From NCBI GenBank assembly GCA_021904315.1, contig CM038910.1, positions 24,066,256-24,130,255 of the forward strand: a stretch of 64,000 bases of DNA, in the 5' to 3' direction. The stretch comes from Sphagnum magellanicum. Its lineage: Eukaryota > Streptophyta > Sphagnopsida > Sphagnales > Sphagnaceae. The notes below the pieces were generated by a model. It had not been told where the DNA came from. It was given only the letters and a program-made list of their open reading frames with translations, and made no database searches. The position numbers were made by a program, and so were the translations under genes. Positions 1-64,000 of this stretch are shown here, piece by piece (the first letter of the stretch is position 1; each line of letters opens with the position of its first letter).

Positions 1-377
1 ACATAACCAGTAATAGATGGGTACATCTTAGTATGTACCCATATAATAATGAGTATAATATGTTCAATACACAATTGTGGACCGCTTATGCCTAAAATAT
101 GTATAATACATTTGGAATACCCATAGGGCTACGACTCATTTGGTGACATTTGTAACTAATGGTAGGTAGAGGGGTCTTTTTGGATGAAAATTGTGTTGAA
201 AGCTATCCAAATGAAAGGATGAAAAAATCCATTAGTCACAAGTTAGTCATAGAGTAGTTGCAAGCAAGACCAAATGCAACAAGTAGTTGTAGATATAACC
301 AATAATAGTTACAAATGTCAAATAGTCGCAACTAGTCGCGAATTGGTTAGTTACAAAAACCCAATTTTCTTCTAGTG
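1..377 (+). mobile_element. Right terminal part of a CACTA-like DNA transposon
   Basis: The stretch ends in TTCTTCTAGTG at 367-377, which read from the other strand is CACTAGAAGAA, the canonical start of CACTA (En/Spm) inverted repeats. The preceding 150 bases are rich in short TTGCAAC, GTTAC and AATTG motifs in both orientations, as in CACTA subterminal regions. They resemble the bases just inside the second CACTA-like end at 10252. The left end would lie outside the window and no coding sequence is visible, so this is an inference from terminal sequence only. Confidence 0.4.
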
Positions 378-570
378 TTCAACCTCAAACCTGATACAAT
401 TTCCCCTAGCACCTACCCACTCTCATAATGTTATGACTGCATTCATTGTCATGTTGCCTTCAAACTGATTGTTGTGGGAAATTCTCTGTAATTTCATAGA
501 TATGTGGTAAGGTCAGATCCTTTCCATATGTTTTGGACATGTGGTTCATTGTACCCATTGACTAAACACT

Positions 571-2169
<1,599 letters not shown>

Positions 2170-2559
2170 GTTCTTCTTAGACTTGTCTTCACATGCATAA
2201 ATGGAGAGGCCCATACACAATTTAGTAATGGATCGTGCAATCTCCATTGCCTACACTGTATGAAACAATTTGGAAGTCCGGCTATGTGCATGAGTTTTGC
2301 GTATACACCTACCAAATAGTTTGAACACGCTTCAATAATCTTTGTTCTAGTGTTAGGTTGTAACTACTCTCCAAATTCTAATATATTCTAAATTCTTCAT
2401 GGGGTTAGGGTTTAGGGTTTGAAATCGATGTGTTCGACGCTACCATGAAATAGGGTTTCTGGTGATCTTTTACTACATGCATAGTTTAAAATTAGGTTTG
2501 TATGCTAGTTAATGGTCATGTGCTTATTGAGATAGTTTTAATCCAAACTAATTACACCT
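2170..2559. other. AT-rich spacer, no gene seen
   Basis: No coding or structural element is recognised. A short telomere-type motif (GTTAGGGTTTAGGGTTT) occurs at 2404-2420. Confidence 0.4.
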
Positions 2560-3021
2560 TTGCTGTATTTTGGAAACACTTGGTCACTTGGTAGTCGTCA
2601 CTTCATGAACTCAGCAACCATGCAAGGGAGGAAGAAAACAAATAAGAAGTCCACCCAAAATGTGGTGGATGGGAGAACACTTGGACACCAAAGCAATAGG
2701 AGGAGCACTAGGAATGCTAAAAAACCACATCGTCATGTGGTGGAAGAGGAAGGGTTGTCAACATCAGCAGCATCTAGTGGACATGACATTTTTAATAGTA
2801 GCAACTACAACTCAAAAGGAGAGGAGTCAGAAGGTTCCGAGCTGCCAGTTGCATCTTTAGTTATGAAAGAACAAAATAAGGCACCTAGCAAACGAACCCC
2901 CACACCAAATGTAATGGACCCTTCCCCCCCATTTTCAAATATTGTTTTTGAGGTCCATTTTGATGTCAAGATACTAAAAGTAACAACATTATTGAAGGCA
3001 CAATATCTACAAAATTTGTGA
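2560..3021 (+). CDS. Unrecognised basic, low-complexity ORF, possibly transposon-derived
   Basis: An open frame of 153 codons, with in-frame ATG codons at the 27th and 32nd codons before the most protein-like part. That part has a basic cluster (GRKKTNKKS, RRSTRNAKKPHRH) followed by a serine- and acid-rich stretch and a proline-rich end (SKRTPTPNVMDPSPPF). This composition is common in the disordered N-termini of plant CACTA-associated proteins, and a Transposase_24-type domain lies downstream at about 7 kb, but continuity cannot be shown. No catalytic motif is visible. Confidence 0.25.
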   Translation: MLYFGNTWSLGSRHFMNSATMQGRKKTNKKSTQNVVDGRTLGHQSNRRSTRNAKKPHRHVVEEEGLSTSAASSGHDIFNSSNYNSKGEESEGSELPVASLVMKEQNKAPSKRTPTPNVMDPSPPFSNIVFEVHFDVKILKVTTLLKAQYLQNL

Positions 3022-3171
3022 CTAGTCTATGAGCCTTACTAGTTCGTATTGAGTTGAAGTTTATTCTAACAAATGAAATTGAAGAAGAATAAAAACATGT
3101 AGGCAAGATCTACAACAAAACAAACAAATAAATTCTGGTAAACTGTTAACAAACATAAAAAGACTCCCCCC

Positions 3172-3720
3172 CTAGGCTTTGTGTCTCGGCCTAACTCTGT
3201 GCCCCGAGCTCCCTCCTTCTGTGTCTACTTTGTGTTTTTTTTTTGGTAATTTGGTACTATGTGATTTTGTGTCTTTTGCTGCAATTTTGGTGTCTGATTT
3301 TGTGTGTGTGTTTTGTTGCCTGCGATATGCTATGTGGTTGTGTGTGTTTTTTCTTGCAATTTTGTTGTGATTTAAATTGTCATTTTTGTTGTAATCTAGT
3401 ATGTGATTTTTTTGTTGTTTTTTGTTGTAATCCGGATTGCAATTTTGTGCTTTTGCGTGCGTAGTTCTATAGTTTTTTTTGTAGCATGGTATGTGATTTT
3501 TTTGTTTTCTGGTGTGCAATTTTGTGTTTTTCTACAATTCAGTGTGTGTTATTTTTTGTTTTTTTGTTACAATTTCATGTGTGAATTTTTGTTTTTTCCA
3601 ACAATCCAATCTTCCAAATGTCATGTTTTTGCTACAGTAGTGTATTGTTTCCTTACAGATTCCTTAAAGATTTTCAAAATTTTTTTTTCTAGTTGTTTTT
3701 TGACAGATGGATTATTTTGT
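3172..3720. repeat. Degenerate T/G-rich tandem repeat
   Basis: Imperfect units of roughly 35-50 bp built from TTTTTGTTG, TGTGATTTTGTGT and GCAATTTTG recur across the stretch. Both strands show open frames of low complexity caused by this composition. No gene is supported. Confidence 0.5.
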
Positions 3721-5349
3721 TAATGATCATATCAACCACTTTCTTCCTTATCATCTATGGACTTGGTACACACCTATTTTGCATTCACCATCATCTTTGA
3801 TATAGCACAAACAGAGACAAACAAAACTTTCTTCTCTTCTTTCTCTTCTGACATCATTTCTAAACTAAATGCTACATTTTTTCCCCCTCCAAGATTCCTC
3901 AAGAAGCAGTGACATTGCATCTGATTACTATAGATGTATTATTGTCAAGATTGTTTTCCAACTACGCAAGCCACACTATAAAGAGATGTGATGCTTTGTG
4001 AGTTTTTGTGCCTCAAGAATGTGAAGAAGTTCAATTACCAAACTAGAATTATATCCCTGATGAGTTTGTATATCACTTTTTTCTTTAGGGATTGGGTGCT
4101 TGTCTTACTGGTCCAAATGCCTCGTTTATTACAGGAGAATTTATATGTGCTTATTGGCTCTTAAACATCACATTAGAGATAACCATTCATAGAACATCTA
4201 GTATTGTCTTGTGGGTTTACATGTTACATCACAAAATCACCTAGTTTTAGGGGACCAAGTTTTCCAAAATAGTCACACATGGGAGAGATCAAAAGACAAG
4301 AACTTGGATGAGAAACATACATTGAAAAAAATTGGAGAAAGCTTTGAAGATAATGCATGTACTGCAGAGATTGTGAGTGTTTCTTGGGGCTTGAGAATTT
4401 AGAAAAATCAAGTCAGAAATGTGCAGCCATTGTTTGAAGTTTTGGTGGAGGATTTGTAGTACCAAAGCACATGGTTCCAATCACAGCAATCCCACCTTTC
4501 ACACTTTGCATTCACCCGCCTTTTTTCTTATATTCAGGCCCTTACATCACCACCACCTTTGATCACCTGCCTACTAGAGCAAGTTCTGTATATAGAAATT
4601 GCCAAAGAGGTATATGACTCATGTCTTGATAATATTTGTTATAGGTTGTGTACCTTAACTCCTTTGAGAGACCATTCTATAGTTAAGCACATCTTAAATG
4701 TTGGGAATGTTCTTGGTTTTTTTGTTTGATTTGTCTGTTGTCATGTTTCAATTTTCTAGTATCTTATGGCACTCCTATCACATGAAAGTTCTCTTGTGTA
4801 CTATACCATGCTGGAGTGCCTATCTGTAGTCTTTGAAAGTATTCTTGGATCTTGTTGATGGGGTTCATGTTTTTCTCTCCTCTATGTTGTTATTTATATT
4901 GTTCTTCTCTGGTGTTAAGTTTTCCAACCTTTAATGGGCCTTTTAGGGAGAAGACAGAGTACTAGTTTGTTTGTAATCTCAGAGTTAAGCAATACTTTTT
5001 TTAGGATTCCTTATTGCTTGTGAACAGTCCTCCTGCAAAATGGGGGATTTCTTGATTTCCTTTATCAAGATTGGAGATTTTTGCTTGAGCTGGAAATAGT
5101 TTTTTTAAATTCAGAGCTTGCAAAGTCTATCACTATTCTTGGAAATTATTGCCTTTATCCAGAGTGTCTCAAGCTTTCAGTTAAGATCCATATTTGTGCC
5201 CTTTTTGTTCATCAAATTATTATTTTTTGTATCAGGTTTTCTTTCATGTCCATAAATAATCTTATAAATCTCCATGATTTCGATAATGCAAATATGAAAT
5301 GGTTTTCTTTCAAGAATTTGCTGATCATGCTCACTTCTGTAATTTGTAA
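3721..5349. other. No confirmed gene; possible 5' part of the decayed element below
   Basis: Only short ORFs are present (for example 4211-4402 and 5081-5353). None matches a family I can name. A plus-strand stretch near 4550-4690 reads as protein-like but is interrupted. It may be an eroded upstream portion of the GIY-YIG-bearing element at 5350. Confidence 0.3.
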
Positions 5350-5680
5350 TTAAAGTTTCTCAATAGGCTTAGAAGGTTAACGCAAAAGCACCTCAAACTT
5401 GTTGCCAAAATTTGTTCTGTTTCATATAGAGGTGTAATCTATGTAATCCATAACATTGGTTCTAGTAAAGTGTTATATGTTGGTCAAACCTATAGCTTAG
5501 TCTCTGCAAGATCCTAAGAGCATGTAACAGAAGCCCAAATATTGGAAAAGCTCACCAATTCTGTTTTTGATTTAAAACTCTTCGTATGTGCCTAAATCAA
5601 AGAAGTTTTTTGTTCCTTTAGTATCTTTGCTAATGAAAAATGTGGGAGATTTATGGATTCAAATGGGAAAATTGAATGTT
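5350..5680 (+). pseudogene. GIY-YIG endonuclease domain relic, Penelope-like element type
   Basis: In one plus-strand frame, open from 5350, the translation gives the two halves of a GIY-YIG nuclease: RGVIYVI (5428-5448), then KVLYVGQT (5467-5490), then AR followed by EHV (5506-5526). This matches the family spacing GIY ... YxGQT ... R..EH. An in-frame TAA (5515-5517) sits between the Arg-bearing segment and the Glu-His, and another TAA lies at 5593-5595, so it is broken. GIY-YIG domains in plant nuclear DNA occur in the SLX1 resolvase and as the endonuclease of Penelope-like retroelements. The charged lead-in (NRLRRLTQKHLKLVAK), the multicopy-like decay and the Penelope-type RT relic at 38 kb favour the latter. 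Downstream sequence to about 6.1 kb looks partly protein-like but has shifted frames. Confidence 0.6.
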
Positions 5681-6350
5681 AAAGGTTCAATCTTACTGCT
5701 ATAACAATAGGAAGAAATGGATGATTGTCCTTCATTTTGTGTTTTCTGGATCCTATGACTTAGAAAGAAGGTTATGTAGCCGAGTTTGTAAAACAAGTCT
5801 TATGTTATGGAGAAAAGGTCCTAAGAAGGTCCTAAACTTTCTGTTGTGCATCCCAAAAGGTTCGGAAGTCCAAAGTCAATCCCTTGTTGTTGGTTGTGCT
5901 TCGTTATCTCTTCATGTGCCCTTCTTCTATAGAAAGATCCTATTTGTCATGATTCATCACTGGATTACCTTAGTGATCCATATGTTCTTTCCATAGAACT
6001 TTTGGATGGATACAAAAGAAAATTGGATTTTCTCTATAAAGTTATACCTCATGGGAAGGTGTTTTCTGAATTTCTTACCAAATATTTCGTTGGTTGTTTT
6101 CAATGTCATCAGTATTTATATGCATGCCTTTGATATATAGCCTTATTTGTGTGATTAGGTTTGTTCATGATTGATAAGTTTGCTATATGAATCTCTGTTT
6201 TTTTTGGATTTACATGTTTCATGTTAACAATATATGACTAGACTATATGTTTTGCTAGCTTCTACCCATTCCCTATGTCTAACGTGTTGTGTGTGTGCTT
6301 GAGAAAAAAAAGCAACATCAAAGAAAGCTCGGGTTGAAACCCCACCACAA
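5681..6350. other. Frame-broken, partly coding-like sequence after the GIY-YIG relic
   Basis: Open frames switch several times (for example 5676-5996). No domain could be named. It may be the continuation of the element above. Confidence 0.25.
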
Positions 6351-6356
6351 GTCGAT

Positions 6357-6668
6357 ATGGTGAATGCCACTGGGTTACAAAAGAACACATTAGTAGCAAT
6401 ACAAAGTGGCAAGCATGGTGGTGACTTTGCAAGGTGCAATAAGCAGGCATGTGTACATGGTGTTGCAAGTTCAGAATGCACATGGATTGCTAGACAATGT
6501 GGGCACACAAGACAGTGGAGTTCTTGCCAAGTGTCACAATGTCCTAATTGGAAGGTAAGATTGAGCCCTGGGCACAAGGGACTTGCAAACTGTTGTGCCC
6601 CTTGTGGAAGGGCTAGAATCAACATGTGTGAATCAAAATGGGGTGAAGGAGGGGGTGTATGTGATTAG
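6357..6668 (+). CDS. Cysteine-rich ORF of unknown function, upstream of the CACTA ORF
   Basis: The 103-codon frame contains ten or more cysteines (CNKQACVHG, CTWIARQCGH, CQVSQCP, NCCAPCGRARINMC) but not in a spacing I can assign to a known zinc-binding family. It follows a short frame reading KARVETPPQVD and lies 0.3 kb before the Transposase_24-like region, so it is probably part of the same mobile element, perhaps read in the wrong frame. No catalytic residues are evident. Confidence 0.25.
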   Translation: MVNATGLQKNTLVAIQSGKHGGDFARCNKQACVHGVASSECTWIARQCGHTRQWSSCQVSQCPNWKVRLSPGHKGLANCCAPCGRARINMCESKWGEGGGVCD

Positions 6669-6959
6669 GGGCTATGTCAAAGGGTGCAACCACATTCACC
6701 AATGGGCGGGCAAGTAGTAGAAGCCCAAATGGGGCAACACCCAAAAACACAAGCACCAAACATGGCCTTGGACAATGAAATAAAAGTAGATGCCCAGCTC
6801 AAGGTTTTGCTGAAAGTCGTATGTAACAACGGGCTTCAAAGCGAACTATAGAATTTGAAGCTACAGAACGAAGGGAGAAAGGCTTGCCACCCCATAAGGT
6901 GCAAGTGACAAGGCATGGCAAATTTGATGGTGCATGTGAAGGGAAGGATGCATGAGATG

Positions 6960-9091
6960 GTGCGATTAGGTCGCTAGCACCTCGGATTTTGAACATGGTA
7001 GTGGTTACAGTTACAGAATAGGACCCTATAGACATGCCTAGACTCTGTTTGTAATTGGATGGGAAATTTGAATACCTAGATGGTGAATTAAGTGTTGCTG
7101 GTTTTAGGGATTGTGTAAGGCGATTTATGGAAGGAGAAAGAGCACGTTTAAAAAGAAGGTATGCACATAAAGGTGCCAAAGCCTACCCACTTGGAGTGGA
7201 CCAAGAACAATGGGACAAACTAGTGATATATTGGCAACAACGTGACACCAAGACTAAGAGTGAACACATGGTTGATGCAAGAGGGGCAGTTGCAAATGTA
7301 AGCCACCTTGGGTGTGGTGGTAAGGCAGCTATAGAAGTAAAATTGGCAAGTTAACCCTAAAACCCTGATCCTTTGTGATGGCCAAATGAAAACTACAAAA
7401 TGTTGAAGTTATTATGCATTCACATGCCACATACAACGTGGAGCACTAAATGATGTCTAAAATGGGTGAATGCAGAAATCCAAGCATCGTCAAAGCCCAT
7501 CAATATCTGAGATGGCTGTTGTGGGACATGATTCTAGTGGCACACTTGGGTATTTAGTGAGTTTTCCTAGCTATTTCATCTTTATTTTTGCCTTCATGAG
7601 TTTGATAGTAATTAATAAGTGGAATACTTATGTTGGATTTATAAGGATCTTTTGATGGGTTTATTGTGCAGACATCACAATCTCCCAATTTGTTTTCTCA
7701 AATGATTACCATTGAAAGGAAGCTGCTAGAGATGAGTGGCCAAGTCTCCCAAGTTCTTGAAGGGATGGATAAATTAAATGCTAAGGTAGAAAGTTTCATG
7801 CAACAATTGCTAGCATGTCGAAAAGATGGTGTGAATGTGAGAAACCCAAAAACTGTTGTAGCCATCGTAAACATTGAAGAGGTAGATGTTACTGCAAGGA
7901 CTAGATCCCCTGAGATTCTTGGTGTTGCAAAGAGCTTGCATGAGGTTCTCCATTCAGATTTTGATGGACGAGGGTCAGGCACAACAGTGGTTGAAAGTGC
8001 CACTTTATCCACACAATTAGCTCCAAAAGCCCATCATATGTCTACAGGAAAAGGGGTGGGCCAACAAATAGATGGTGTTGTCCCTTCACATGTCCCCAAC
8101 TATGTGCTAATAGGAGAGGATATGGGGCAGAATCCTAATATGTTAGGGAAGGACATTCAAGTTGGAGTAGTTTGCAAAGGCGGTGATTGTGTAGATGGGA
8201 GCAACCACCAACACCCACCGTCGAAGGTACGATTTAAATGCCCAACATGACCAACACATTAAAGTTAGAATCTACACAATGCTATGGATTGTTCAATTGT
8301 GGGAATAATCTTGCACTTTTCATCAAATGTGGCATATGTGTGGGATGTTGGAAATTACACCAACTACATGGCTAAAATAGGACATAAGTTAGATTGTGGA
8401 AGCTAGATTTGTTGTTCTTTTTATTACAATCTAAAGATTAAGAACATACCCACATTGTTTGGGGTCTAGGTACATACAAGCATGAAGGAAATCATTGACA
8501 TGGTTTCACATTTGTATTCATTGATGGATTTGATGTGGCAGAAAGTGTAAAAAAAGGCGGCAATTATGCTAGCACCTAAAAGAGGTGTGAGCAGTCGGCT
8601 ACGTTCTAATATTGGTGCAAGGGTGGGGAATGTAGGAGGGAAGGCATGGTAATAAGTAAGTTAATACCAACATGCTCTTGAGTTTATATAGTTCATAACT
8701 AGGGAACAAAAATGCCATGTTTGACACATTGTTGTAACAAAAATTGATTCCATTTTCCTAAATTGGTTGCTCATGGTAAATTGAATGAAGGTTTTTTATC
8801 GACGTTGATGTGCAATTTAAAGTAGGGGAAATAATTGTCTTATGTAACCTTGATGTTAAGGTTGTAGCAAAGGGGCTGATAACATGTGTTGGAGGACAAG
8901 GATGTGTCCACCATGGGGTGCCAATCAAGGAGTCATGGTTCCAAGTCCAGTTAGGTGAAATTGTGGTAGGTAAAGGTAACACCCCGTTGTTGGTGCCAAA
9001 TGAAAATGGTGATCCCCCACAATGTGTATTAAAGGATGTAATAGATTCAAGCACTGTATGGGAAGGTTGTTTAATGCGAAAACATGCTTAA
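6960..9091 (+). mobile_element. CACTA (En/Spm)-like element: Transposase_24-type protein, frame-broken
   Basis: Three collinear plus-strand blocks look like one plant CACTA-associated protein. Block 1 (about 6960-7354) has LDGKFEYLDGELS, FRDCVRRFMEGERARLKRRY and GVDQEQWDKLVIYW, then a Ser/Lys-rich segment and VSHLGCGGKA: the pattern of the plant transposase (Ptta/En/Spm, Transposase_24) domain. Block 2 (7666-8250) begins with a predicted coiled coil (MSGQVSQVLEGMDKLNAKVE). Block 3 (about 8764-9091) resembles the C-terminal domain usual in such proteins (V..KG.I.CVGG...HHG, then LLVPNENGDPP). The blocks are separated by stops and shifts, so the gene is dead or heavily spliced. The catalytic TNP2-type transposase is not visible. 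The right terminus at 10252 probably closes the same element. Confidence 0.55.
7666..8250 (+). CDS. Coiled-coil middle segment of the CACTA-associated protein
   Basis: This is the longest intact block of the transposon protein (194 codons). A heptad-like N-terminus (residues about 10-45, ITIERKLLEMSGQVSQVLEG onwards) predicts a coiled coil for oligomerisation. The rest is a low-complexity linker with many Gly, Val and Ser. It follows the Transposase_24-like block after about 310 bp and precedes the C-terminal block. The function of these accessory proteins is not established. DNA binding at the element ends is the usual suggestion for the family. Confidence 0.4.
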   Translation: MQTSQSPNLFSQMITIERKLLEMSGQVSQVLEGMDKLNAKVESFMQQLLACRKDGVNVRNPKTVVAIVNIEEVDVTARTRSPEILGVAKSLHEVLHSDFDGRGSGTTVVESATLSTQLAPKAHHMSTGKGVGQQIDGVVPSHVPNYVLIGEDMGQNPNMLGKDIQVGVVCKGGDCVDGSNHQHPPSKVRFKCPT

Positions 9092-10252
9092 GTTAGGGGC
9101 ATTATAGGTCGGGAGCCAGTTGATTTTTGAATCCTAAAACCCTAATGAGTAGTTATGGCCTTTTTTGGGTGTCAATGATATTTTAGACATTGTGTGGTTT
9201 AATAAACCTGATAGCATGATGGACTCCTGGTTGTTGTAATTGGAACAATGGCCATTAAACCCCATTGGATGGAATTTCAATGTTATCACAAAGGGTAATT
9301 TGTTGGTTAAGTAATTGCAGATTTTTACATGCAAAATTGCAAGTTGCAGATCAATGTGTGTAATATTTATTGGTTGATTTTTCAACACTAAGGGAGTATA
9401 ATAGAAAAGTGATATGTATAATGTACATTAGTTAAAGTAGGTGTAGGTGTGTAAGGAACCCCAATATGGGTAAGGCAATGGTTAATGCTACTAATCTAGT
9501 TGCACATGTAACTATAGTTGCACACCTTAACCTTAAAACTAACAATGACAAAAGTTGCATGCCATGGGCCAGTAGTTGCATTTGTAATTAAATCAAACAG
9601 TTGTTGTGTTGCCATGTGGCACGCTATAAACGGTATTATAAAAACCCTAAATGCTAACACTAACCCTAACCCTAACACCTATAAAGTAGGACCATGTGAC
9701 ACATGGCGATTTAAGCTCTCAAAATACTAGTTGCATTTGCAATTACATTGTGCGGTCACTAGGTTGCCATATGGCATGATCCTGATAATTCAATGGGTGT
9801 TAAACCCTATAACCCTAACCCTAATCTTCCCCACGTGTATAATGACATAGCATGGTTGATCAAGCTTTAAACCCAACACGTGTCCCCACCCCAACGGTTA
9901 CGACTTGGACGATCTAGATTAATTAAAGTAATTCTTAAAACTAAATATTTAATTACAAAATAAAAGTACACGTGTTTGCATACAATTGGGTTAGCTAATT
10001 AACATGTAATGCAATGGGAACGCAACCCCTATAGTTGCATGCAGTTGCACTTACAATTGTTAGTCTAAAATATGGGTGGATGAAACTATATAACCCAACC
10101 GTATGTACTTGTCATATACGGATTATCAGATGCAACTATAATTTTTCTACAATTTGTCTTAGGCAATTGGGCTAATTTTTAGTTACAAGTGTCGATTGCA
10201 ACTGAAAACCAATTATATAAGACAATTACAAAATGGTATTTTTCTAGTAGTG
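9092..10252 (+). mobile_element. CACTA-like 3' subterminal region and right terminus
   Basis: There is no ORF of note. The stretch is rich in GTTGCA, TTGCAAC and AATTG motifs and holds two short interstitial telomere-type arrays (CCCTAA repeats at 9643-9675 and 9802-9823). It ends TTTTTCTAGTAGTG at 10239-10252, whose reverse complement CACTACTAGAAAAA is a textbook CACTA terminus. The partner left terminus was not found in the window. Confidence 0.5.
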
Positions 10253-10328
10253 TATTAGGGCATCAAATTCTCGTGTCCCAGGATTACATGTACATCAGGA
10301 AAACACATAATTTTCCACTTATTAGCTT

Positions 10329-11021
10329 ATGAAGTGCCAACTTCAAATGTGTGAAATGGCGCAAAAACTTGTGAATACACTGTTATTTTGTTTTCAAGAT
10401 TTGAAGCTAAGCACCAGGGACATAATTGCAGTACTAAAGGATACCCTGAACACTACATCATGTTCTTTATTAATCCCTAATCCACATGCTATAGGGGTCC
10501 CATTTAACACCTTGGAGGGACACTCGATTGGCTCACGTGTTACAGATGGCGTTTGTAATTTGGTCACTAGTTCTAACATGGCTAAACTAATGGGCTCTCT
10601 TATTTCTGGTTCTACAATCACATATCAGAAAGGAGCTAAAAACACCTCATTTGTGGATTTGTTACTCAGTAAAGGCGTTGTGGATAACCATTCTTTCCAT
10701 AAAGACTTTCATTCCTTTTTTAAGGTGGTGCCTAGTGAGAGAACTTCCATTGCCATCAGAGTTACCATTGTTGACAATATTGAGTCAACAATCGAGGTGG
10801 GAGGACATACACCCAAAGTGGTACTTCTTGATACAAGTGCCCAACCAGTGATTCTTGGAGTTCAATTTGCTAAAAAGATGGGCATGTTCGACTCCAAACT
10901 ACAAAAATCTATGTGGCAAATTCGCATTGTTAATGGGAGCATGGAAGAGGTACTTGGGGAGAGCTCGGATTTGATTGCACTTAACTTCAATGAAGGTACA
11001 GATCAAGAGCTTTGCTTATAG
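10329..11021 (+). pseudogene. gag/protease segment of the + strand gypsy element
   Basis: This 230-codon open frame ends in a retroviral-type aspartic protease. The flap-proximal stretch KVVLLDTSAQPVILG carries the catalytic D-T/S-A triad (DTSA, Asp at 10830), followed by a hydrophobic helix and a second strand (QIRIVNGS). The first 150 residues are a gag-like or linker region with no zinc knuckle visible. It is the best preserved part of the element. The frame stops at 11021, where a C-terminal extension of the same protein (NATSYDVFIGQEA) continues beyond the TAG. Confidence 0.6.
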
Positions 11022-11469
11022 GTCAGATGTTTAGTCACCAATGCCACCAGTTATGATGTGTTCATTGGGCAAGAGGCCTGTTTTCACCAAGTTTCACAAT
11101 TGACAACTAGTTCGAGCATGTGTACTACTGAGTGGATTGGGAGATTGATGGCCACCACCTAGGATACATACCCTTCGATTTACATGAGAACCATAGTCCT
11201 ATGGCTCACCATTGTATGTTCAAGGAAACACACACTATTTCTTACATCCAACAAACTAGCCACGAGTGGATAGAGGGAGATGAAGAGGAGACAACTTACG
11301 CCCAAGCTATTGAAAGCTTGAGGGTGGTTCCTATTGACATTCAACATAGAATAGAGGTTTTATAGAGGTTCAAAGTAGCCCATAAACCTTTGGTCAAAGC
11401 TCTGTCTAGTTTTGAAAACATGGAGAGCCATGCGAATCAATTAAGCTAGTACTTTGTCAGCTAATCACC

Positions 11470-12445
11470 TGGATACCACTTAAGGAAAGGATTACATTAC
11501 TAGAGCTCTTTGGTGGTATTGGTACAACTCTTAAAGCCCTACTATAGTCAAGGATGGTGGTTCAGAAGTATTTCTACATAGACATTGATCCTATTGCAAA
11601 ACAAGTGGCGGCATCGAGAATGATGGAGTTCATAACCAGATTTTCACAACAGTTTGTAACCACCACATGGAAGGTTAGTTTCATTTTTTTGCCCTCTAAC
11701 ATACAACTAATTCAAAAGAAGCATATGGAATTACTTGGCCTCGTGGACCTCATCATTTCAGGTTAGGAATGTCAAGGATTTTTAACGGCTAGATTTGGAG
11801 AAGGCTAGAGTGACATAAGATCTAGTCTTTTCATAGACATGGTACGATTGATCACCTAGGCTCAATCCATTTTTCCTACGTTTGGTTATGTAATTAAGAA
11901 CACCCCTTCTCAGCTTGATAAGAGGGAGAAATTCTAAGAACACTACACGCGAGTTAAGCATTACTTTAGAAAGCCACTCTTATTCACTATGGCACAATGC
12001 GATTCTTATGCACATCGACTACGCAACTAGTGGACCAACCTTGCACCATTTTCAATTTTATAGTTGGCTCTGAGATACACCATTAGAGACCTGAACCTAC
12101 ATGTTTCTCACATATTAGATGATCAGAGCTCTTGCCAACCAGTTATAAGGCAAAAGAAACCTCCTTGGTTTCATGTGAACACAATAGGAAAACCAACATG
12201 TGTTTGGCCCACCTTTGTCTCCTTCCTAGGAGCACACGCCTTTTAAGAAGATGGACCAAGCTTAATGTATTGTCATGTTTTAGCCACTTGAAATGAACTA
12301 AGCCCAGAAGAAAAAAAAGGGCTATGGGGTTCCAGACTAGCATTACTAGTCACACCAAGGTGACTAGATTGGAGCATAACGCTCTACTAAAGAGAGGCAT
12401 GGACCTAAATTCCCTTACATGGTTGTTGGTAACCTATGTATTCTT
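11470..12445 (+). pseudogene. Cytosine-C5 DNA methyltransferase-like domain inside the gypsy pol
   Basis: One plus-strand frame, broken mainly by TAG stops, shows the m5C methyltransferase motifs in canonical order: motif I LLELFGGIGTTLKALL (about 11498-11545), motif II YFYIDIDPIAKQVAASRM (11569-11622), motif IV DLIISG then ECQGF (11746-11784, retaining the cysteine but with Glu for the usual Pro), motif V-like SSLFIDMVRLI, motif VI as KNT where ENV/ENT is expected, motif VIII-like SYAHRLRN then WTNL (12007-12039), and a motif IX/X-like MGFQTSITSHTKVTRLEHN (12324-12380). The domain lies between protease and RT. In the family it would methylate cytosine in DNA with S-adenosylmethionine; here it cannot, being riddled with stops. 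Assignment is by motif order, not by alignment. Confidence 0.68.
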
Positions 12446-12774
12446 TCAAATGTACACAACACTAACACTAATTCAATTAGCTTGTAGTTCTTGCGATGTG
12501 ACTACATGGCACCCCAACTAAATACACTTGCCTATCTTCAACACTCTACACTTCACTCTTAGTGTTGGGGGGGAGGAGGTACCATGTAATTTGACTTAAG
12601 TTGTTTCTGATACACTTGGAGGTACATAAGTTTCTAGATAAACAATTACAACCTTATACGAATTTACATAGTTGGATAGTGGAAAACCCAATACACTAGG
12701 CTCTTCAAACACACTTTCCAACTCCATTTCATGTGTTTCCAACTACCCTTTCGTTATGGAAAACCAACTCACCA

Positions 12775-14259
12775 AGAAGGAGAGAAACCAAGTCACAAAC
12801 TTACTAATTAAGTATGAAAATGTGTTCCGCATTTTCAATGAAAGACTTATGTAGGTGTAAAACCATGCAATTATCTATAGACCTTATAGATGAGACACCC
12901 ATCTATCTGAGGAGACATAGGTTGAGCAAGCATGAGTGGGAACTAGTAAATGAAAGATGCAAAGAGCTCAATGAGGCTGGTTTCATTCAACCATCAAGTT
13001 TTGATTTCGTAGCCGCTACGATAATGCCAACGAAGAAGGATTCAGCTGGATTATGGACCGAAAAAAGGATGTGCACGGATTATAGGCCTTTGAACTTGGT
13101 TACACCTTAGGACAAGTACCCCATGCCCATCCTTGAAGAATTGTTTGATAACATTGGAAACTCAAACATCTTCATAATTGTGAATATAAAGTAAGGCTTT
13201 AACTAGATTGTGCTCGTTGCAAAAGATTGCAAAAAAATGACATTCCATGGAAGCAACAAGTTGTGGGAATGACTTGTGATGCCTTTTGGATTAAAGAATG
13301 CATTTGTCTTCTTTTAACAAGTCATGGACCAAGTTATTAAAGGGGTAAATTTTTTGAAGTGTTACATAGATGATGTCCCAGTGCATAGCAAAAGACTCTT
13401 GCAACACTTGGTTCATCTTGAGGAATTATTCAAAAGGCTCCACGAAGTCAATATGAAAATCCATCCTAAAAAGTGTGAGTTTGCTATCACCTCAGTAGTC
13501 TACCTTGGACCCAAAATTTTGCCAAATGGTATTATGGCTTATTGGGCCAAAGTAGTAGCCATTTTGGAAATGCCCAATCCTACTGATGTTCACACTTTGA
13601 GGAGTTTCATTGCACTATGTAATTACTACAAGATTTATGTCCAAGACTTCAGTCCTATTATTCATCCTCTCTATGCATTGTTAAAGAAGGATGTTGCTTG
13701 GACATGGAGTGAAAAAGCTTAGGAAACTTTCAACAAACTCAAGGAAAAGCTTTCAGAGTTCCCCATTCTGAGAAGACCTGATTTCAGCAAGGTCTTCATT
13801 CTACACACTAATTGGGGTGCTCTTGGTATTGGTGTTGTTCTTGGCCAACTTGATGAGGAAGGTAAGGAATATGTTATCGCCTATGCATCCCGAAGCAACA
13901 ACAAGGCTAAGAGCAATTACTCTTCATACGAAGGGGAATGTCTTATTATTGTATGGGTCGTCATACATTTTAGGCCCTATTTTTATGGCACCAAGTTCAC
14001 TTTGTATACCGACCACTAGTCTATCAAGTGGTTGATGACCAATGATAAGCTTACTAGTAAGTTAATTCGTTGGGCACTTATACTTCAAGAGTATGAATTC
14101 AAGGTTATTCACCAACCTGGTATTACACATCAAAACGTGGATATCATGTCACAGAGACCTTTCACTACCACTGAAGATTTCTCAAAAGCCAGGCAAGACT
14201 TCGACCAGATTCCAACAGTACATGTATCTTATGCATCTAGTTATCTTGCACTATTGTAA
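12775..14259 (+). pseudogene. Reverse transcriptase-RNase H of the + strand gypsy element
   Basis: The RT runs from a KERNQV lead-in through LRRHRLSKHEWELV, then MCTDYRPLN, MPFGLKNA and CYIDDVPVHSK (YxDD box, 13361-13393), then the thumb (HPKKCEFA, VYLGPKILPNG) and the connection (LRSFIALCNYYKIYVQDFS). RNase H follows with ILHTNWGALGIG and YASRSNN, then FTLYTDH. Several essential positions are gone: the RT motif A Asp is Asn (IIVNIK, about 13178) and the first RNase H Asp is Asn (HTNW). Stops at TAA and TAG sites break the frame at least six times. Length and order fit Ty3/gypsy. Confidence 0.85.
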
Positions 14260-14326
14260 TGTAACTTGATTGAGCATCCCATTGTGGATATATGGGAAGA
14301 CTTGGACACTTTGAGGTTTTTTTAGC

Positions 14327-14890
14327 ATGGGGAATACCCTCCCCAAGTTACATCAAATCATCGAGATTGTATACAACAATGGTCCAAACACTACTCATGG
14401 AAAAATAATCACCTTGTTCGATGCTTACCACAAGGCAATAGAGTGGTTCCTCCACCACATGAACAACATGGTCTTATTCCAAGACCTACTTGATCATGTT
14501 TTCATTGACCATTGCTCGACTTCAAGGGATCATCCCCAAGCTTATGGCCTTGTAAAAAGGATGGTTCAAACATGCAGGAAAGGACTTCGAAAGATTTGCC
14601 TCACTGGGAACAAAGAGGATTGGGACCGGGCCCAACCTTACATTGCCATGGGTTATAGGATGTCCAAACACGCTTCTTTGTCTCATTTCACTCCTTACTT
14701 TCTACTTTTTGGGAGACATCCCATTCCACCTTTTTCCATTGTTGCTCAAATAGACCAAGTTGTGGACTTGGACTCCCTAGCCACTTGGGCTTGGGTCATC
14801 GCAGAGAAGGTTGTTTTATTCAGAAGGGTTATGCCCAGGCCATGGAGAACTTGTCCATTGCACATCATCGAGACACCTTACAATATGTAG
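14327..14890 (+). pseudogene. Integrase remnant of the + strand gypsy element, internally deleted
   Basis: The frame joins a pre-integrase stretch (to about 14480) directly to the end of the integrase core, so the HHCC zinc finger and the first two catalytic Asp positions are deleted. What remains has DHPQAYGLVKRMVQTC, where the third catalytic residue (Glu of the DDE triad) would be and Lys now stands, then the conserved C-terminal stretch ALPYIAMGYR-like (QPYIAMGYRMSKHAS) and LLFGRHPIPP. A frameshift after 14890 leads into the PHD-bearing tail. Confidence 0.7.
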
Positions 14891-15090
14891 ACACACCAGG
14901 TGGTAGTTATAAACCTAAAGTGAGATAATTTGATGTTGGTGATTTTGTGAATTTACAACGGTAACCTAATGATACTTTAGACACTTCTTTCGGTTGCATT
15001 ATCTTGAAGATCAAGGCGATCATGCCTTCAGGTGTGTTGGAGTTGTAAAGAACTAACGGACGCATAAATTAGGATCACTCCAAAAATTGT

Positions 15091-15315
15091 GTGCCCTACC
15101 ACCTACCAAACTTGGATCCTACTATCATCACGTCGACTTGGATTCCTCCACTTGACTATCCATGTCGGGTATGTCAAAGGACAGACGATGTTGATCAGAT
15201 GTTGCTTTGCGATAATTATAATGGTGGATACCATCTATTTTGCCTCAAGTTGGAGCGCATTCAAGTTTTTGTTGGCATTTGGTATCGTTCATCATGTTCT
15301 TTTATAGCACCTTGA
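15091..15315 (+). pseudogene. PHD-finger-like C-terminal tail of the gypsy polyprotein
   Basis: The 74-codon frame shows the PHD signature: CRVC, then QMLLCDNYNGGYHLFCLK, then GIWYRSSC (15163-15297). In intact PHD fingers the second metal site reads CDxC and the end WxCxxC. Here one Cys is Tyr (CDNY) and another is lost (WYRSSC), consistent with G-to-A decay. PHD fingers read histone H3 tails, so in an active ancestor this could have targeted integration, as chromodomains do in other gypsy elements. It lies in the position a chromodomain would take, between integrase and polypurine tract. Confidence 0.7.
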
Positions 15316-15365
15316 TTTCTACTCAAACCATGCCACGTTTTTATTGACTCAAGTCTAGGGGGGGA

Positions 15366-16050
15366 TACACGAAAATTTCATCTTAGCCTCCTGTTGTGCA
15401 TTATATATATGTGTGTGTGCATCTTTTTTTGGTTGATTAATGTCTACCTTTATTTGGGTTTAGTCTTTTTGTTTAGTAAGGTTTATTATGGATTTACACA
15501 CTTACGACACCGAACGTCACGATAGCTGTCATGCCCATATGCATGGCCTCATACATGATGGCTGGTTACAGGCATGCCAATCATGCCTTTAGGGTTATGT
15601 ACGCTCTTAATGTTAATGTACGTTCTTAGGTTACTATACGTTATTAGATGTTTTAGGGTTATGGCTTGTTTAGGGTTTTAGCTTTATTGACAGTTGTATA
15701 AAAGGCCAAGCTCTTCCCTTCCTTTGTTAATTTTTCTAGAATTCCTTTGTTAAGGAAAGTTTCCTCCATAGTCAAACTGGATTTCTAGATGTTCACGGCG
15801 GCTATTACACAGCCACCGTTTACATACACTACTTTTTTTTCCTTCTTTTCAATTTAATACATGAAAATTTCATCTTGTGCATTATATATATATATATATA
15901 TATATATCTGTGTGTGTGTGTGCACGCATCTCTTTTTGGTTGATTAGTTTCTACTTTTGATTCGTTTTAATCTTTTTGTTCAGTAGAGTTTACTATGGAT
16001 TTACACCCTTATGACACCAAATGTCACGACACTACACGTCACGACAACTC
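15366..16050 (+). repeat. 3' LTR sequence followed by a partial second copy
   Basis: Sequence from ATACACGAAAATTTCATCTT (about 15364-15540) recurs at about 15852-16045, including the AT and GT microsatellites and the GGTTGATTA, GTTTACTATGGATTTACAC and GACACC motifs. The first copy holds a TATAAAAGG box (15697-15705), as expected in U3. The arrangement is an LTR of about 490 bp followed by the beginning of another in tandem, cut where the minus-strand gypsy element starts (16059). Confidence 0.5.
15696..15706 (+). promoter_or_regulatory. TATA box in the gypsy LTR
   Basis: TATAAAAGG is followed by a CT-rich stretch (CTCTTCCCTTCC), placing a likely transcription start near 15725-15735. The call rests on motif and LTR position only. 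Confidence 0.45.
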
Positions 16051-16059
16051 ATCATTCTT

Positions 16060-16927
16060 TATTCTAACATGAAGTTGTTAAAAACCCCTAATAGCCTTGC
16101 CACACCCCAATATCCCTGATGTAATTTTTTAAAATTGAGACTACCACGCATGGCTATGTCAATATGGCTCACAAGGGCTCCAACAATGCAACATGAAACA
16201 TGGGGTGAATCTTCATGGAATTTGGGAGCTTGAATTAGAATGCCATTATGTTGATTTATTTCACAATGGTGAACAAACTTAGTTTTTGGTAGTCTAATTT
16301 TTCCAACAATCAAGTTGTTTTGATGTTTTGTAGTCGAAACCAAATTTGATTTCTGACCTTGAAATTTAATTGATTTTTACGATGTGCATCAACATTTTCC
16401 TTGTATTGCCTTTGAACTTCTTTAAGGTTGGATACAAGTTGTGTTCAAATGTTTGCTAGCCACGCGATTTGATCCTCGATTACAGGATTCATGACATTAT
16501 CTACACCTTGGATGTCAAACCTGGGATGTAAGCCATGATTTGCAAATAATGGTGTTTGGTGGGTTGTTGAATGTATTGTGTTGTTATAAGAAAATTCTAC
16601 CATAGATAAGAGATCCAATTAATTATTTTAATGATAATTAATTGTACATCATAAATATTATTCTAAGAGTTGATTGACCCGCTTCATTTGCCCACATGTT
16701 TAAAGATGGAAGGTTGATGACAACTTCACCTTCACACCTAATAGTTCAAAAAACCGCTGTCAAAACTTGGATGCAAATTGAAGTCCATGATTAAAAACAA
16801 TGTTTTCAAGAAGTCCATGATAACAAAAAACATGACCAAGGAGTAACTTAGTTATCTTTTCATTAATTATTGATTTGTTGCAGGGAATAAAATGAACCAT
16901 TTTAATGAAATAATTCACCACCACTAG
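16060..16927 (-). pseudogene. Integrase core and C-terminus of the antisense gypsy element
   Basis: On the minus strand the frame resumes after the solo LTR with LVVVNYFIKMVHFIPCNKS, then YHGLLENIVFNHGLQFASKF, FFELLGVKVKLSS, and FSYNNTIHSTTHQTPLFANH, and ends with KIHPMFHVALLEPL. This is the standard gypsy integrase. The second catalytic Asp is Asn (FNHG where SDRG is usual) and the catalytic Glu is Lys (GQMKRVNQ), so it is dead. Stops are few, and mostly TAG or TAA at former Gln or Trp codons. Confidence 0.8.
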
Positions 16928-16932
16928 AATGG

Positions 16933-17480
16933 TGTCATGGGCATGAAAAACTACAAAAATAAAAACTTAGCCAAAGATACAACAAGGAAAACAAATCACA
17001 AGAAATGCAAACCTAAGTCTAATCCAAGACTGAAAACACAAAAACATAAGGCAAAAACATGATATATGTTAGAAGATGATTCAAACAATATTTTGTTTTG
17101 ATGACATATGAAAACAAAGGTTAAAACAAGTAAATGTACCCCAAACTAATGTTGAATAGATTGAAAGTAATGGGAGGTCCTACTCTTATTTATACCCCAT
17201 TGGGGATTTAGCTCAAGGAAACTTCCAAAGAGGCTTCCATGTGTGCATTGACCAAGGAAGCTTCTTGAAAAACTTCCTAACTAATAGTCAACTAAGAATT
17301 AATTAATAATTAACAATGATGTAGGCGACTACGTTGGTGTAAACGATGACATAAGCAATTATGTTGATGTAAGCGATGATGCAAATGACTATGTTAGTGT
17401 AAGTAATGATGCAAGTGATGATGCAGGTGACTATGTTGGTGCAAGCGATGATGCAACAATGAATGATGGTGTTTGTGACA
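16933..17480 (-). mobile_element. Solo LTR inserted in the integrase, perfect 5-bp target duplication
   Basis: The 548-bp insert begins TGTCA and ends TGACA on either strand and is flanked by AATGG at 16928-16932 and 17481-17485. Removing it and one AATGG restores the integrase frame exactly (FDSI joined to LVVV). It is homologous along its length to the 5' LTR at 22433-22996, including the TTTATACCCCATTGGGGA promoter region (TATAAA on the minus strand) and a minisatellite near its 5' end. It inserted after the host element and then lost its internal region by LTR recombination. Confidence 0.88.
17310..17470. repeat. Minisatellite inside the solo LTR
   Basis: Units of roughly 30-36 bp built on GATGATGCAAATGACTATGTTGGTGTAAGC are repeated about five times. 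The same minisatellite, with a different number and order of units, lies at 22806-22980 in the related 5' LTR. Confidence 0.6.
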
Positions 17481-17485
17481 AATGG

Positions 17486-17939
17486 AATCAAATGAATTAA
17501 ATCATGGAAGATCCATGATGAAATCCATGGAGATTGAAGACCATAGTGAAATAAGGACCGATAATGGCTAAAAAAGTCCAGGAAGGCGATGACAAAGATT
17601 CTTTGCATAAGCACAAACATCACATGATCCCACAAAATTTTTCATGAACTTTCAAAGTTGTAGTCATTAATAGTTAGGAAACACTAACTCCATGGTTTTG
17701 TTGAATCTAAAATGACTAGTAACCAATGTGTCATCTCTGGCTTGGAGAACTTGAAGTTGCGCAAAACCTTTCGGTACGTATAACAATTCGTCATGATATA
17801 ACAGACCATCATGAAACTCAAATTTGTCAAAGTCATTAGGAGGGTTCTTCCAACGACTTCTGACAATAATGGCAAGATAATCATTGACTAGATTTTCATA
17901 AATGTGTTTAAGGAAGGTCTTATCCTCAAGAATTACCAA
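17486..17939 (-). pseudogene. Integrase zinc-binding region of the antisense gypsy element
   Basis: The minus-strand frame carries FEFHDGLLYHDELLYVPKG, LQVLQARDDTLVTSHF and FNKTMELVF (the histidine half of the HHCC zinc finger), then after a frame change SCDVC (cysteine half) and SPWISSWIFHDLIHLIPF, the strand that normally holds the first catalytic Asp. It stops at the solo LTR junction (17480) and continues at 16927. Confidence 0.75.
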
Positions 17940-18349
17940 TAATGCATGAAGCTGAAGGATTCTAGGTTTGAAAGTGGTGTCACATTGTTGATTGTAAGCA
18001 GAATCCCCCTTTTTAAGTGCGAGGTACGAGCGACAAGATAATGCATTTGGTTTCCCTTGTTATCGCCTTGAATAATAAGTAATCATGAACCAAAATCAAG
18101 ACAAGGATAATGCCCATCGAGCTTGATGTCAATTCAACACAAGTCATTATGAAATATTGGAGATTCCTATTATTAGAATACACAATGATTTCACGTTGAG
18201 CTCCTTCAAGTAGATGACGTCATTCCTCAAAGGCATCCACGATGACCAAGAATTTTCTGTCATAAATTTTGTAGTTAATCTTGATAAAAGAAATTTTATA
18301 AGACTAGAAACCAATTAGATGAAAAAGATTATCTTCTTTAGGTTGTGAA

Positions 18350-19800
18350 AATACGACACTTAATGCAAAGTCAAAAACATTCGTATCCAAGACAAAAGAT
18401 TTTGAAGGGTTTGCATGAATCAAAAGTGGGGCAATTGTGAAAGAAGCCTCCAAATATTGAAAGGCATTTTTAGCTTCAACTCCCTAGGAAAGAGTTTAAT
18501 CCTTCTTAATCAAACAAGTAAAAGGGGTCATTATCGTGGAATAATGTGCAATGAATTGCCAATAAAAATTAGTGAACCCAAGAAAACATTGAACAAGTTG
18601 TGAATGTATGACATTTAATGCAAAGTCAAAGGCATCCGTCTACAAAACAAAAGGTTTAGAAGGGTCTGTATGAGGGTGAAAACATGCTAAGGTGTTGCAA
18701 TTTTGGATGTACTTGCAATACTAAAAGTCCCATGCGCCAATGTGATTTTACTTTCAAAGATGTTAAATGATTAAGATGTTAAAACATGTCCTTGTTGAAT
18801 TTAACCTCATTTAGTACCGTGTTGACTTGGATTTCCAATGAAATTTACATTTGTTTACCTAAATGAATGCATAATTTGGAGCTCCAAACCAAATTTATTC
18901 TAAAAATTACAAATTATTAAGTTATCCATTATACTTATGCATCCTTTTTCAATGAATCTAGGTACAGTTTTTTGTACATGACACTTTTGGATCATGATTT
19001 AAGGCATGTCAAAATTTGGGTTAATTTAGTGTAAGTGTCAAGACACATGAATTTTTTTAAACAATTAATTTATTATGCTTGTGAATTAAAAATGTCATTT
19101 CAACCAATGGATTTGAAGTTTTTAAGAATCCAATATGATCCCTTCAAGCATAGTTATAAGAACATTTCATCTTCAAACTTCTAATTGAAAATACTGATTT
19201 TTTATGTACTCCTTTCAAAGGACATTTTTTTTAATAATTGATTTTTGCTGGATTATCCCAAATTAATATGATGTTTCGTAAGCATGTTTTTTAGGTTTTT
19301 TCATACATTAAGATGTCTTGGTAAGTGAAAAATATTAACTTTTTAAAAACATTAAATTTTTATAGTACTAACTCCATGTGATGTGGTAAGCTATATTTCA
19401 GGACATTCATTGAAAAAAAAAAAATACAATCAAAGTACAATGTGATTATATCCGAATTCAAAATACTTTTAAAAATAGGAAGGTATGTGTATAACCATTA
19501 TGATTTTATCATTTAATTTGCATTATATTTTTATATCATTGTGGCATTGAGTACTTTGTTAATGATAGTATGGAAACTACCATTTGGGATAGTAGTTTGC
19601 TTCCCCCAATCATGCTTTCACCTATGAGTCAAAAGTGGGGCTATCATGAAGGAGACCTTCAAAGATTGAACAACATTTTCAACTTCAACTCCCTAGGAAA
19701 AAAGTTGATCCTTTTGAGTTAAACGAGTAAAAGGGGTCATTATCACGGAATAATGTGTAATGAATCATTGATAGAAATTGGCGAACCTAAGAAAACATTG
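18350..19800 (-). repeat. Tandem duplication in the RT-RNase H region
   Basis: A segment of about 250 bp at 18352-18600 (starting CGACACTTAATGCAAAGTC, ending TTGAACAAG) recurs as 18607-18674 plus 19623-19800. The second copy is split by the 948-bp element at 18675-19622. The duplication covers the end of the RT and the start of RNase H of the antisense gypsy element, and predates that insertion. Confidence 0.65.
18675..19622. mobile_element. 948-bp non-autonomous DNA element with inverted termini and 6-bp target duplication
   Basis: It starts GGTGAAAACATG and ends CATGCTTTCACC, giving 12-bp inverted termini with one mismatch. TATGAG occurs on both sides (18669-18674 and 19623-19628), and removing the element with one copy restores the sequence seen in the sister duplicate near 18414-18428. 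The interior is AT-rich with no ORF of note. A 6-bp duplication does not fit the commonest plant superfamilies (hAT 8, Mutator 9, CACTA 3, PIF 3, mariner TA), so the family is open. Confidence 0.75.
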
Positions 19801-20290
19801 AACATCCCAAACATAAGCTTGGGTAGCCCAATCCACAATGGTTTGAACCTTATGAAGGTCCATGCGAACTCCATTTCCAAAAAGAATATAACCCAAGAAT
19901 TCCACTTTAGATTGATAGAATCCACACTTTTCCAATTTGGCATAAAGACCAACTTCTTGGAGCTTTTCCAAAATAAGACGTACATGGTGTTCATGGTTTA
20001 CCGTGTTCTTCAAAAAATGAGGATGTTGTTGATGTAATTGGTCACAAAATCATCCAAATACTCACATAAAACATCATTCATCATATGTTGAAAAACAACA
20101 AGTGCATTAATAAAGCCAAAGGGCATCATAACATATTCAAAATGGTCATTATGAATTTTGAATGTTGTTTTCCATTCATCAACTTCTTGAATGCACACCA
20201 AGTTGTATGCTCTACATAGATCAATTTTAGTGTACATTTTGGCATGACTGAGTTGGTCCAACAATCTTGAAATCAAAGGCAAAAGGTATT
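19740..20290 (-). pseudogene. Reverse transcriptase of the antisense gypsy element
   Basis: The minus strand encodes PLISRLLDQLSHAKMYTKID, LCRAYNLVCIQEVDEWKTTF, FEYVMMPFGFINALVVFQ, then YINNILIF (the YxDD box with Asn for an Asp), then HVRLILEKLQEVGLYAKLEK, FLGYILFGNGVRMD and FLRFANFYQ. Order and spacing are those of Ty3/gypsy RT. The broken YxDD box and frame breaks between blocks show it is inactive. Confidence 0.85.
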
Positions 20291-20699
20291 AGTTCTTGAT
20301 GGTGATTTGATTTAGTCCATGGTAATTAACACACATGCATAGAGATCCATCTTTTTTCTTAATAGGATTGGAACACCGATTAGAGACTTGGAATGTCAAA
20401 TGAACCCCTTCTCAAGATTTTCATTGATGTATTATCGAAGCGTCGAAAGCTCGTCTTGCAACAAGTTATAGATGGGTCCAAACAAGGGTTGTGTTCTTTC
20501 CTCCAAATTAATTGCACAATCATATGGCCGATGTTCAAGTAATGTGTTTGCATTTTTCTTTTCAAAAACATCTTTGTAATCTTGGTATTGAATAAAGATT
20601 TCATGTTGTTATGTACAAGGATCAGGGGCTGGAATGGCATACACAAAGAATGCAGTTCCCTTCTTTGATGCTTGTATGAATGTTCTTACTTCCATGAAC

Positions 20700-21012
20700 A
20701 AAGGCTTTAAATGTTTGGATCTTTAATTACCTTCAATATATCCTTCACATTTGAGTTTTTACATGCGTTGACTAGTTGTTGATGTGTCTTCATGTGAGAA
20801 TCATGTTTAGAATCCAACGTGCTTGTTGGAAAAGCTTTGTATTTTGGTCGAGTTTTGTTTACTAATTCAAAATGAAGAGTCCTTGTCTTCCAATTCACTT
20901 TAAGATTATGCAAAATGAACCATGATAACCCAATGATGATAAGGTTTGTTGGAAATGAAATGACATTGAAAACAACTTTACTACTGCATAACTTATTTAT
21001 TATTGTTAACAC
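20700..21012 (-). pseudogene. Protease-RT linker of the antisense gypsy element
   Basis: A 101-codon minus-strand frame with a strand-rich start (KVVFNVISFPTNLIIIGLSW) resembling the end of a gypsy aspartic protease, followed by a basic linker. The catalytic triplet of the protease is not clear here. The frame lies in the right place, between gag and RT. Confidence 0.4.
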
Positions 21013-21389
21013 CTTGGTCTCATGCGTTACAGGTCATGAAAAAAGGTTCTGGCCATCGATCACTTCAATTACCATTGGTGTTGTTTTCTTGACCAACGCC
21101 AAATTATGTTGTTGTACCAACTTTTTATTGAAAAAACATGTAGATGCCTTGAGTCAAAAAATGTTTGGGTTCACAAAATCATGGATTTATTACCCTTGAT
21201 CATGATGGGCAACAAAAAAACAAGGTGTTGGTTCTAAAGACAAGGTACGACCATTTTGAATGCATGATGCATTGAGGTCTAGTTTCACAGTCCTTACTGA
21301 GATTGGACATCCTTGTTTCCCTTCTCTTCTGGCCTTTGGGTAATGAAAGAAGTTGTGGCACGTGTTACATGTTGAACACATTTCTTTAA

Positions 21390-22260
21390 ATAAACACCAA
21401 CTATGTGGCCTGGTTCTCCATAGTACAAACAAAGATTGTTTACATGTTGACATTATTTTTCATGTTCTGTGAGTGGTTTGAATTGTGTTTTATCGATTTG
21501 CATGGGGTCATCATTGGGTGCAGACACCATATGTTTGGGTTGCAACATGGGTGGCATGAATTGCTTTAATGTTGGTGACGGTTCCCAACACTTTTCCTAT
21601 CGACGTTCAAAAAATCGATTATCATAATGCACAATTTGCATGATTACTTAACTCAAGGTCGTGGGATCATGCATGGTCAACATAAAGTCCTTCACATCTC
21701 CACGAAGTTCAAACTGAAATTGGTTCACGAACATGGCCTCATCCCATGAAATGTCACATGCTAAATACCTGAATTCAAAAACATGCATAGATGTTGGGTG
21801 CGATCCTTGGGGAAGAGTTGGCAACTTGCTTGGTGTTGTACATTTTTTATCTAAATCACCAAAAGAAACATAAATTTTTTCAAGAAATGCTTTAAAGACA
21901 TTTAGAAGAGGAAATTAACATTCCAAAATAAATGTAAACCATGCTAAAATCGTGCCTAATAATAAAGTGCGAATGAATTCAACTTGGGTTTGGTCATTTG
22001 GATAACAATGTTAATGAAATTGGATGATGAGACATATTTGGTTAACAAAACTTCAAAATTTGAACATGTGTTGTCAAACTTTTCTAGCAAGTTAATTTGT
22101 GGCTCCTTCGGAATATTTCCAAATGTTGCCAATGTTTGGTTTACTTGTAAGTGTGCAATGGACTCATGAAGAGACTGATTTTCCTATTACATATGTTTGA
22201 AGGAAACAAGAACTTCTTCCATGGATGAAATTATTTCTTCTCTTGAAATGGACATGGCTA
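21390..22260 (-). pseudogene. gag remnant with decayed CCHC zinc knuckle
   Basis: On the minus strand NNLCLYYGEPGHIVGVY (about 21440-21390) is a CCHC zinc knuckle in which the second and the last cysteines are Tyr (TAT for TGT). Upstream sequence to about 22260 has the AT-rich, helix-forming composition of a gag capsid region but with many breaks. The cysteine-to-tyrosine changes are G-to-A transitions on the coding strand. Confidence 0.55.
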
Positions 22261-22432
22261 AAAATATATGTAAATCAAAACTGACTAGAGGTGGATAATC
22301 CACAACCTTTTGACAATTTTTACATTTGAAGTAGAAGGGTAGTCCACATTCGACTTCCACAAAAAAAGAAGAAGCAAAACAACTATAATGACAACAAGAG
22401 TAGACATAGGCCTGATGTTAGTATGTGCAAAC

Positions 22433-22996
22433 TGTCACAAACACAAAAAATTATAAAAACGGGAATTAATCCAAGGACACGACAAGGAAAAAAAATCACA
22501 AGAAATGCAAACATAAGTTTAATCCAAGATTGGAAACACAAAGACGTAAGGCAAAAACATGATATATGTTAAAAGATAATTCAAACATAAAATTATTCTA
22601 ATAACATATGAAAACAAAGGTTATGATAAGAAAACGTACCCAAAATTAATGTTGAACAAACTAAAGGTAATGGGAAATTCTACCCCTATTTATACCCCAT
22701 TGGGGACCTAGTTCAAGGAAACTTCCATAGAGACTTGAATGTGTGCACCAACCAAGGAAGTTTTTTGAAAAACTTCTTAACTAATAGTGAATTGAAAGTT
22801 AATTGAAAGTTAATGATGATGCAAATGATGATGTAGGCAACTGTGTTGGTGCAAACGATGATGTAAATAATGATGCAAATGACTATGTTGCTGCAAACAA
22901 TGATGCAAGTGACTATGTTGGTATAAATAATGATGCAAATGACTATGTTGGTACAAACAATGATGCAAGCGACGAATGATGGTGGTGTTCGTGATA
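22433..22996 (-). repeat. 5' LTR of the antisense gypsy element
   Basis: This 564-bp copy is homologous to the solo LTR at 16933-17480. It starts TGTCA on the plus strand and ends GTGATA (from TGACA). On the minus strand a TATAAATA box precedes the CT- and T-rich region. Just inside it (minus strand) ACTAACATCAGGCC may be a decayed initiator-Met tRNA primer binding site, 10-15 nt from the LTR end; this is a weak match. Confidence 0.7.
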
Positions 22997-23756
22997 GTGA
23001 ATAAATGGTTAGTCCTATTTTTTAACCTATTTACTTAAGTAGGTAATTAGGTATATATGTAACCTAGGTATGTACGTATGTCCTACCTACTTAATTTACT
23101 TACTTACTTACCTAGCCTACCTATGCATATGTATTGACATATTTAACTATATTTTTATTTTTATTTCAAAATTGAATTAAGATGCCACATGGAAATTTTT
23201 ATTATGCCACACATGTCACAATGGAAATGAAGAATTATAATGAATGGTGGAAAAGGGAAAAAAAATCACCCAAAAATCCCCATAATGCCACATGTCAAAT
23301 TTTAATGGATCGATGAAAATTGACGTCAGATTGATGTCACCATGGTAATTACAAATTAATTGCATTAAAGTTACAATAATTATTTTTACATAGTTGTAAT
23401 TAAGTTGCATATTTATAAGGTTTCATATATAGTGAATTGCATTTGTTGTAACTCATGCAACTTATTTAATAGTGTAACAAATGTCAATGCCATGGAGTTC
23501 ATTCATTTAAATGGTCATCCATGACTTGTAATAAACTTGTACCTAACTTTTAGTTCATTTTTAGTTAGCTTTGAGTAAAATTTTAATTCATTTCCATTTG
23601 ATTCATAATTCACTTCCAGTTGACTTTTAATTCACACTTGGTTAAGTTTTACTTAATTTTTAATGAAAATCTAGTTAACTTTTAATTAAATCCTAATTAA
23701 CTTCAAGTTAAGTTCTAATTAAATTTTAGTTAACTCATAGTTAACTTTAAATTAAG
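22997..23756. other. AT-rich spacer with short repeats
   Basis: It holds a pair of inverted ACCTACTT/AAGTAGGT-type motifs with TACTTACTTAC runs (23030-23130) and a stretch of short repeats based on AGTTAACTTTTAATTAA (23530-23760). No gene is seen. Confidence 0.4.
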
Positions 23757-24110
23757 AAGGTTTTCAAAAAGTTTATTTATGCACACATAGAAGCCTCTTT
23801 GGAAACTTCATGGAGCTAAGTCCCCAAAGGGATATAAATAGAGGTAGGACCTTTCATTTCCTTAAGTTTATTTAATAGTAGTCTTACGCACAATTTTACA
23901 CCATAGTTTTGTCATGTTCTTTTCATGTTCATGTTTGCATATGTTAGCATAATAAATATCTATTTCCACATTGGTCCTGCACATCTCATGTTCTTGTTTT
24001 AATTTCTTGTGTTCTTATTTTTGAATAACATGATCTTGTTTTGTTCCTTATTTGAAAGTTAAATTTAAACCTCTCTTTTAACCTTTGTTTTTGTATATAT
24101 TTATGTCCTT
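23757..24110 (+). repeat. Diverged LTR of the same gypsy family, opposite orientation
   Basis: The plus strand here matches the minus-strand LTR sequence: TTTTCAAAAAGTTT, CACACATAGAAGCCTC, GGAAACTTCATGGAGC, then TCCCCAAAGGGATATAAATA with the TATA box at about 23830, then the AGGTAGGACC region. It lies 760 bp from the 5' LTR in inverted orientation. No internal coding of its own is seen, so it is probably another solo or truncated LTR. Confidence 0.55.
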
Positions 24111-24567
24111 GATAAATAACACTCATAATGATAAAAATATGTTGAATTACAATGAGTTGTAAATGAGTTACAAATGGTCATTGCAATGCAAAAACCCAAT
24201 TGCAAGGGTAGTTGCAAATTACCCCATTTTTTCATAATGAACATTTAAATATCTTACCATTGCAAAAAAGTATAATGTGTAACCTATTATGTTAATGGTA
24301 AATTAATTACTAAATGAGGTTGTTGAATTTATTTGCCAATAATTGATTTACACATTACACCTATTTTAAAATGTTTTAATTACATGATAATAGTTTGTGG
24401 TTTACGTACAAATGTTCATTCTTGGTATGGAGAGGTGTTTATAAAAATTTGAATGATCCTCAACAAAGATGTAAAGGCAAGGATAAAATAACGGTCACAA
24501 CTAATTGAATAGACATTTGTCATGCATTTAAAAAAATTTATCTAATTATTGTATTCTTATATTTGTT

Positions 24568-26533
24568 TCAAGTTTTAAAAATATGAATATGTTGATAATG
24601 CATTTTAATTGATTTGTTTATTTTAGTCATGTATAATGTACAATATGTAACAATTGCATATGGATCAAGTATAAATTGGATATGAATATTTGCAAACCAA
24701 ATGTGTGAAATTATTTTGTTGAAATCATTTGTTTGAATATATTTAAGGTTTGTTCCCAAAAAATTGAGGCTTTTTCAATTGAATTATAAGGACTAACATG
24801 TAGTTTTCATCATTTAAATCAAAATATTTCAAGAATTTGTCAAATGTGATGTTTGAATTGTTGTTTATGCTATTTAGAAATGTAAACATTTCAATGTTTT
24901 TCTTCTTGAAAATTCTTGTTGGTTTATGAATGATTTTTATTTCCATGAATGGTTTGAATTATTATTTTTATACATAAGAAGCAAGGGATAATGAAATTTG
25001 CAAATTAGTTTGTTTTGCTTTCTACATGTGTGTGAATGACAATGACATTGAACATCTTATAACAACTCTAAAATAAGTGATTTATTACATGATATATATT
25101 TGCCTACAAATTTTTTTGTGTAGATTGATGAATATTCTATCCATATTAAATGCATGATTGTGTTCACTACTCTTGTTTTCAAGGACAAAAAGAAAATCTT
25201 TTACTTCCCCAATATTGAAGGATCTTTCTTAATTAGTTCCTTAAACTATGAAATATGATGATTATAATATAAAGTGGACATGGCATGATTAGAACATATG
25301 AAATCAACAATATGTGTTGACTTTAATAAATTGAAACCATTTGGTAAATTTAAATGTTCATAATTAAGTTGAAATAAAGTTTGTAATAGTGGTTCCCATA
25401 AACATTTTGCAATAGCTAGTAGAAGGGAAAAGGTTGGTGGACCCCATTCTAATTATAACAAATAATTTTTTTTGCATACCTTCAATGTAATTGGGGGACA
25501 TTCAACATAGAACTTCCAAAACACATAACCCAATATATGATTCAAGCATTGATCAAGATTTGGTTTATTTGAAGTTTTGATAATTAATGTTTTCCACATA
25601 AATTTGCTTTCCTTTCCTTTTGCAAATCCAACCATAATTTTCGACTTTTTAAATACATACTTTGATTGCTTTAAAAATATGTTAGAAATGTTTGTAACAA
25701 AATCATAAGATTTAAGTAACAACTCCCATTTAGTAATTTGTTGATATGAACAAGTTTGGGTAATGTGTGAAAGTCATGGCTTACCATAAAATAATGCAAG
25801 GAAATTCAATTCCTTGTTATGTTAATTTTGAAAAGTTTGACCAAATGGTGATTTTGACTTGGAGCTATGTTTGTTATAACATGGTCATAGTCCACATTTT
25901 TTTGTGAGGTAAAACAATTATGTATTAATGTATTCATAACAATATCATCTATAGTTTCTTCAAACATGTCATTTGGGTCATTGTTCTTGTTTAGTTCCAT
26001 ATTATCACATGGCATTTATATGTTTTTTGCTAATTATGTATGAATAACAAATAAAGAATAATACCAATGAGGATCAATACATATATGTAATTCTTCATAC
26101 AAAGGTGTTTTTATTAAATCGTGTAAAGTTAACATCACAATGATGTTTGGATGAATATTACCTACCATATATATATATATATATGTATATATGGTGATTT
26201 ATATTTTAATTGATGATTTAAAAAATTCCTAGAGGTGGATTGCCACGAGGCAATCTAAGTAAAATGAATTGTGTTTCATCGATGTTAGCAAGAATTATTA
26301 CATTGTCATTCAATTTATACTTTTCATATCCATGTAATTTACAAATTTTTGCAAAAGTTAAATGCAATAAAACTAGCCTCTTTTCAAATAGTGTAAGACA
26401 TTTAACAAAAGCAATGGTTGAGTTCTTAAAAATTTGTGTTGATACTTGGTACAAAGGTTTTTTCCCTTTATTAATCATTGAAAAATACACATCACAAATA
26501 TACAAAAGACATTTAGAAAAATATGTCACATGA
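24568..26533 (-). mobile_element. Helitron relic: Rep-region protein, antisense
   Basis: Minus-strand blocks are collinear with Helitron replicase-helicase proteins. Block 1 (26529-26218) has LTLFEKRLVLLHLTFAKI and LRLPRGNPPLGIF, matching the zinc-associated DUF6570-type segment. Block 2 (26015-25806) has NIAPSQNHHLVKLF. Block 3 (25722-25453) has MVGFAKGKES and the LGYVFWKF segment before Rep. Block 4 (about 25440-25090) has LWEPLLQTL, HIVDFICSN, and KELIKKDPSILG. Block 5 (24946-24568) has FDKFLKYFDLNDENYM, then WFANIHIQFILDPYAIVTY, the conserved segment before the helicase. The PIF1-type helicase is not seen to the left, so the element is truncated, and frameshifts separate every block. Confidence 0.65.
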
Positions 26534-27636
26534 AAGTTTAAAAGATCATAATTTCATTAAATAAATGATATTTTAAAACATTGTTATTTGTTTATGAAAA
26601 CACAATCTTTCACAATATAAACATGGATATATTGGCACATCTAATATTTTTTCAAGGACAAAAATAATATGAGGATTTTGATGTTTGTAAAACAAAAATT
26701 GTTGAGAAAGTTGAAGTGATACCTTGCAATCCTTGTTGTTTAATGTCAAAAGATTTTTTCAAAATGTATTGCATATGGATGACTATTAATGTTAAAGAAA
26801 TGATGTGTTCAAATGTGTTCAAATGAGTTTAATTTTTTTTACTTTCGTTACATATGATTTTTTTTGTGATTTTCACATATGGACAACAAGATGTGATCAT
26901 AATTAGATTAATTAAAAGAAGAATGAGGATTTTTTGGGGAGTTGAATTGAATATCAATACATAGGTTTTGGAACACAATATCAAAATAATCTTCATTGGT
27001 ATGTATGGACATTTGGGTAGTAATCCATGATTTTGATCTTAACAATTGTATATGTTTAACCATTTGAAGAATTATTAAACCTAACGATGGGTTCATGAAT
27101 ATGAAAATAGAAACTATTTCTTTCAATGTGGATTTTGAATGTTGTGTTAAAATATTGTAAACAATTAAATCAAAAAAATTAAACCAATGAAACCTTGATG
27201 ACTATGGTGGAAATGAAGGCATTTTCTAATAATGATGAAAGGCAATGATTTGGAAAGATTGTGAAATTTTGTAAAGAATTTGTGAAAGACTTGAAGGAGT
27301 AATTAAGAAATATAATTGAAAAATAAAACCAAAAAGGATTAACAAAGGATTTGAAAGTGAAATTGAAGGATTAATAAATAAAATTAAAAAGTAAAATTGA
27401 AAGATTTGGAATAAGATTTATAGGACCAAAAAGTAGGACTAAAACGCAACAAATAGGAAAGTGGAATTCAAAGATAGGATTAATATTTATAGGACCGAAA
27501 AGTAGGACTGAAAAATAGGACTTCAAAATGTTGTTGAAGAATTGAACATTTGGATTTGAAATGTTTCAGAAACAATTTGAAGAATTAAAAAGTTATATGT
27601 GAAAACTTGGTTTTTTAAAGATGTTAAACAAACAAA

Positions 27637-27681
<45 letters not shown>

Positions 27682-28772
27682 TGAATTTTTACCCAAAAAA
27701 ATTACAACATATATATATGTGTATGTACATAAATATTTGCAATACAAAAGTAAATGATTACAATACTTTAAAATGTGTGTGTGTGTATAAACTATGATTT
27801 AAATCTATAGAGCATGAAGGAAATCAAAATTTAAACATCTTAAAGGCTCATTGATGCAACATCATCATCATCGACTAATTTCCTTTTGTCTTTCTCACGG
27901 ACTTGAGAAATTTCAAAAAACAAACAAAGTTCAAAAGTAACATATTATGTTGAGGAAATGTTAGGCCCAAAGCAAGGATACCAATACTCTTCAAATCTAG
28001 TGATGAAAGAAATGGGAGTTGACCGTAACTTGCCTTCTAAACGAATGGTTGAAATTCTAATAAGGAATTGTTCCTCTTTCATTTAAAAGATTACTTCCAA
28101 TCATTGACCTTGGATAAATGTTGTTGTGAATTGGTTATGGAATTTGAATTTCCTTTGAAGAAACTGATTAATTTTTTGTACTCCTTGGATTAATTGGCAC
28201 ACATTACAATATGAATTTCTAGTACATATTAAAATAATGTTGGCCAATTGACAAGTTTTACAAACCTATTTGAAAGGTGGTGCAACAAGGCTTACAATAA
28301 TTTTCCCACAACCTCTAAGGATTTTTTGCTCAAAATATTAGACATATGTCCCTTACATAGAATCAACACATAAAATAAAATGAATGAAAAAATTTAAAAA
28401 GAATATCACAATACATCTTTTGTGAACAGAACAATTGCATTATTCATGATGTGATTATGTGAATTCAACAAATATGGTTTTCACTCATCATTTGTTAATG
28501 GTGTCAAGATTGTGTAAAGTTTGATTTGCAAATAACAATCTTTATGATTAGTACTGACAATGCTTTTGAATAAGATCATTACAAAGTTGTTCAAAATAAA
28601 AGCTTGTTATTTTAGTTGACATTTAAAATTAAATCCTACCATGAACGCCTTAATGTCATGGTCATTTTATGTCAAGCCATCTTCAAACAAAATCTATTGA
28701 CATTGATTAAATTCACCTCTAGTGCCCATTACAACAACAATTTTTTTTTGTAGAGGGCCATGATTCCTGAAA
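26534..28772. other. AT-rich, decayed sequence, possibly Helitron 5' part
   Basis: Short minus-strand frames (26908-27126, 28694-28903) may belong to the Helitron protein's N-terminus but carry no motif I can name. A long AT dinucleotide run lies at 27639-27676. Confidence 0.35.
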
Positions 28773-29114
28773 TCAATTTTGAAATTTTTTAATGTTGTGT
28801 TCATTGTAAAGCGTAGGAACAAGTGGAGGATGAAAAAGAAGAATATTATCAATAGTAGTGGTAGAGAGCATTTTGATGACATATGGAATGTTGCATTTCT
28901 CAAATCCTTTTGCTAATTTTGGATGAACACCAAAGTTTTTCACTCTTATGTACAAACCATGTATTATTTTTACCTCATGTTGTTCCACAAATGAAGACAA
29001 AAATTTGACTATGATAGTAGTGAAACCTTCACGATCTAGTACACCACAATGTAGGTAAGCAAAATTTGTGTTTTGTTTTGGACCTTTGTCATAAGTTCTT
29101 TGGAGAAAGGTCAT
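28773..29114 (-). CDS. Unrecognised antisense ORF (113 codons) upstream of the Helitron relic
   Basis: The frame contains a protein-like stretch (FLSSFVEQHEVKIIHGLYIR, then VKNFGVHPKLAKGFEK and IPYVIKMLS) with alternating hydrophobic residues that could form a small beta-barrel, and ends in a proline-rich segment. I do not recognise the family. An RPA-like OB fold carried by some Helitrons was considered but not supported by a motif. It is antisense, in the same direction as the Helitron blocks, and an overlapping frame at 29089-29313 may be its start. Confidence 0.25.
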   Translation of the reverse strand: MTFLQRTYDKGPKQNTNFAYLHCGVLDREGFTTIIVKFLSSFVEQHEVKIIHGLYIRVKNFGVHPKLAKGFEKCNIPYVIKMLSTTTIDNILLFHPPLVPTLYNEHNIKKFQN

Positions 29115-29329
29115 TTTTTACAAGGAGAAGGTAACATGCCACTTTAATGGATTGTGAGGCCAAAAAGTCAATAGCGTGTAAAAAGCCATTGAAATGGATT
29201 ATAATTGGTTTTGTTTCCCAAAGGCTTGAGAAACCCCTTGTATTGTGTATTTGAAAAATTTTCCTTCTATTTTCATTGATGGGTGAAAAGTTCACAATAA
29301 TTAAAAGGATCATTCACTTATTGCTTTGC

Positions 29330-32300
29330 CACGCTAGGGACCAGGTAGGCATGGGTTTTGCATGTTTCCAAATCCCAAAATTAAACTATTGCCAAGTCAA
29401 AAATTTAATAAGATAAAATTCATTGGAGGAGGTCCATTGGTAAATTTATTTATTCACATCTAGCTTTTAGAAATTGGGTTAGTGGCAATAGGTACCCAAT
29501 GCCACCCTATTAGGAAAGGGTGTTAACCCAAGTTGAATATGATCACAAATAATTTTGGAAATAAACGTAGCCAATGAGAAGGTTCAACATGTATTGGGGG
29601 GTTTAGTTTGGGGGGTGGGTGGGGGGTGCATTTTTATTTTTGGTTGTTCCCAATGTGCATGTGTATCAAGGGGGGTTACCTGAGGCATGTAGAATTTGGT
29701 ATCAAAAGTTACTAGGACATTATATCAACCCCATGGTCAAGGATGGAATCATAGAGTTTAGCCCACATTGGGGGAATGTCGCCCACTTATGGGCCTTAGC
29801 CATTATAACACATGAGACAAAAATTATTAAAAGTGCAAACTTTATCAAATATTAGTACATTAACTTGCTTATTAAATATTTCTCATTATTTGTAGAAATT
29901 TTAATTTAGTTGGAAGTGCCTCTATCAATAATTTAAAGTCTTTTCACATAAACTAGTTTTAAATTTAATTATCATATTTTAATAATGAACCATTAATTAC
30001 TTGGCTCAGTTTTACACCATTCTGAAATCAATATTCATGAACAAATGACATGATTTGGATTAATTGTAGACATATGTGGGATATGTATTATAGGCAATTG
30101 AAGATGGCTTGCATGTTTGCCAAAATAGTAAAAGAAATCAAAGTTGAAAATTCCGAACTTGTGTGCACATTGTGGAATGATGGGACACATTACTATTGAC
30201 TAAAGGATTGGATTCATGAAACTTCTTCACAATTATGGGCTCAAAAAAAATACACGACTTGATTGAGTTATTAAATCACCTTCAAGAATTTGTGCTTGCT
30301 TGTTTAAGTAAAGGTATTTTCTACCATTGCCATTAGCTTAACCCAAAAAAGTATATAATTTCTTAGCATTCAATGAGATGAGCCAACATGCATTGAAGAG
30401 GTTCAATGTTTTTCCCAAACATGTTGAATTTTGTTGTTGTTGTTCGCAATAAGTTCTCATTGTGTTCCCATAAAGTTTCCAATAGGTTATCAACACGGCT
30501 CTCATGTCTTCCATGTGTTTTCCAACCCTCGTAACATCTCATTTTGTCCCATATGCTTTGCCCTAATATATATTTTTATGATAGGCCAATAAAAAATGAC
30601 ATCATGAAAAAGAATTGAACTTTGGGGGTCCCCACATCTAATTAAGTTGTTGATGGTTTTGCAAATATGGAGACTAATGAATATTCTGTGAATGACGAGG
30701 TCTTATTGCAAAACACAATTTTAAATGTTACAACTTCCATTATATATCCTAGTTATGCATTGGCATCTTCCAAATTAATTACACCATTTTAATTTTTTTT
30801 GATTTGTTTGGAAAATAATATTTTCAAAGAACACCTTTTGTCAAGGAAAATATAGAACCTTTTGGAAGATTTAAAAAATGCAATCTACCAAAATAGAATT
30901 TCCAGAATTAATTAATTAATTACTATGTTTTCTAATATGTGAAGGCATTTGAACCTAAAGGGTACCAAAACTTTGAAGGTTTTACAAGTGATATTCCATC
31001 ACATGACCATTCATGACCCTTTGAAAACAAATGGGCCACAATGATAACAACGATGGAACATACATTGAAAAACATCTTTGATTGTCTTTCATGGTTGGAA
31101 TTCCACAACCAATGCATTGACAATACAACAAAGGACTTCAAAATCAAATCAACCCATCAACATGATGCAATTGATGGCAAGTTCATATCCTTACAAAACA
31201 TCATTAAAAATGTATTATTTTTTTACATATCTCAAATGACATTTTCCTTAGCTCTATATACCAAGAATATTATGTAATTAAGCCTTGCAATATATTTCAT
31301 TAGCAAATCCAATCATTAAAATATGAAAAAAATTGTTAGGTGTTGTACAATATTTGTGTTTATAACCTGAATGTTGCAATTATGAGTTTAACTACACCAA
31401 GTGTTTGCAATTATCCAAGCAATTTTTTTTACATCTACATTGTATTTATACAATTATATAATGTATATATAATATAAAAGTATGATAACCGAACTTGATA
31501 ACCTTTGCAAGTATCAAATATGGGCCTTTGTGATACTTGATCAGTTTCAAAATGTTTGATGCGTGACATGTTTCACGAATGTATGACATGTGATACATGC
31601 TAACTTAACAAATGTTTTTATGTTACCAAATAATGTTGTAAATGATGTTTCATTCCCAACTTCTTGTCGCCCTCATATTTCAATTGAAAGCTCTTATTGA
31701 AAGTTGGATCATGTATGCAAAATGAAGAAAATGACCATTCAACAAAACAACTTTGCACTCCTCATTCAACAACACCATCTTTAATGAGCCAAAAGGTGTA
31801 CCAAGGGTTATCTATCACTACCGTAGTACCTTTACTATTTTGGCAACAAAATGTCGAATAATTATTTAAATTTGAAATCTTAACTTTGGCACCTAGTTTT
31901 TTAAGTCTGAATTTTTGGCATATAATGATTATATGAAAATAATACATATAGTTTTATTAATGTTGAGGGAGTGGTTTAGTGTGTCTAAACAACTTCCATT
32001 TTAAATCATTGTCATATAAGGTCTATAGTTCAAATCTTGACAATTGAACCTTTTTTACACAAATAATGAATAATTTTTCAAGTGTTTGACAAAATGAAGA
32101 ATAATTTAATTTATGCTGAAATGGGAAATGTACTAGGATATAGTCCCAACCCAAATCCACAAAAAAAAAAACAAAAAAAGGCGACCACCACAAGGTAAAA
32201 AAAATTCAATTTACCACTTCCTTAAAGTGATAAAATGGTCGATGGATTAATGCACAACTCAAATCAAAACCTTTGAAATGGTGGAAAGGAAAATTAAGTG

Positions 32301-32580
32301 TTATATGACTAGATTCATACTTGTAAATTATGCCTAATCTCTTGTGAAAAATGTTCTATGTATTGTTAAACAAATCGCACACAAATGTTATAATCATGTA
32401 TTATGTTTTGTTTTTCATATGTAAAATTGTACAACTTTACCAACATTGAATGGCATAAGATGTTAAATTATTCACCAAACCCTAAAATGATGGAAAGCAA
32501 GAAACCAAACACATGGACCTTCTACAAAATTGTGGATCCTACTACCAAATTGACTATTTTGTTCTTGAAAAGCACAATGG
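29330..32580. other. AT-rich intergenic sequence without recognised genes
   Basis: Only short ORFs occur (for example 29619-29855, 30932-31147, 31762-31947, 32403-32603). None shows a domain. The composition is uniform and AT-rich. Confidence 0.45.
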
Positions 32581-32587
32581 TTGAGGA

Positions 32588-32682
32588 GGGGTTTAGGGTT
32601 TAGGGTTCCCATGAGGTTTAGGGTTTAGGGTTTAAGGGTTTAAACCCTAAACCTAAACCCGAAAACCCTAAACCCTAAACCC
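32588..32682. repeat. Head-to-head interstitial telomeric repeat palindrome
   Basis: TTTAGGG units run rightwards (32588-32640) and meet CCCTAAA units (32641-32682) at the perfect palindrome GGGTTTAAACCC (636-647 of the 32-kb block). The orientation, G-strand first then C-strand, is that produced when two telomere ends are joined. TTCCCATGAGG interrupts the left arm (32606-32616) and recurs just after the right arm (32687-32697). Confidence 0.85.
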
Positions 32683-32699
32683 AATGTTCCCATGAGGTT

Positions 32700-33119
32700 C
32701 CCCAAGTTCCCAAGTTGTTCCTCAATACGTTCCCAATAACACCTTTGATTTTATCCCACATGGTTTATTCAAAGTTCAACTCTCATGTAATGTAAATTGA
32801 AAAAAATTGGGTCATAAGGGGAGTACATTTGTTGCTATTTTGCAATTAGGGCTTGCAAGAGGTGCTTCTATGGATGAATTATATGTTCTAATCCATTCAA
32901 TACATTCATCCTTAGCAATTTTCAATTCATGCTCATCCACAAAAATAATTTCCCATCCATGCAACACAATTCATCCATAAGATTTCATCATGTTTTGGAG
33001 GTTGTTGTGTAGACTCTGTCTGTCCTCTACGTGACAAAGTCAACAAATGAGTGAATGGGAAGTACCCCAAGAAAAGCTGACTAGACATTTAATTAGGAAA
33101 AAGAAAGTGTCATAAAAAG
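32700..33119. other. AT-rich spacer upstream of the glucose transporter gene
   Basis: No gene or element is recognised. It contains short AATTCATCC-type direct repeats (32890-32990). Confidence 0.35.
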
Positions 33120-34178
33120 TACGATTCTCGTGCGAACGCGGTTATTTGGAAACGGGATATTTCGTTTTTTGTTCACACTGAACTACTGGACCATGGCTAT
33201 TCTATTGCCACTAGGACCACTGGACGTTTGGTTTTCACCGCGTTCACACAAGATCCAGGGAACATAATGTGAATCGAGTTAATAGGAATCGAGGTCGAGG
33301 TTGAAGCCCCCGAGCGCGATGGACGCAACAGCGCGAAATGCGACGCTCTCGCGAAGACGACGCATCCCGGCGTTTTGATTTTTGCAATTTCGCGCAAAAC
33401 AATTTTCCATAGCCAGCGGGAACAGCGGAATCACGACGCCAGAAGAAGATTCGCACAAACGTGGTCAGAAAGCACGACCCTTTTGATACAAAATTTGGAA
33501 GAATAATTAATTGCAAAGAAAGAGAGAAAGCAAAAAGCAAGAGAGAAAGAGGACATGATGCACGATCAATACTTTTTTTCTTTTTTCCTTCTTCTTCTTC
33601 TTCTTCTTATTATTATTATTATTATTATTATATTTTTCTGTCTTCATGTTTGTTGGTAATTCGTGACTGAGAGAGTATTTCGAGTAGCTTTGATGAAGAA
33701 AAGAATTTCTGCACATTATGGAAAATTGGCGCTGTGATATTGATTTGTTTATTGTTGCTTTTTCTGCTTCACCAACGTCTCTAGGTCTTATTTGTGACGC
33801 TCTGTGGAAATGCTCTTAGTCTCTGTTGCAAATCTTGCTGAGAAAAGCAAAAAAATAAAAATAAAAATAAAAATAAAAAGAACTCTATAAGGAAGAAATC
33901 ACGGGAAGTTTGCGGTGAAAGTCTGGCTCTAGAGTCTAGGTATGAACTTTTTGTCTGGTCCAAATTTTGCTGAGAAACCAAACCTCGTGCTGTTGTTTTG
34001 TGGCTGAAAAAATCGCAGTCGCTGAAAACATATTAATCCAGGGGAAGCAGTTCTTGAGGATTTTCCGTTGGAGACGCGTTGTTGATGTATTAATAATTAT
34101 TACGGTTTTTTTTTGGGGGGAGTTTTGCAGAGACGACGCTGGGAAAAATTGTCGATGCGATAATAAAAAGAAGAAGAA
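33120..34178 (+). promoter_or_regulatory. CpG-rich promoter and leader of the glucose transporter gene
   Basis: From about 33120 to 33470 CpG frequency rises sharply against the AT-rich surroundings (CGTGCGAACGCGG, GCGCGATGGACG, CTCTCGCGAAGACGACGC), as expected of an unmethylated promoter. A CTT/ATT microsatellite (33585-33631) and an AAATA run (33849-33877) follow. A possible leader intron runs from GTATGA at 33940 to TTTTGCAG at 34130. An in-frame TAA at 34164-34166 precedes the ATG. No convincing TATA box was found, so the transcription start is uncertain. Confidence 0.45.
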
Positions 34179-37100
34179 ATGGTTCGTGCAGATGATGACA
34201 TGGAGGAAAGTTTTGCTTTGAAGAAATCGGTATCACCATCATCCGTGCTGCCATTCGTAGGTGTTGCTTGTCTGGGGGCTCTTTTGTTCGGTTACCATCT
34301 GGGGTACATGCTCTTTCCGAGCTTTACATTCTCTAATGCCTTTCTGTTTCTTTGAAATTTGCTACCTGGATTGCTATAACATCCTTAACATCTTTCAGAA
34401 GATCTGGATCAACTAAAGAGATGAAGTCCTTGCTCATGTAAAAGTTCAGATCAATGGCTAGCTGACAAGAACACATGTGGCTTGTGCATGCAGAGTAGTC
34501 AATGCATCACTGGGGTATATTGCTGCAGAGCTTGGATTTGCTGGCAGTTCAGCTCTGCAAGGTAATCATCCTGAGTTTGCTACTAATTTCCTACTGTGTT
34601 TGGCTGTTTCACTAAAACAGTCAAAGTGAACCATCTCTCTCCCCCACTAGTTTCACCAGGTGGGTGAGGTTCTATGCTATTTTCAAAGCTAGTGGTTTTG
34701 CAACAAGAATGATAGATGGAGCGACATTTCAGAAAATGTACAGATTCTTGCATTGACCAGTCATGATGCCATAACACCTCAATTCTGCATTGTACATGGG
34801 CTAATTATTCACCTGAAGTCACTTGTGCAGCACTTCCTGAATTTGTATGGATGAGAATGGGCAGTTTTGCAAGGATTATGGTGAATGGCATATTTTATGT
34901 ATCTTTTGTTCTAACAAACAGTGTTCTGTCCTGTAGGATGGGTGGTGAGCTCAACATTGGCTGGTGCTGCAGTGGGTTCATTCACCGGTGGTGCTTTGGC
35001 CGACAAATTAGGGTGCCGTCGTGGTCTCCAGATGAATGCACTTCCTCTTTTCTTTGGTACCCTCTTAAGGTAGTGACATGATTTTGTAGCATGGGTCTAG
35101 CACCAAACCAGAGAATCTTTGCTTCCAAGGCTGCACCACCTTATTATTCCTGTTGCAGGTTTGAGGTTTGCATGTCTTGTGCTTAGATTATGAAATCCAG
35201 CCACCTATCTGCTCAAGTCATGTATCCTTGACCTTACAAAAAGTAGCATGCATATGAGAAGATATCCATTGTGTTGTTCCTTAGAGTGGAATTCCTCTTG
35301 GCAGATTTGAGGAGAAATGTTGGGATGTTTTGTTTGTGGATATTGTCCCATCTAGTGCAGTTCCTGTGAATCTTTTGTCCTTCAACTCCCTGTAACGACA
35401 AACTGAGGGTTGGAACATTGGGTGACACAGTGGGACTTCAAATGGTGTTGAGAGTATGGTAGTTGGACGCGTTTTGGCAGGGGTTGGCATTGGCATATCA
35501 TCAAGTGTGGTTCCTCTGTACATATCAGAGGTGATGCATATATTTGCTTCCTGACCCAGCAGATTCTAGTGGTGATTATGGATGTCAATTGAATATTGCT
35601 CTCTGTATTGAATGTGGCCTCATGATTCTAGTGCAGAGATCTTAGCTGTGAAGTAGTGCAATTTGGACCCTAATAATAGCACGTGCAAGCAATCTGCTCA
35701 ATTGTCTGATACAAAGGGGCACTTCAGATGATCAACTTCTATCTGAGCAAAACAGATTATAAGTAAATGAACCTTGGAGCCCAATAGCTGACAGGGGCAG
35801 CATTGTAATGATCATGGCAGATATCACCCAAGGAGATTCGAGGTGCTCTAGGATCTGCAAACCAAGTGTCTATAAATGTGGGCATTCTGTTGGCTATCAT
35901 TGCAGGGCTCCCCCTAGCTGACAACCCAGCCTGGTACTAGCTGCACAACCCTTCTTTTGTTATAAGAAGAAGGAACATGTGAAAGAGATTGATTTGCTGG
36001 AGAAGAAGGAATCAATTTCATGTGTATTGCAGGCCAGGAAGTTCAAGTCTTCTTGGTGTTCTAGGTGTTTAATAAACAGTCATGGAAACTTGAATATTTA
36101 ACAAACCATCATTCCAGCCTTTGACTCGCTTGGACTGAAATTCTCTTTTTCTCTTCTTTGGAGGTCATCTGTTCATCAGGTGGCGGACCATGTTTTACCT
36201 AGCAGCAATTCCAGCTGTCCTACTATTTGTGGGCATGGTATACTCACCTGAGAGCCCACGCTGGCTGTACAAGGTAGACTACATACACCATCTCTAACCT
36301 TATATCCAAGCACATGGCAAGCTAGGATGCACGAACCTCGTGATATTGGATTCAAATTTGTCTGTCTGATCAACACTGTGCTCAAATTTGCTCTACATGT
36401 TTATGCTGGCAGTGTTTTAGGTTGGGGAGCCAGACAGGACACATGATGTTCAAGGGAGGAGTGTGAGTTCAGTCATCAACTAAATGGGAAACTGAAGGTC
36501 TAGTCTTTGCAGGTGCTTACACCACAGTGAACTTAGTTTGACCTGGCAGTGGCTGTCTGTGCATGGATTTAGTTGACAATGGATACATTGTTGGGGTGTG
36601 CAGCAAGGGAAGACAGCAGAGGGAGAAGCAGCAGAGAGGCAATTATGGGGAAGACTGAAGTTGGAAGAATCCTTTATTGCAACAAAAGCTACCAATTCCT
36701 CTGTGGAAGAGGATGCAACCTGGCGAGATCTTTTTGGAAAACGCTATCGTAAAGGTACAAAGATGAATAGCTGTAGTAATTAACAACTGCATGGATCAAG
36801 GCACTGGTCTACTTGAACAAGGAGCTGTCTCCACACAGTTATAACCAGAAGTGGAGGAATGTGTGAGGCATCTGGATGGTCTTAGCACATATGAGAGGAG
36901 TATTTTGAGGAAGTAAGATGTCAAAGTTTATGCTAGTGTCTCAGCCAGCTGGCACTCTCTGCAGTTTGTCACAGTCCTGGTGTGTTGTCTGAAATTGAGT
37001 GTGCAGAGAAAGATGAGCTGACACCTTGATGTTTAGGGCAGTGGTGGGAGTAGGTGCATCACTGTTTCTACTGCAGCAGTTCTCTGGGATCAATGCGGTG

Positions 37101-40100
37101 GTTTACTATTCAACTCAAGTTTTTCAGAGTGCTGGCATTTCTTCAGGGGTTGCAGCAAGTGCACTTGTTGCAGCTGCCAATGTCATAGGTACTTGTTCAT
37201 TTCCATAAAATAAAGTGACTCTGAATCTGACTGGCTTCATCTCTGCACAAATTAAGTCATCCACATGGCCTGCTTAACATGTATGATGTTCAGGTTTTAC
37301 AGAATGTGCCATGTTTATTGCAAGACAGTTCAGATGTGTGCATATCTTCCAGTTGACTCTGTAGAATTGGCCAGCAAAATTATGGTTCATAGTTGCCAGC
37401 AGGTAGAATAGTGCAGGCTGAGAATTGTGATCAACAAGGTCAAGACAATCAAACCTGAGGTTGCATTCATTACTGTGATATCATGATTTTCTTCTAGTTC
37501 ATTTTCTGAACTGTAGAGAAATCCATTGTTGACATTCTTGTGGGCCTAATTAAGTAATGTCTTTTCTGGAGGTCATACTTCAGAAGGTCTTTTTGAAAAG
37601 TTTGTCTCTTGAAGAAGCCATTGAAAGCAGTGTTAGGAAACCTGTTCCAAAGCAAGAAGAGATCCTTGCAGTCCATGAAATCTTGAGCAAATGGAAAACA
37701 GAACTCCTTGATTTTTCAAACTTCGCCCCTAAGCCATGCTACCATTTCCTAGTCAGTTCCCTTCTCTTGTGTTGATTCCAAGCACCTGAAAACATTCAAC
37801 CATCCTGCTGTTATTACCTACATTCTGTAATAACTTTGCAAGAAGCATGATGTTGCTTCAGTTTTCAATGAGATTAATTCTCTTGAAGGCATTTATGTGA
37901 AATCCAGTCTGTCAGATTCTGAAATTTTAAGTCTTCATAGTTCTTTGAATTGCTGCTAATAGGTTTTAAGCAAATTGTGACCCTCATCTTCCTTTTTCTT
38001 TTCACAGCTTGGAAGTTCCATGAATTACCCATGAAACCTAGGTTTATAAATTGCCACTGGTTCTCTCAGACAGAAGTTTCCAAGTGGCTAAGCTCCTCTT
38101 ATAAAGCTACCGTGATGCTGTCATTTCTGAAATGATTCATTAAGTCTAATGCTTGTCCAGAATTTCTGCCTTGGTCATCCTTTATAAGAAGATTTGTAGA
38201 TGATCTGTTAGTTCTTGCTTATCCTGATTTGTCCAACTTCATGTATCTGGACAAAGACTTTATTGTAGCTTGAGCTCAATTGTACTCTAGTGACTTTCTA
38301 GCAGTTTCTTGAATTTAGCAATTACCCAAGACTCAAAATGGCTTAAACATTAACATTTTTGACAATTGTCATCAGTTTGAATATGTGGTTCATAACATGA
38401 TATGCATCCCTGATTTGGATTCCAAAATTTCAGCTGCTGCCAAATTTGGAGTTGTCAATAGTCAATTTTTAAGGTTCTTAAGGCTTTGTAGCTCAAAGAA
38501 GTTCATCATAGCTCAAATGGTGAGCTTTAGTCTCTTGAAGAGAAAACAATACTGTTCAAAGTTTCTATTGGATTGATTCAGAGGTTTGCTCAACAAAGAA
38601 AGATTTCTGTTTGGTGTTTCTGCCTTTGTAGACTTCAAACTGATTATATGGGCTTCTTGATCCTGAATTGGGAGGTTTTCCTGAATAGATCTTGCTCTTA
38701 AAGTTCTCCATGTTTCTCTCTTCTCTTCCTCTTTCCTTGTTTCATTCTTTTTGTGTTCTTCTTTCTCCTTGGTTTCCTTGATCATCTTCTGCTCTTTTAT
38801 GTTTTGTTGAGCTAGATAGTGTCATTGCCATCTTCCCATTAATACTGATCTTGTGAGAGAAACTCAGTAAATTGGTTAATGTTTGACATCGACCTCCCCC
38901 CGATGCCTGAAGCTGATGAATTCAGTGAATATTTTATGGTGGCTGGTCAGTTCCAGAAATGTTGCTGTTGAAACTCACTGAATTAGCACTGCTGTCCAAA
39001 CCACTCAGTTTTTCCCCTGTTTTCAAGGGCAGAGTCTCCTTTCTTTTGTTTTTCTGTTTTTTCACTTCCCATTTTTCATTTTCTTTTCTTTTTACTGATG
39101 TGTTGTCAGATCTGAAAACACTATATCCTTATCATTGGGTCATTCCTCAATTATTCAAGTTGATTTAATTGTAAGCATGGAGAAGTTGAAGTCAACACTT
39201 GGTATCATTGTCAAATGAGAGATCATTGTGCTTGGTCACAGTGAAGTTTTGAAACATAATCCAGGCAGTCAAGGACAAATCAACTCTTGCTTCAGACCTA
39301 TGTGAGATATTAATGATTCTCAAATTTCCTATAAATTTGACACGCCTTTTGATCACAAAAGGGTGGTGATCTCAGCGCACCGCACCATACTACATTCCCA
39401 TTGAAGACTATTTGCCAGCCAACTCATAAATGCTGGTTTTTAATCTTTTGAGAAACTTGTTATTTTTCTGGAGATATGCAGGAGCAGTAGTGGCATCATA
39501 TTTGATGGACAAGCAGGGACGCAAGAAACTCCTCATGACCAGCTTCTCAGGGATGGTATGTTCACAAGGGCACAAACCTTTTGGAATGGTTTATGGTCTA
39601 CTGCTTGTACTAAGGAAACCTGGACCCAAAGCCACATTATCATTGGCAGGAGATGTTTTTGGTTCAGCTTGGTCCTACTTATGAATATTCAGGTTCAGCT
39701 AACATCAACATTTGGTGGATTGATATTGCAGGGAGCTTCAATGCTGGTGTTATCACTTTGTCTGTCATGGCATGCCTTGGAGGCCTTCTCAGGCATCTTG
39801 GCAGTTTTGGGAACTATCACGTGAGTATATATTGTACCCCAGATCAGAGCTTGTGGTCATTTGTGGACAAAGACTTGTCACTCACACCTTTAATATGGTC
39901 CTCAACTTCTTTGGTAGGCACTGAGGGGATGAGGGGTATTATATGAGAGGGGAATGTGATCAACGAGTACCCAGGCTCCGTTGTAGATCTTGTGCTGCAA
40001 TTATGTAGTGTGCTTTTTGCTGGTTGCTTTAGCTGTACCTGCTCTCTTTTCACCTGAATGCTTTTCTGATAGACCAGTGGAGGAACATGGATTTTATGGG

Positions 40101-40596
40101 GCAGGTATGTGGTGGCATTCTCCCTTGGTGCTGGACCTGTGCCAGCTCTTCTACTAGCTGAGATTTTTGCTTCTCGCATTCGACCCAAAGCTATTGCCCT
40201 TTCTCTTGGAGTTCATTGGGTATTTTCTTGGTTCAAAGCCCTGTCCTTGCCAGTGCTGCAGTAATATCATGTGCATGTGCAAATTCTCAATTTTTCAGTC
40301 CTGATTCTACATTTGAGTAACTCTACACTGGCTATCTAAAATAGTTTCTAATGAGAACCAACTTGTTCTGCATGTAATGAGCATTTGCTGAAAGGGACTG
40401 TGGATCCTTGCAGGTCTGTAATTTTCTAATAGGATTGGTTTTCCTGAGTGTGGTGCAATATGTTGGAGTCAGCACAGTCTACCTGGGATTTGCAGCAGTT
40501 TCAGCAGCAGCAGTGTTCTATGTGGCCAACAATGTTGTAGAGACTAAGGGTTGTTCATTAGAAGAGATTGAAAGAGAGCTGAGCTCTGCTGTGTAG
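34179..40596 (+). CDS. pGlcT: Plastidic glucose transporter-like MFS sugar transporter (12 exons)
   Basis: Exons: 34179-34303, 34494-34561, 34937-35069, 35431-35530, 35821-35933, 36180-36273, 36604-36754, 37042-37188, 39482-39555, 39732-39820, 40105-40219, 40414-40596. All introns are GT-AG, the phases agree and the sum is 1,392 nt (463 residues). The product is a 12-helix major facilitator sugar porter most like plant plastidic glucose translocator: FGYHLGVVN in helix 1, [52 protein letters not shown], and [16 protein letters not shown] at the end. Such proteins export glucose from starch breakdown across the inner envelope. The ATG (Kozak GAAATGG) is fixed by an in-frame TAA 15 nt upstream, which leaves only about 20 residues before helix 1 and no transit peptide, whereas Arabidopsis pGlcT is about 546 residues. 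Intron 8 (2,293 bp) holds a retroelement relic. Confidence 0.9.
37550..38580 (+). mobile_element. Penelope-like reverse transcriptase relic in intron 8 of the glucose transporter gene
   Basis: Sense-strand blocks match RTs of Penelope-like elements: [19 protein letters not shown] and [16 protein letters not shown] (about 38008-38110), then in the same frame after one [17 protein letters not shown] (38187-38230, the motif C catalytic Asp pair), then, shifted, [19 protein letters not shown] and [18 protein letters not shown] (38370-38500), the thumb-side pattern of this family. Motifs A and B between blocks one and two are deleted. A protein-like frame at 37557-37733 ([20 protein letters not shown]) may be its N-terminal part. 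No GIY-YIG domain is seen inside the intron. Splice sites of the host intron are intact. Confidence 0.68.
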
Positions 40597-41447
40597 CCTT
40601 CTGTGGGAAGGCTGCTTCTCATGAGATTCAGATTGTCAGGTGACTTTCATTGCTCTTATATTGGGTGCTGTTTGTAAGACAGCATTTGGTAATACAGTAC
40701 TTCAACCACATCCTACAAATTGTTTAAACCGTTGAAACAATTCTGTTCCCTGGCCTAGTCATGGGAATGCTGCATGTGAAGGAGCATTGAACACTGCCTC
40801 ATTTTGATGAGCTTTGCTTCTGAGATCCAATATGTTACTACAATATGTGTTTCTATAAGTTGAAAATTCATCACAGAACATTGGAAAAGATATGTCAGAA
40901 AAAATGGAAGTATTGTAGTGCTCTTCCGGTGATAAGAGGGTGAATGTCACCTGGCATTCAAATATAAATACTATACTGTTGAAACAAAAGAGTTTTAACA
41001 CTGGAAAGTTGTTGCATTTTCTTGCAGCTGCAACCAAATCACAGATACGAAAACAGATACATGTTTGGTGAGCCCTGATTCACCCTCTCCTAAACCAAAT
41101 GTTCTGAGACTCCTTACCTTTGAAAGGTCATGATCTCCTTCACTCTGCAACCAATGAAATCATTGGCAAAAGATGCAGATGCTAACCAAAATATTCACAA
41201 AACAGTAGGGAAGCAAGAGATCAACCTGTTTTCTGAAAGAACATACATAGCAATGAGCCAAATGACATTACAGTATATCTAAACATCTACAGATCCATTG
41301 TTAAAAGGATCCAATCGAGACCGGAACTCAATCCTTAACGTTTATCATTGTTACAAAACAGGCTCTTACAGGGAAAAAGCAGCGGGAAGTTGAGCAATTG
41401 AGAACCTGCAATTGCTCGCATGTACAGCCAGTAATTATATAGGTACT
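40597..41447. other. 3' flank of the glucose transporter gene
   Basis: This holds the 3' untranslated region and downstream spacer. AATAAA-like signals are weak, so the cleavage site is not placed. No further gene is seen. Confidence 0.35.
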
Positions 41448-41759
41448 CTAAACCCTCACCGTTGCAGTGGATTTGTACTTCAGAATACTAGTTGCAGGTG
41501 TGATTTGACCAGCTCTCAATAACACCACCTTCACATTGTGAAAAATCATATCTTGAGACAGATGATCAAATAGATTTGAATGTATAAGCATTGTTTCTAG
41601 AGGAAGAAGAATTTCAAAACATTGATTGAAGAGGGTAAATTGCTCATCGGTCTGATGGCTTATGTGACCCTCAGCACCAACCTTTTCACAAGTAAAAGTG
41701 TCATTTTTAAAAAATAAAAGTTCAATTTGTTCAGCATAAATTGTTTGCATATGATTCAA
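41448..41759 (-). CDS. Unrecognised antisense ORF (103 codons)
   Basis: The frame is uninterrupted and compositionally protein-like, with cysteines at CEKVG and NQCFEILL and a hydrophobic end (MIFHNVKVVLLRAGQITPA). I do not recognise it. It lies convergent to the glucose transporter gene. It could be an exon of a gene whose other exons are not identifiable or a fragment of a mobile element. Confidence 0.25.
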   Translation of the reverse strand: MNHMQTIYAEQIELLFFKNDTFTCEKVGAEGHISHQTDEQFTLFNQCFEILLPLETMLIHSNLFDHLSQDMIFHNVKVVLLRAGQITPATSILKYKSTATVRV

Positions 41760-44700
41760 TTATTACCCACCTAGGTGTAGTTAATAGGAGCCAAATTAGC
41801 AAGAGTAACCAATGTTTGGTTTTGCTGCATGTTTTTGGTTTTTAAATTATATTAATGTTGCAAGTCTTAAATAGGTTTACGCGATAATGTTCCTAATATA
41901 TTATGGGAACATATAAAACCATCCGGATTGAATCTAATGAGTATAGAATATTCAAAAGTATTCATCATGCATTATAACCAATGCTTTTGTTGTTTTTTTT
42001 TAATTTAGAGAATTTAAAATTCTTTCAAAATGACATAATCATGAACAATAATTATTCATGCCTTCACATGATAATATAATAGGTCACGATAAAAAATGAG
42101 TATTTTTTTGTCATTGTAAAAATCATAGATTTTTAGTCCAATTCACCTTTTGTAACCAATCATAATTTGTCCCATCTTCGTAACAAACATCCCTCTATTT
42201 TTTGAAGTAATCAATTAAGCAAGCAATCATGACTCCTATTATCATGTGTGCAATCACCTATCAACCTAAGGACAAGAATCATATTAAGGTGATATGAAAA
42301 ATAAAGAGTTACACTAATGTCAATATTTGATTTGAGTAGAGTTGGTGATTCAATGAATGGGTGAGCAATGTGGGCATTTAAAGTTTTGTGGCAAGGGTCC
42401 AAACTTGGAGCTTCATGGATACAAGGTTCCAAATTGGTGAAAAAGATTGAAAGATTATGGTGATGTCCTAAACTTTTATCATTAGTTTGTGTGTGCACAC
42501 ACAGTTATAGTAAGCCCTTAGTAACATTAACAAGTAGCTATCAAATGAGATGATAGGAAAAGTGGAGATCGATTATCTGAAGATGCACATAAAGGCTTAG
42601 GATCAGCTCATGATTCACAAGTTATATATATGCTTGGAATCTTTTTATGAATGTTGGGTGTCATGGAGCTTCCATGTCATATTTCAAGTTGTCAAAAAAT
42701 ACTACACTTGGACTTCAAGGTCTTGGTATACAATTCCTTGCGTGTATTACACCACCAATGTCGTATAATCATCAACTTGGAGCCACAACATATTGGTTGT
42801 AATTCTTTAAAACATTTTTATCATTTTGTGTGACCATATATGATTGTAGGAATTTTGTATACAAGAAGCTATTGGATGCTAATTTCCAATGGTTGCATTC
42901 TTGAATTCATTGATCAATCAATTCAATCACCCATAATGAGTTTGTTTCAAAAACTAGTTTTTGTTGTTTGATCTGAAGCACACTGAAATAGTGATATATG
43001 TATCTTTATGCATCAAGAATGAATGCATGGAACCTTCAACGATGGATCTAGAATCTTGCTTTAGTCGTGGACACTCCATGTCTCATAAGTTCCAACAACA
43101 ACAACCCCATTGACAAAGAAGGTACCTATTTTGACATAACTCCCCTATGGAGAATTTTGTTTCAATATTATATTACAAAATCGATTTTGTAAAAAGAATA
43201 GAAGATAATAAAGTGAGAATATCGAACCATAGTGCCAAAAACCACAACAAAGTTCTAAGATAATATAATCAATCTTTAATTCACAACCAAGGTCAAGCTA
43301 CAATTTGTCATAACTTGCAAATTTTTTTATAAAGGAGAAAATATGGCAATTGACAACAACTAGTAGGAATAATCATTTTTACCTTGAAGGAAATCCCTTG
43401 TGAGCGGCCTAATCATCATGTGAGTTGTGAAAACCAAATCTAAAAGAATCCAAAGGCTTACTTTTCCTACCCAAAGTTATTAACCACATCATGCTTGGAT
43501 TCATGCATCATTTGTTGTTGTTTCATGAATCGTGTTTTGATTTAGAATTGAGGAATATTCCTATTCAACATTATGAAATTAAAAACTTTAAATCAACCTT
43601 AAAACTTGTGACAAAAAGACTCAAAAAATTAATTCCAACAATGGATAGACAACAAGAAAAGAATTCAAGCTCTCAGCAAATGTGCAAAATTTTGGATGCA
43701 AAAAGAAGATTGTGATGAAAGTAACCAATTTAGGTGCCCAAAGCATGCATACCAACAATGTGTTTGCATTTAGATCAACTTCAAAGTTTGTTTCTTATGC
43801 AATTAAAAAGAAAGAGAAATAACCATTCATTCATTAGTCTTTTGAAGAAACAAAGCAACAAGTGCAAAAGGAGGTTAAGAGGCTTTTATTGAGTCGGAAA
43901 AGGATGCATGATGAACATTGATGATGATCATGAAAGCAATTCCATTGATGCTTAGTATGCGACCTTGTAAAAATATTTCTCGCATCTAAGATTCATTTTC
44001 CACTTTTTTTTCAACTCCCACCCATAAAACTAAAATCTGGACTACAAACAAATGGGAAACTACTAATAGCAACCCACTTAGACCAACCAAGTTATCAAGC
44101 CAATAAAGAACAAGTTTTAGGCTTTATTCTACCTTTTACTAGCTTCAATATCCTATGAAAAAATGTTATGCCAAAACAATTGGCATGTTTTGAATTTTTT
44201 TTTTCATCCAATTTTCTTTTGTTGGGCCATATATTGAGGACCAGTGGAACTATTCTTTCAATTAATATAGATCAAGTCTACAAATGCTTCCTCGTTGCAC
44301 ATGTCTCTTGTCCTTCCCAACATCATTGTTGTACATAAACCCATTAGAATGATACAAAATCACAAACTAGCCCCAAATTTTAATGTTGTCGAAAACATAG
44401 ATTATCTTCACTACAATCATCAACCAAAACCTCTTAAAAAAGAAATCCGAGCAAACTCAAAAAAGCTACACAATTAAATTACTACTATGCCAACTTAAAT
44501 CCATGAACCCTCCTCTTTTTATGAAATTCATTCATGCATAAAGATGCATACTTTCAATTATTTTACTTCTTGTAACTTCTTCTAGTATTGCTTTAAAAAA
44601 CCAACCCACAAAATCAACCACAACAACGATAAAATTAGTGTTAGAATATGTAATAATTCAATATTTTCAATTTGTAATTAATATAAGTTTATCTAAATTA

Positions 44701-45390
44701 GATTAATTTTCACATTAATATTAGACTTATCCTTCTTATAATTAAAGTGGATCATAGACATACTAAATTAATAGGAAAATACCTGGTAATCTCACTTTCC
44801 ATATGTTCTTGATTTTTTTGGTTCATACCTTCAATACATCAAATATTTTTTGTTATCTATTTTTAGATCCATTTAATTATGCATTGTTCATAATGCCTTG
44901 GGATTCTATAATCAAACATGGTATCATAACACTAATATGTTTTCTTGATTGAAGAGCTCAATTCTTAAAATATCTAAACATTAAATTATTACATTTTTCA
45001 TGGTGAATAGTAGTTGGTAGCCCTCAATCATGAATCAACATAAGATTATGATCATTTCTCAAAGTGTAAAGTCTGAAAGCAATTCAAATTACATGCTATG
45101 AAGGTTTCACATCAAGCACATTCTTGAGACCAAAGGATTTCAAGACTTAGTAGTTGGTGGTCAAAATAATATTGGTGTAAAACAACATCTGCATAAAATG
45201 GTGATGGTGCATCAACTAGTGGTAATGCAAATTGAATGGTGACAATCCATCAAATGGTGGCGGTATGTTAGTTGTGGCAACCATGGGAAAACTTGTAGTC
45301 ATTATTAGTGGTGTTGTGCCAATTGTGGCATCATCGAAAGCAATTGTGGCAACAACAAAAGGACCTCTAGTAGCTTTAACTAGAACCCCC
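41760..45390. other. AT-rich intergenic sequence, no gene recognised
   Basis: Several frames of 60-95 codons occur (42211-42498 antisense, 43491-43715, 44295-44477) without motifs. The segment just before 45.4 kb probably belongs to the copia element. Confidence 0.4.
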
Positions 45391-46098
45391 CAATACCACT
45401 CTTGAATCTTAACAAAAAAAAGAACAAAGCACTCACCATATTTATCATGTATGTGAAAGAGAATGTGGTTCCATACATTCTTGATGTGGAAGATCCAAAA
45501 CTTTGTCGGTCATTGTTGTGTGACATATATAAACTTAAAGACGTATCCAAAGTAATCTACCTAAAAAACAAGCTCAATTTGTTATGGCTATTAGAAGAAA
45601 TTAACGTGGATTTTTATTTTTGAGAGTTTTAAGTCATTGATTTTTCAATTGGCAAGGATTGGAATCAATTATATGCCTTGTGAAGAGTTGATTAAGATTC
45701 TTATGAATAAACCCATAAACGATTATAACAACTTTGTGTAACATATTTCAACTAGGCTCTCCCAACTTTTGAAAGGCTTGCATCCAAATTGTTGCATGAA
45801 GAAGGAAGGTGCTCACTATAGGTAACAACACAAACGTATAAGCTTACCAAAATAAAACACCACCAAAATAAACTTACCAATGAAGGAGAAAAAAGTAGTG
45901 GGGGCAAGGGCATTATGTGCTATGATTGCATGAGATTGGACACATCTCAAGGCTTTACAAGAAACTTGGAAGGAATTGATACAATGTTGTGAAGAGAAGA
46001 GACATTGTTGAAAGAGGGAGTGACATTAATGAAAATGGATCTACTAACAAAGTCTTTAGAAACCTTGAAAATGTTCTTGTAGTTTTAAGTGCAAAACT

Positions 46099-46174
46099 AG
46101 ATAGACAAGATTGGTTCTTAGATTTTGGTGCTTCTAGTAAACCTATCACTAGAAACGAAAATGTATCATTTTGA
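46099..46174 (+). pseudogene. copia protease remnant
   Basis: DWFLDFGASSKPITRNENV contains the aspartic protease active-site triplet in the form D-F-G-A-S, which in copia proteases usually reads DSGAS followed by H.T. Here His is Pro. It belongs to the copia element. Confidence 0.65.
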
Positions 46175-46439
46175 CTATATTAAGGGGAAACAAAAGAAGT
46201 GAGTGATGTTCTTTATGTCCTTAGTATATATATATATATATTGGGCTTTATAACAAATAAAAGAAATATAATAATATTTGACTTTTAGAAGTGTTTCATT
46301 TTATATTTAAACAATCATAGGACAATGATAGGTAGAGGGGTCCAAAGCAATGTCAACGAACTTTACAAATTTAAAGCATTTGAACTTCATGCACGTGATA
46401 TCAATAATATTATAACTAGAAGTTTATTAAGTTTGTTAA

Positions 46440-47026
46440 GTTTGTTGAACTTTGGCATAAGAGGCTAGGACATTTAAATGATCAAAGTACCCATTTGCTA
46501 ACTTTAAGAAATTTAGTGCATGAACTCCTATTGCTTCCTTCAATTAGTAATATTTGTCAAAGGTGTTTATTTAAAAAGCAACAATATGAGAAGGTCACAA
46601 ATAAAGGTGTAAGTAGAACAACAAATCCATTCCAATTACTCTGTAATGGCCTTTGTGGTCCATTGAATTGTCCTTCTCTCTTTGGAGATATGTATTTCCT
46701 AACATTTGTAAATGATCACAATAAAAAAACTTGGGTGTTTTTTTTCAAGAAAAAGAGTGGAGCACTTGACAAGTTCAAGTACTTCAAAATATTTGTGGAA
46801 AGGAAGCCAATGGTAGAATCAAATGTTTAAAAGGACAAATCACAACATGGAGTTCACTTCAATAAAATTCAATTACTTTTGTGAGAAGCATGATATTAAG
46901 AAACAATTCGCACAATCAAACACACCTTATCCAAACAAAGTTACGAAATGTAAAAATTGTTCACTTGTGGAGAGGGTAAAAAAACATGGTGTGAGGAAAC
47001 AAGCTTCCTTCATACTTGTGGGTTGA
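46440..47026 (+). pseudogene. copia integrase remnant
   Basis: A WHKRLGHLN-type zinc-binding start (about 46450) is followed by ICQRCLFKKQQ, then LCNGLCGPL where HxDLCGP is expected (first catalytic Asp lost), YFLTFVNDHNKKTWVFFFKKK, and after a shift EFTSIKFNYFCEKHDIKKQF with the second Asp lost. It is inactive. Confidence 0.75.
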
Positions 47027-47609
47027 AGTAGTAAATTGTGTTGTTATTTATTTAATCACCATCCTATAAAGGCCAACCTAGAAACAACATTTGAAGAATG
47101 TTCTATTGGTAAAAACATCCAACTCAAGCAATCTAAAAGTTTTTAGGTGTATTGTTCATGTACATGTACCAAAGGAAAATCACAAGAAATTTTATGCAAA
47201 GTTTATAAGGCATGTCTTTTTAGGATTTCAACAATAAAGCTTATAGATGTTATTATCACACATGATGTGAAATTTGATGAATTGACACCTAGTTTTCAAA
47301 AACCAATAATTGAGAATGTGCATAATGAAAATTCAAAAGCAATGGTATAATTTAGGTCTATTGTAGACATAGGTTGACTAAAAGGAGATGGAGGGCTTGA
47401 GGAACCATCTCTTGAGATGATTAATGTTCCACATAATGTTGAATTGGAAGATCACTATGATGGATGTTCATCACCATAGACACAAAATTGAAAGGTGAAC
47501 ATGTTAGGATTAGGAGAAGCAAGTTTCATTAGGCTAATTAAAACATAATTAACCTCTTGAACCTTTTTTCAAAGGAAGATCCATTTGGACGAAGAGCACC
47601 CAACTAGGA

Positions 47610-48411
47610 TTGAAGGACAATGTCATTGCAATTGTCATTAGTAGAGCATATAACAACATCAGAAGCTTTGTTTCACCTCAACTAGAAACATGCAATGTAA
47701 CACCAGATGGATTCCATTTCCAAAATAAAACTTGGACATTGAAAGAACTAACCCTAAGAAAACAACCTATCACATCAAATTGGTTTACAAAAATAAAGTT
47801 AATATTCAAGGTGAAGTTGAGAAACTCGAAGCTCGAACTGTTGTGAGGGGTTTTGAGTAAACTCATAGCTTAAATTATTTTAAAACTTTTGCACCAGTAA
47901 TAAGGTGAGAGATAATTAGGCTAGTGGTAACATTGACAAAGAAGGTGGAACATTAAACACTTTGATATTAAAACAACTTTCTTAAATGGAGATTTATGTA
48001 AGGAGCTTTTCATGTAACAACCTGAAGGTTTTGTATCACCTTGAAGAGAACATATCTTTTGTAAGTTCAAGAAGGCACTTTATGAACTTAAATAGGCATC
48101 AACAATTTGGTACTAGAAAAAATGACCAATTTATCAAAGATTTTGATTTTAATCATAGTGAGTTCGATCACAACTTGTATTTTAGAATAGGTTTTGATAG
48201 AAACATGGTGATCATCCTATTATATGTAGATAATTTTTTGATTGTTGTTGATTATAAGGGTGAGATAGAAAGGATTAGACATAAACTAATGAAAGCATTT
48301 GAAATGACCAATCTAAGAAGAATCAAATTACATAGGGATAGAATGGGTGGATTTTTTGAGTTCAACATGCTTGATTGCAAGTTAGCAAGGTGCAAATGCA
48401 TCAACATCTAA
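47610..48411 (+). pseudogene. copia reverse transcriptase remnant
   Basis: Fragments of the RT_copia domain lie in several frames: FNHSEFDHNLYFRI, then ILLYVDNFLIVVDYKGEIER (the YVDD box with the second Asp as Asn, about 48216-48260), and LMKAFEMTNL. Upstream NVIAIVISRAY and NWFTKIKLIFKVK are degraded finger segments. Confidence 0.7.
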
Positions 48412-48702
48412 AGCTACTTTTGAACATGAATTCACCCAAGTTGATGCAGCACTTTACATGAGAAAAGTTCGCCAACTTATATACCTAAATCATTGGGACT
48501 GATATTTCTCTAGTGATAAGCATTGTGTCAAGGTTTACGGCATAACTTCAAGAAACTCATATGGACATTGCAATGCAAATATTCAAGTATATAAAGGGTA
48601 TTCTAGTTTATGGCATTTTTTTTTGGCATGGGGAAGAGGGGACCCTTCAAGGTTACATAAACATAGAATGGGTAGGAGATTGTTAGTGTCAAAGGTTCAT
48701 TT

Positions 48703-49080
48703 TTGATTACATATTTATTCTTGGTATGTCACTTATTTCATGGAGTGCAAAGAAGCAACCTTCAATTGCAACTTCATCAACAAAAAATGGAATATCAAGT
48801 GATGATAGAAGCCTCCAAAAAAGACCATGTGATCGAGGTATATGTTGCTCAAAGACACATATTCAATCTAGTTAACAACCCTATATTTCACTATAGAACA
48901 AAACATGTAAAAATACAATACCATTTTATTAAAAAAGAAAGTGGATGAAAATCTCATTGACCTTCAATATACATACATGTCAATAGAGTGTCGACATCTT
49001 TACAAAGCCACTCAACAAGGTCAAGTTTGAGTATCTCATTAAAGCAATAGGAGTCATCTTTATAAGCAAACTAGCAAAAG
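48703..49080 (+). pseudogene. copia RNase H remnant
   Basis: The end of copia RNase H is recognisable as HIFNLVNNPIFHYRTKHVKI followed by QYHFIKKES and, shifted, the region matching the usual VDIFTKPL..KFEYLR ending. It closes the element's coding part. Confidence 0.7.
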
Positions 49081-50257
49081 AGATCTTTCTGGGTTCCGTG
49101 CAATTAGGTAGGAATGAATCATTCATTGTTGGTGGTGGTTTCTTGTTGCAAGAGTATTTGAATCATTTATTCATTCATTCATTCATTTTCGTGTGGAAAT
49201 GAATGAAATGCGTGAACTAGCTTCAAATTGATTGATGTGTGTGGTGTAGTAGAAAATAACATCCCCCACTATGAATGGGGCCTTGATTGATTGATGTGAG
49301 AATAGAGTCTAGACTATAGACCCCCCCAAAAAAATAAAATCATCCCACTATGAATGAGCTTTGATTGATTGATGTTGGTGCTCCTAGTAAGGGGAAAAAA
49401 AATGATCCAACACTAGATAGAGTCTCTACTCATCAGTTCCAAGGGCTTTTTAGTTCAGGAGCTTGGGAGTGTTTGAGAGGGAGGGTTTTTTTTTTTTTTT
49501 TTTTTCCCACTTTCTCTCTCTCTTTCCTTGTCAAGGAAATACCTTACCATGGACCAGGTAACCAGCAAGAGTGCACAAGTTACTGTGAATAATTAAGGTG
49601 CATGAGTTATCATGAATTCCCTAGTTGAGTGCATAGTGGAGTGTGCACAGGTTCAAACCATGATGAGGTTACCTGAGGTAACAACTCATTGCATGAGAGC
49701 ACTCCCACACAGAAGAATGTGAGTTGTGAGGTTCAATATATATATAATTATATATTGATCATATGTGAAAAAAATTGAGAATTTTTGTGTTTTTTTAATT
49801 TATAGGTCTATTATATTCTTCATGATTGCCCAATTTTAAAAAAAAAAAGAAAAAAATTATAAAAAATAAAAAATCAAAGTTGGCCATCAATCCCCTATTT
49901 CTTGGCCTTTTTTTTTTGGTACCTAATGAATTGAGAAAGCACACACCCCAGGTGTTATATAATAGAGCTACTTGTTGCCATTTGGCAGCTTGTAAGCCTT
50001 TTTTTTATAAGGCCTTTTTGTGCAAAGGTAAAAGTGGGGATTTCCTTTCTTGTGCAAAACATGCATACCTATTTGTTTCCTGGGTGGGTAAAAGAAAAAA
50101 GGGTGGTGTAATTTTTATATTGAGATGTCACATGTGAGGCTTAGTGATTTATTTTATTTTATTTTATTTAAATTTTTTTTGACAAGACTTTTGTTTTGTC
50201 AAAATGCTACCTAAAAAATGCCATTTCAACCTACACAAAAAATAATAATTGTGTGAG
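49081..50257. other. Spacer with short repeats, no gene
   Basis: Two copies of CACTATGAATG...TTGATTGATTGATGT lie about 80 bp apart (49268-49300 and 49347-49378). An ATTC tetranucleotide run lies at 49168-49188 and a T run at 49487-49505. ORFs here (49365-49592, 49826-50137) are of low complexity. Confidence 0.4.
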
Positions 50258-50353
50258 GTAATGCCCTTGCAACAAGGCATTACACCCTTACTCAAGTGGG
50301 AGGGATCTTACACCTACTTATTATAGGTGTAAGATCCTTCTCACTCTTGAGTA
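50258..50353. repeat. Two adjacent hairpins (possible MITE or small-RNA foldback)
   Basis: Hairpin 1 (50258-50283): GTAATGCCCTTG and CAAGGCATTAC around a 3-nt loop. Hairpin 2 (50289-50353): TACTCAAG-TGGGAGGGATCTTACACCTA pairs with the arm ending CTTGAGTA, with the central GGATCTTACACCTA perfectly matched, a loop of about 5-7 nt and a 2-nt bulge. No target duplication is obvious. Confidence 0.7.
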
Positions 50354-53300
50354 GGCAAAAGAACTCTATGGCTTTTTAAAGAGGGATGTTTAGAGATATA
50401 TATGGTGCCCTTCAAATATACAAGGAAATTTCTATGAGTGCTTTAGGAAAAGAAAAAGGTTACAAATTTGTTTAAAAGAATATGTGTGAATGAGGCTAGA
50501 TAGCAACACCAACACTTTGGCACTAACACATGTCTGTTGAAGAATTTTATTAATTAAATTTGAGGATTTTTTTTTCTTTTAAACATAATATTTCAAAATA
50601 TTTGTAAAGATTCTTCATTTTCCTTCAAAAAAATTTCTCTTTGAGAAAATTATTTGACATTTTAAAAAATAATATAATTTGTGCCAAAGTTGCCAAGGTA
50701 CTACATGAAGCTAGTTAGCTATCATCTATAGTTATGACATCTCTCTTTTTTTGGTGACACATTTAATTAATAAACACTTTTCTCTTGCCTTGTGAATAGG
50801 TATTTAGTATTTACCTTGAAAATGAGAAGCACATTGTTTTGGACAATTTGTATCAACCAAGGTTTTTTTTTCAATTTTGTGATATTGAAAATTTGGCAAC
50901 CCTTTTCCCAAAAAATAACAAAACTATTCAATTTTACACTAGAAAAAGCACATTAATTCAATTTGTTTTCAAAAAAAAATGTTGAAAAATATTTGCCACC
51001 TAATCTCGACCTTAATAGGCCTAAGTTAATAGAAGTGACTTTTAATTTTATGAAGATCCCATTAAACACTTTGGAATCCTTGATATGGTCAATAATAGTT
51101 GTGATTCATAAAGTGATCTAGTGGGTTTCCCAAAATGATGAGGAATCTACCATGTCCACTTGACCATATGTCACAAGAATGTCATATTTTATCGCCCTTG
51201 CAAAATATCTCTCATATTTACTTGAATTAATCAATGAGAGGAGTTATTTATGCAATTGGTTTTTCAATCACATTATAATTCAATTGAAAAAAAAATTTCA
51301 CCCAATTTTCATATTTCACAAATTTGATGTGACAAATAACTTATATTTGTGATGTCATGTGAGCAACATGTGCCATATAATCCAAGTTGCCACATGAACA
51401 ACCTATAAATTTTGAAAATGAAAACACTAATGTGGGTGTCTAGAAGATTGAATGTTAGTTTCGATTTTTAAATTTGCATGAGTATAATGACCAACATTTA
51501 CAAGTAATGCATTTACCCTTTTTTGCCCTATATTTTCCTTATGGATACAAGATTGATGTGTCCATACAATATATATGTTCATTTCCTTCACCTTGGTCTA
51601 CTTTTGGACCTTATGATGGTGGATAGGTAATACATCTTGAATATGCTCATCTATCCAACATTGTCAAACCTTAGGGACTAATTGACTTACATATTTTAAG
51701 CATGGGGTACCTATTGATCACCATGCATATGGCATGTCAATGGTCCAAGACCCCATGATGACAATGCATGTTGAAGCCCCATTTGTCCATGATAGTAATA
51801 GCATTCATGTGGGCAATTTCAAATGTACATCAATAAGTAATCTCACTTACCTTAATGCCAACCAAAGGTGGGTTAGTGGGTGAAGCATCTTCAATTTCAA
51901 AAAATCTAGTCAAATTAATATTCTTAGTTCAACTTGAAAGGTTCAATGCAATGAACTTTCATGACAACCATTAGAAAATATTCCTCTCATCAAGATTAAT
52001 GGAGAGCCTAACCTACTTGCCTAGTATCTACATGAGGGATGTTTTCAAGATGGATCACTAAAGCTTTAATATGCCATCCTTATTAAGGGTTCATGGTGTT
52101 AGGATTTTGTTGTTTTGCTAAGATGAATTCATTTGATAACCTTAGAATTAACTCAGGTGAAAAGTTGAATTGGTTAGAGAAAATAGTCTTGAATGGCTTC
52201 TTTGATGAGAGAAGGACTTAAACCTCACTCTTCTTCAATGGCATTGTACTACATCCACTTTTGCAACAATCTGAAAGTACCATGTGATTCTTTAGCCAAA
52301 TCCATCACAAAAGTGGTATGAACATGAATGAATTCATTGTATAACAACTTACAATGTAATACACTTTTGTTATTGTTTGTATTGTATTGCATAAGGAAAA
52401 TTATACATGGTACGATATGTTTTGCATATGATAGACCATACTTGTAAGGGTATATGACATGAATAATTATCCAACCTCTACACACCTCACCAAGAAAAAT
52501 TCAACCATTATAAAGTTAAACCTCCAAAATATAAATAGCAAGATAAAAATAGATAGTGGGTAAATTTGACATGTTTACTAACCAAGTGAAGTGACTCACT
52601 AAACAAAATTTCATTTATGAGTACATAATTTCTCGTATAGTGAAATTCTTGGATTTGAATTTTGGTTGCAATTCAAATGTAATTTGACAATGGATGTGTT
52701 CCTCACATTGACCACTTTGGTTGAGAACTGGGCTTTTAAGTTTTGAAAGAATCCTTTCCTTGCTTGTGTGCCAATGGAAAACTTAAATTTTATTTCATTT
52801 CAAACAAAGTTATCCGCAAAATCACCGTGTCTTTGGGCCTGCTTCCCCCCCTTCCCCCCAAATATCCCCTCTTTCAGTGGTATCTGGAAAGTAAGGAAAG
52901 TTTATTAAATCTCAGTATGAAATGCTGAAACTCAGCATTTAATGCACAAGGTTCGAGAGTAATTATAGTTATTGTACAGGTAGGAGCAGTGAACATATAT
53001 GTAGCAGCAGTGGAGGCGCTCAGGAAAAAGGAAAGACCGGATGAAACTCAGTGTACCACCAAAAGGAGTGGAAAGACTACATTGGGTCCGAGGTATTTCG
53101 TTTTGTAAAATTTTCATTCCCAGTTACGCATTTGATGCCCTATTATTATGCCAAATTTGGCCATTCTCACCCCCAGAATTGCATGACTTTACAGACAACT
53201 CTACTGTGTAGGTATTGATAACTGATTGTTGATGCATCAATAAGATGCAACCTTGACTATTAATCCAATATTGAAACATGTAAATAATTTGTGGCCATCA

Positions 53301-53935
53301 TTTACCTACCTATTAGTTTCATTGAAAGATTTTCATAGTTCTTATTGGAATGGTATTCAATACCTTTCTACATATTTGTTTTGGGTCAAGCTGGGTACCT
53401 ACCTTGCCAACAACGACGAGTATCAAATGAATTATGTCACCCAAAAATGTTGATAATTGTGAAACTGTAGTAAGTTGGCAGTTTTGACACTAATCATATC
53501 ATACAATGTGACCAAAATTGGGGGGAAAGAAGCCTCCCAATCATCCTTTTTTGCTTCCAAAACCAAAAAATAGACACTTATAAGACATGTACACATTGAA
53601 TTCTCCATCAAAACTTGAAACTAGGTAGCTCAATAGGAGAAGGCAATCAATCCAACTACTTGCAATCAATCAACCCCCTTGAGCCAACCTTTTGGAAAAA
53701 AAATTAATTGTTTAAAAACAATCATCACCTTCTTCATCATCATCATCATGGTGACAACCAACCCTACCTACTATGAATCAATAGCAACACAACAAGCTCT
53801 TTACCACCCTTGTGTTGCTTGGGAAGCCCACTCTAGATAGATCCAGCTGCATGAAATGGGCCCCCCCCTAGGACTACAACATTATTTTCACAAACACACT
53901 TGTACATAGTATATAATAATGTACTACTACTACTA
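50354..53935. other. AT-rich intergenic sequence, no gene recognised
   Basis: Short ORFs such as 52249-52485 antisense and 52743-52928 have no motif. A small perfect hairpin AATGCTGA-AAC-TCAGCATT lies at 52920-52938. Confidence 0.4.
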
Positions 53936-53949
53936 CACCACAAATTGTC

Positions 53950-54512
53950 ACAAACGCAATAACCTAACCTACAATCCCAATAAACTAACCCACAAACCCA
54001 ACTATGATTGTAACATAACCTACAATCCCACAAAACCTAACCCACAAGCCCAACTATGATTTTAAACTAACCTACAATCCCACTAAACCTAACTCACAAA
54101 CCCAACTATGATTGTAACCTAACCTACAATCCCACTAAACCTAACCCACAAACCCAACTATGATTTGTAACCTAACCTACACTCCCACTAAACCTAACTC
54201 ACAAACCAACTATGATTGTAAACTAACCTACAATCACACTCAACCCAACTCACAAACCCAATTATGATTGTAACCTAACCTACAATCCCACTAAACCTAA
54301 CTCACAAACCCAACTATGATTGTAACTTAACCTACAATCCCACTAAACCTAACCCACAAACCCAACTATGATTGCAACTAACCTACAATCCCACTAAACC
54401 TAACCCACAAACCCAATTATGATTGTAACCTAATCTACAATCCCACTAAACCTAACCCACAAACCCAATTATGATTGTAACCTAACCCACAAATCCAACT
54501 ATGATTGTAACC
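53950..54512. repeat. 52-bp minisatellite, about 11 units
   Basis: The unit reads roughly AACCTACAATCCCACTAAAC followed by CTAACCCACAAACCCAACTATGATTGTAACCT and repeats about 11 times, the last unit being shortened. Units differ by scattered substitutions and 1-3-nt indels. The length is not a multiple of three, so it is not coding. Confidence 0.85.
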
Positions 54513-55110
54513 GAACCCCCCTCTATCATTGCTGCAAAATTATTCTGTTGGAACCTTTTTGCCAGCTTGCTCCTCATCCAACACCCTCCTCTCTCACCGG
54601 GGCCCCCTTTTCTTCAACCCTGAACCCCCTCCTGACTCCTCACCCAACAGCAATATGGTCCTTTTTTTTGGTAGTAGAAAGCAAGCAATAATGCACCCCC
54701 CACACACCCCATGACTACTGGGTTCATGTCATTGATTTATGGCAGTAGATATTTGGAAGGACCCAAAGCATCCAAGATTTTCTATTTCATTTTCTAAGTA
54801 TCCTTTGCCCAAAAAAAAAACAAAACTAGGCTAGCTCCTTCCCCAAATGGCAGAAAAACACAAGAAAGAAAAAAACAAAGTGGCCCAAGGGAAAAAATAA
54901 AAAAATAAAAAAAAAAAATAATAAAAAAAAAATAACAATAAATCTTTAGAGAGAAAAGATTCTCACTTTCTTGGTCTTCTTCTTTTAAACTTAAACTTCC
55001 TTAAGTTATCACATTCCTTCTTCCATTAGTAAAAGATGCCATAATCAAACCCACCTTACCCACCCCCCCAACACATGACCTTTTTTTACTTGCTCGTCCT
55101 CAGGTAGAGG

Positions 55111-55143
<33 letters not shown>

Positions 55144-56040
55144 TTAAATAGGTTTTATTGGCCCTGCATTGTAAAGGCAGGAATATTGTACAACTCCTTC
55201 ATATTATGCCATTTCCTCAAAATTCGTCCCTTTTCCACACATTTTCAAGGTACTAGGGTATAAATAATCAAAATAGGGAGGTTAGAGAATAGTAAAGGAA
55301 GATGAATATGTGAAGGATTTATTATTATTAATATTAATATTAATATTAATTTTATTACTTTTTCTTTCTTTTTTTCTTTTGAGTTTTAAAATTTGTGATC
55401 AAGCATTGTACAAGCTAAATTAGAAAGATAATTTTTTTTTTCAGGTCTTTTTTTGTTGTGATTAAAGCGTTGTGTAAAGTAGTAGTAGAATGAATTAGAT
55501 ACCTAGTAGTATTTACACACTAGATTTATTTTAAAAAATGGTAATAATTTTCCCAACAAATTCCCTATTTTATTTTATTCATTCATTCATTTATTTATTT
55601 TTTTAATCTCTAGTGCAAACTGGGGCGTAAACATCAAAAAAAAATAAGCACAAAAAAAATCTCTCAAAGAATAAGCAAAATTAGTAGAATTTAATTTCTT
55701 TCATAAAAGAAATCAAAACTAGAACTTCCCCAATTTCCTTGTGGGAAAAAAACCCACAAAATTTATACCCCACAATTTTTTTCTAAAAAAAATATATTAA
55801 TTTTTAAAAAATAAAAATTAATAAATAAATAAATAACTGGGCAACTGTCACCTGTGGGCTAGAGGAAAAAAAAAAGAGCAAAGAAAATGAAATACCTACC
55901 ATTATTGAGGGGGCCCAACCAAACCAACCCAGTGACCCCAATGGCTAATAATTATTCATTCATTGATTGATGGTTTGGTTTAGTTTGGTTAGGTTTGGTT
56001 AGGTTTGGTTTAGTTAGGTACTCCCCCCCCCCCCCCACCC
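54513..56040. other. AT-rich spacer with microsatellites, distal promoter of CSI1
   Basis: It contains A-rich runs (54890-54935), an AGGC tetranucleotide array (55112-55140), an ATTA array (55319-55352), and GGTTTGGTTTAG-type repeats followed by a C run (55970-56036). No gene is seen. Confidence 0.45.
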
Positions 56041-56285
56041 CAAGTGCGAAATTCACAAGAGGAAAGCAAAACAAGCCAAAATCAACAAAACAAGGAAATC
56101 CAAGGAAAAAGGGAAGGGAAGCGCTTTTTTCCTTGTTTTCTGCTCTGGGGGAGAGGAACACAGAGAGAGGAGGGAGGGGAGCTTCAACTCCCAAATTTGC
56201 AATTTCTTTTCATTTCTTCTCCTCTCCTCTCTCTCTCTCTCTCTCTCTTTGTTGTGTGTGTCTGTCAGTGTGTGTGTGTGTTTGT

Positions 56286-56316
<31 letters not shown>

Positions 56317-57986
56317 TTGTTTTGAATTTTTTGGATTCTGTTCCAGGAGTTTTGCGCAAGAAGTTTTTGTAGCAGATTTTGTGATCTTGCTGCTGCTGGC
56401 TGCAATCAGCGATCTACATTCTTGTCTTTCTCTTTCGGCAGCAGCTGCCTAGTTGCTGCTCTTCTTCTTCTTCTTCTTCTTTTGCTTCTTCTTGCCTCTC
56501 TCTCACACTCACTGCATTGGCTCACGTGAAGGAAGGAAGGAAGGAAGGAACAACAACAATAACGCATCTCTCTCCTTTCGCATTCCGATCCGATTTTTCT
56601 TCTTCTTCTTCTTCTTCTTCTTCTTCTTGCTTCTTGTTTTTGCTGTTTTCTCGTTCTTTGTCAATTCTTTAGCTCCCTTCCATTTTCTCTTTCCTTGATA
56701 GACAGACGGACAGACAGACATAAAAGGAAGGTGGGAAGAAGAAGATGCAGCAATAAGTCGATGAGCGAGCGCTGGGCACAAAGGATGTGAAACAATTTTG
56801 CTGCTGCATTCTTTTGCCATGCCGCATTCCACTGAGGTATGTATTTGTTTTTCTTCTTTTTGGTTTTCTTTCTCGTGTGCCCTGTTGCGATCCTAGTGTT
56901 TGCGATCGGCTTTTGTTAAGTAAATTTTCTCGTCTCTTCGCTGTGGAGAAAAGAAGAGAAGAGAAGAACAGAACCGAACCGAACAGAGAAGAGGAGAGAT
57001 CTTCGGTGTGGCGTTAGTTTCGATGTATCGTCATCTTGAGATAGCAGCTGGTCCGGTCTCGTGTTTTGGAGGCTCAAGACAACCACGCAAAATGCTGTCT
57101 TTTTGTCCTCTTTGTTGTTGTGCTGTTTGATGATGGTGATGAGGATACTGTTTTTTGTGTGTGCCTTGGTGTTACTTTGTTTTTCTGTTGTCTAAGTAAT
57201 TTACATGTGTGCAGCCAGAGAGGAGTTTGATGGGATAGCAGCAGCAGCAGCGCTCTATCATCAGTGAAGTGCTGTAGCAGTCAAGCCTTGATCAGTTTTC
57301 CACTCTTCCAGTCACCAGTCATCAACTGAGGTATCTGTCTATCTATGTTGCTCAATTGAGGCTGAAATCGATGTGAAAACCTGTTTTTGGATCTTCTTTG
57401 CCGCCATCCATTGAATAGGAAAAACCAAGCAGCAAGAGATCAATGATAGAAGGGGCAAAGAAAAGCCCCCAACTTTTGCTCTGGAGAAAATTTCGGTCAA
57501 GAAAAAAAGTCATGTCAGGGGATCAAGAAGATCTGGATTTTTCTTGATGTGGATTCTTTTCAGTGGTGGTAGAGGCAGAGGGGGCACCTCACTCACATTT
57601 CAGAACCAATTACCGATTCTCAAGTTGTTACCAGATTCCCCATGTGTCTGGAGAGATACAAGAGTGTGATGACACTCAGATTGGGTGCTAGATCAATGTG
57701 GAATTCAGCATTGATTTTGTCTGGTGGATGTTGAAGGGGACATTATCAACCACCAGTGCTGCAACAATTAGAGCAGAATAGTAGTCTTCCATCCCTTTCA
57801 CAAATCACATTGCTTATTGTTATCTAGTCAGATCTGTACAAGATTCGGGCATGTAGAGGAATCAGAAGACCTGGCTGGATCCACTATTTCACCTGGTCCA
57901 GAAGAGGTAGCAGTTAGTTCTGGGGAATTGATGTTCTGAGCCATGAATACAGAAAATTCAGTTTGGCCTTGGTTGGGGTGCAGATC
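56041..57986 (+). promoter_or_regulatory. Promoter-proximal region and spliced 5' leader of CSI1
   Basis: CT microsatellites (56226-56248, 56290-56316), CTT runs (56461-56481, 56597-56628) and a GGAA run (56529-56549) give the pyrimidine-rich leader typical of plant housekeeping genes. Consistent splice signals suggest leader exons ending at 56836 (GAG|GTATGT), 57216-57330 (GCAG|CC to GAG|GTATCT), and resuming at 57984 (GTGCAG|ATC) three bases before the ATG. Short upstream ORFs lie at 56745-56756, 56761-56790 and 56819-56836 (the last continuing across the splice). The transcription start, probably near 56.2 kb, is not proven. Confidence 0.45.
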
Positions 57987-60900
57987 ATGGTGGACAATCA
58001 CGAAAGACAGCCGCCAACACCTAGGACACCCCTATCTTCTGTTGGGGGTCCACGTCTGAGGTATTCCCAATCCCCGGCCTAGTCCCAAGTTCTTTGACAT
58101 CTGCATGCTTGTGACAGCAGCAGCAGAACGTGTGACTGAAAGATATGATTCCTGCATGAGACTGCTGATACGAGACACATGTCCATTTTATTGCAGGGAT
58201 TGGTCTGGACCAGTTGGTATTGAGGATCCAGATGGGGTGTGTGCCCGAGTGGCACAATACATTGAACAGTTGCGCTCAGCAACTACGCCAGCTGCTGAGC
58301 GGGAACTTGTCTTACGGCAGCTTTATGAATTGGCAGATGGACGAAAGGATGCCAGAATTGCAGTGGGTTCACACTCGCAATCAATACCATTGTTAGTAGC
58401 ACTACTCAGGTCAGGAACATTGGCTGCAAAGGTAAATGCTGCAGCGATCCTTGGAGTGTTGTGCAAGGAGGCTGATCTTCGTGTCAAAGTGCTCCTAGGT
58501 GGTTGCATACCTCCACTACTAGCCCTGCTCAAGTCAGCTTCTCCAGATGCCCAAGTTGTGGCAGCTAAAGCCCTGAATGCAGTTTCCCAGGGAGGTGCCA
58601 GGGACCATGTTGGCTCAAAGATCTTCTCCACTGAGGGTGTTGTACCCCATCTGTGGGAGCAGCTGCAGCCAAAGTATAAGCTGCAGAAGGCCGTGGGTGG
58701 TCTACTGACAGGGGCACTTCGCAACCTCTGCACAAGCACTGAAGGCTTCTGGCCTGTCACCCTGGAGGCTGGTGCTGTGGGTATCTTAGTGGGGCTGTTA
58801 GTGAATGGGAGTCCTGAAGCACAAGCAAATGCAGCATCTCTGCTGGCAAGTTTGATGAAATCAGTAGACCATACCAGTGAACTCATACTGAGTGCAAGAG
58901 CGATGGGCCCACTTCTGCAACTTTTGACACATAAAGATGTTTCTGTGCGTGCAGAAGCTGCAGGAGCACTATGTGCCCTCACATCTGACCTTGAGGATGC
59001 TCGGGAATCCATGAGAGCTGCAGGGGCAACAGTGAAGTTGATCAGTGCAACTGTTGCACCATCCAAGGAGTTCATGCAAGGGGAGCATGCCCAGGCCTTG
59101 CAAGAGAATTCCATGCGTGCACTGGCAAACATTTCGGGTGGCATGCCTGCTGTTGTGGTTAGCCTTGCAGGAAGTCTCAATTCAAAGCGATCTGAATCAG
59201 AAATTGCAGATACGACTGGAGCATTGGCTTATGCGCTGATGGTTTTAGATGTGACAGATGAGTCTGTGGAGTCTATTGACCCAGTCAAGATTGAGAAGGT
59301 TCTGGTGAAGCAGCTTGAACCTCACACATCACAATTGATTGAGGAGCGTTCTGTGGAAGCCCTGGCAAGCTTGTATGGCAATGCTTGTGTAGCCAAAGGT
59401 CTGGAGCATGCAGAAGGGAAAAGAATGTTAGTTGGGCTGGTTACTATGGCAAACATTGAGCCCCAAGAGGAACTGATGGGATCACTGAGGGATTTGTGTA
59501 GTGGCAAGTCAGATTTGTGGAAGGCACTGCGAGGGCGAGAGGGAGTCCAACTCTTGATCTCGTTACTGGGTCTTTCCTCTGAGCAACAGCAAGAATATGT
59601 GGCTGCATTGCTGTCAATTTTGTCCCAAGAAGTAGATGAAAGCAAGTGGGCTATTACAGCAGCAGGGGGAATTCCTCCACTAGTTCAGCTTCTTGAAACT
59701 GGATCTGCCAAAGCAAAAGAGGATTCGGCAATCATCCTTGGAAATCTTTGCAGCCATAGTGAGGATATCCGTGAATGTGTTGAGACAGCTGAGGCTGTAC
59801 CTGCTCTTCTCTGGCTGCTGAAGAATGCTGGTTCAAAGGGTCAGGAAATCGCAGCAAGAGCACTTACCCAGCTGGTACGTGAGTCAGATGCAAGCACAAT
59901 CAGCCAGTTGACTGCACTTCTAACTGGTGACTTGCCAGAGTCAAAGGTCCATGTGCTGCATGTTGTGGGCTGTCTGCTCACAGTTGCCTCACAGGAGGAT
60001 ACATTCCGGGAGGGCTCAGCTGCCCATGAAGCACTTGAAACTGTGGTGCAGCTCCTCAAGTCAAAGAATGCTGAGAGTCAGGAGCATGCTGCTTCAGTCC
60101 TTGCAGGAATCTTTGCTTCAAGACAGGATCTGTGCGAAAGCCCAGCTATTGTTGATGGGATTTTCCCTTTAATAGAACTGCTGAGTGTAGGGAATGAGCA
60201 AATTGCCATGCAGGCAGCACGGGCACTAGCAGCACTCTTTTGCTGCATTGAGAAAAACCGAAAAATTGCAGAGGCAGGTAAGCATGCAATCTTGCCTCTC
60301 ATCAGTTTAGCCAAGTCATCAAGCATAGCAGTGGCTGAATTCGCAATGACAGCTTTGGCAAACCTTCTTCTGGATTCGGAGGTGGCAGAAGAGGCACCTG
60401 CAGAGGAAATTATACTTCCACTCACCAGGGTGTTGCGGGAGGGAACTCTCCTGGGTAAGGAACATGCAGCTGGGGCTCTTGTCCGGCTACTCCATTCCCG
60501 ACCTGTCGATGATGTGGTTGCTGAAAATGTTCATCAGTGTGGAACTGTCCTGGCGTTGGTGTCTCTGCTTGCTAATACTGATTTGGAACATAGCACCAAC
60601 TCAGAATCCCTGGAGGCACTTGCATCACTGGCACGGGCTAAACAAGGTGGAACACTTAGCCGGCCTCCGTGGGCAGTCCTGGCAGAAGTCCCATTCAGCA
60701 TGGGACCATTGGTGAATTGTCTTGCAGTAGGTGTGCCATTCTTGCAGGAGAAGGCAATAGAGGTCCTCTCAAGGTTATGTCGAGACCAGCCAGTGGTTCT
60801 GGGTGATCTGATTGCTAGCACTTCAAAGTGCATTGCAGCACTTGCAGATCGAATTGTCCACTCTCCTAGCCTGGAAGTGAAAGTTGGAGGCACTGCATTA

Positions 60901-63900
60901 CTAATTTGTGCTGCGAAAGAACACCGACAAGTCTCTATGGAGGCTCTGTATGAAGCAGGATCTACCTCGGATCTCATCCGGTCCCTGGTTGATATGTTGG
61001 GATTCAAACCTGTTGAAGATGCTGACCTGGGAAATAGCGAAGATGGGGAAGTTGGTTCTTTCACAAGAAAGGAGAATCCCCTGGAAGGAGATGATGTTGA
61101 TGGATTCTCGGAGCATGACCCTGCAGCCATTTTGGGATGCACTGTTGCTTTGTGGTTGTTGTGTGTTTTTTCATCCCATGACAGACAAAGCAAGCTGGCA
61201 GTTATGGAAGCTGGTGCAATCGAGGTTCTTACAGAGAAACTTGCAATCTTTGCACCCAATGCCCGTCAGGTGAGTTCAACCCCTGTGTCTTTTGCAGTAG
61301 AACATTTACTACCTTATCTGTTTTAGTTTTTCAGGAGAGAATGGTGAGATTAAATGGTGCAAGAAGTTTTCTGTTTCAATTTGGTTGTACTATTGGTAGA
61401 ATTTTGGCATATTTTTGACAGTGAATGCAAAAAATTTATTGTGTTGTCACACACTATTCTCCATTTGAATGGGCAATGCTGATTTAGAATATTGTTTTGT
61501 TTGGGGCAGGCTGAAGTTGAGGACAATGGAAGTACATGGGTGAGTGCATTGTTACTTGCTATCCTATTTCAAGAACGTGATGTGACACGTGCACCTGCAA
61601 CAATGCGAGCTATACCATCACTTGCAACTCTGCTCAAGTCACAGGAGGCCATCGATCGCTATTTTGCAGCGCAAGCCCTGGCCAGTCTGGTGTGCAATGG
61701 TAGCCGTGGCACACTGCTGGCAGTGGCCAATTCTGGGGCTGCCGGTGGCCTCATTCCAATGCTTGGTAGTTTGGAGTCAGATATGAGCAACCTTGTCGCT
61801 TTGTCTGAGGAGTTTGCGCTGCCACGCAATCCAGACCAGGTGGCTTTGGAGCGTTTGTTTCGTGTCGATGACATTCGAGTTGGTGCCACTGCTCGCAAAG
61901 CCATTCCAGCTCTGGTGGATTTGCTGAAACCACTCCCTGACCGTCCTGGTGCCCCACCTCTGGCTCTCGGTCTCTTGACACAGGTGGCAGAGGGAAACAA
62001 TGTCAACAAGCTGGCCATGGCCGAAGCTGGGGCACTGGATGGATTAACAAAGTATCTGTCCATTGGGCCTCAAGATGCAATTGAAGAAGCCACAGCAGAT
62101 CTGTTGGGGATTCTGTTTAGCAGTGCAGAGTTGCGACGTCACGAATCTGCAGTAGGTGCTGTAGAGCAGCTGGTGGCTGTACTGCGTTTTGGCACCCGGG
62201 GATCTCGTCTCAGTGCAGCTAGGGCTCTTCAGGGGCTGTTTGCTGCTGAGCATATCAAGGTGGGGTATGCTGCTGGACAAGCAGTCTCTCCATTGGTGGA
62301 GATGCTGAGTTCTGGGGTGGAGAAAGAGCAGCGGGCTGCAATTGGTGCCCTTGTAAAGCTTTCAGTGGACAATCCTCCCAAGGTGTTGGCCATTGCAGAA
62401 TCGGAAGCAAATGCACTGGAAGGGCTTTGCCGGGTCCTGTTGTCAGACTGCTCTCTGGAACTGAAAGAGGACACAGCAGAGCTGTGTCAAATCCTGTTCA
62501 GCAATCCACGAGTGCGTTCCAACCCAGCTGCAACCTGCTGCATTCCACCCCTTGTTGCCTTGCTGGATTCAGAATCAAGCTCAGCACAGTATGCAGGTGC
62601 TTGTGCCCTGGATAATTTATTGGAGGATGAGCAGCAAGCTGAGGCTGTTGCTGCCAATGGAGCTGTAGTGCCCCTGGTAAACTTGGTTGTGGGTTCAAAC
62701 TTTGTGCTGCATGAGGCAGCAGTGAGTTGCCTTATCAAGTTGGCTAAGGATCGTCCACTGTGCAAGTTGGACATGGTGAAAGCTGGGGTGATTGATAATA
62801 TCTTGGAGACTCTGCCAGTTGCCCCAGATTCACTTTCTGCACTCACTGCAGAGTTGCTGCGCATTTTGACAAACAACAGCAGCATTGCTAAAGGAGCAGC
62901 AGCAGCTAAGGTGGTTGAGCCACTTTTTGCTACTCTCACACATCCAGAACTGAGCAGCTCCGGCCAGCACAGTGCAATGCAAGTGCTGGTTAACATTCTT
63001 GAGAAGCCTCAACGACTCGCTAGTTTAGACCTAACACCTAATCAAGCAATTGAACCCCTTGTCTTACTACTTGACTCTCCAGCACAGCCTGTCCAACAGT
63101 TAGCAGCAGAGCTTCTCTCCCATCTTTTGGCACAAGAGCATTTTCAGCGAGATGTCTTTGCTCAACAAGCAGTAGTTCCCCTTGTGAGGCTGGTTGGAGT
63201 AGGTGTCCCAAGCTTACAAAAGGAGGCTATCAGGGCGTTGGAGAGTGCATCCAACAGTTGGCCAAATGCAATAGTTGATGCTGGGGGTATAGAGGAACTT
63301 TCTGCACTCATCCTGCAAGTGGATCCACCACCGCATGCTTTATGGGAAGCTGCTGCACTGGTCCTATCCAATGTGCTGCGCTTTAGTTCGCAGTATTTTC
63401 TCCAAGTGCCAGTTGCTGTGTTGGTGAGGTTGCTGCGTTCAAGTAACGAGGCCACAGTGGTGGTGGCTCTTACTGCACTGCTTGTGCTGGAGAGGGATGA
63501 TGCATCCAGTGCTGAAGGCATGGCAGAAGCGGGTGCTGTAGAGGCACTTCTGGAGCTGTTGAGGTGTCATCAATGTGAGGAAGCTGCTGCTCGTCTTCTG
63601 GAGGCATTGTTTAACAATGTGAAGGTACGAGATACGAGGGTGGCCAAGCTTGCCATTGCACCTTTGGCACAGTACTTGCTTGACCCACAGACATGTGTAC
63701 AGCCAGCAAGGCTGTTGGCAGCACTGGCACTAGGGGATCTGTTCCAACTGGAAGGCTTGTCTCGCAGCAACGATGCAGTTTCAGCATGTCGTGCTTTGGT
63801 AAGCTTGCTGGAGGATCAGCCAACTGAAGAGATGAAAATGGTAGCTGTGTGTGCGTTGCACAACCTGGTTATGAATAGCCGTGCAAACAAGCGAGCAGTT

Positions 63901-64000
63901 GCAGAGGCAGGGGGCATTCAAGTGGTACAAGAATTGCTGAGTTCAAGTAATTCAGAGACTGCAGGGCATGCAGCCACGTTATTGAAGCTTGTATTTTCAA
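57987..64000 (+). CDS. CSI1: CELLULOSE SYNTHASE INTERACTIVE 1-like armadillo-repeat protein (partial at right edge)
   Basis: Exons: 57987-58060, 58197-61269, 61510 to beyond 64000; introns are GT-AG (phases 2 and 0). The protein starts [18 protein letters not shown], joins RD at the first splice, and continues [18 protein letters not shown], then tandem armadillo repeats throughout ([73 protein letters not shown]). About 1,880 codons are inside the window; the Arabidopsis protein is about 2,150 with a terminal C2 domain, expected just beyond. CSI1 (POM2) bridges cellulose synthase complexes to cortical microtubules at the plasma membrane. A variable acidic loop (residues near 960-990) matches a divergent loop of the family. 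A longer open frame begins at 58105 but its first 31 codons are intronic. Confidence 0.95.

Follow-up and report, generated by a model that had tools for sequence, protein, structure and literature searches.

A decayed Ty3/gypsy element with a methyltransferase domain

We analyzed a 64,000-nucleotide stretch of Sphagnum magellanicum DNA, hereafter the window, which carries a decayed Ty3/gypsy retrotransposon at 10251-16046 on the + strand. A first-pass annotation, made from the sequence alone, had proposed that a cytosine-C5 methyltransferase-like domain lies here between the protease and the reverse transcriptase (RT) of a land-plant gypsy element; the host, Sphagnum, is a land plant. Using tblastn with protein relatives, we recovered the parts of the element in a constant domain order, spread along it over reading frames 3, 2, 1, 3, 1, 2, and 1. 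The surviving start consists of a linker and an aspartic protease in frame 3 (10251-11084; tblastn of P0007 and P0004, and PF13975 at E 0.008, under the cut-off), followed by a protease-methyltransferase linker in frame 2 (11075-11443; tblastn of P0004, P0007, P0008, and P0010). The Dnmt3-type C5 methyltransferase domain comes next, with motifs I to VIII in frame 1 (11482-12330; motifs, PF00145, and relatives) and motifs IX and X in frame 3 (12303-12449; motifs, tblastn, and comparison with same-genome copies). A second linker in frame 3 (12450-12827; tblastn of P0003 and P0005) leads to the RT (12829-13722; RVT_1, E 3.2e-19) and RNase H (13702-14217; PF17917, E 5.9e-34, and tblastn), both in frame 1. 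The methyltransferase motifs cited by the annotation are thus present and in order, and its collinearity with protease before and RT after is borne out. What it described as one broken frame is two: motifs I, II, IV, VI, and VIII do share one, and the MGF sequence with the IX/X end occupies the other.

Further downstream, the later part of the integrase core is found in frame 2 (14477-14770; tblastn of P0009 and P0012), and the integrase tail and a PHD finger in frame 1 (14746-15276, the PHD finger at about 15163-15261; PF00628, E 3.8e-6, and P0009). The integrase remnant at 14315-14890 has no Pfam match and was identified by tblastn with relatives, which did not find the integrase zinc-binding part and core start in this copy. 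The 3' end comprises a polypurine tract recognized by sequence (15351-15364), which lies at the same position in relatives, directly 5' of the first of three retained split direct repeats, Y1-X2-Y2. These are Y1 (15365-15526; 80% identical by blastn to the Y repeat of relative L020 over 15365-15522), X2 (15527-15857, with limits set from sequence; 74% to the X repeat of L020 over 15524-15856), and Y2, the 3' end of the element (15858-16046, with its start set from sequence; 84% to the Y repeat of L020 over 15915-16046).

The window copy is dead: it has stops and frameshifts, half of its integrase is gone, and gag was not found upstream by tblastn with relatives, making it a 5'-truncated copy. 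Its dS to stop-free copies in the same genome is about 0.3, which indicates that it is older than they are. At sites where at least 90% of copies agree, 77 of 115 window-copy differences are C-to-T or G-to-A changes. Eight of the nine stops in its methyltransferase fall at positions with Gln or Trp in most copies. DNA that was methylated and silenced would be expected to decay in this way.

The window holds several other features. A second, reversed gypsy copy spans 16933-22732; its repeats, at 16933-17232 and 22433-22732, match each other at 81%, and the - strand between them gives weak RT matches. Frames at 46420-48411 resemble, in their motifs, pieces of a copia-type element. A 1088-amino-acid open frame of armadillo-like repeats at 58060-61326 presumably resembles CELLULOSE SYNTHASE INTERACTIVE. 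A tandem repeat, for which nine overlapping copies are listed at a spacing of 51-52 bases, occupies 53908-54528, and scattered telomere-like CCCTAA runs lie upstream of the element at 9640-9830.

Identity and active site of the methyltransferase

The main frame of the methyltransferase contains 9 stops over 11491-12290, where the remaining two frames contain 20 and 14. With stops masked as X, the window segment matched PF00145 at E 1.8e-4 and 21.5 bits, just short of the curated cut-off of 22, and a single-sequence search of the PDB reached DNMT3A at E 0.13 only. The profile match suggested by the annotation is therefore upheld by E value and by PF00145-bearing relatives, and falls short in the bit score of the window copy itself. 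At an E threshold of 0.01, the protein database yielded 13 relatives. The top one, P0001, matches the whole segment (100%) at 73% identity and carries PF00145; P0003 is 74% identical across 90% of it, also carries PF00145, and is a single 820-amino-acid protein with methyltransferase, RT, and RNase H matches. The methyltransferase domain of an intact copy in the same genome, L019, is 74% identical to the window segment over domain residues 2-284 and scores 37.3 bits against PF00145, above the cut-off. The identity of the window domain is strong because of these relatives, its own Pfam score being sub-threshold.

By its closest solved sequence and its predicted fold, the domain is a Dnmt3-type C5 cytosine methyltransferase. 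We modeled the relative's domain (the P0001 segment) with AlphaFold using 54 sequences, an earlier model from 8 sequences having been set aside (pLDDT 51.2). The predicted fold is that of a C5 methyltransferase closest to DNMT3A/B (DNMT3A, E 5.1e-20, TM 0.74), and not the different fold that the annotation had named as grounds for rejecting its reading. A viral structure library returned phage and giant-virus methyltransferases for the same model (best E 4.1e-17, TM 0.64). The motifs run from I to X, unrearranged as in DNMT3.

The catalytic Cys, the motif VI Glu-Asn, and the motif VIII His-Arg-Leu-Arg (HRLRN) are each present in all 15 same-genome copies that we compared, and the catalytic Cys and Glu are also retained in relatives about 30% identical. 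Motif IV reads WECQ in all 15, with Glu in place of the Pro before the catalytic Cys. To our knowledge, this Pro is near-universal in C5 cytosine methyltransferases. Of the 53 tree rows whose motif a text pattern could read, 24 show the same replacement, which might suggest that catalysis has been lost and the domain is retained for a structural or binding role; the conservation of the catalytic residues, reaching into distant relatives, argues against this, and we regard it as improbable. The unusual Glu-Cys motif could also point to an enzyme that modifies RNA, either genomic RNA or the primer, instead of DNA, and the possibility of RNA methylation is raised by de Mendoza et al. for an enzyme carried by a LINE, in the available text of PMC5890265. 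Profile comparison favors DNMT3 (2.6e-16) over DNMT2/tRNA enzymes (0.05 to 0.12), and priming looks independent of tRNA (see below), so that RNA as the substrate seems doubtful, if somewhat less so than a loss of catalysis.

Copies and selection in the Sphagnum magellanicum genome

We searched the genome assembly (438,994,042 bases, 31 contigs) and found at least 124 places with a PF00145 match, 11 of which lie within open frames of at least 1000 amino acids. These places include at least three DRM loci, and the counts, for which part of the candidates were scored, are not totals. From the 124 we took 15 copies chosen for long open frames, which are thus the best-preserved ones. All 15 carry the methyltransferase, stop-free in 9, and most of the length of each is collinear with L019. 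In L019, as the annotation had anticipated for an intact family member, protease, methyltransferase, and RT share one frame, which spans 2379 amino acids from two CCHC zinc knuckles through a PHD finger. Its domains are the protease (2.8e-7), methyltransferase (2.7e-9), RT (1.9e-28), RNase H (5.4e-39), integrase zinc finger (1.7e-12), integrase core (rve, 3.1e-12), and PHD finger (5.9e-12), with protease, RT, RNase H, and integrase in Ty3/gypsy order. The sub-threshold Pfam score of the window copy could suggest that the resemblance is accidental, or that a host methyltransferase gene had inserted into this copy alone; both are ruled out by the 15 collinear copies and by relatives in other species, and we give them next to no weight.

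A second Sphagnum family (L001, L003, and L004) has the standard Pro-Cys motif, and second-family methyltransferase matches occur at at least 116 places in the same genome, a count that is not a total. The element domain also differs from DRM enzymes, in which later motifs precede I-IV: the DRM loci of this genome (L002, L005, and L050) are rearranged, unlike the element methyltransferase. Locus C6, considered as a host DNMT3, was rejected because it reads as DRM. Plant host DNMT3 (PpDNMT3a/b) has the Dnmt3-type catalytic domain and unrearranged motif order in common with the element, and bears a C-terminal DUF3444 according to the available text of PMC6453930. In contrast, DUF3444 was absent among the matches (E up to 0.1) to five pieces tiling the L019 frame, a search in which a domain cut by a border could be missed.

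The methyltransferase is under purifying selection in the same-genome relatives. Among stop-free copies, pooled dN/dS is 0.22 for the methyltransferase, 0.30 for RT, 0.30 for RNase H, 0.22 for integrase, 0.32 for protease, 0.33 for gag, and 0.08 for the PHD finger; the pairs are non-independent, and the copies, selected for long open frames, include decay after insertion. Counting each distinct variant once across the 15 copies, the methyltransferase has 75 synonymous and 75 nonsynonymous variants (p 1.7e-12 versus neutrality). The PHD region of copies L009 to L023 has a dS of 0.26, three to four times that of the methyltransferase or RT, with very low dN, perhaps reflecting exchange between older lineages.

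Element ends and integration

The ends of the elements are split direct repeats, in the order X1, coding region, Y1-X2-Y2, in 8 of the 15 copies (X 309-324 bases, Y 172-185 bases); in these the same complete LTR does not stand at both ends. The other seven copies are L009, L011, L013, L014, L019, L021, and L022. On the 5' side of L014 (flank L029), an X repeat is direct and a Y repeat inverted. Within each of the eight copies the X repeats are 96.8-99.7% and the Y repeats 95.3-100% identical, so that several insertions look recent. All eight begin with TGTC and end with ACA, and a 4-bp target duplication flanks each of them; the second family shows the same termini and 4-bp duplication in both copies read from flanks, and split repeats in two of three copies examined, the third (C18) having none.

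A polypurine tract lies directly 5' of Y1 in all eight copies, and the sequence right after X1 is complementary over 9-13 nt to a site within X1 in each, a complementarity matched by no more than 3 of 200 shuffled controls per copy. One second-family copy has 12 complementary nt of a different sequence, read without shuffles. Priming thus looks self-primed, without tRNA, in an arrangement like that of Tf1. Tf1/sushi-type gypsy elements self-prime, and the element resembles them in having a primer site complementary to its own upstream sequence; it differs in its split repeats and its PHD finger, no chromodomain being among the Pfam matches of L019.

Split direct repeats of this form, X1, coding region, and Y1-X2-Y2, are known from PAT/Ngaro-type tyrosine-recombinase elements, and DIRS/PAT elements, which use a tyrosine recombinase, are not known to make target duplications. 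The Sphagnum family shares the repeat arrangement but has a DDE integrase and makes 4-bp target duplications, and L019 has no Pfam match to a tyrosine recombinase. The Y1/X2 junction reads GACA-GC-TGTC in six of the eight copies and in both second-family copies, is one base off in the other two and in the window, and its GC is missing at the outer element ends. We infer that the integrating form is a two-LTR circle, opened at the palindrome of the Y1-X2 junction. The primer site and polypurine tract would define an LTR of order Y-X, and the inserted unit would be X...Y-X-Y with 4-bp duplications. Within one of the two LTRs of the circle, the DDE integrase would cut at the palindrome GACAGCTGTC, leaving CA-OH ends with 2-nt overhangs that would then lose their GC. 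Comparable loss of terminal nucleotides happens at retroviral ends. The textbook rule is that DDE integrases use linear DNA ends, and a DDE-integrase element with split repeats would challenge it.

Distribution and domain arrangements

Among the matches listed, named relatives come from Sphagnum magellanicum, S. compactum, S. troendelagicum, and S. jensenii; from the liverworts Calypogeia fissa and Marchantia polymorpha, the latter with a number of proteins called hypothetical; and from Closterium sp. NIES-53 and NIES-54, plus one labeled Chrzof1, presumably Chromochloris zofingiensis. No Klebsormidium is named among those listed (13; the best 120 of 791; 73). Of 182 rows read for domain order, 123 have the methyltransferase alone and 59 a further domain. 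Two arrangements emerge, one with the methyltransferase after the protease or before RT, the other with it after RNase H or directly before the integrase; in five rows of the latter kind a PHD finger lies behind the integrase.

Our tree contains 57 of 108 candidate methyltransferase rows, kept after near-duplicate removal, and three outgroup rows on long branches (human DNMT3A and two partial DRM rows). The place of the methyltransferase is known for 29 of the 57, 16 in the first arrangement and 13 in the second, and a single change explains both (support 100/98 in the careful tree, 93.6 in the quick tree). This would mean either that the methyltransferase stayed with the elements and moved within pol once, or that it was captured twice from close relatives, and the tree fits both. 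One methyltransferase relative, P0037, is annotated as a DNA cytosine methyltransferase and assigned to a Candidatus Obscuribacterales MAG; by its tree neighbors it probably comes from a wrongly binned eukaryotic element. Short-pattern scans gave 28 pattern matches in viral contigs and 5 in prokaryote genomes, none confirmed as a relative, which is weak evidence against viral or bacterial capture because the patterns are short. One bacterial methyltransferase, P0180, was faintly matched (E 2.1e-4).

Possible function and significance

The window copy belongs to a bryophyte Ty3/gypsy family with a Dnmt3-type methyltransferase between protease and RT, and we propose that this enzyme methylates the element's own new cDNA, a reading to which we assign a probability of about 0.65. 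As to catalysis, substrate, and timing, methylation of the element's own new DNA is our best guess from sequence and predicted structure. Freed by the protease or joined to RT, the methyltransferase would act in the virus-like particle on newly made double-stranded DNA, and the new copy would arrive bearing the host's mark; it could then escape surveillance that targets unmethylated foreign DNA, or have a milder effect on the host. Several points weigh against this. Other gypsy elements do without a methyltransferase, Glu stands before the catalytic Cys in every copy, and these 15 copies are the best preserved of 124 places, picked for long frames. In addition, the Dnmt3 of a Klebsormidium gypsy element gave no methylation in yeast, a result that its authors call inconclusive in the available text of PMC5890265.

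In chromoviruses, integration is steered by chromodomains; by analogy, the PHD finger that follows the integrase here probably recognizes a histone tail and directs integration. The methyltransferase might act mainly on host chromatin, near the insertion or in trans and steered by the PHD finger, rather than on cDNA. The position of the PHD finger after the integrase in L019, and in the five relatives with the methyltransferase directly before the integrase, would fit such a role, as would the guidance of animal DNMT3 by histone marks described in the available text of PMC6453930. However, in the window family a long stretch of pol lies between the methyltransferase and the PHD finger, and the two would be separated by any proteolysis. 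We consider this role unlikely, though it is the strongest competitor to methylation of the new cDNA. More tentatively, and short of an even chance, an old green gypsy lineage may integrate from a circle that its own Dnmt3, often with Glu-Cys, methylates before integration.

Captured methyltransferases in alga and dinoflagellate retrotransposons, to which the first-pass annotation had pointed, are documented in the available text of de Mendoza et al. 2018 (PMC5890265), which describes a Dnmt3 in the Pol of a Klebsormidium nitens gypsy element, KnitGypsy-Dnmt3. That element resembles the Sphagnum family in its gypsy domains, its Dnmt3-type methyltransferase in the Pol frame, purifying selection on the methyltransferase, and, according to a figure legend, a DIRS-like repeat structure. 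It differs in its host, an alga rather than land plants, the two being compared by description and not by sequence; the PHD finger, target duplications, self-priming, and Glu-Cys motif go unmentioned for it in the portions available. SymbioDIRS-Dnmt3, which methylates CG in yeast, and SymbioLINE-Dnmt of Symbiodinium are likewise retrotransposons with a cytosine methyltransferase in that account, but they are DIRS and LINE elements and, per the authors, unrelated captures. PMC12344493, in its available text, refers to the 2018 paper for retrotransposon-borne DNMT3s in streptophytes, and the available parts of PMC6317226, PMC9033089, PMC11244446, and PMC6453930 name no retrotransposon DNMT3 in bryophytes. 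Among the papers listed, we found by title or abstract no report of such elements in mosses or liverworts, nor of gypsy elements with a PHD finger or split repeats.

Methyltransferase-bearing retrotransposons, previously reported from one alga and from dinoflagellates, now extend, among the matches listed, to four Sphagnum species and two liverworts. Plants use DNA methylation as a main weapon against transposons, and here transposon families keep a Dnmt3-type methyltransferase of their own under selection. Marchantia polymorpha is a model with methylomes and genetics, and with the presence of these elements there, the question of why a transposon would methylate DNA becomes directly testable.
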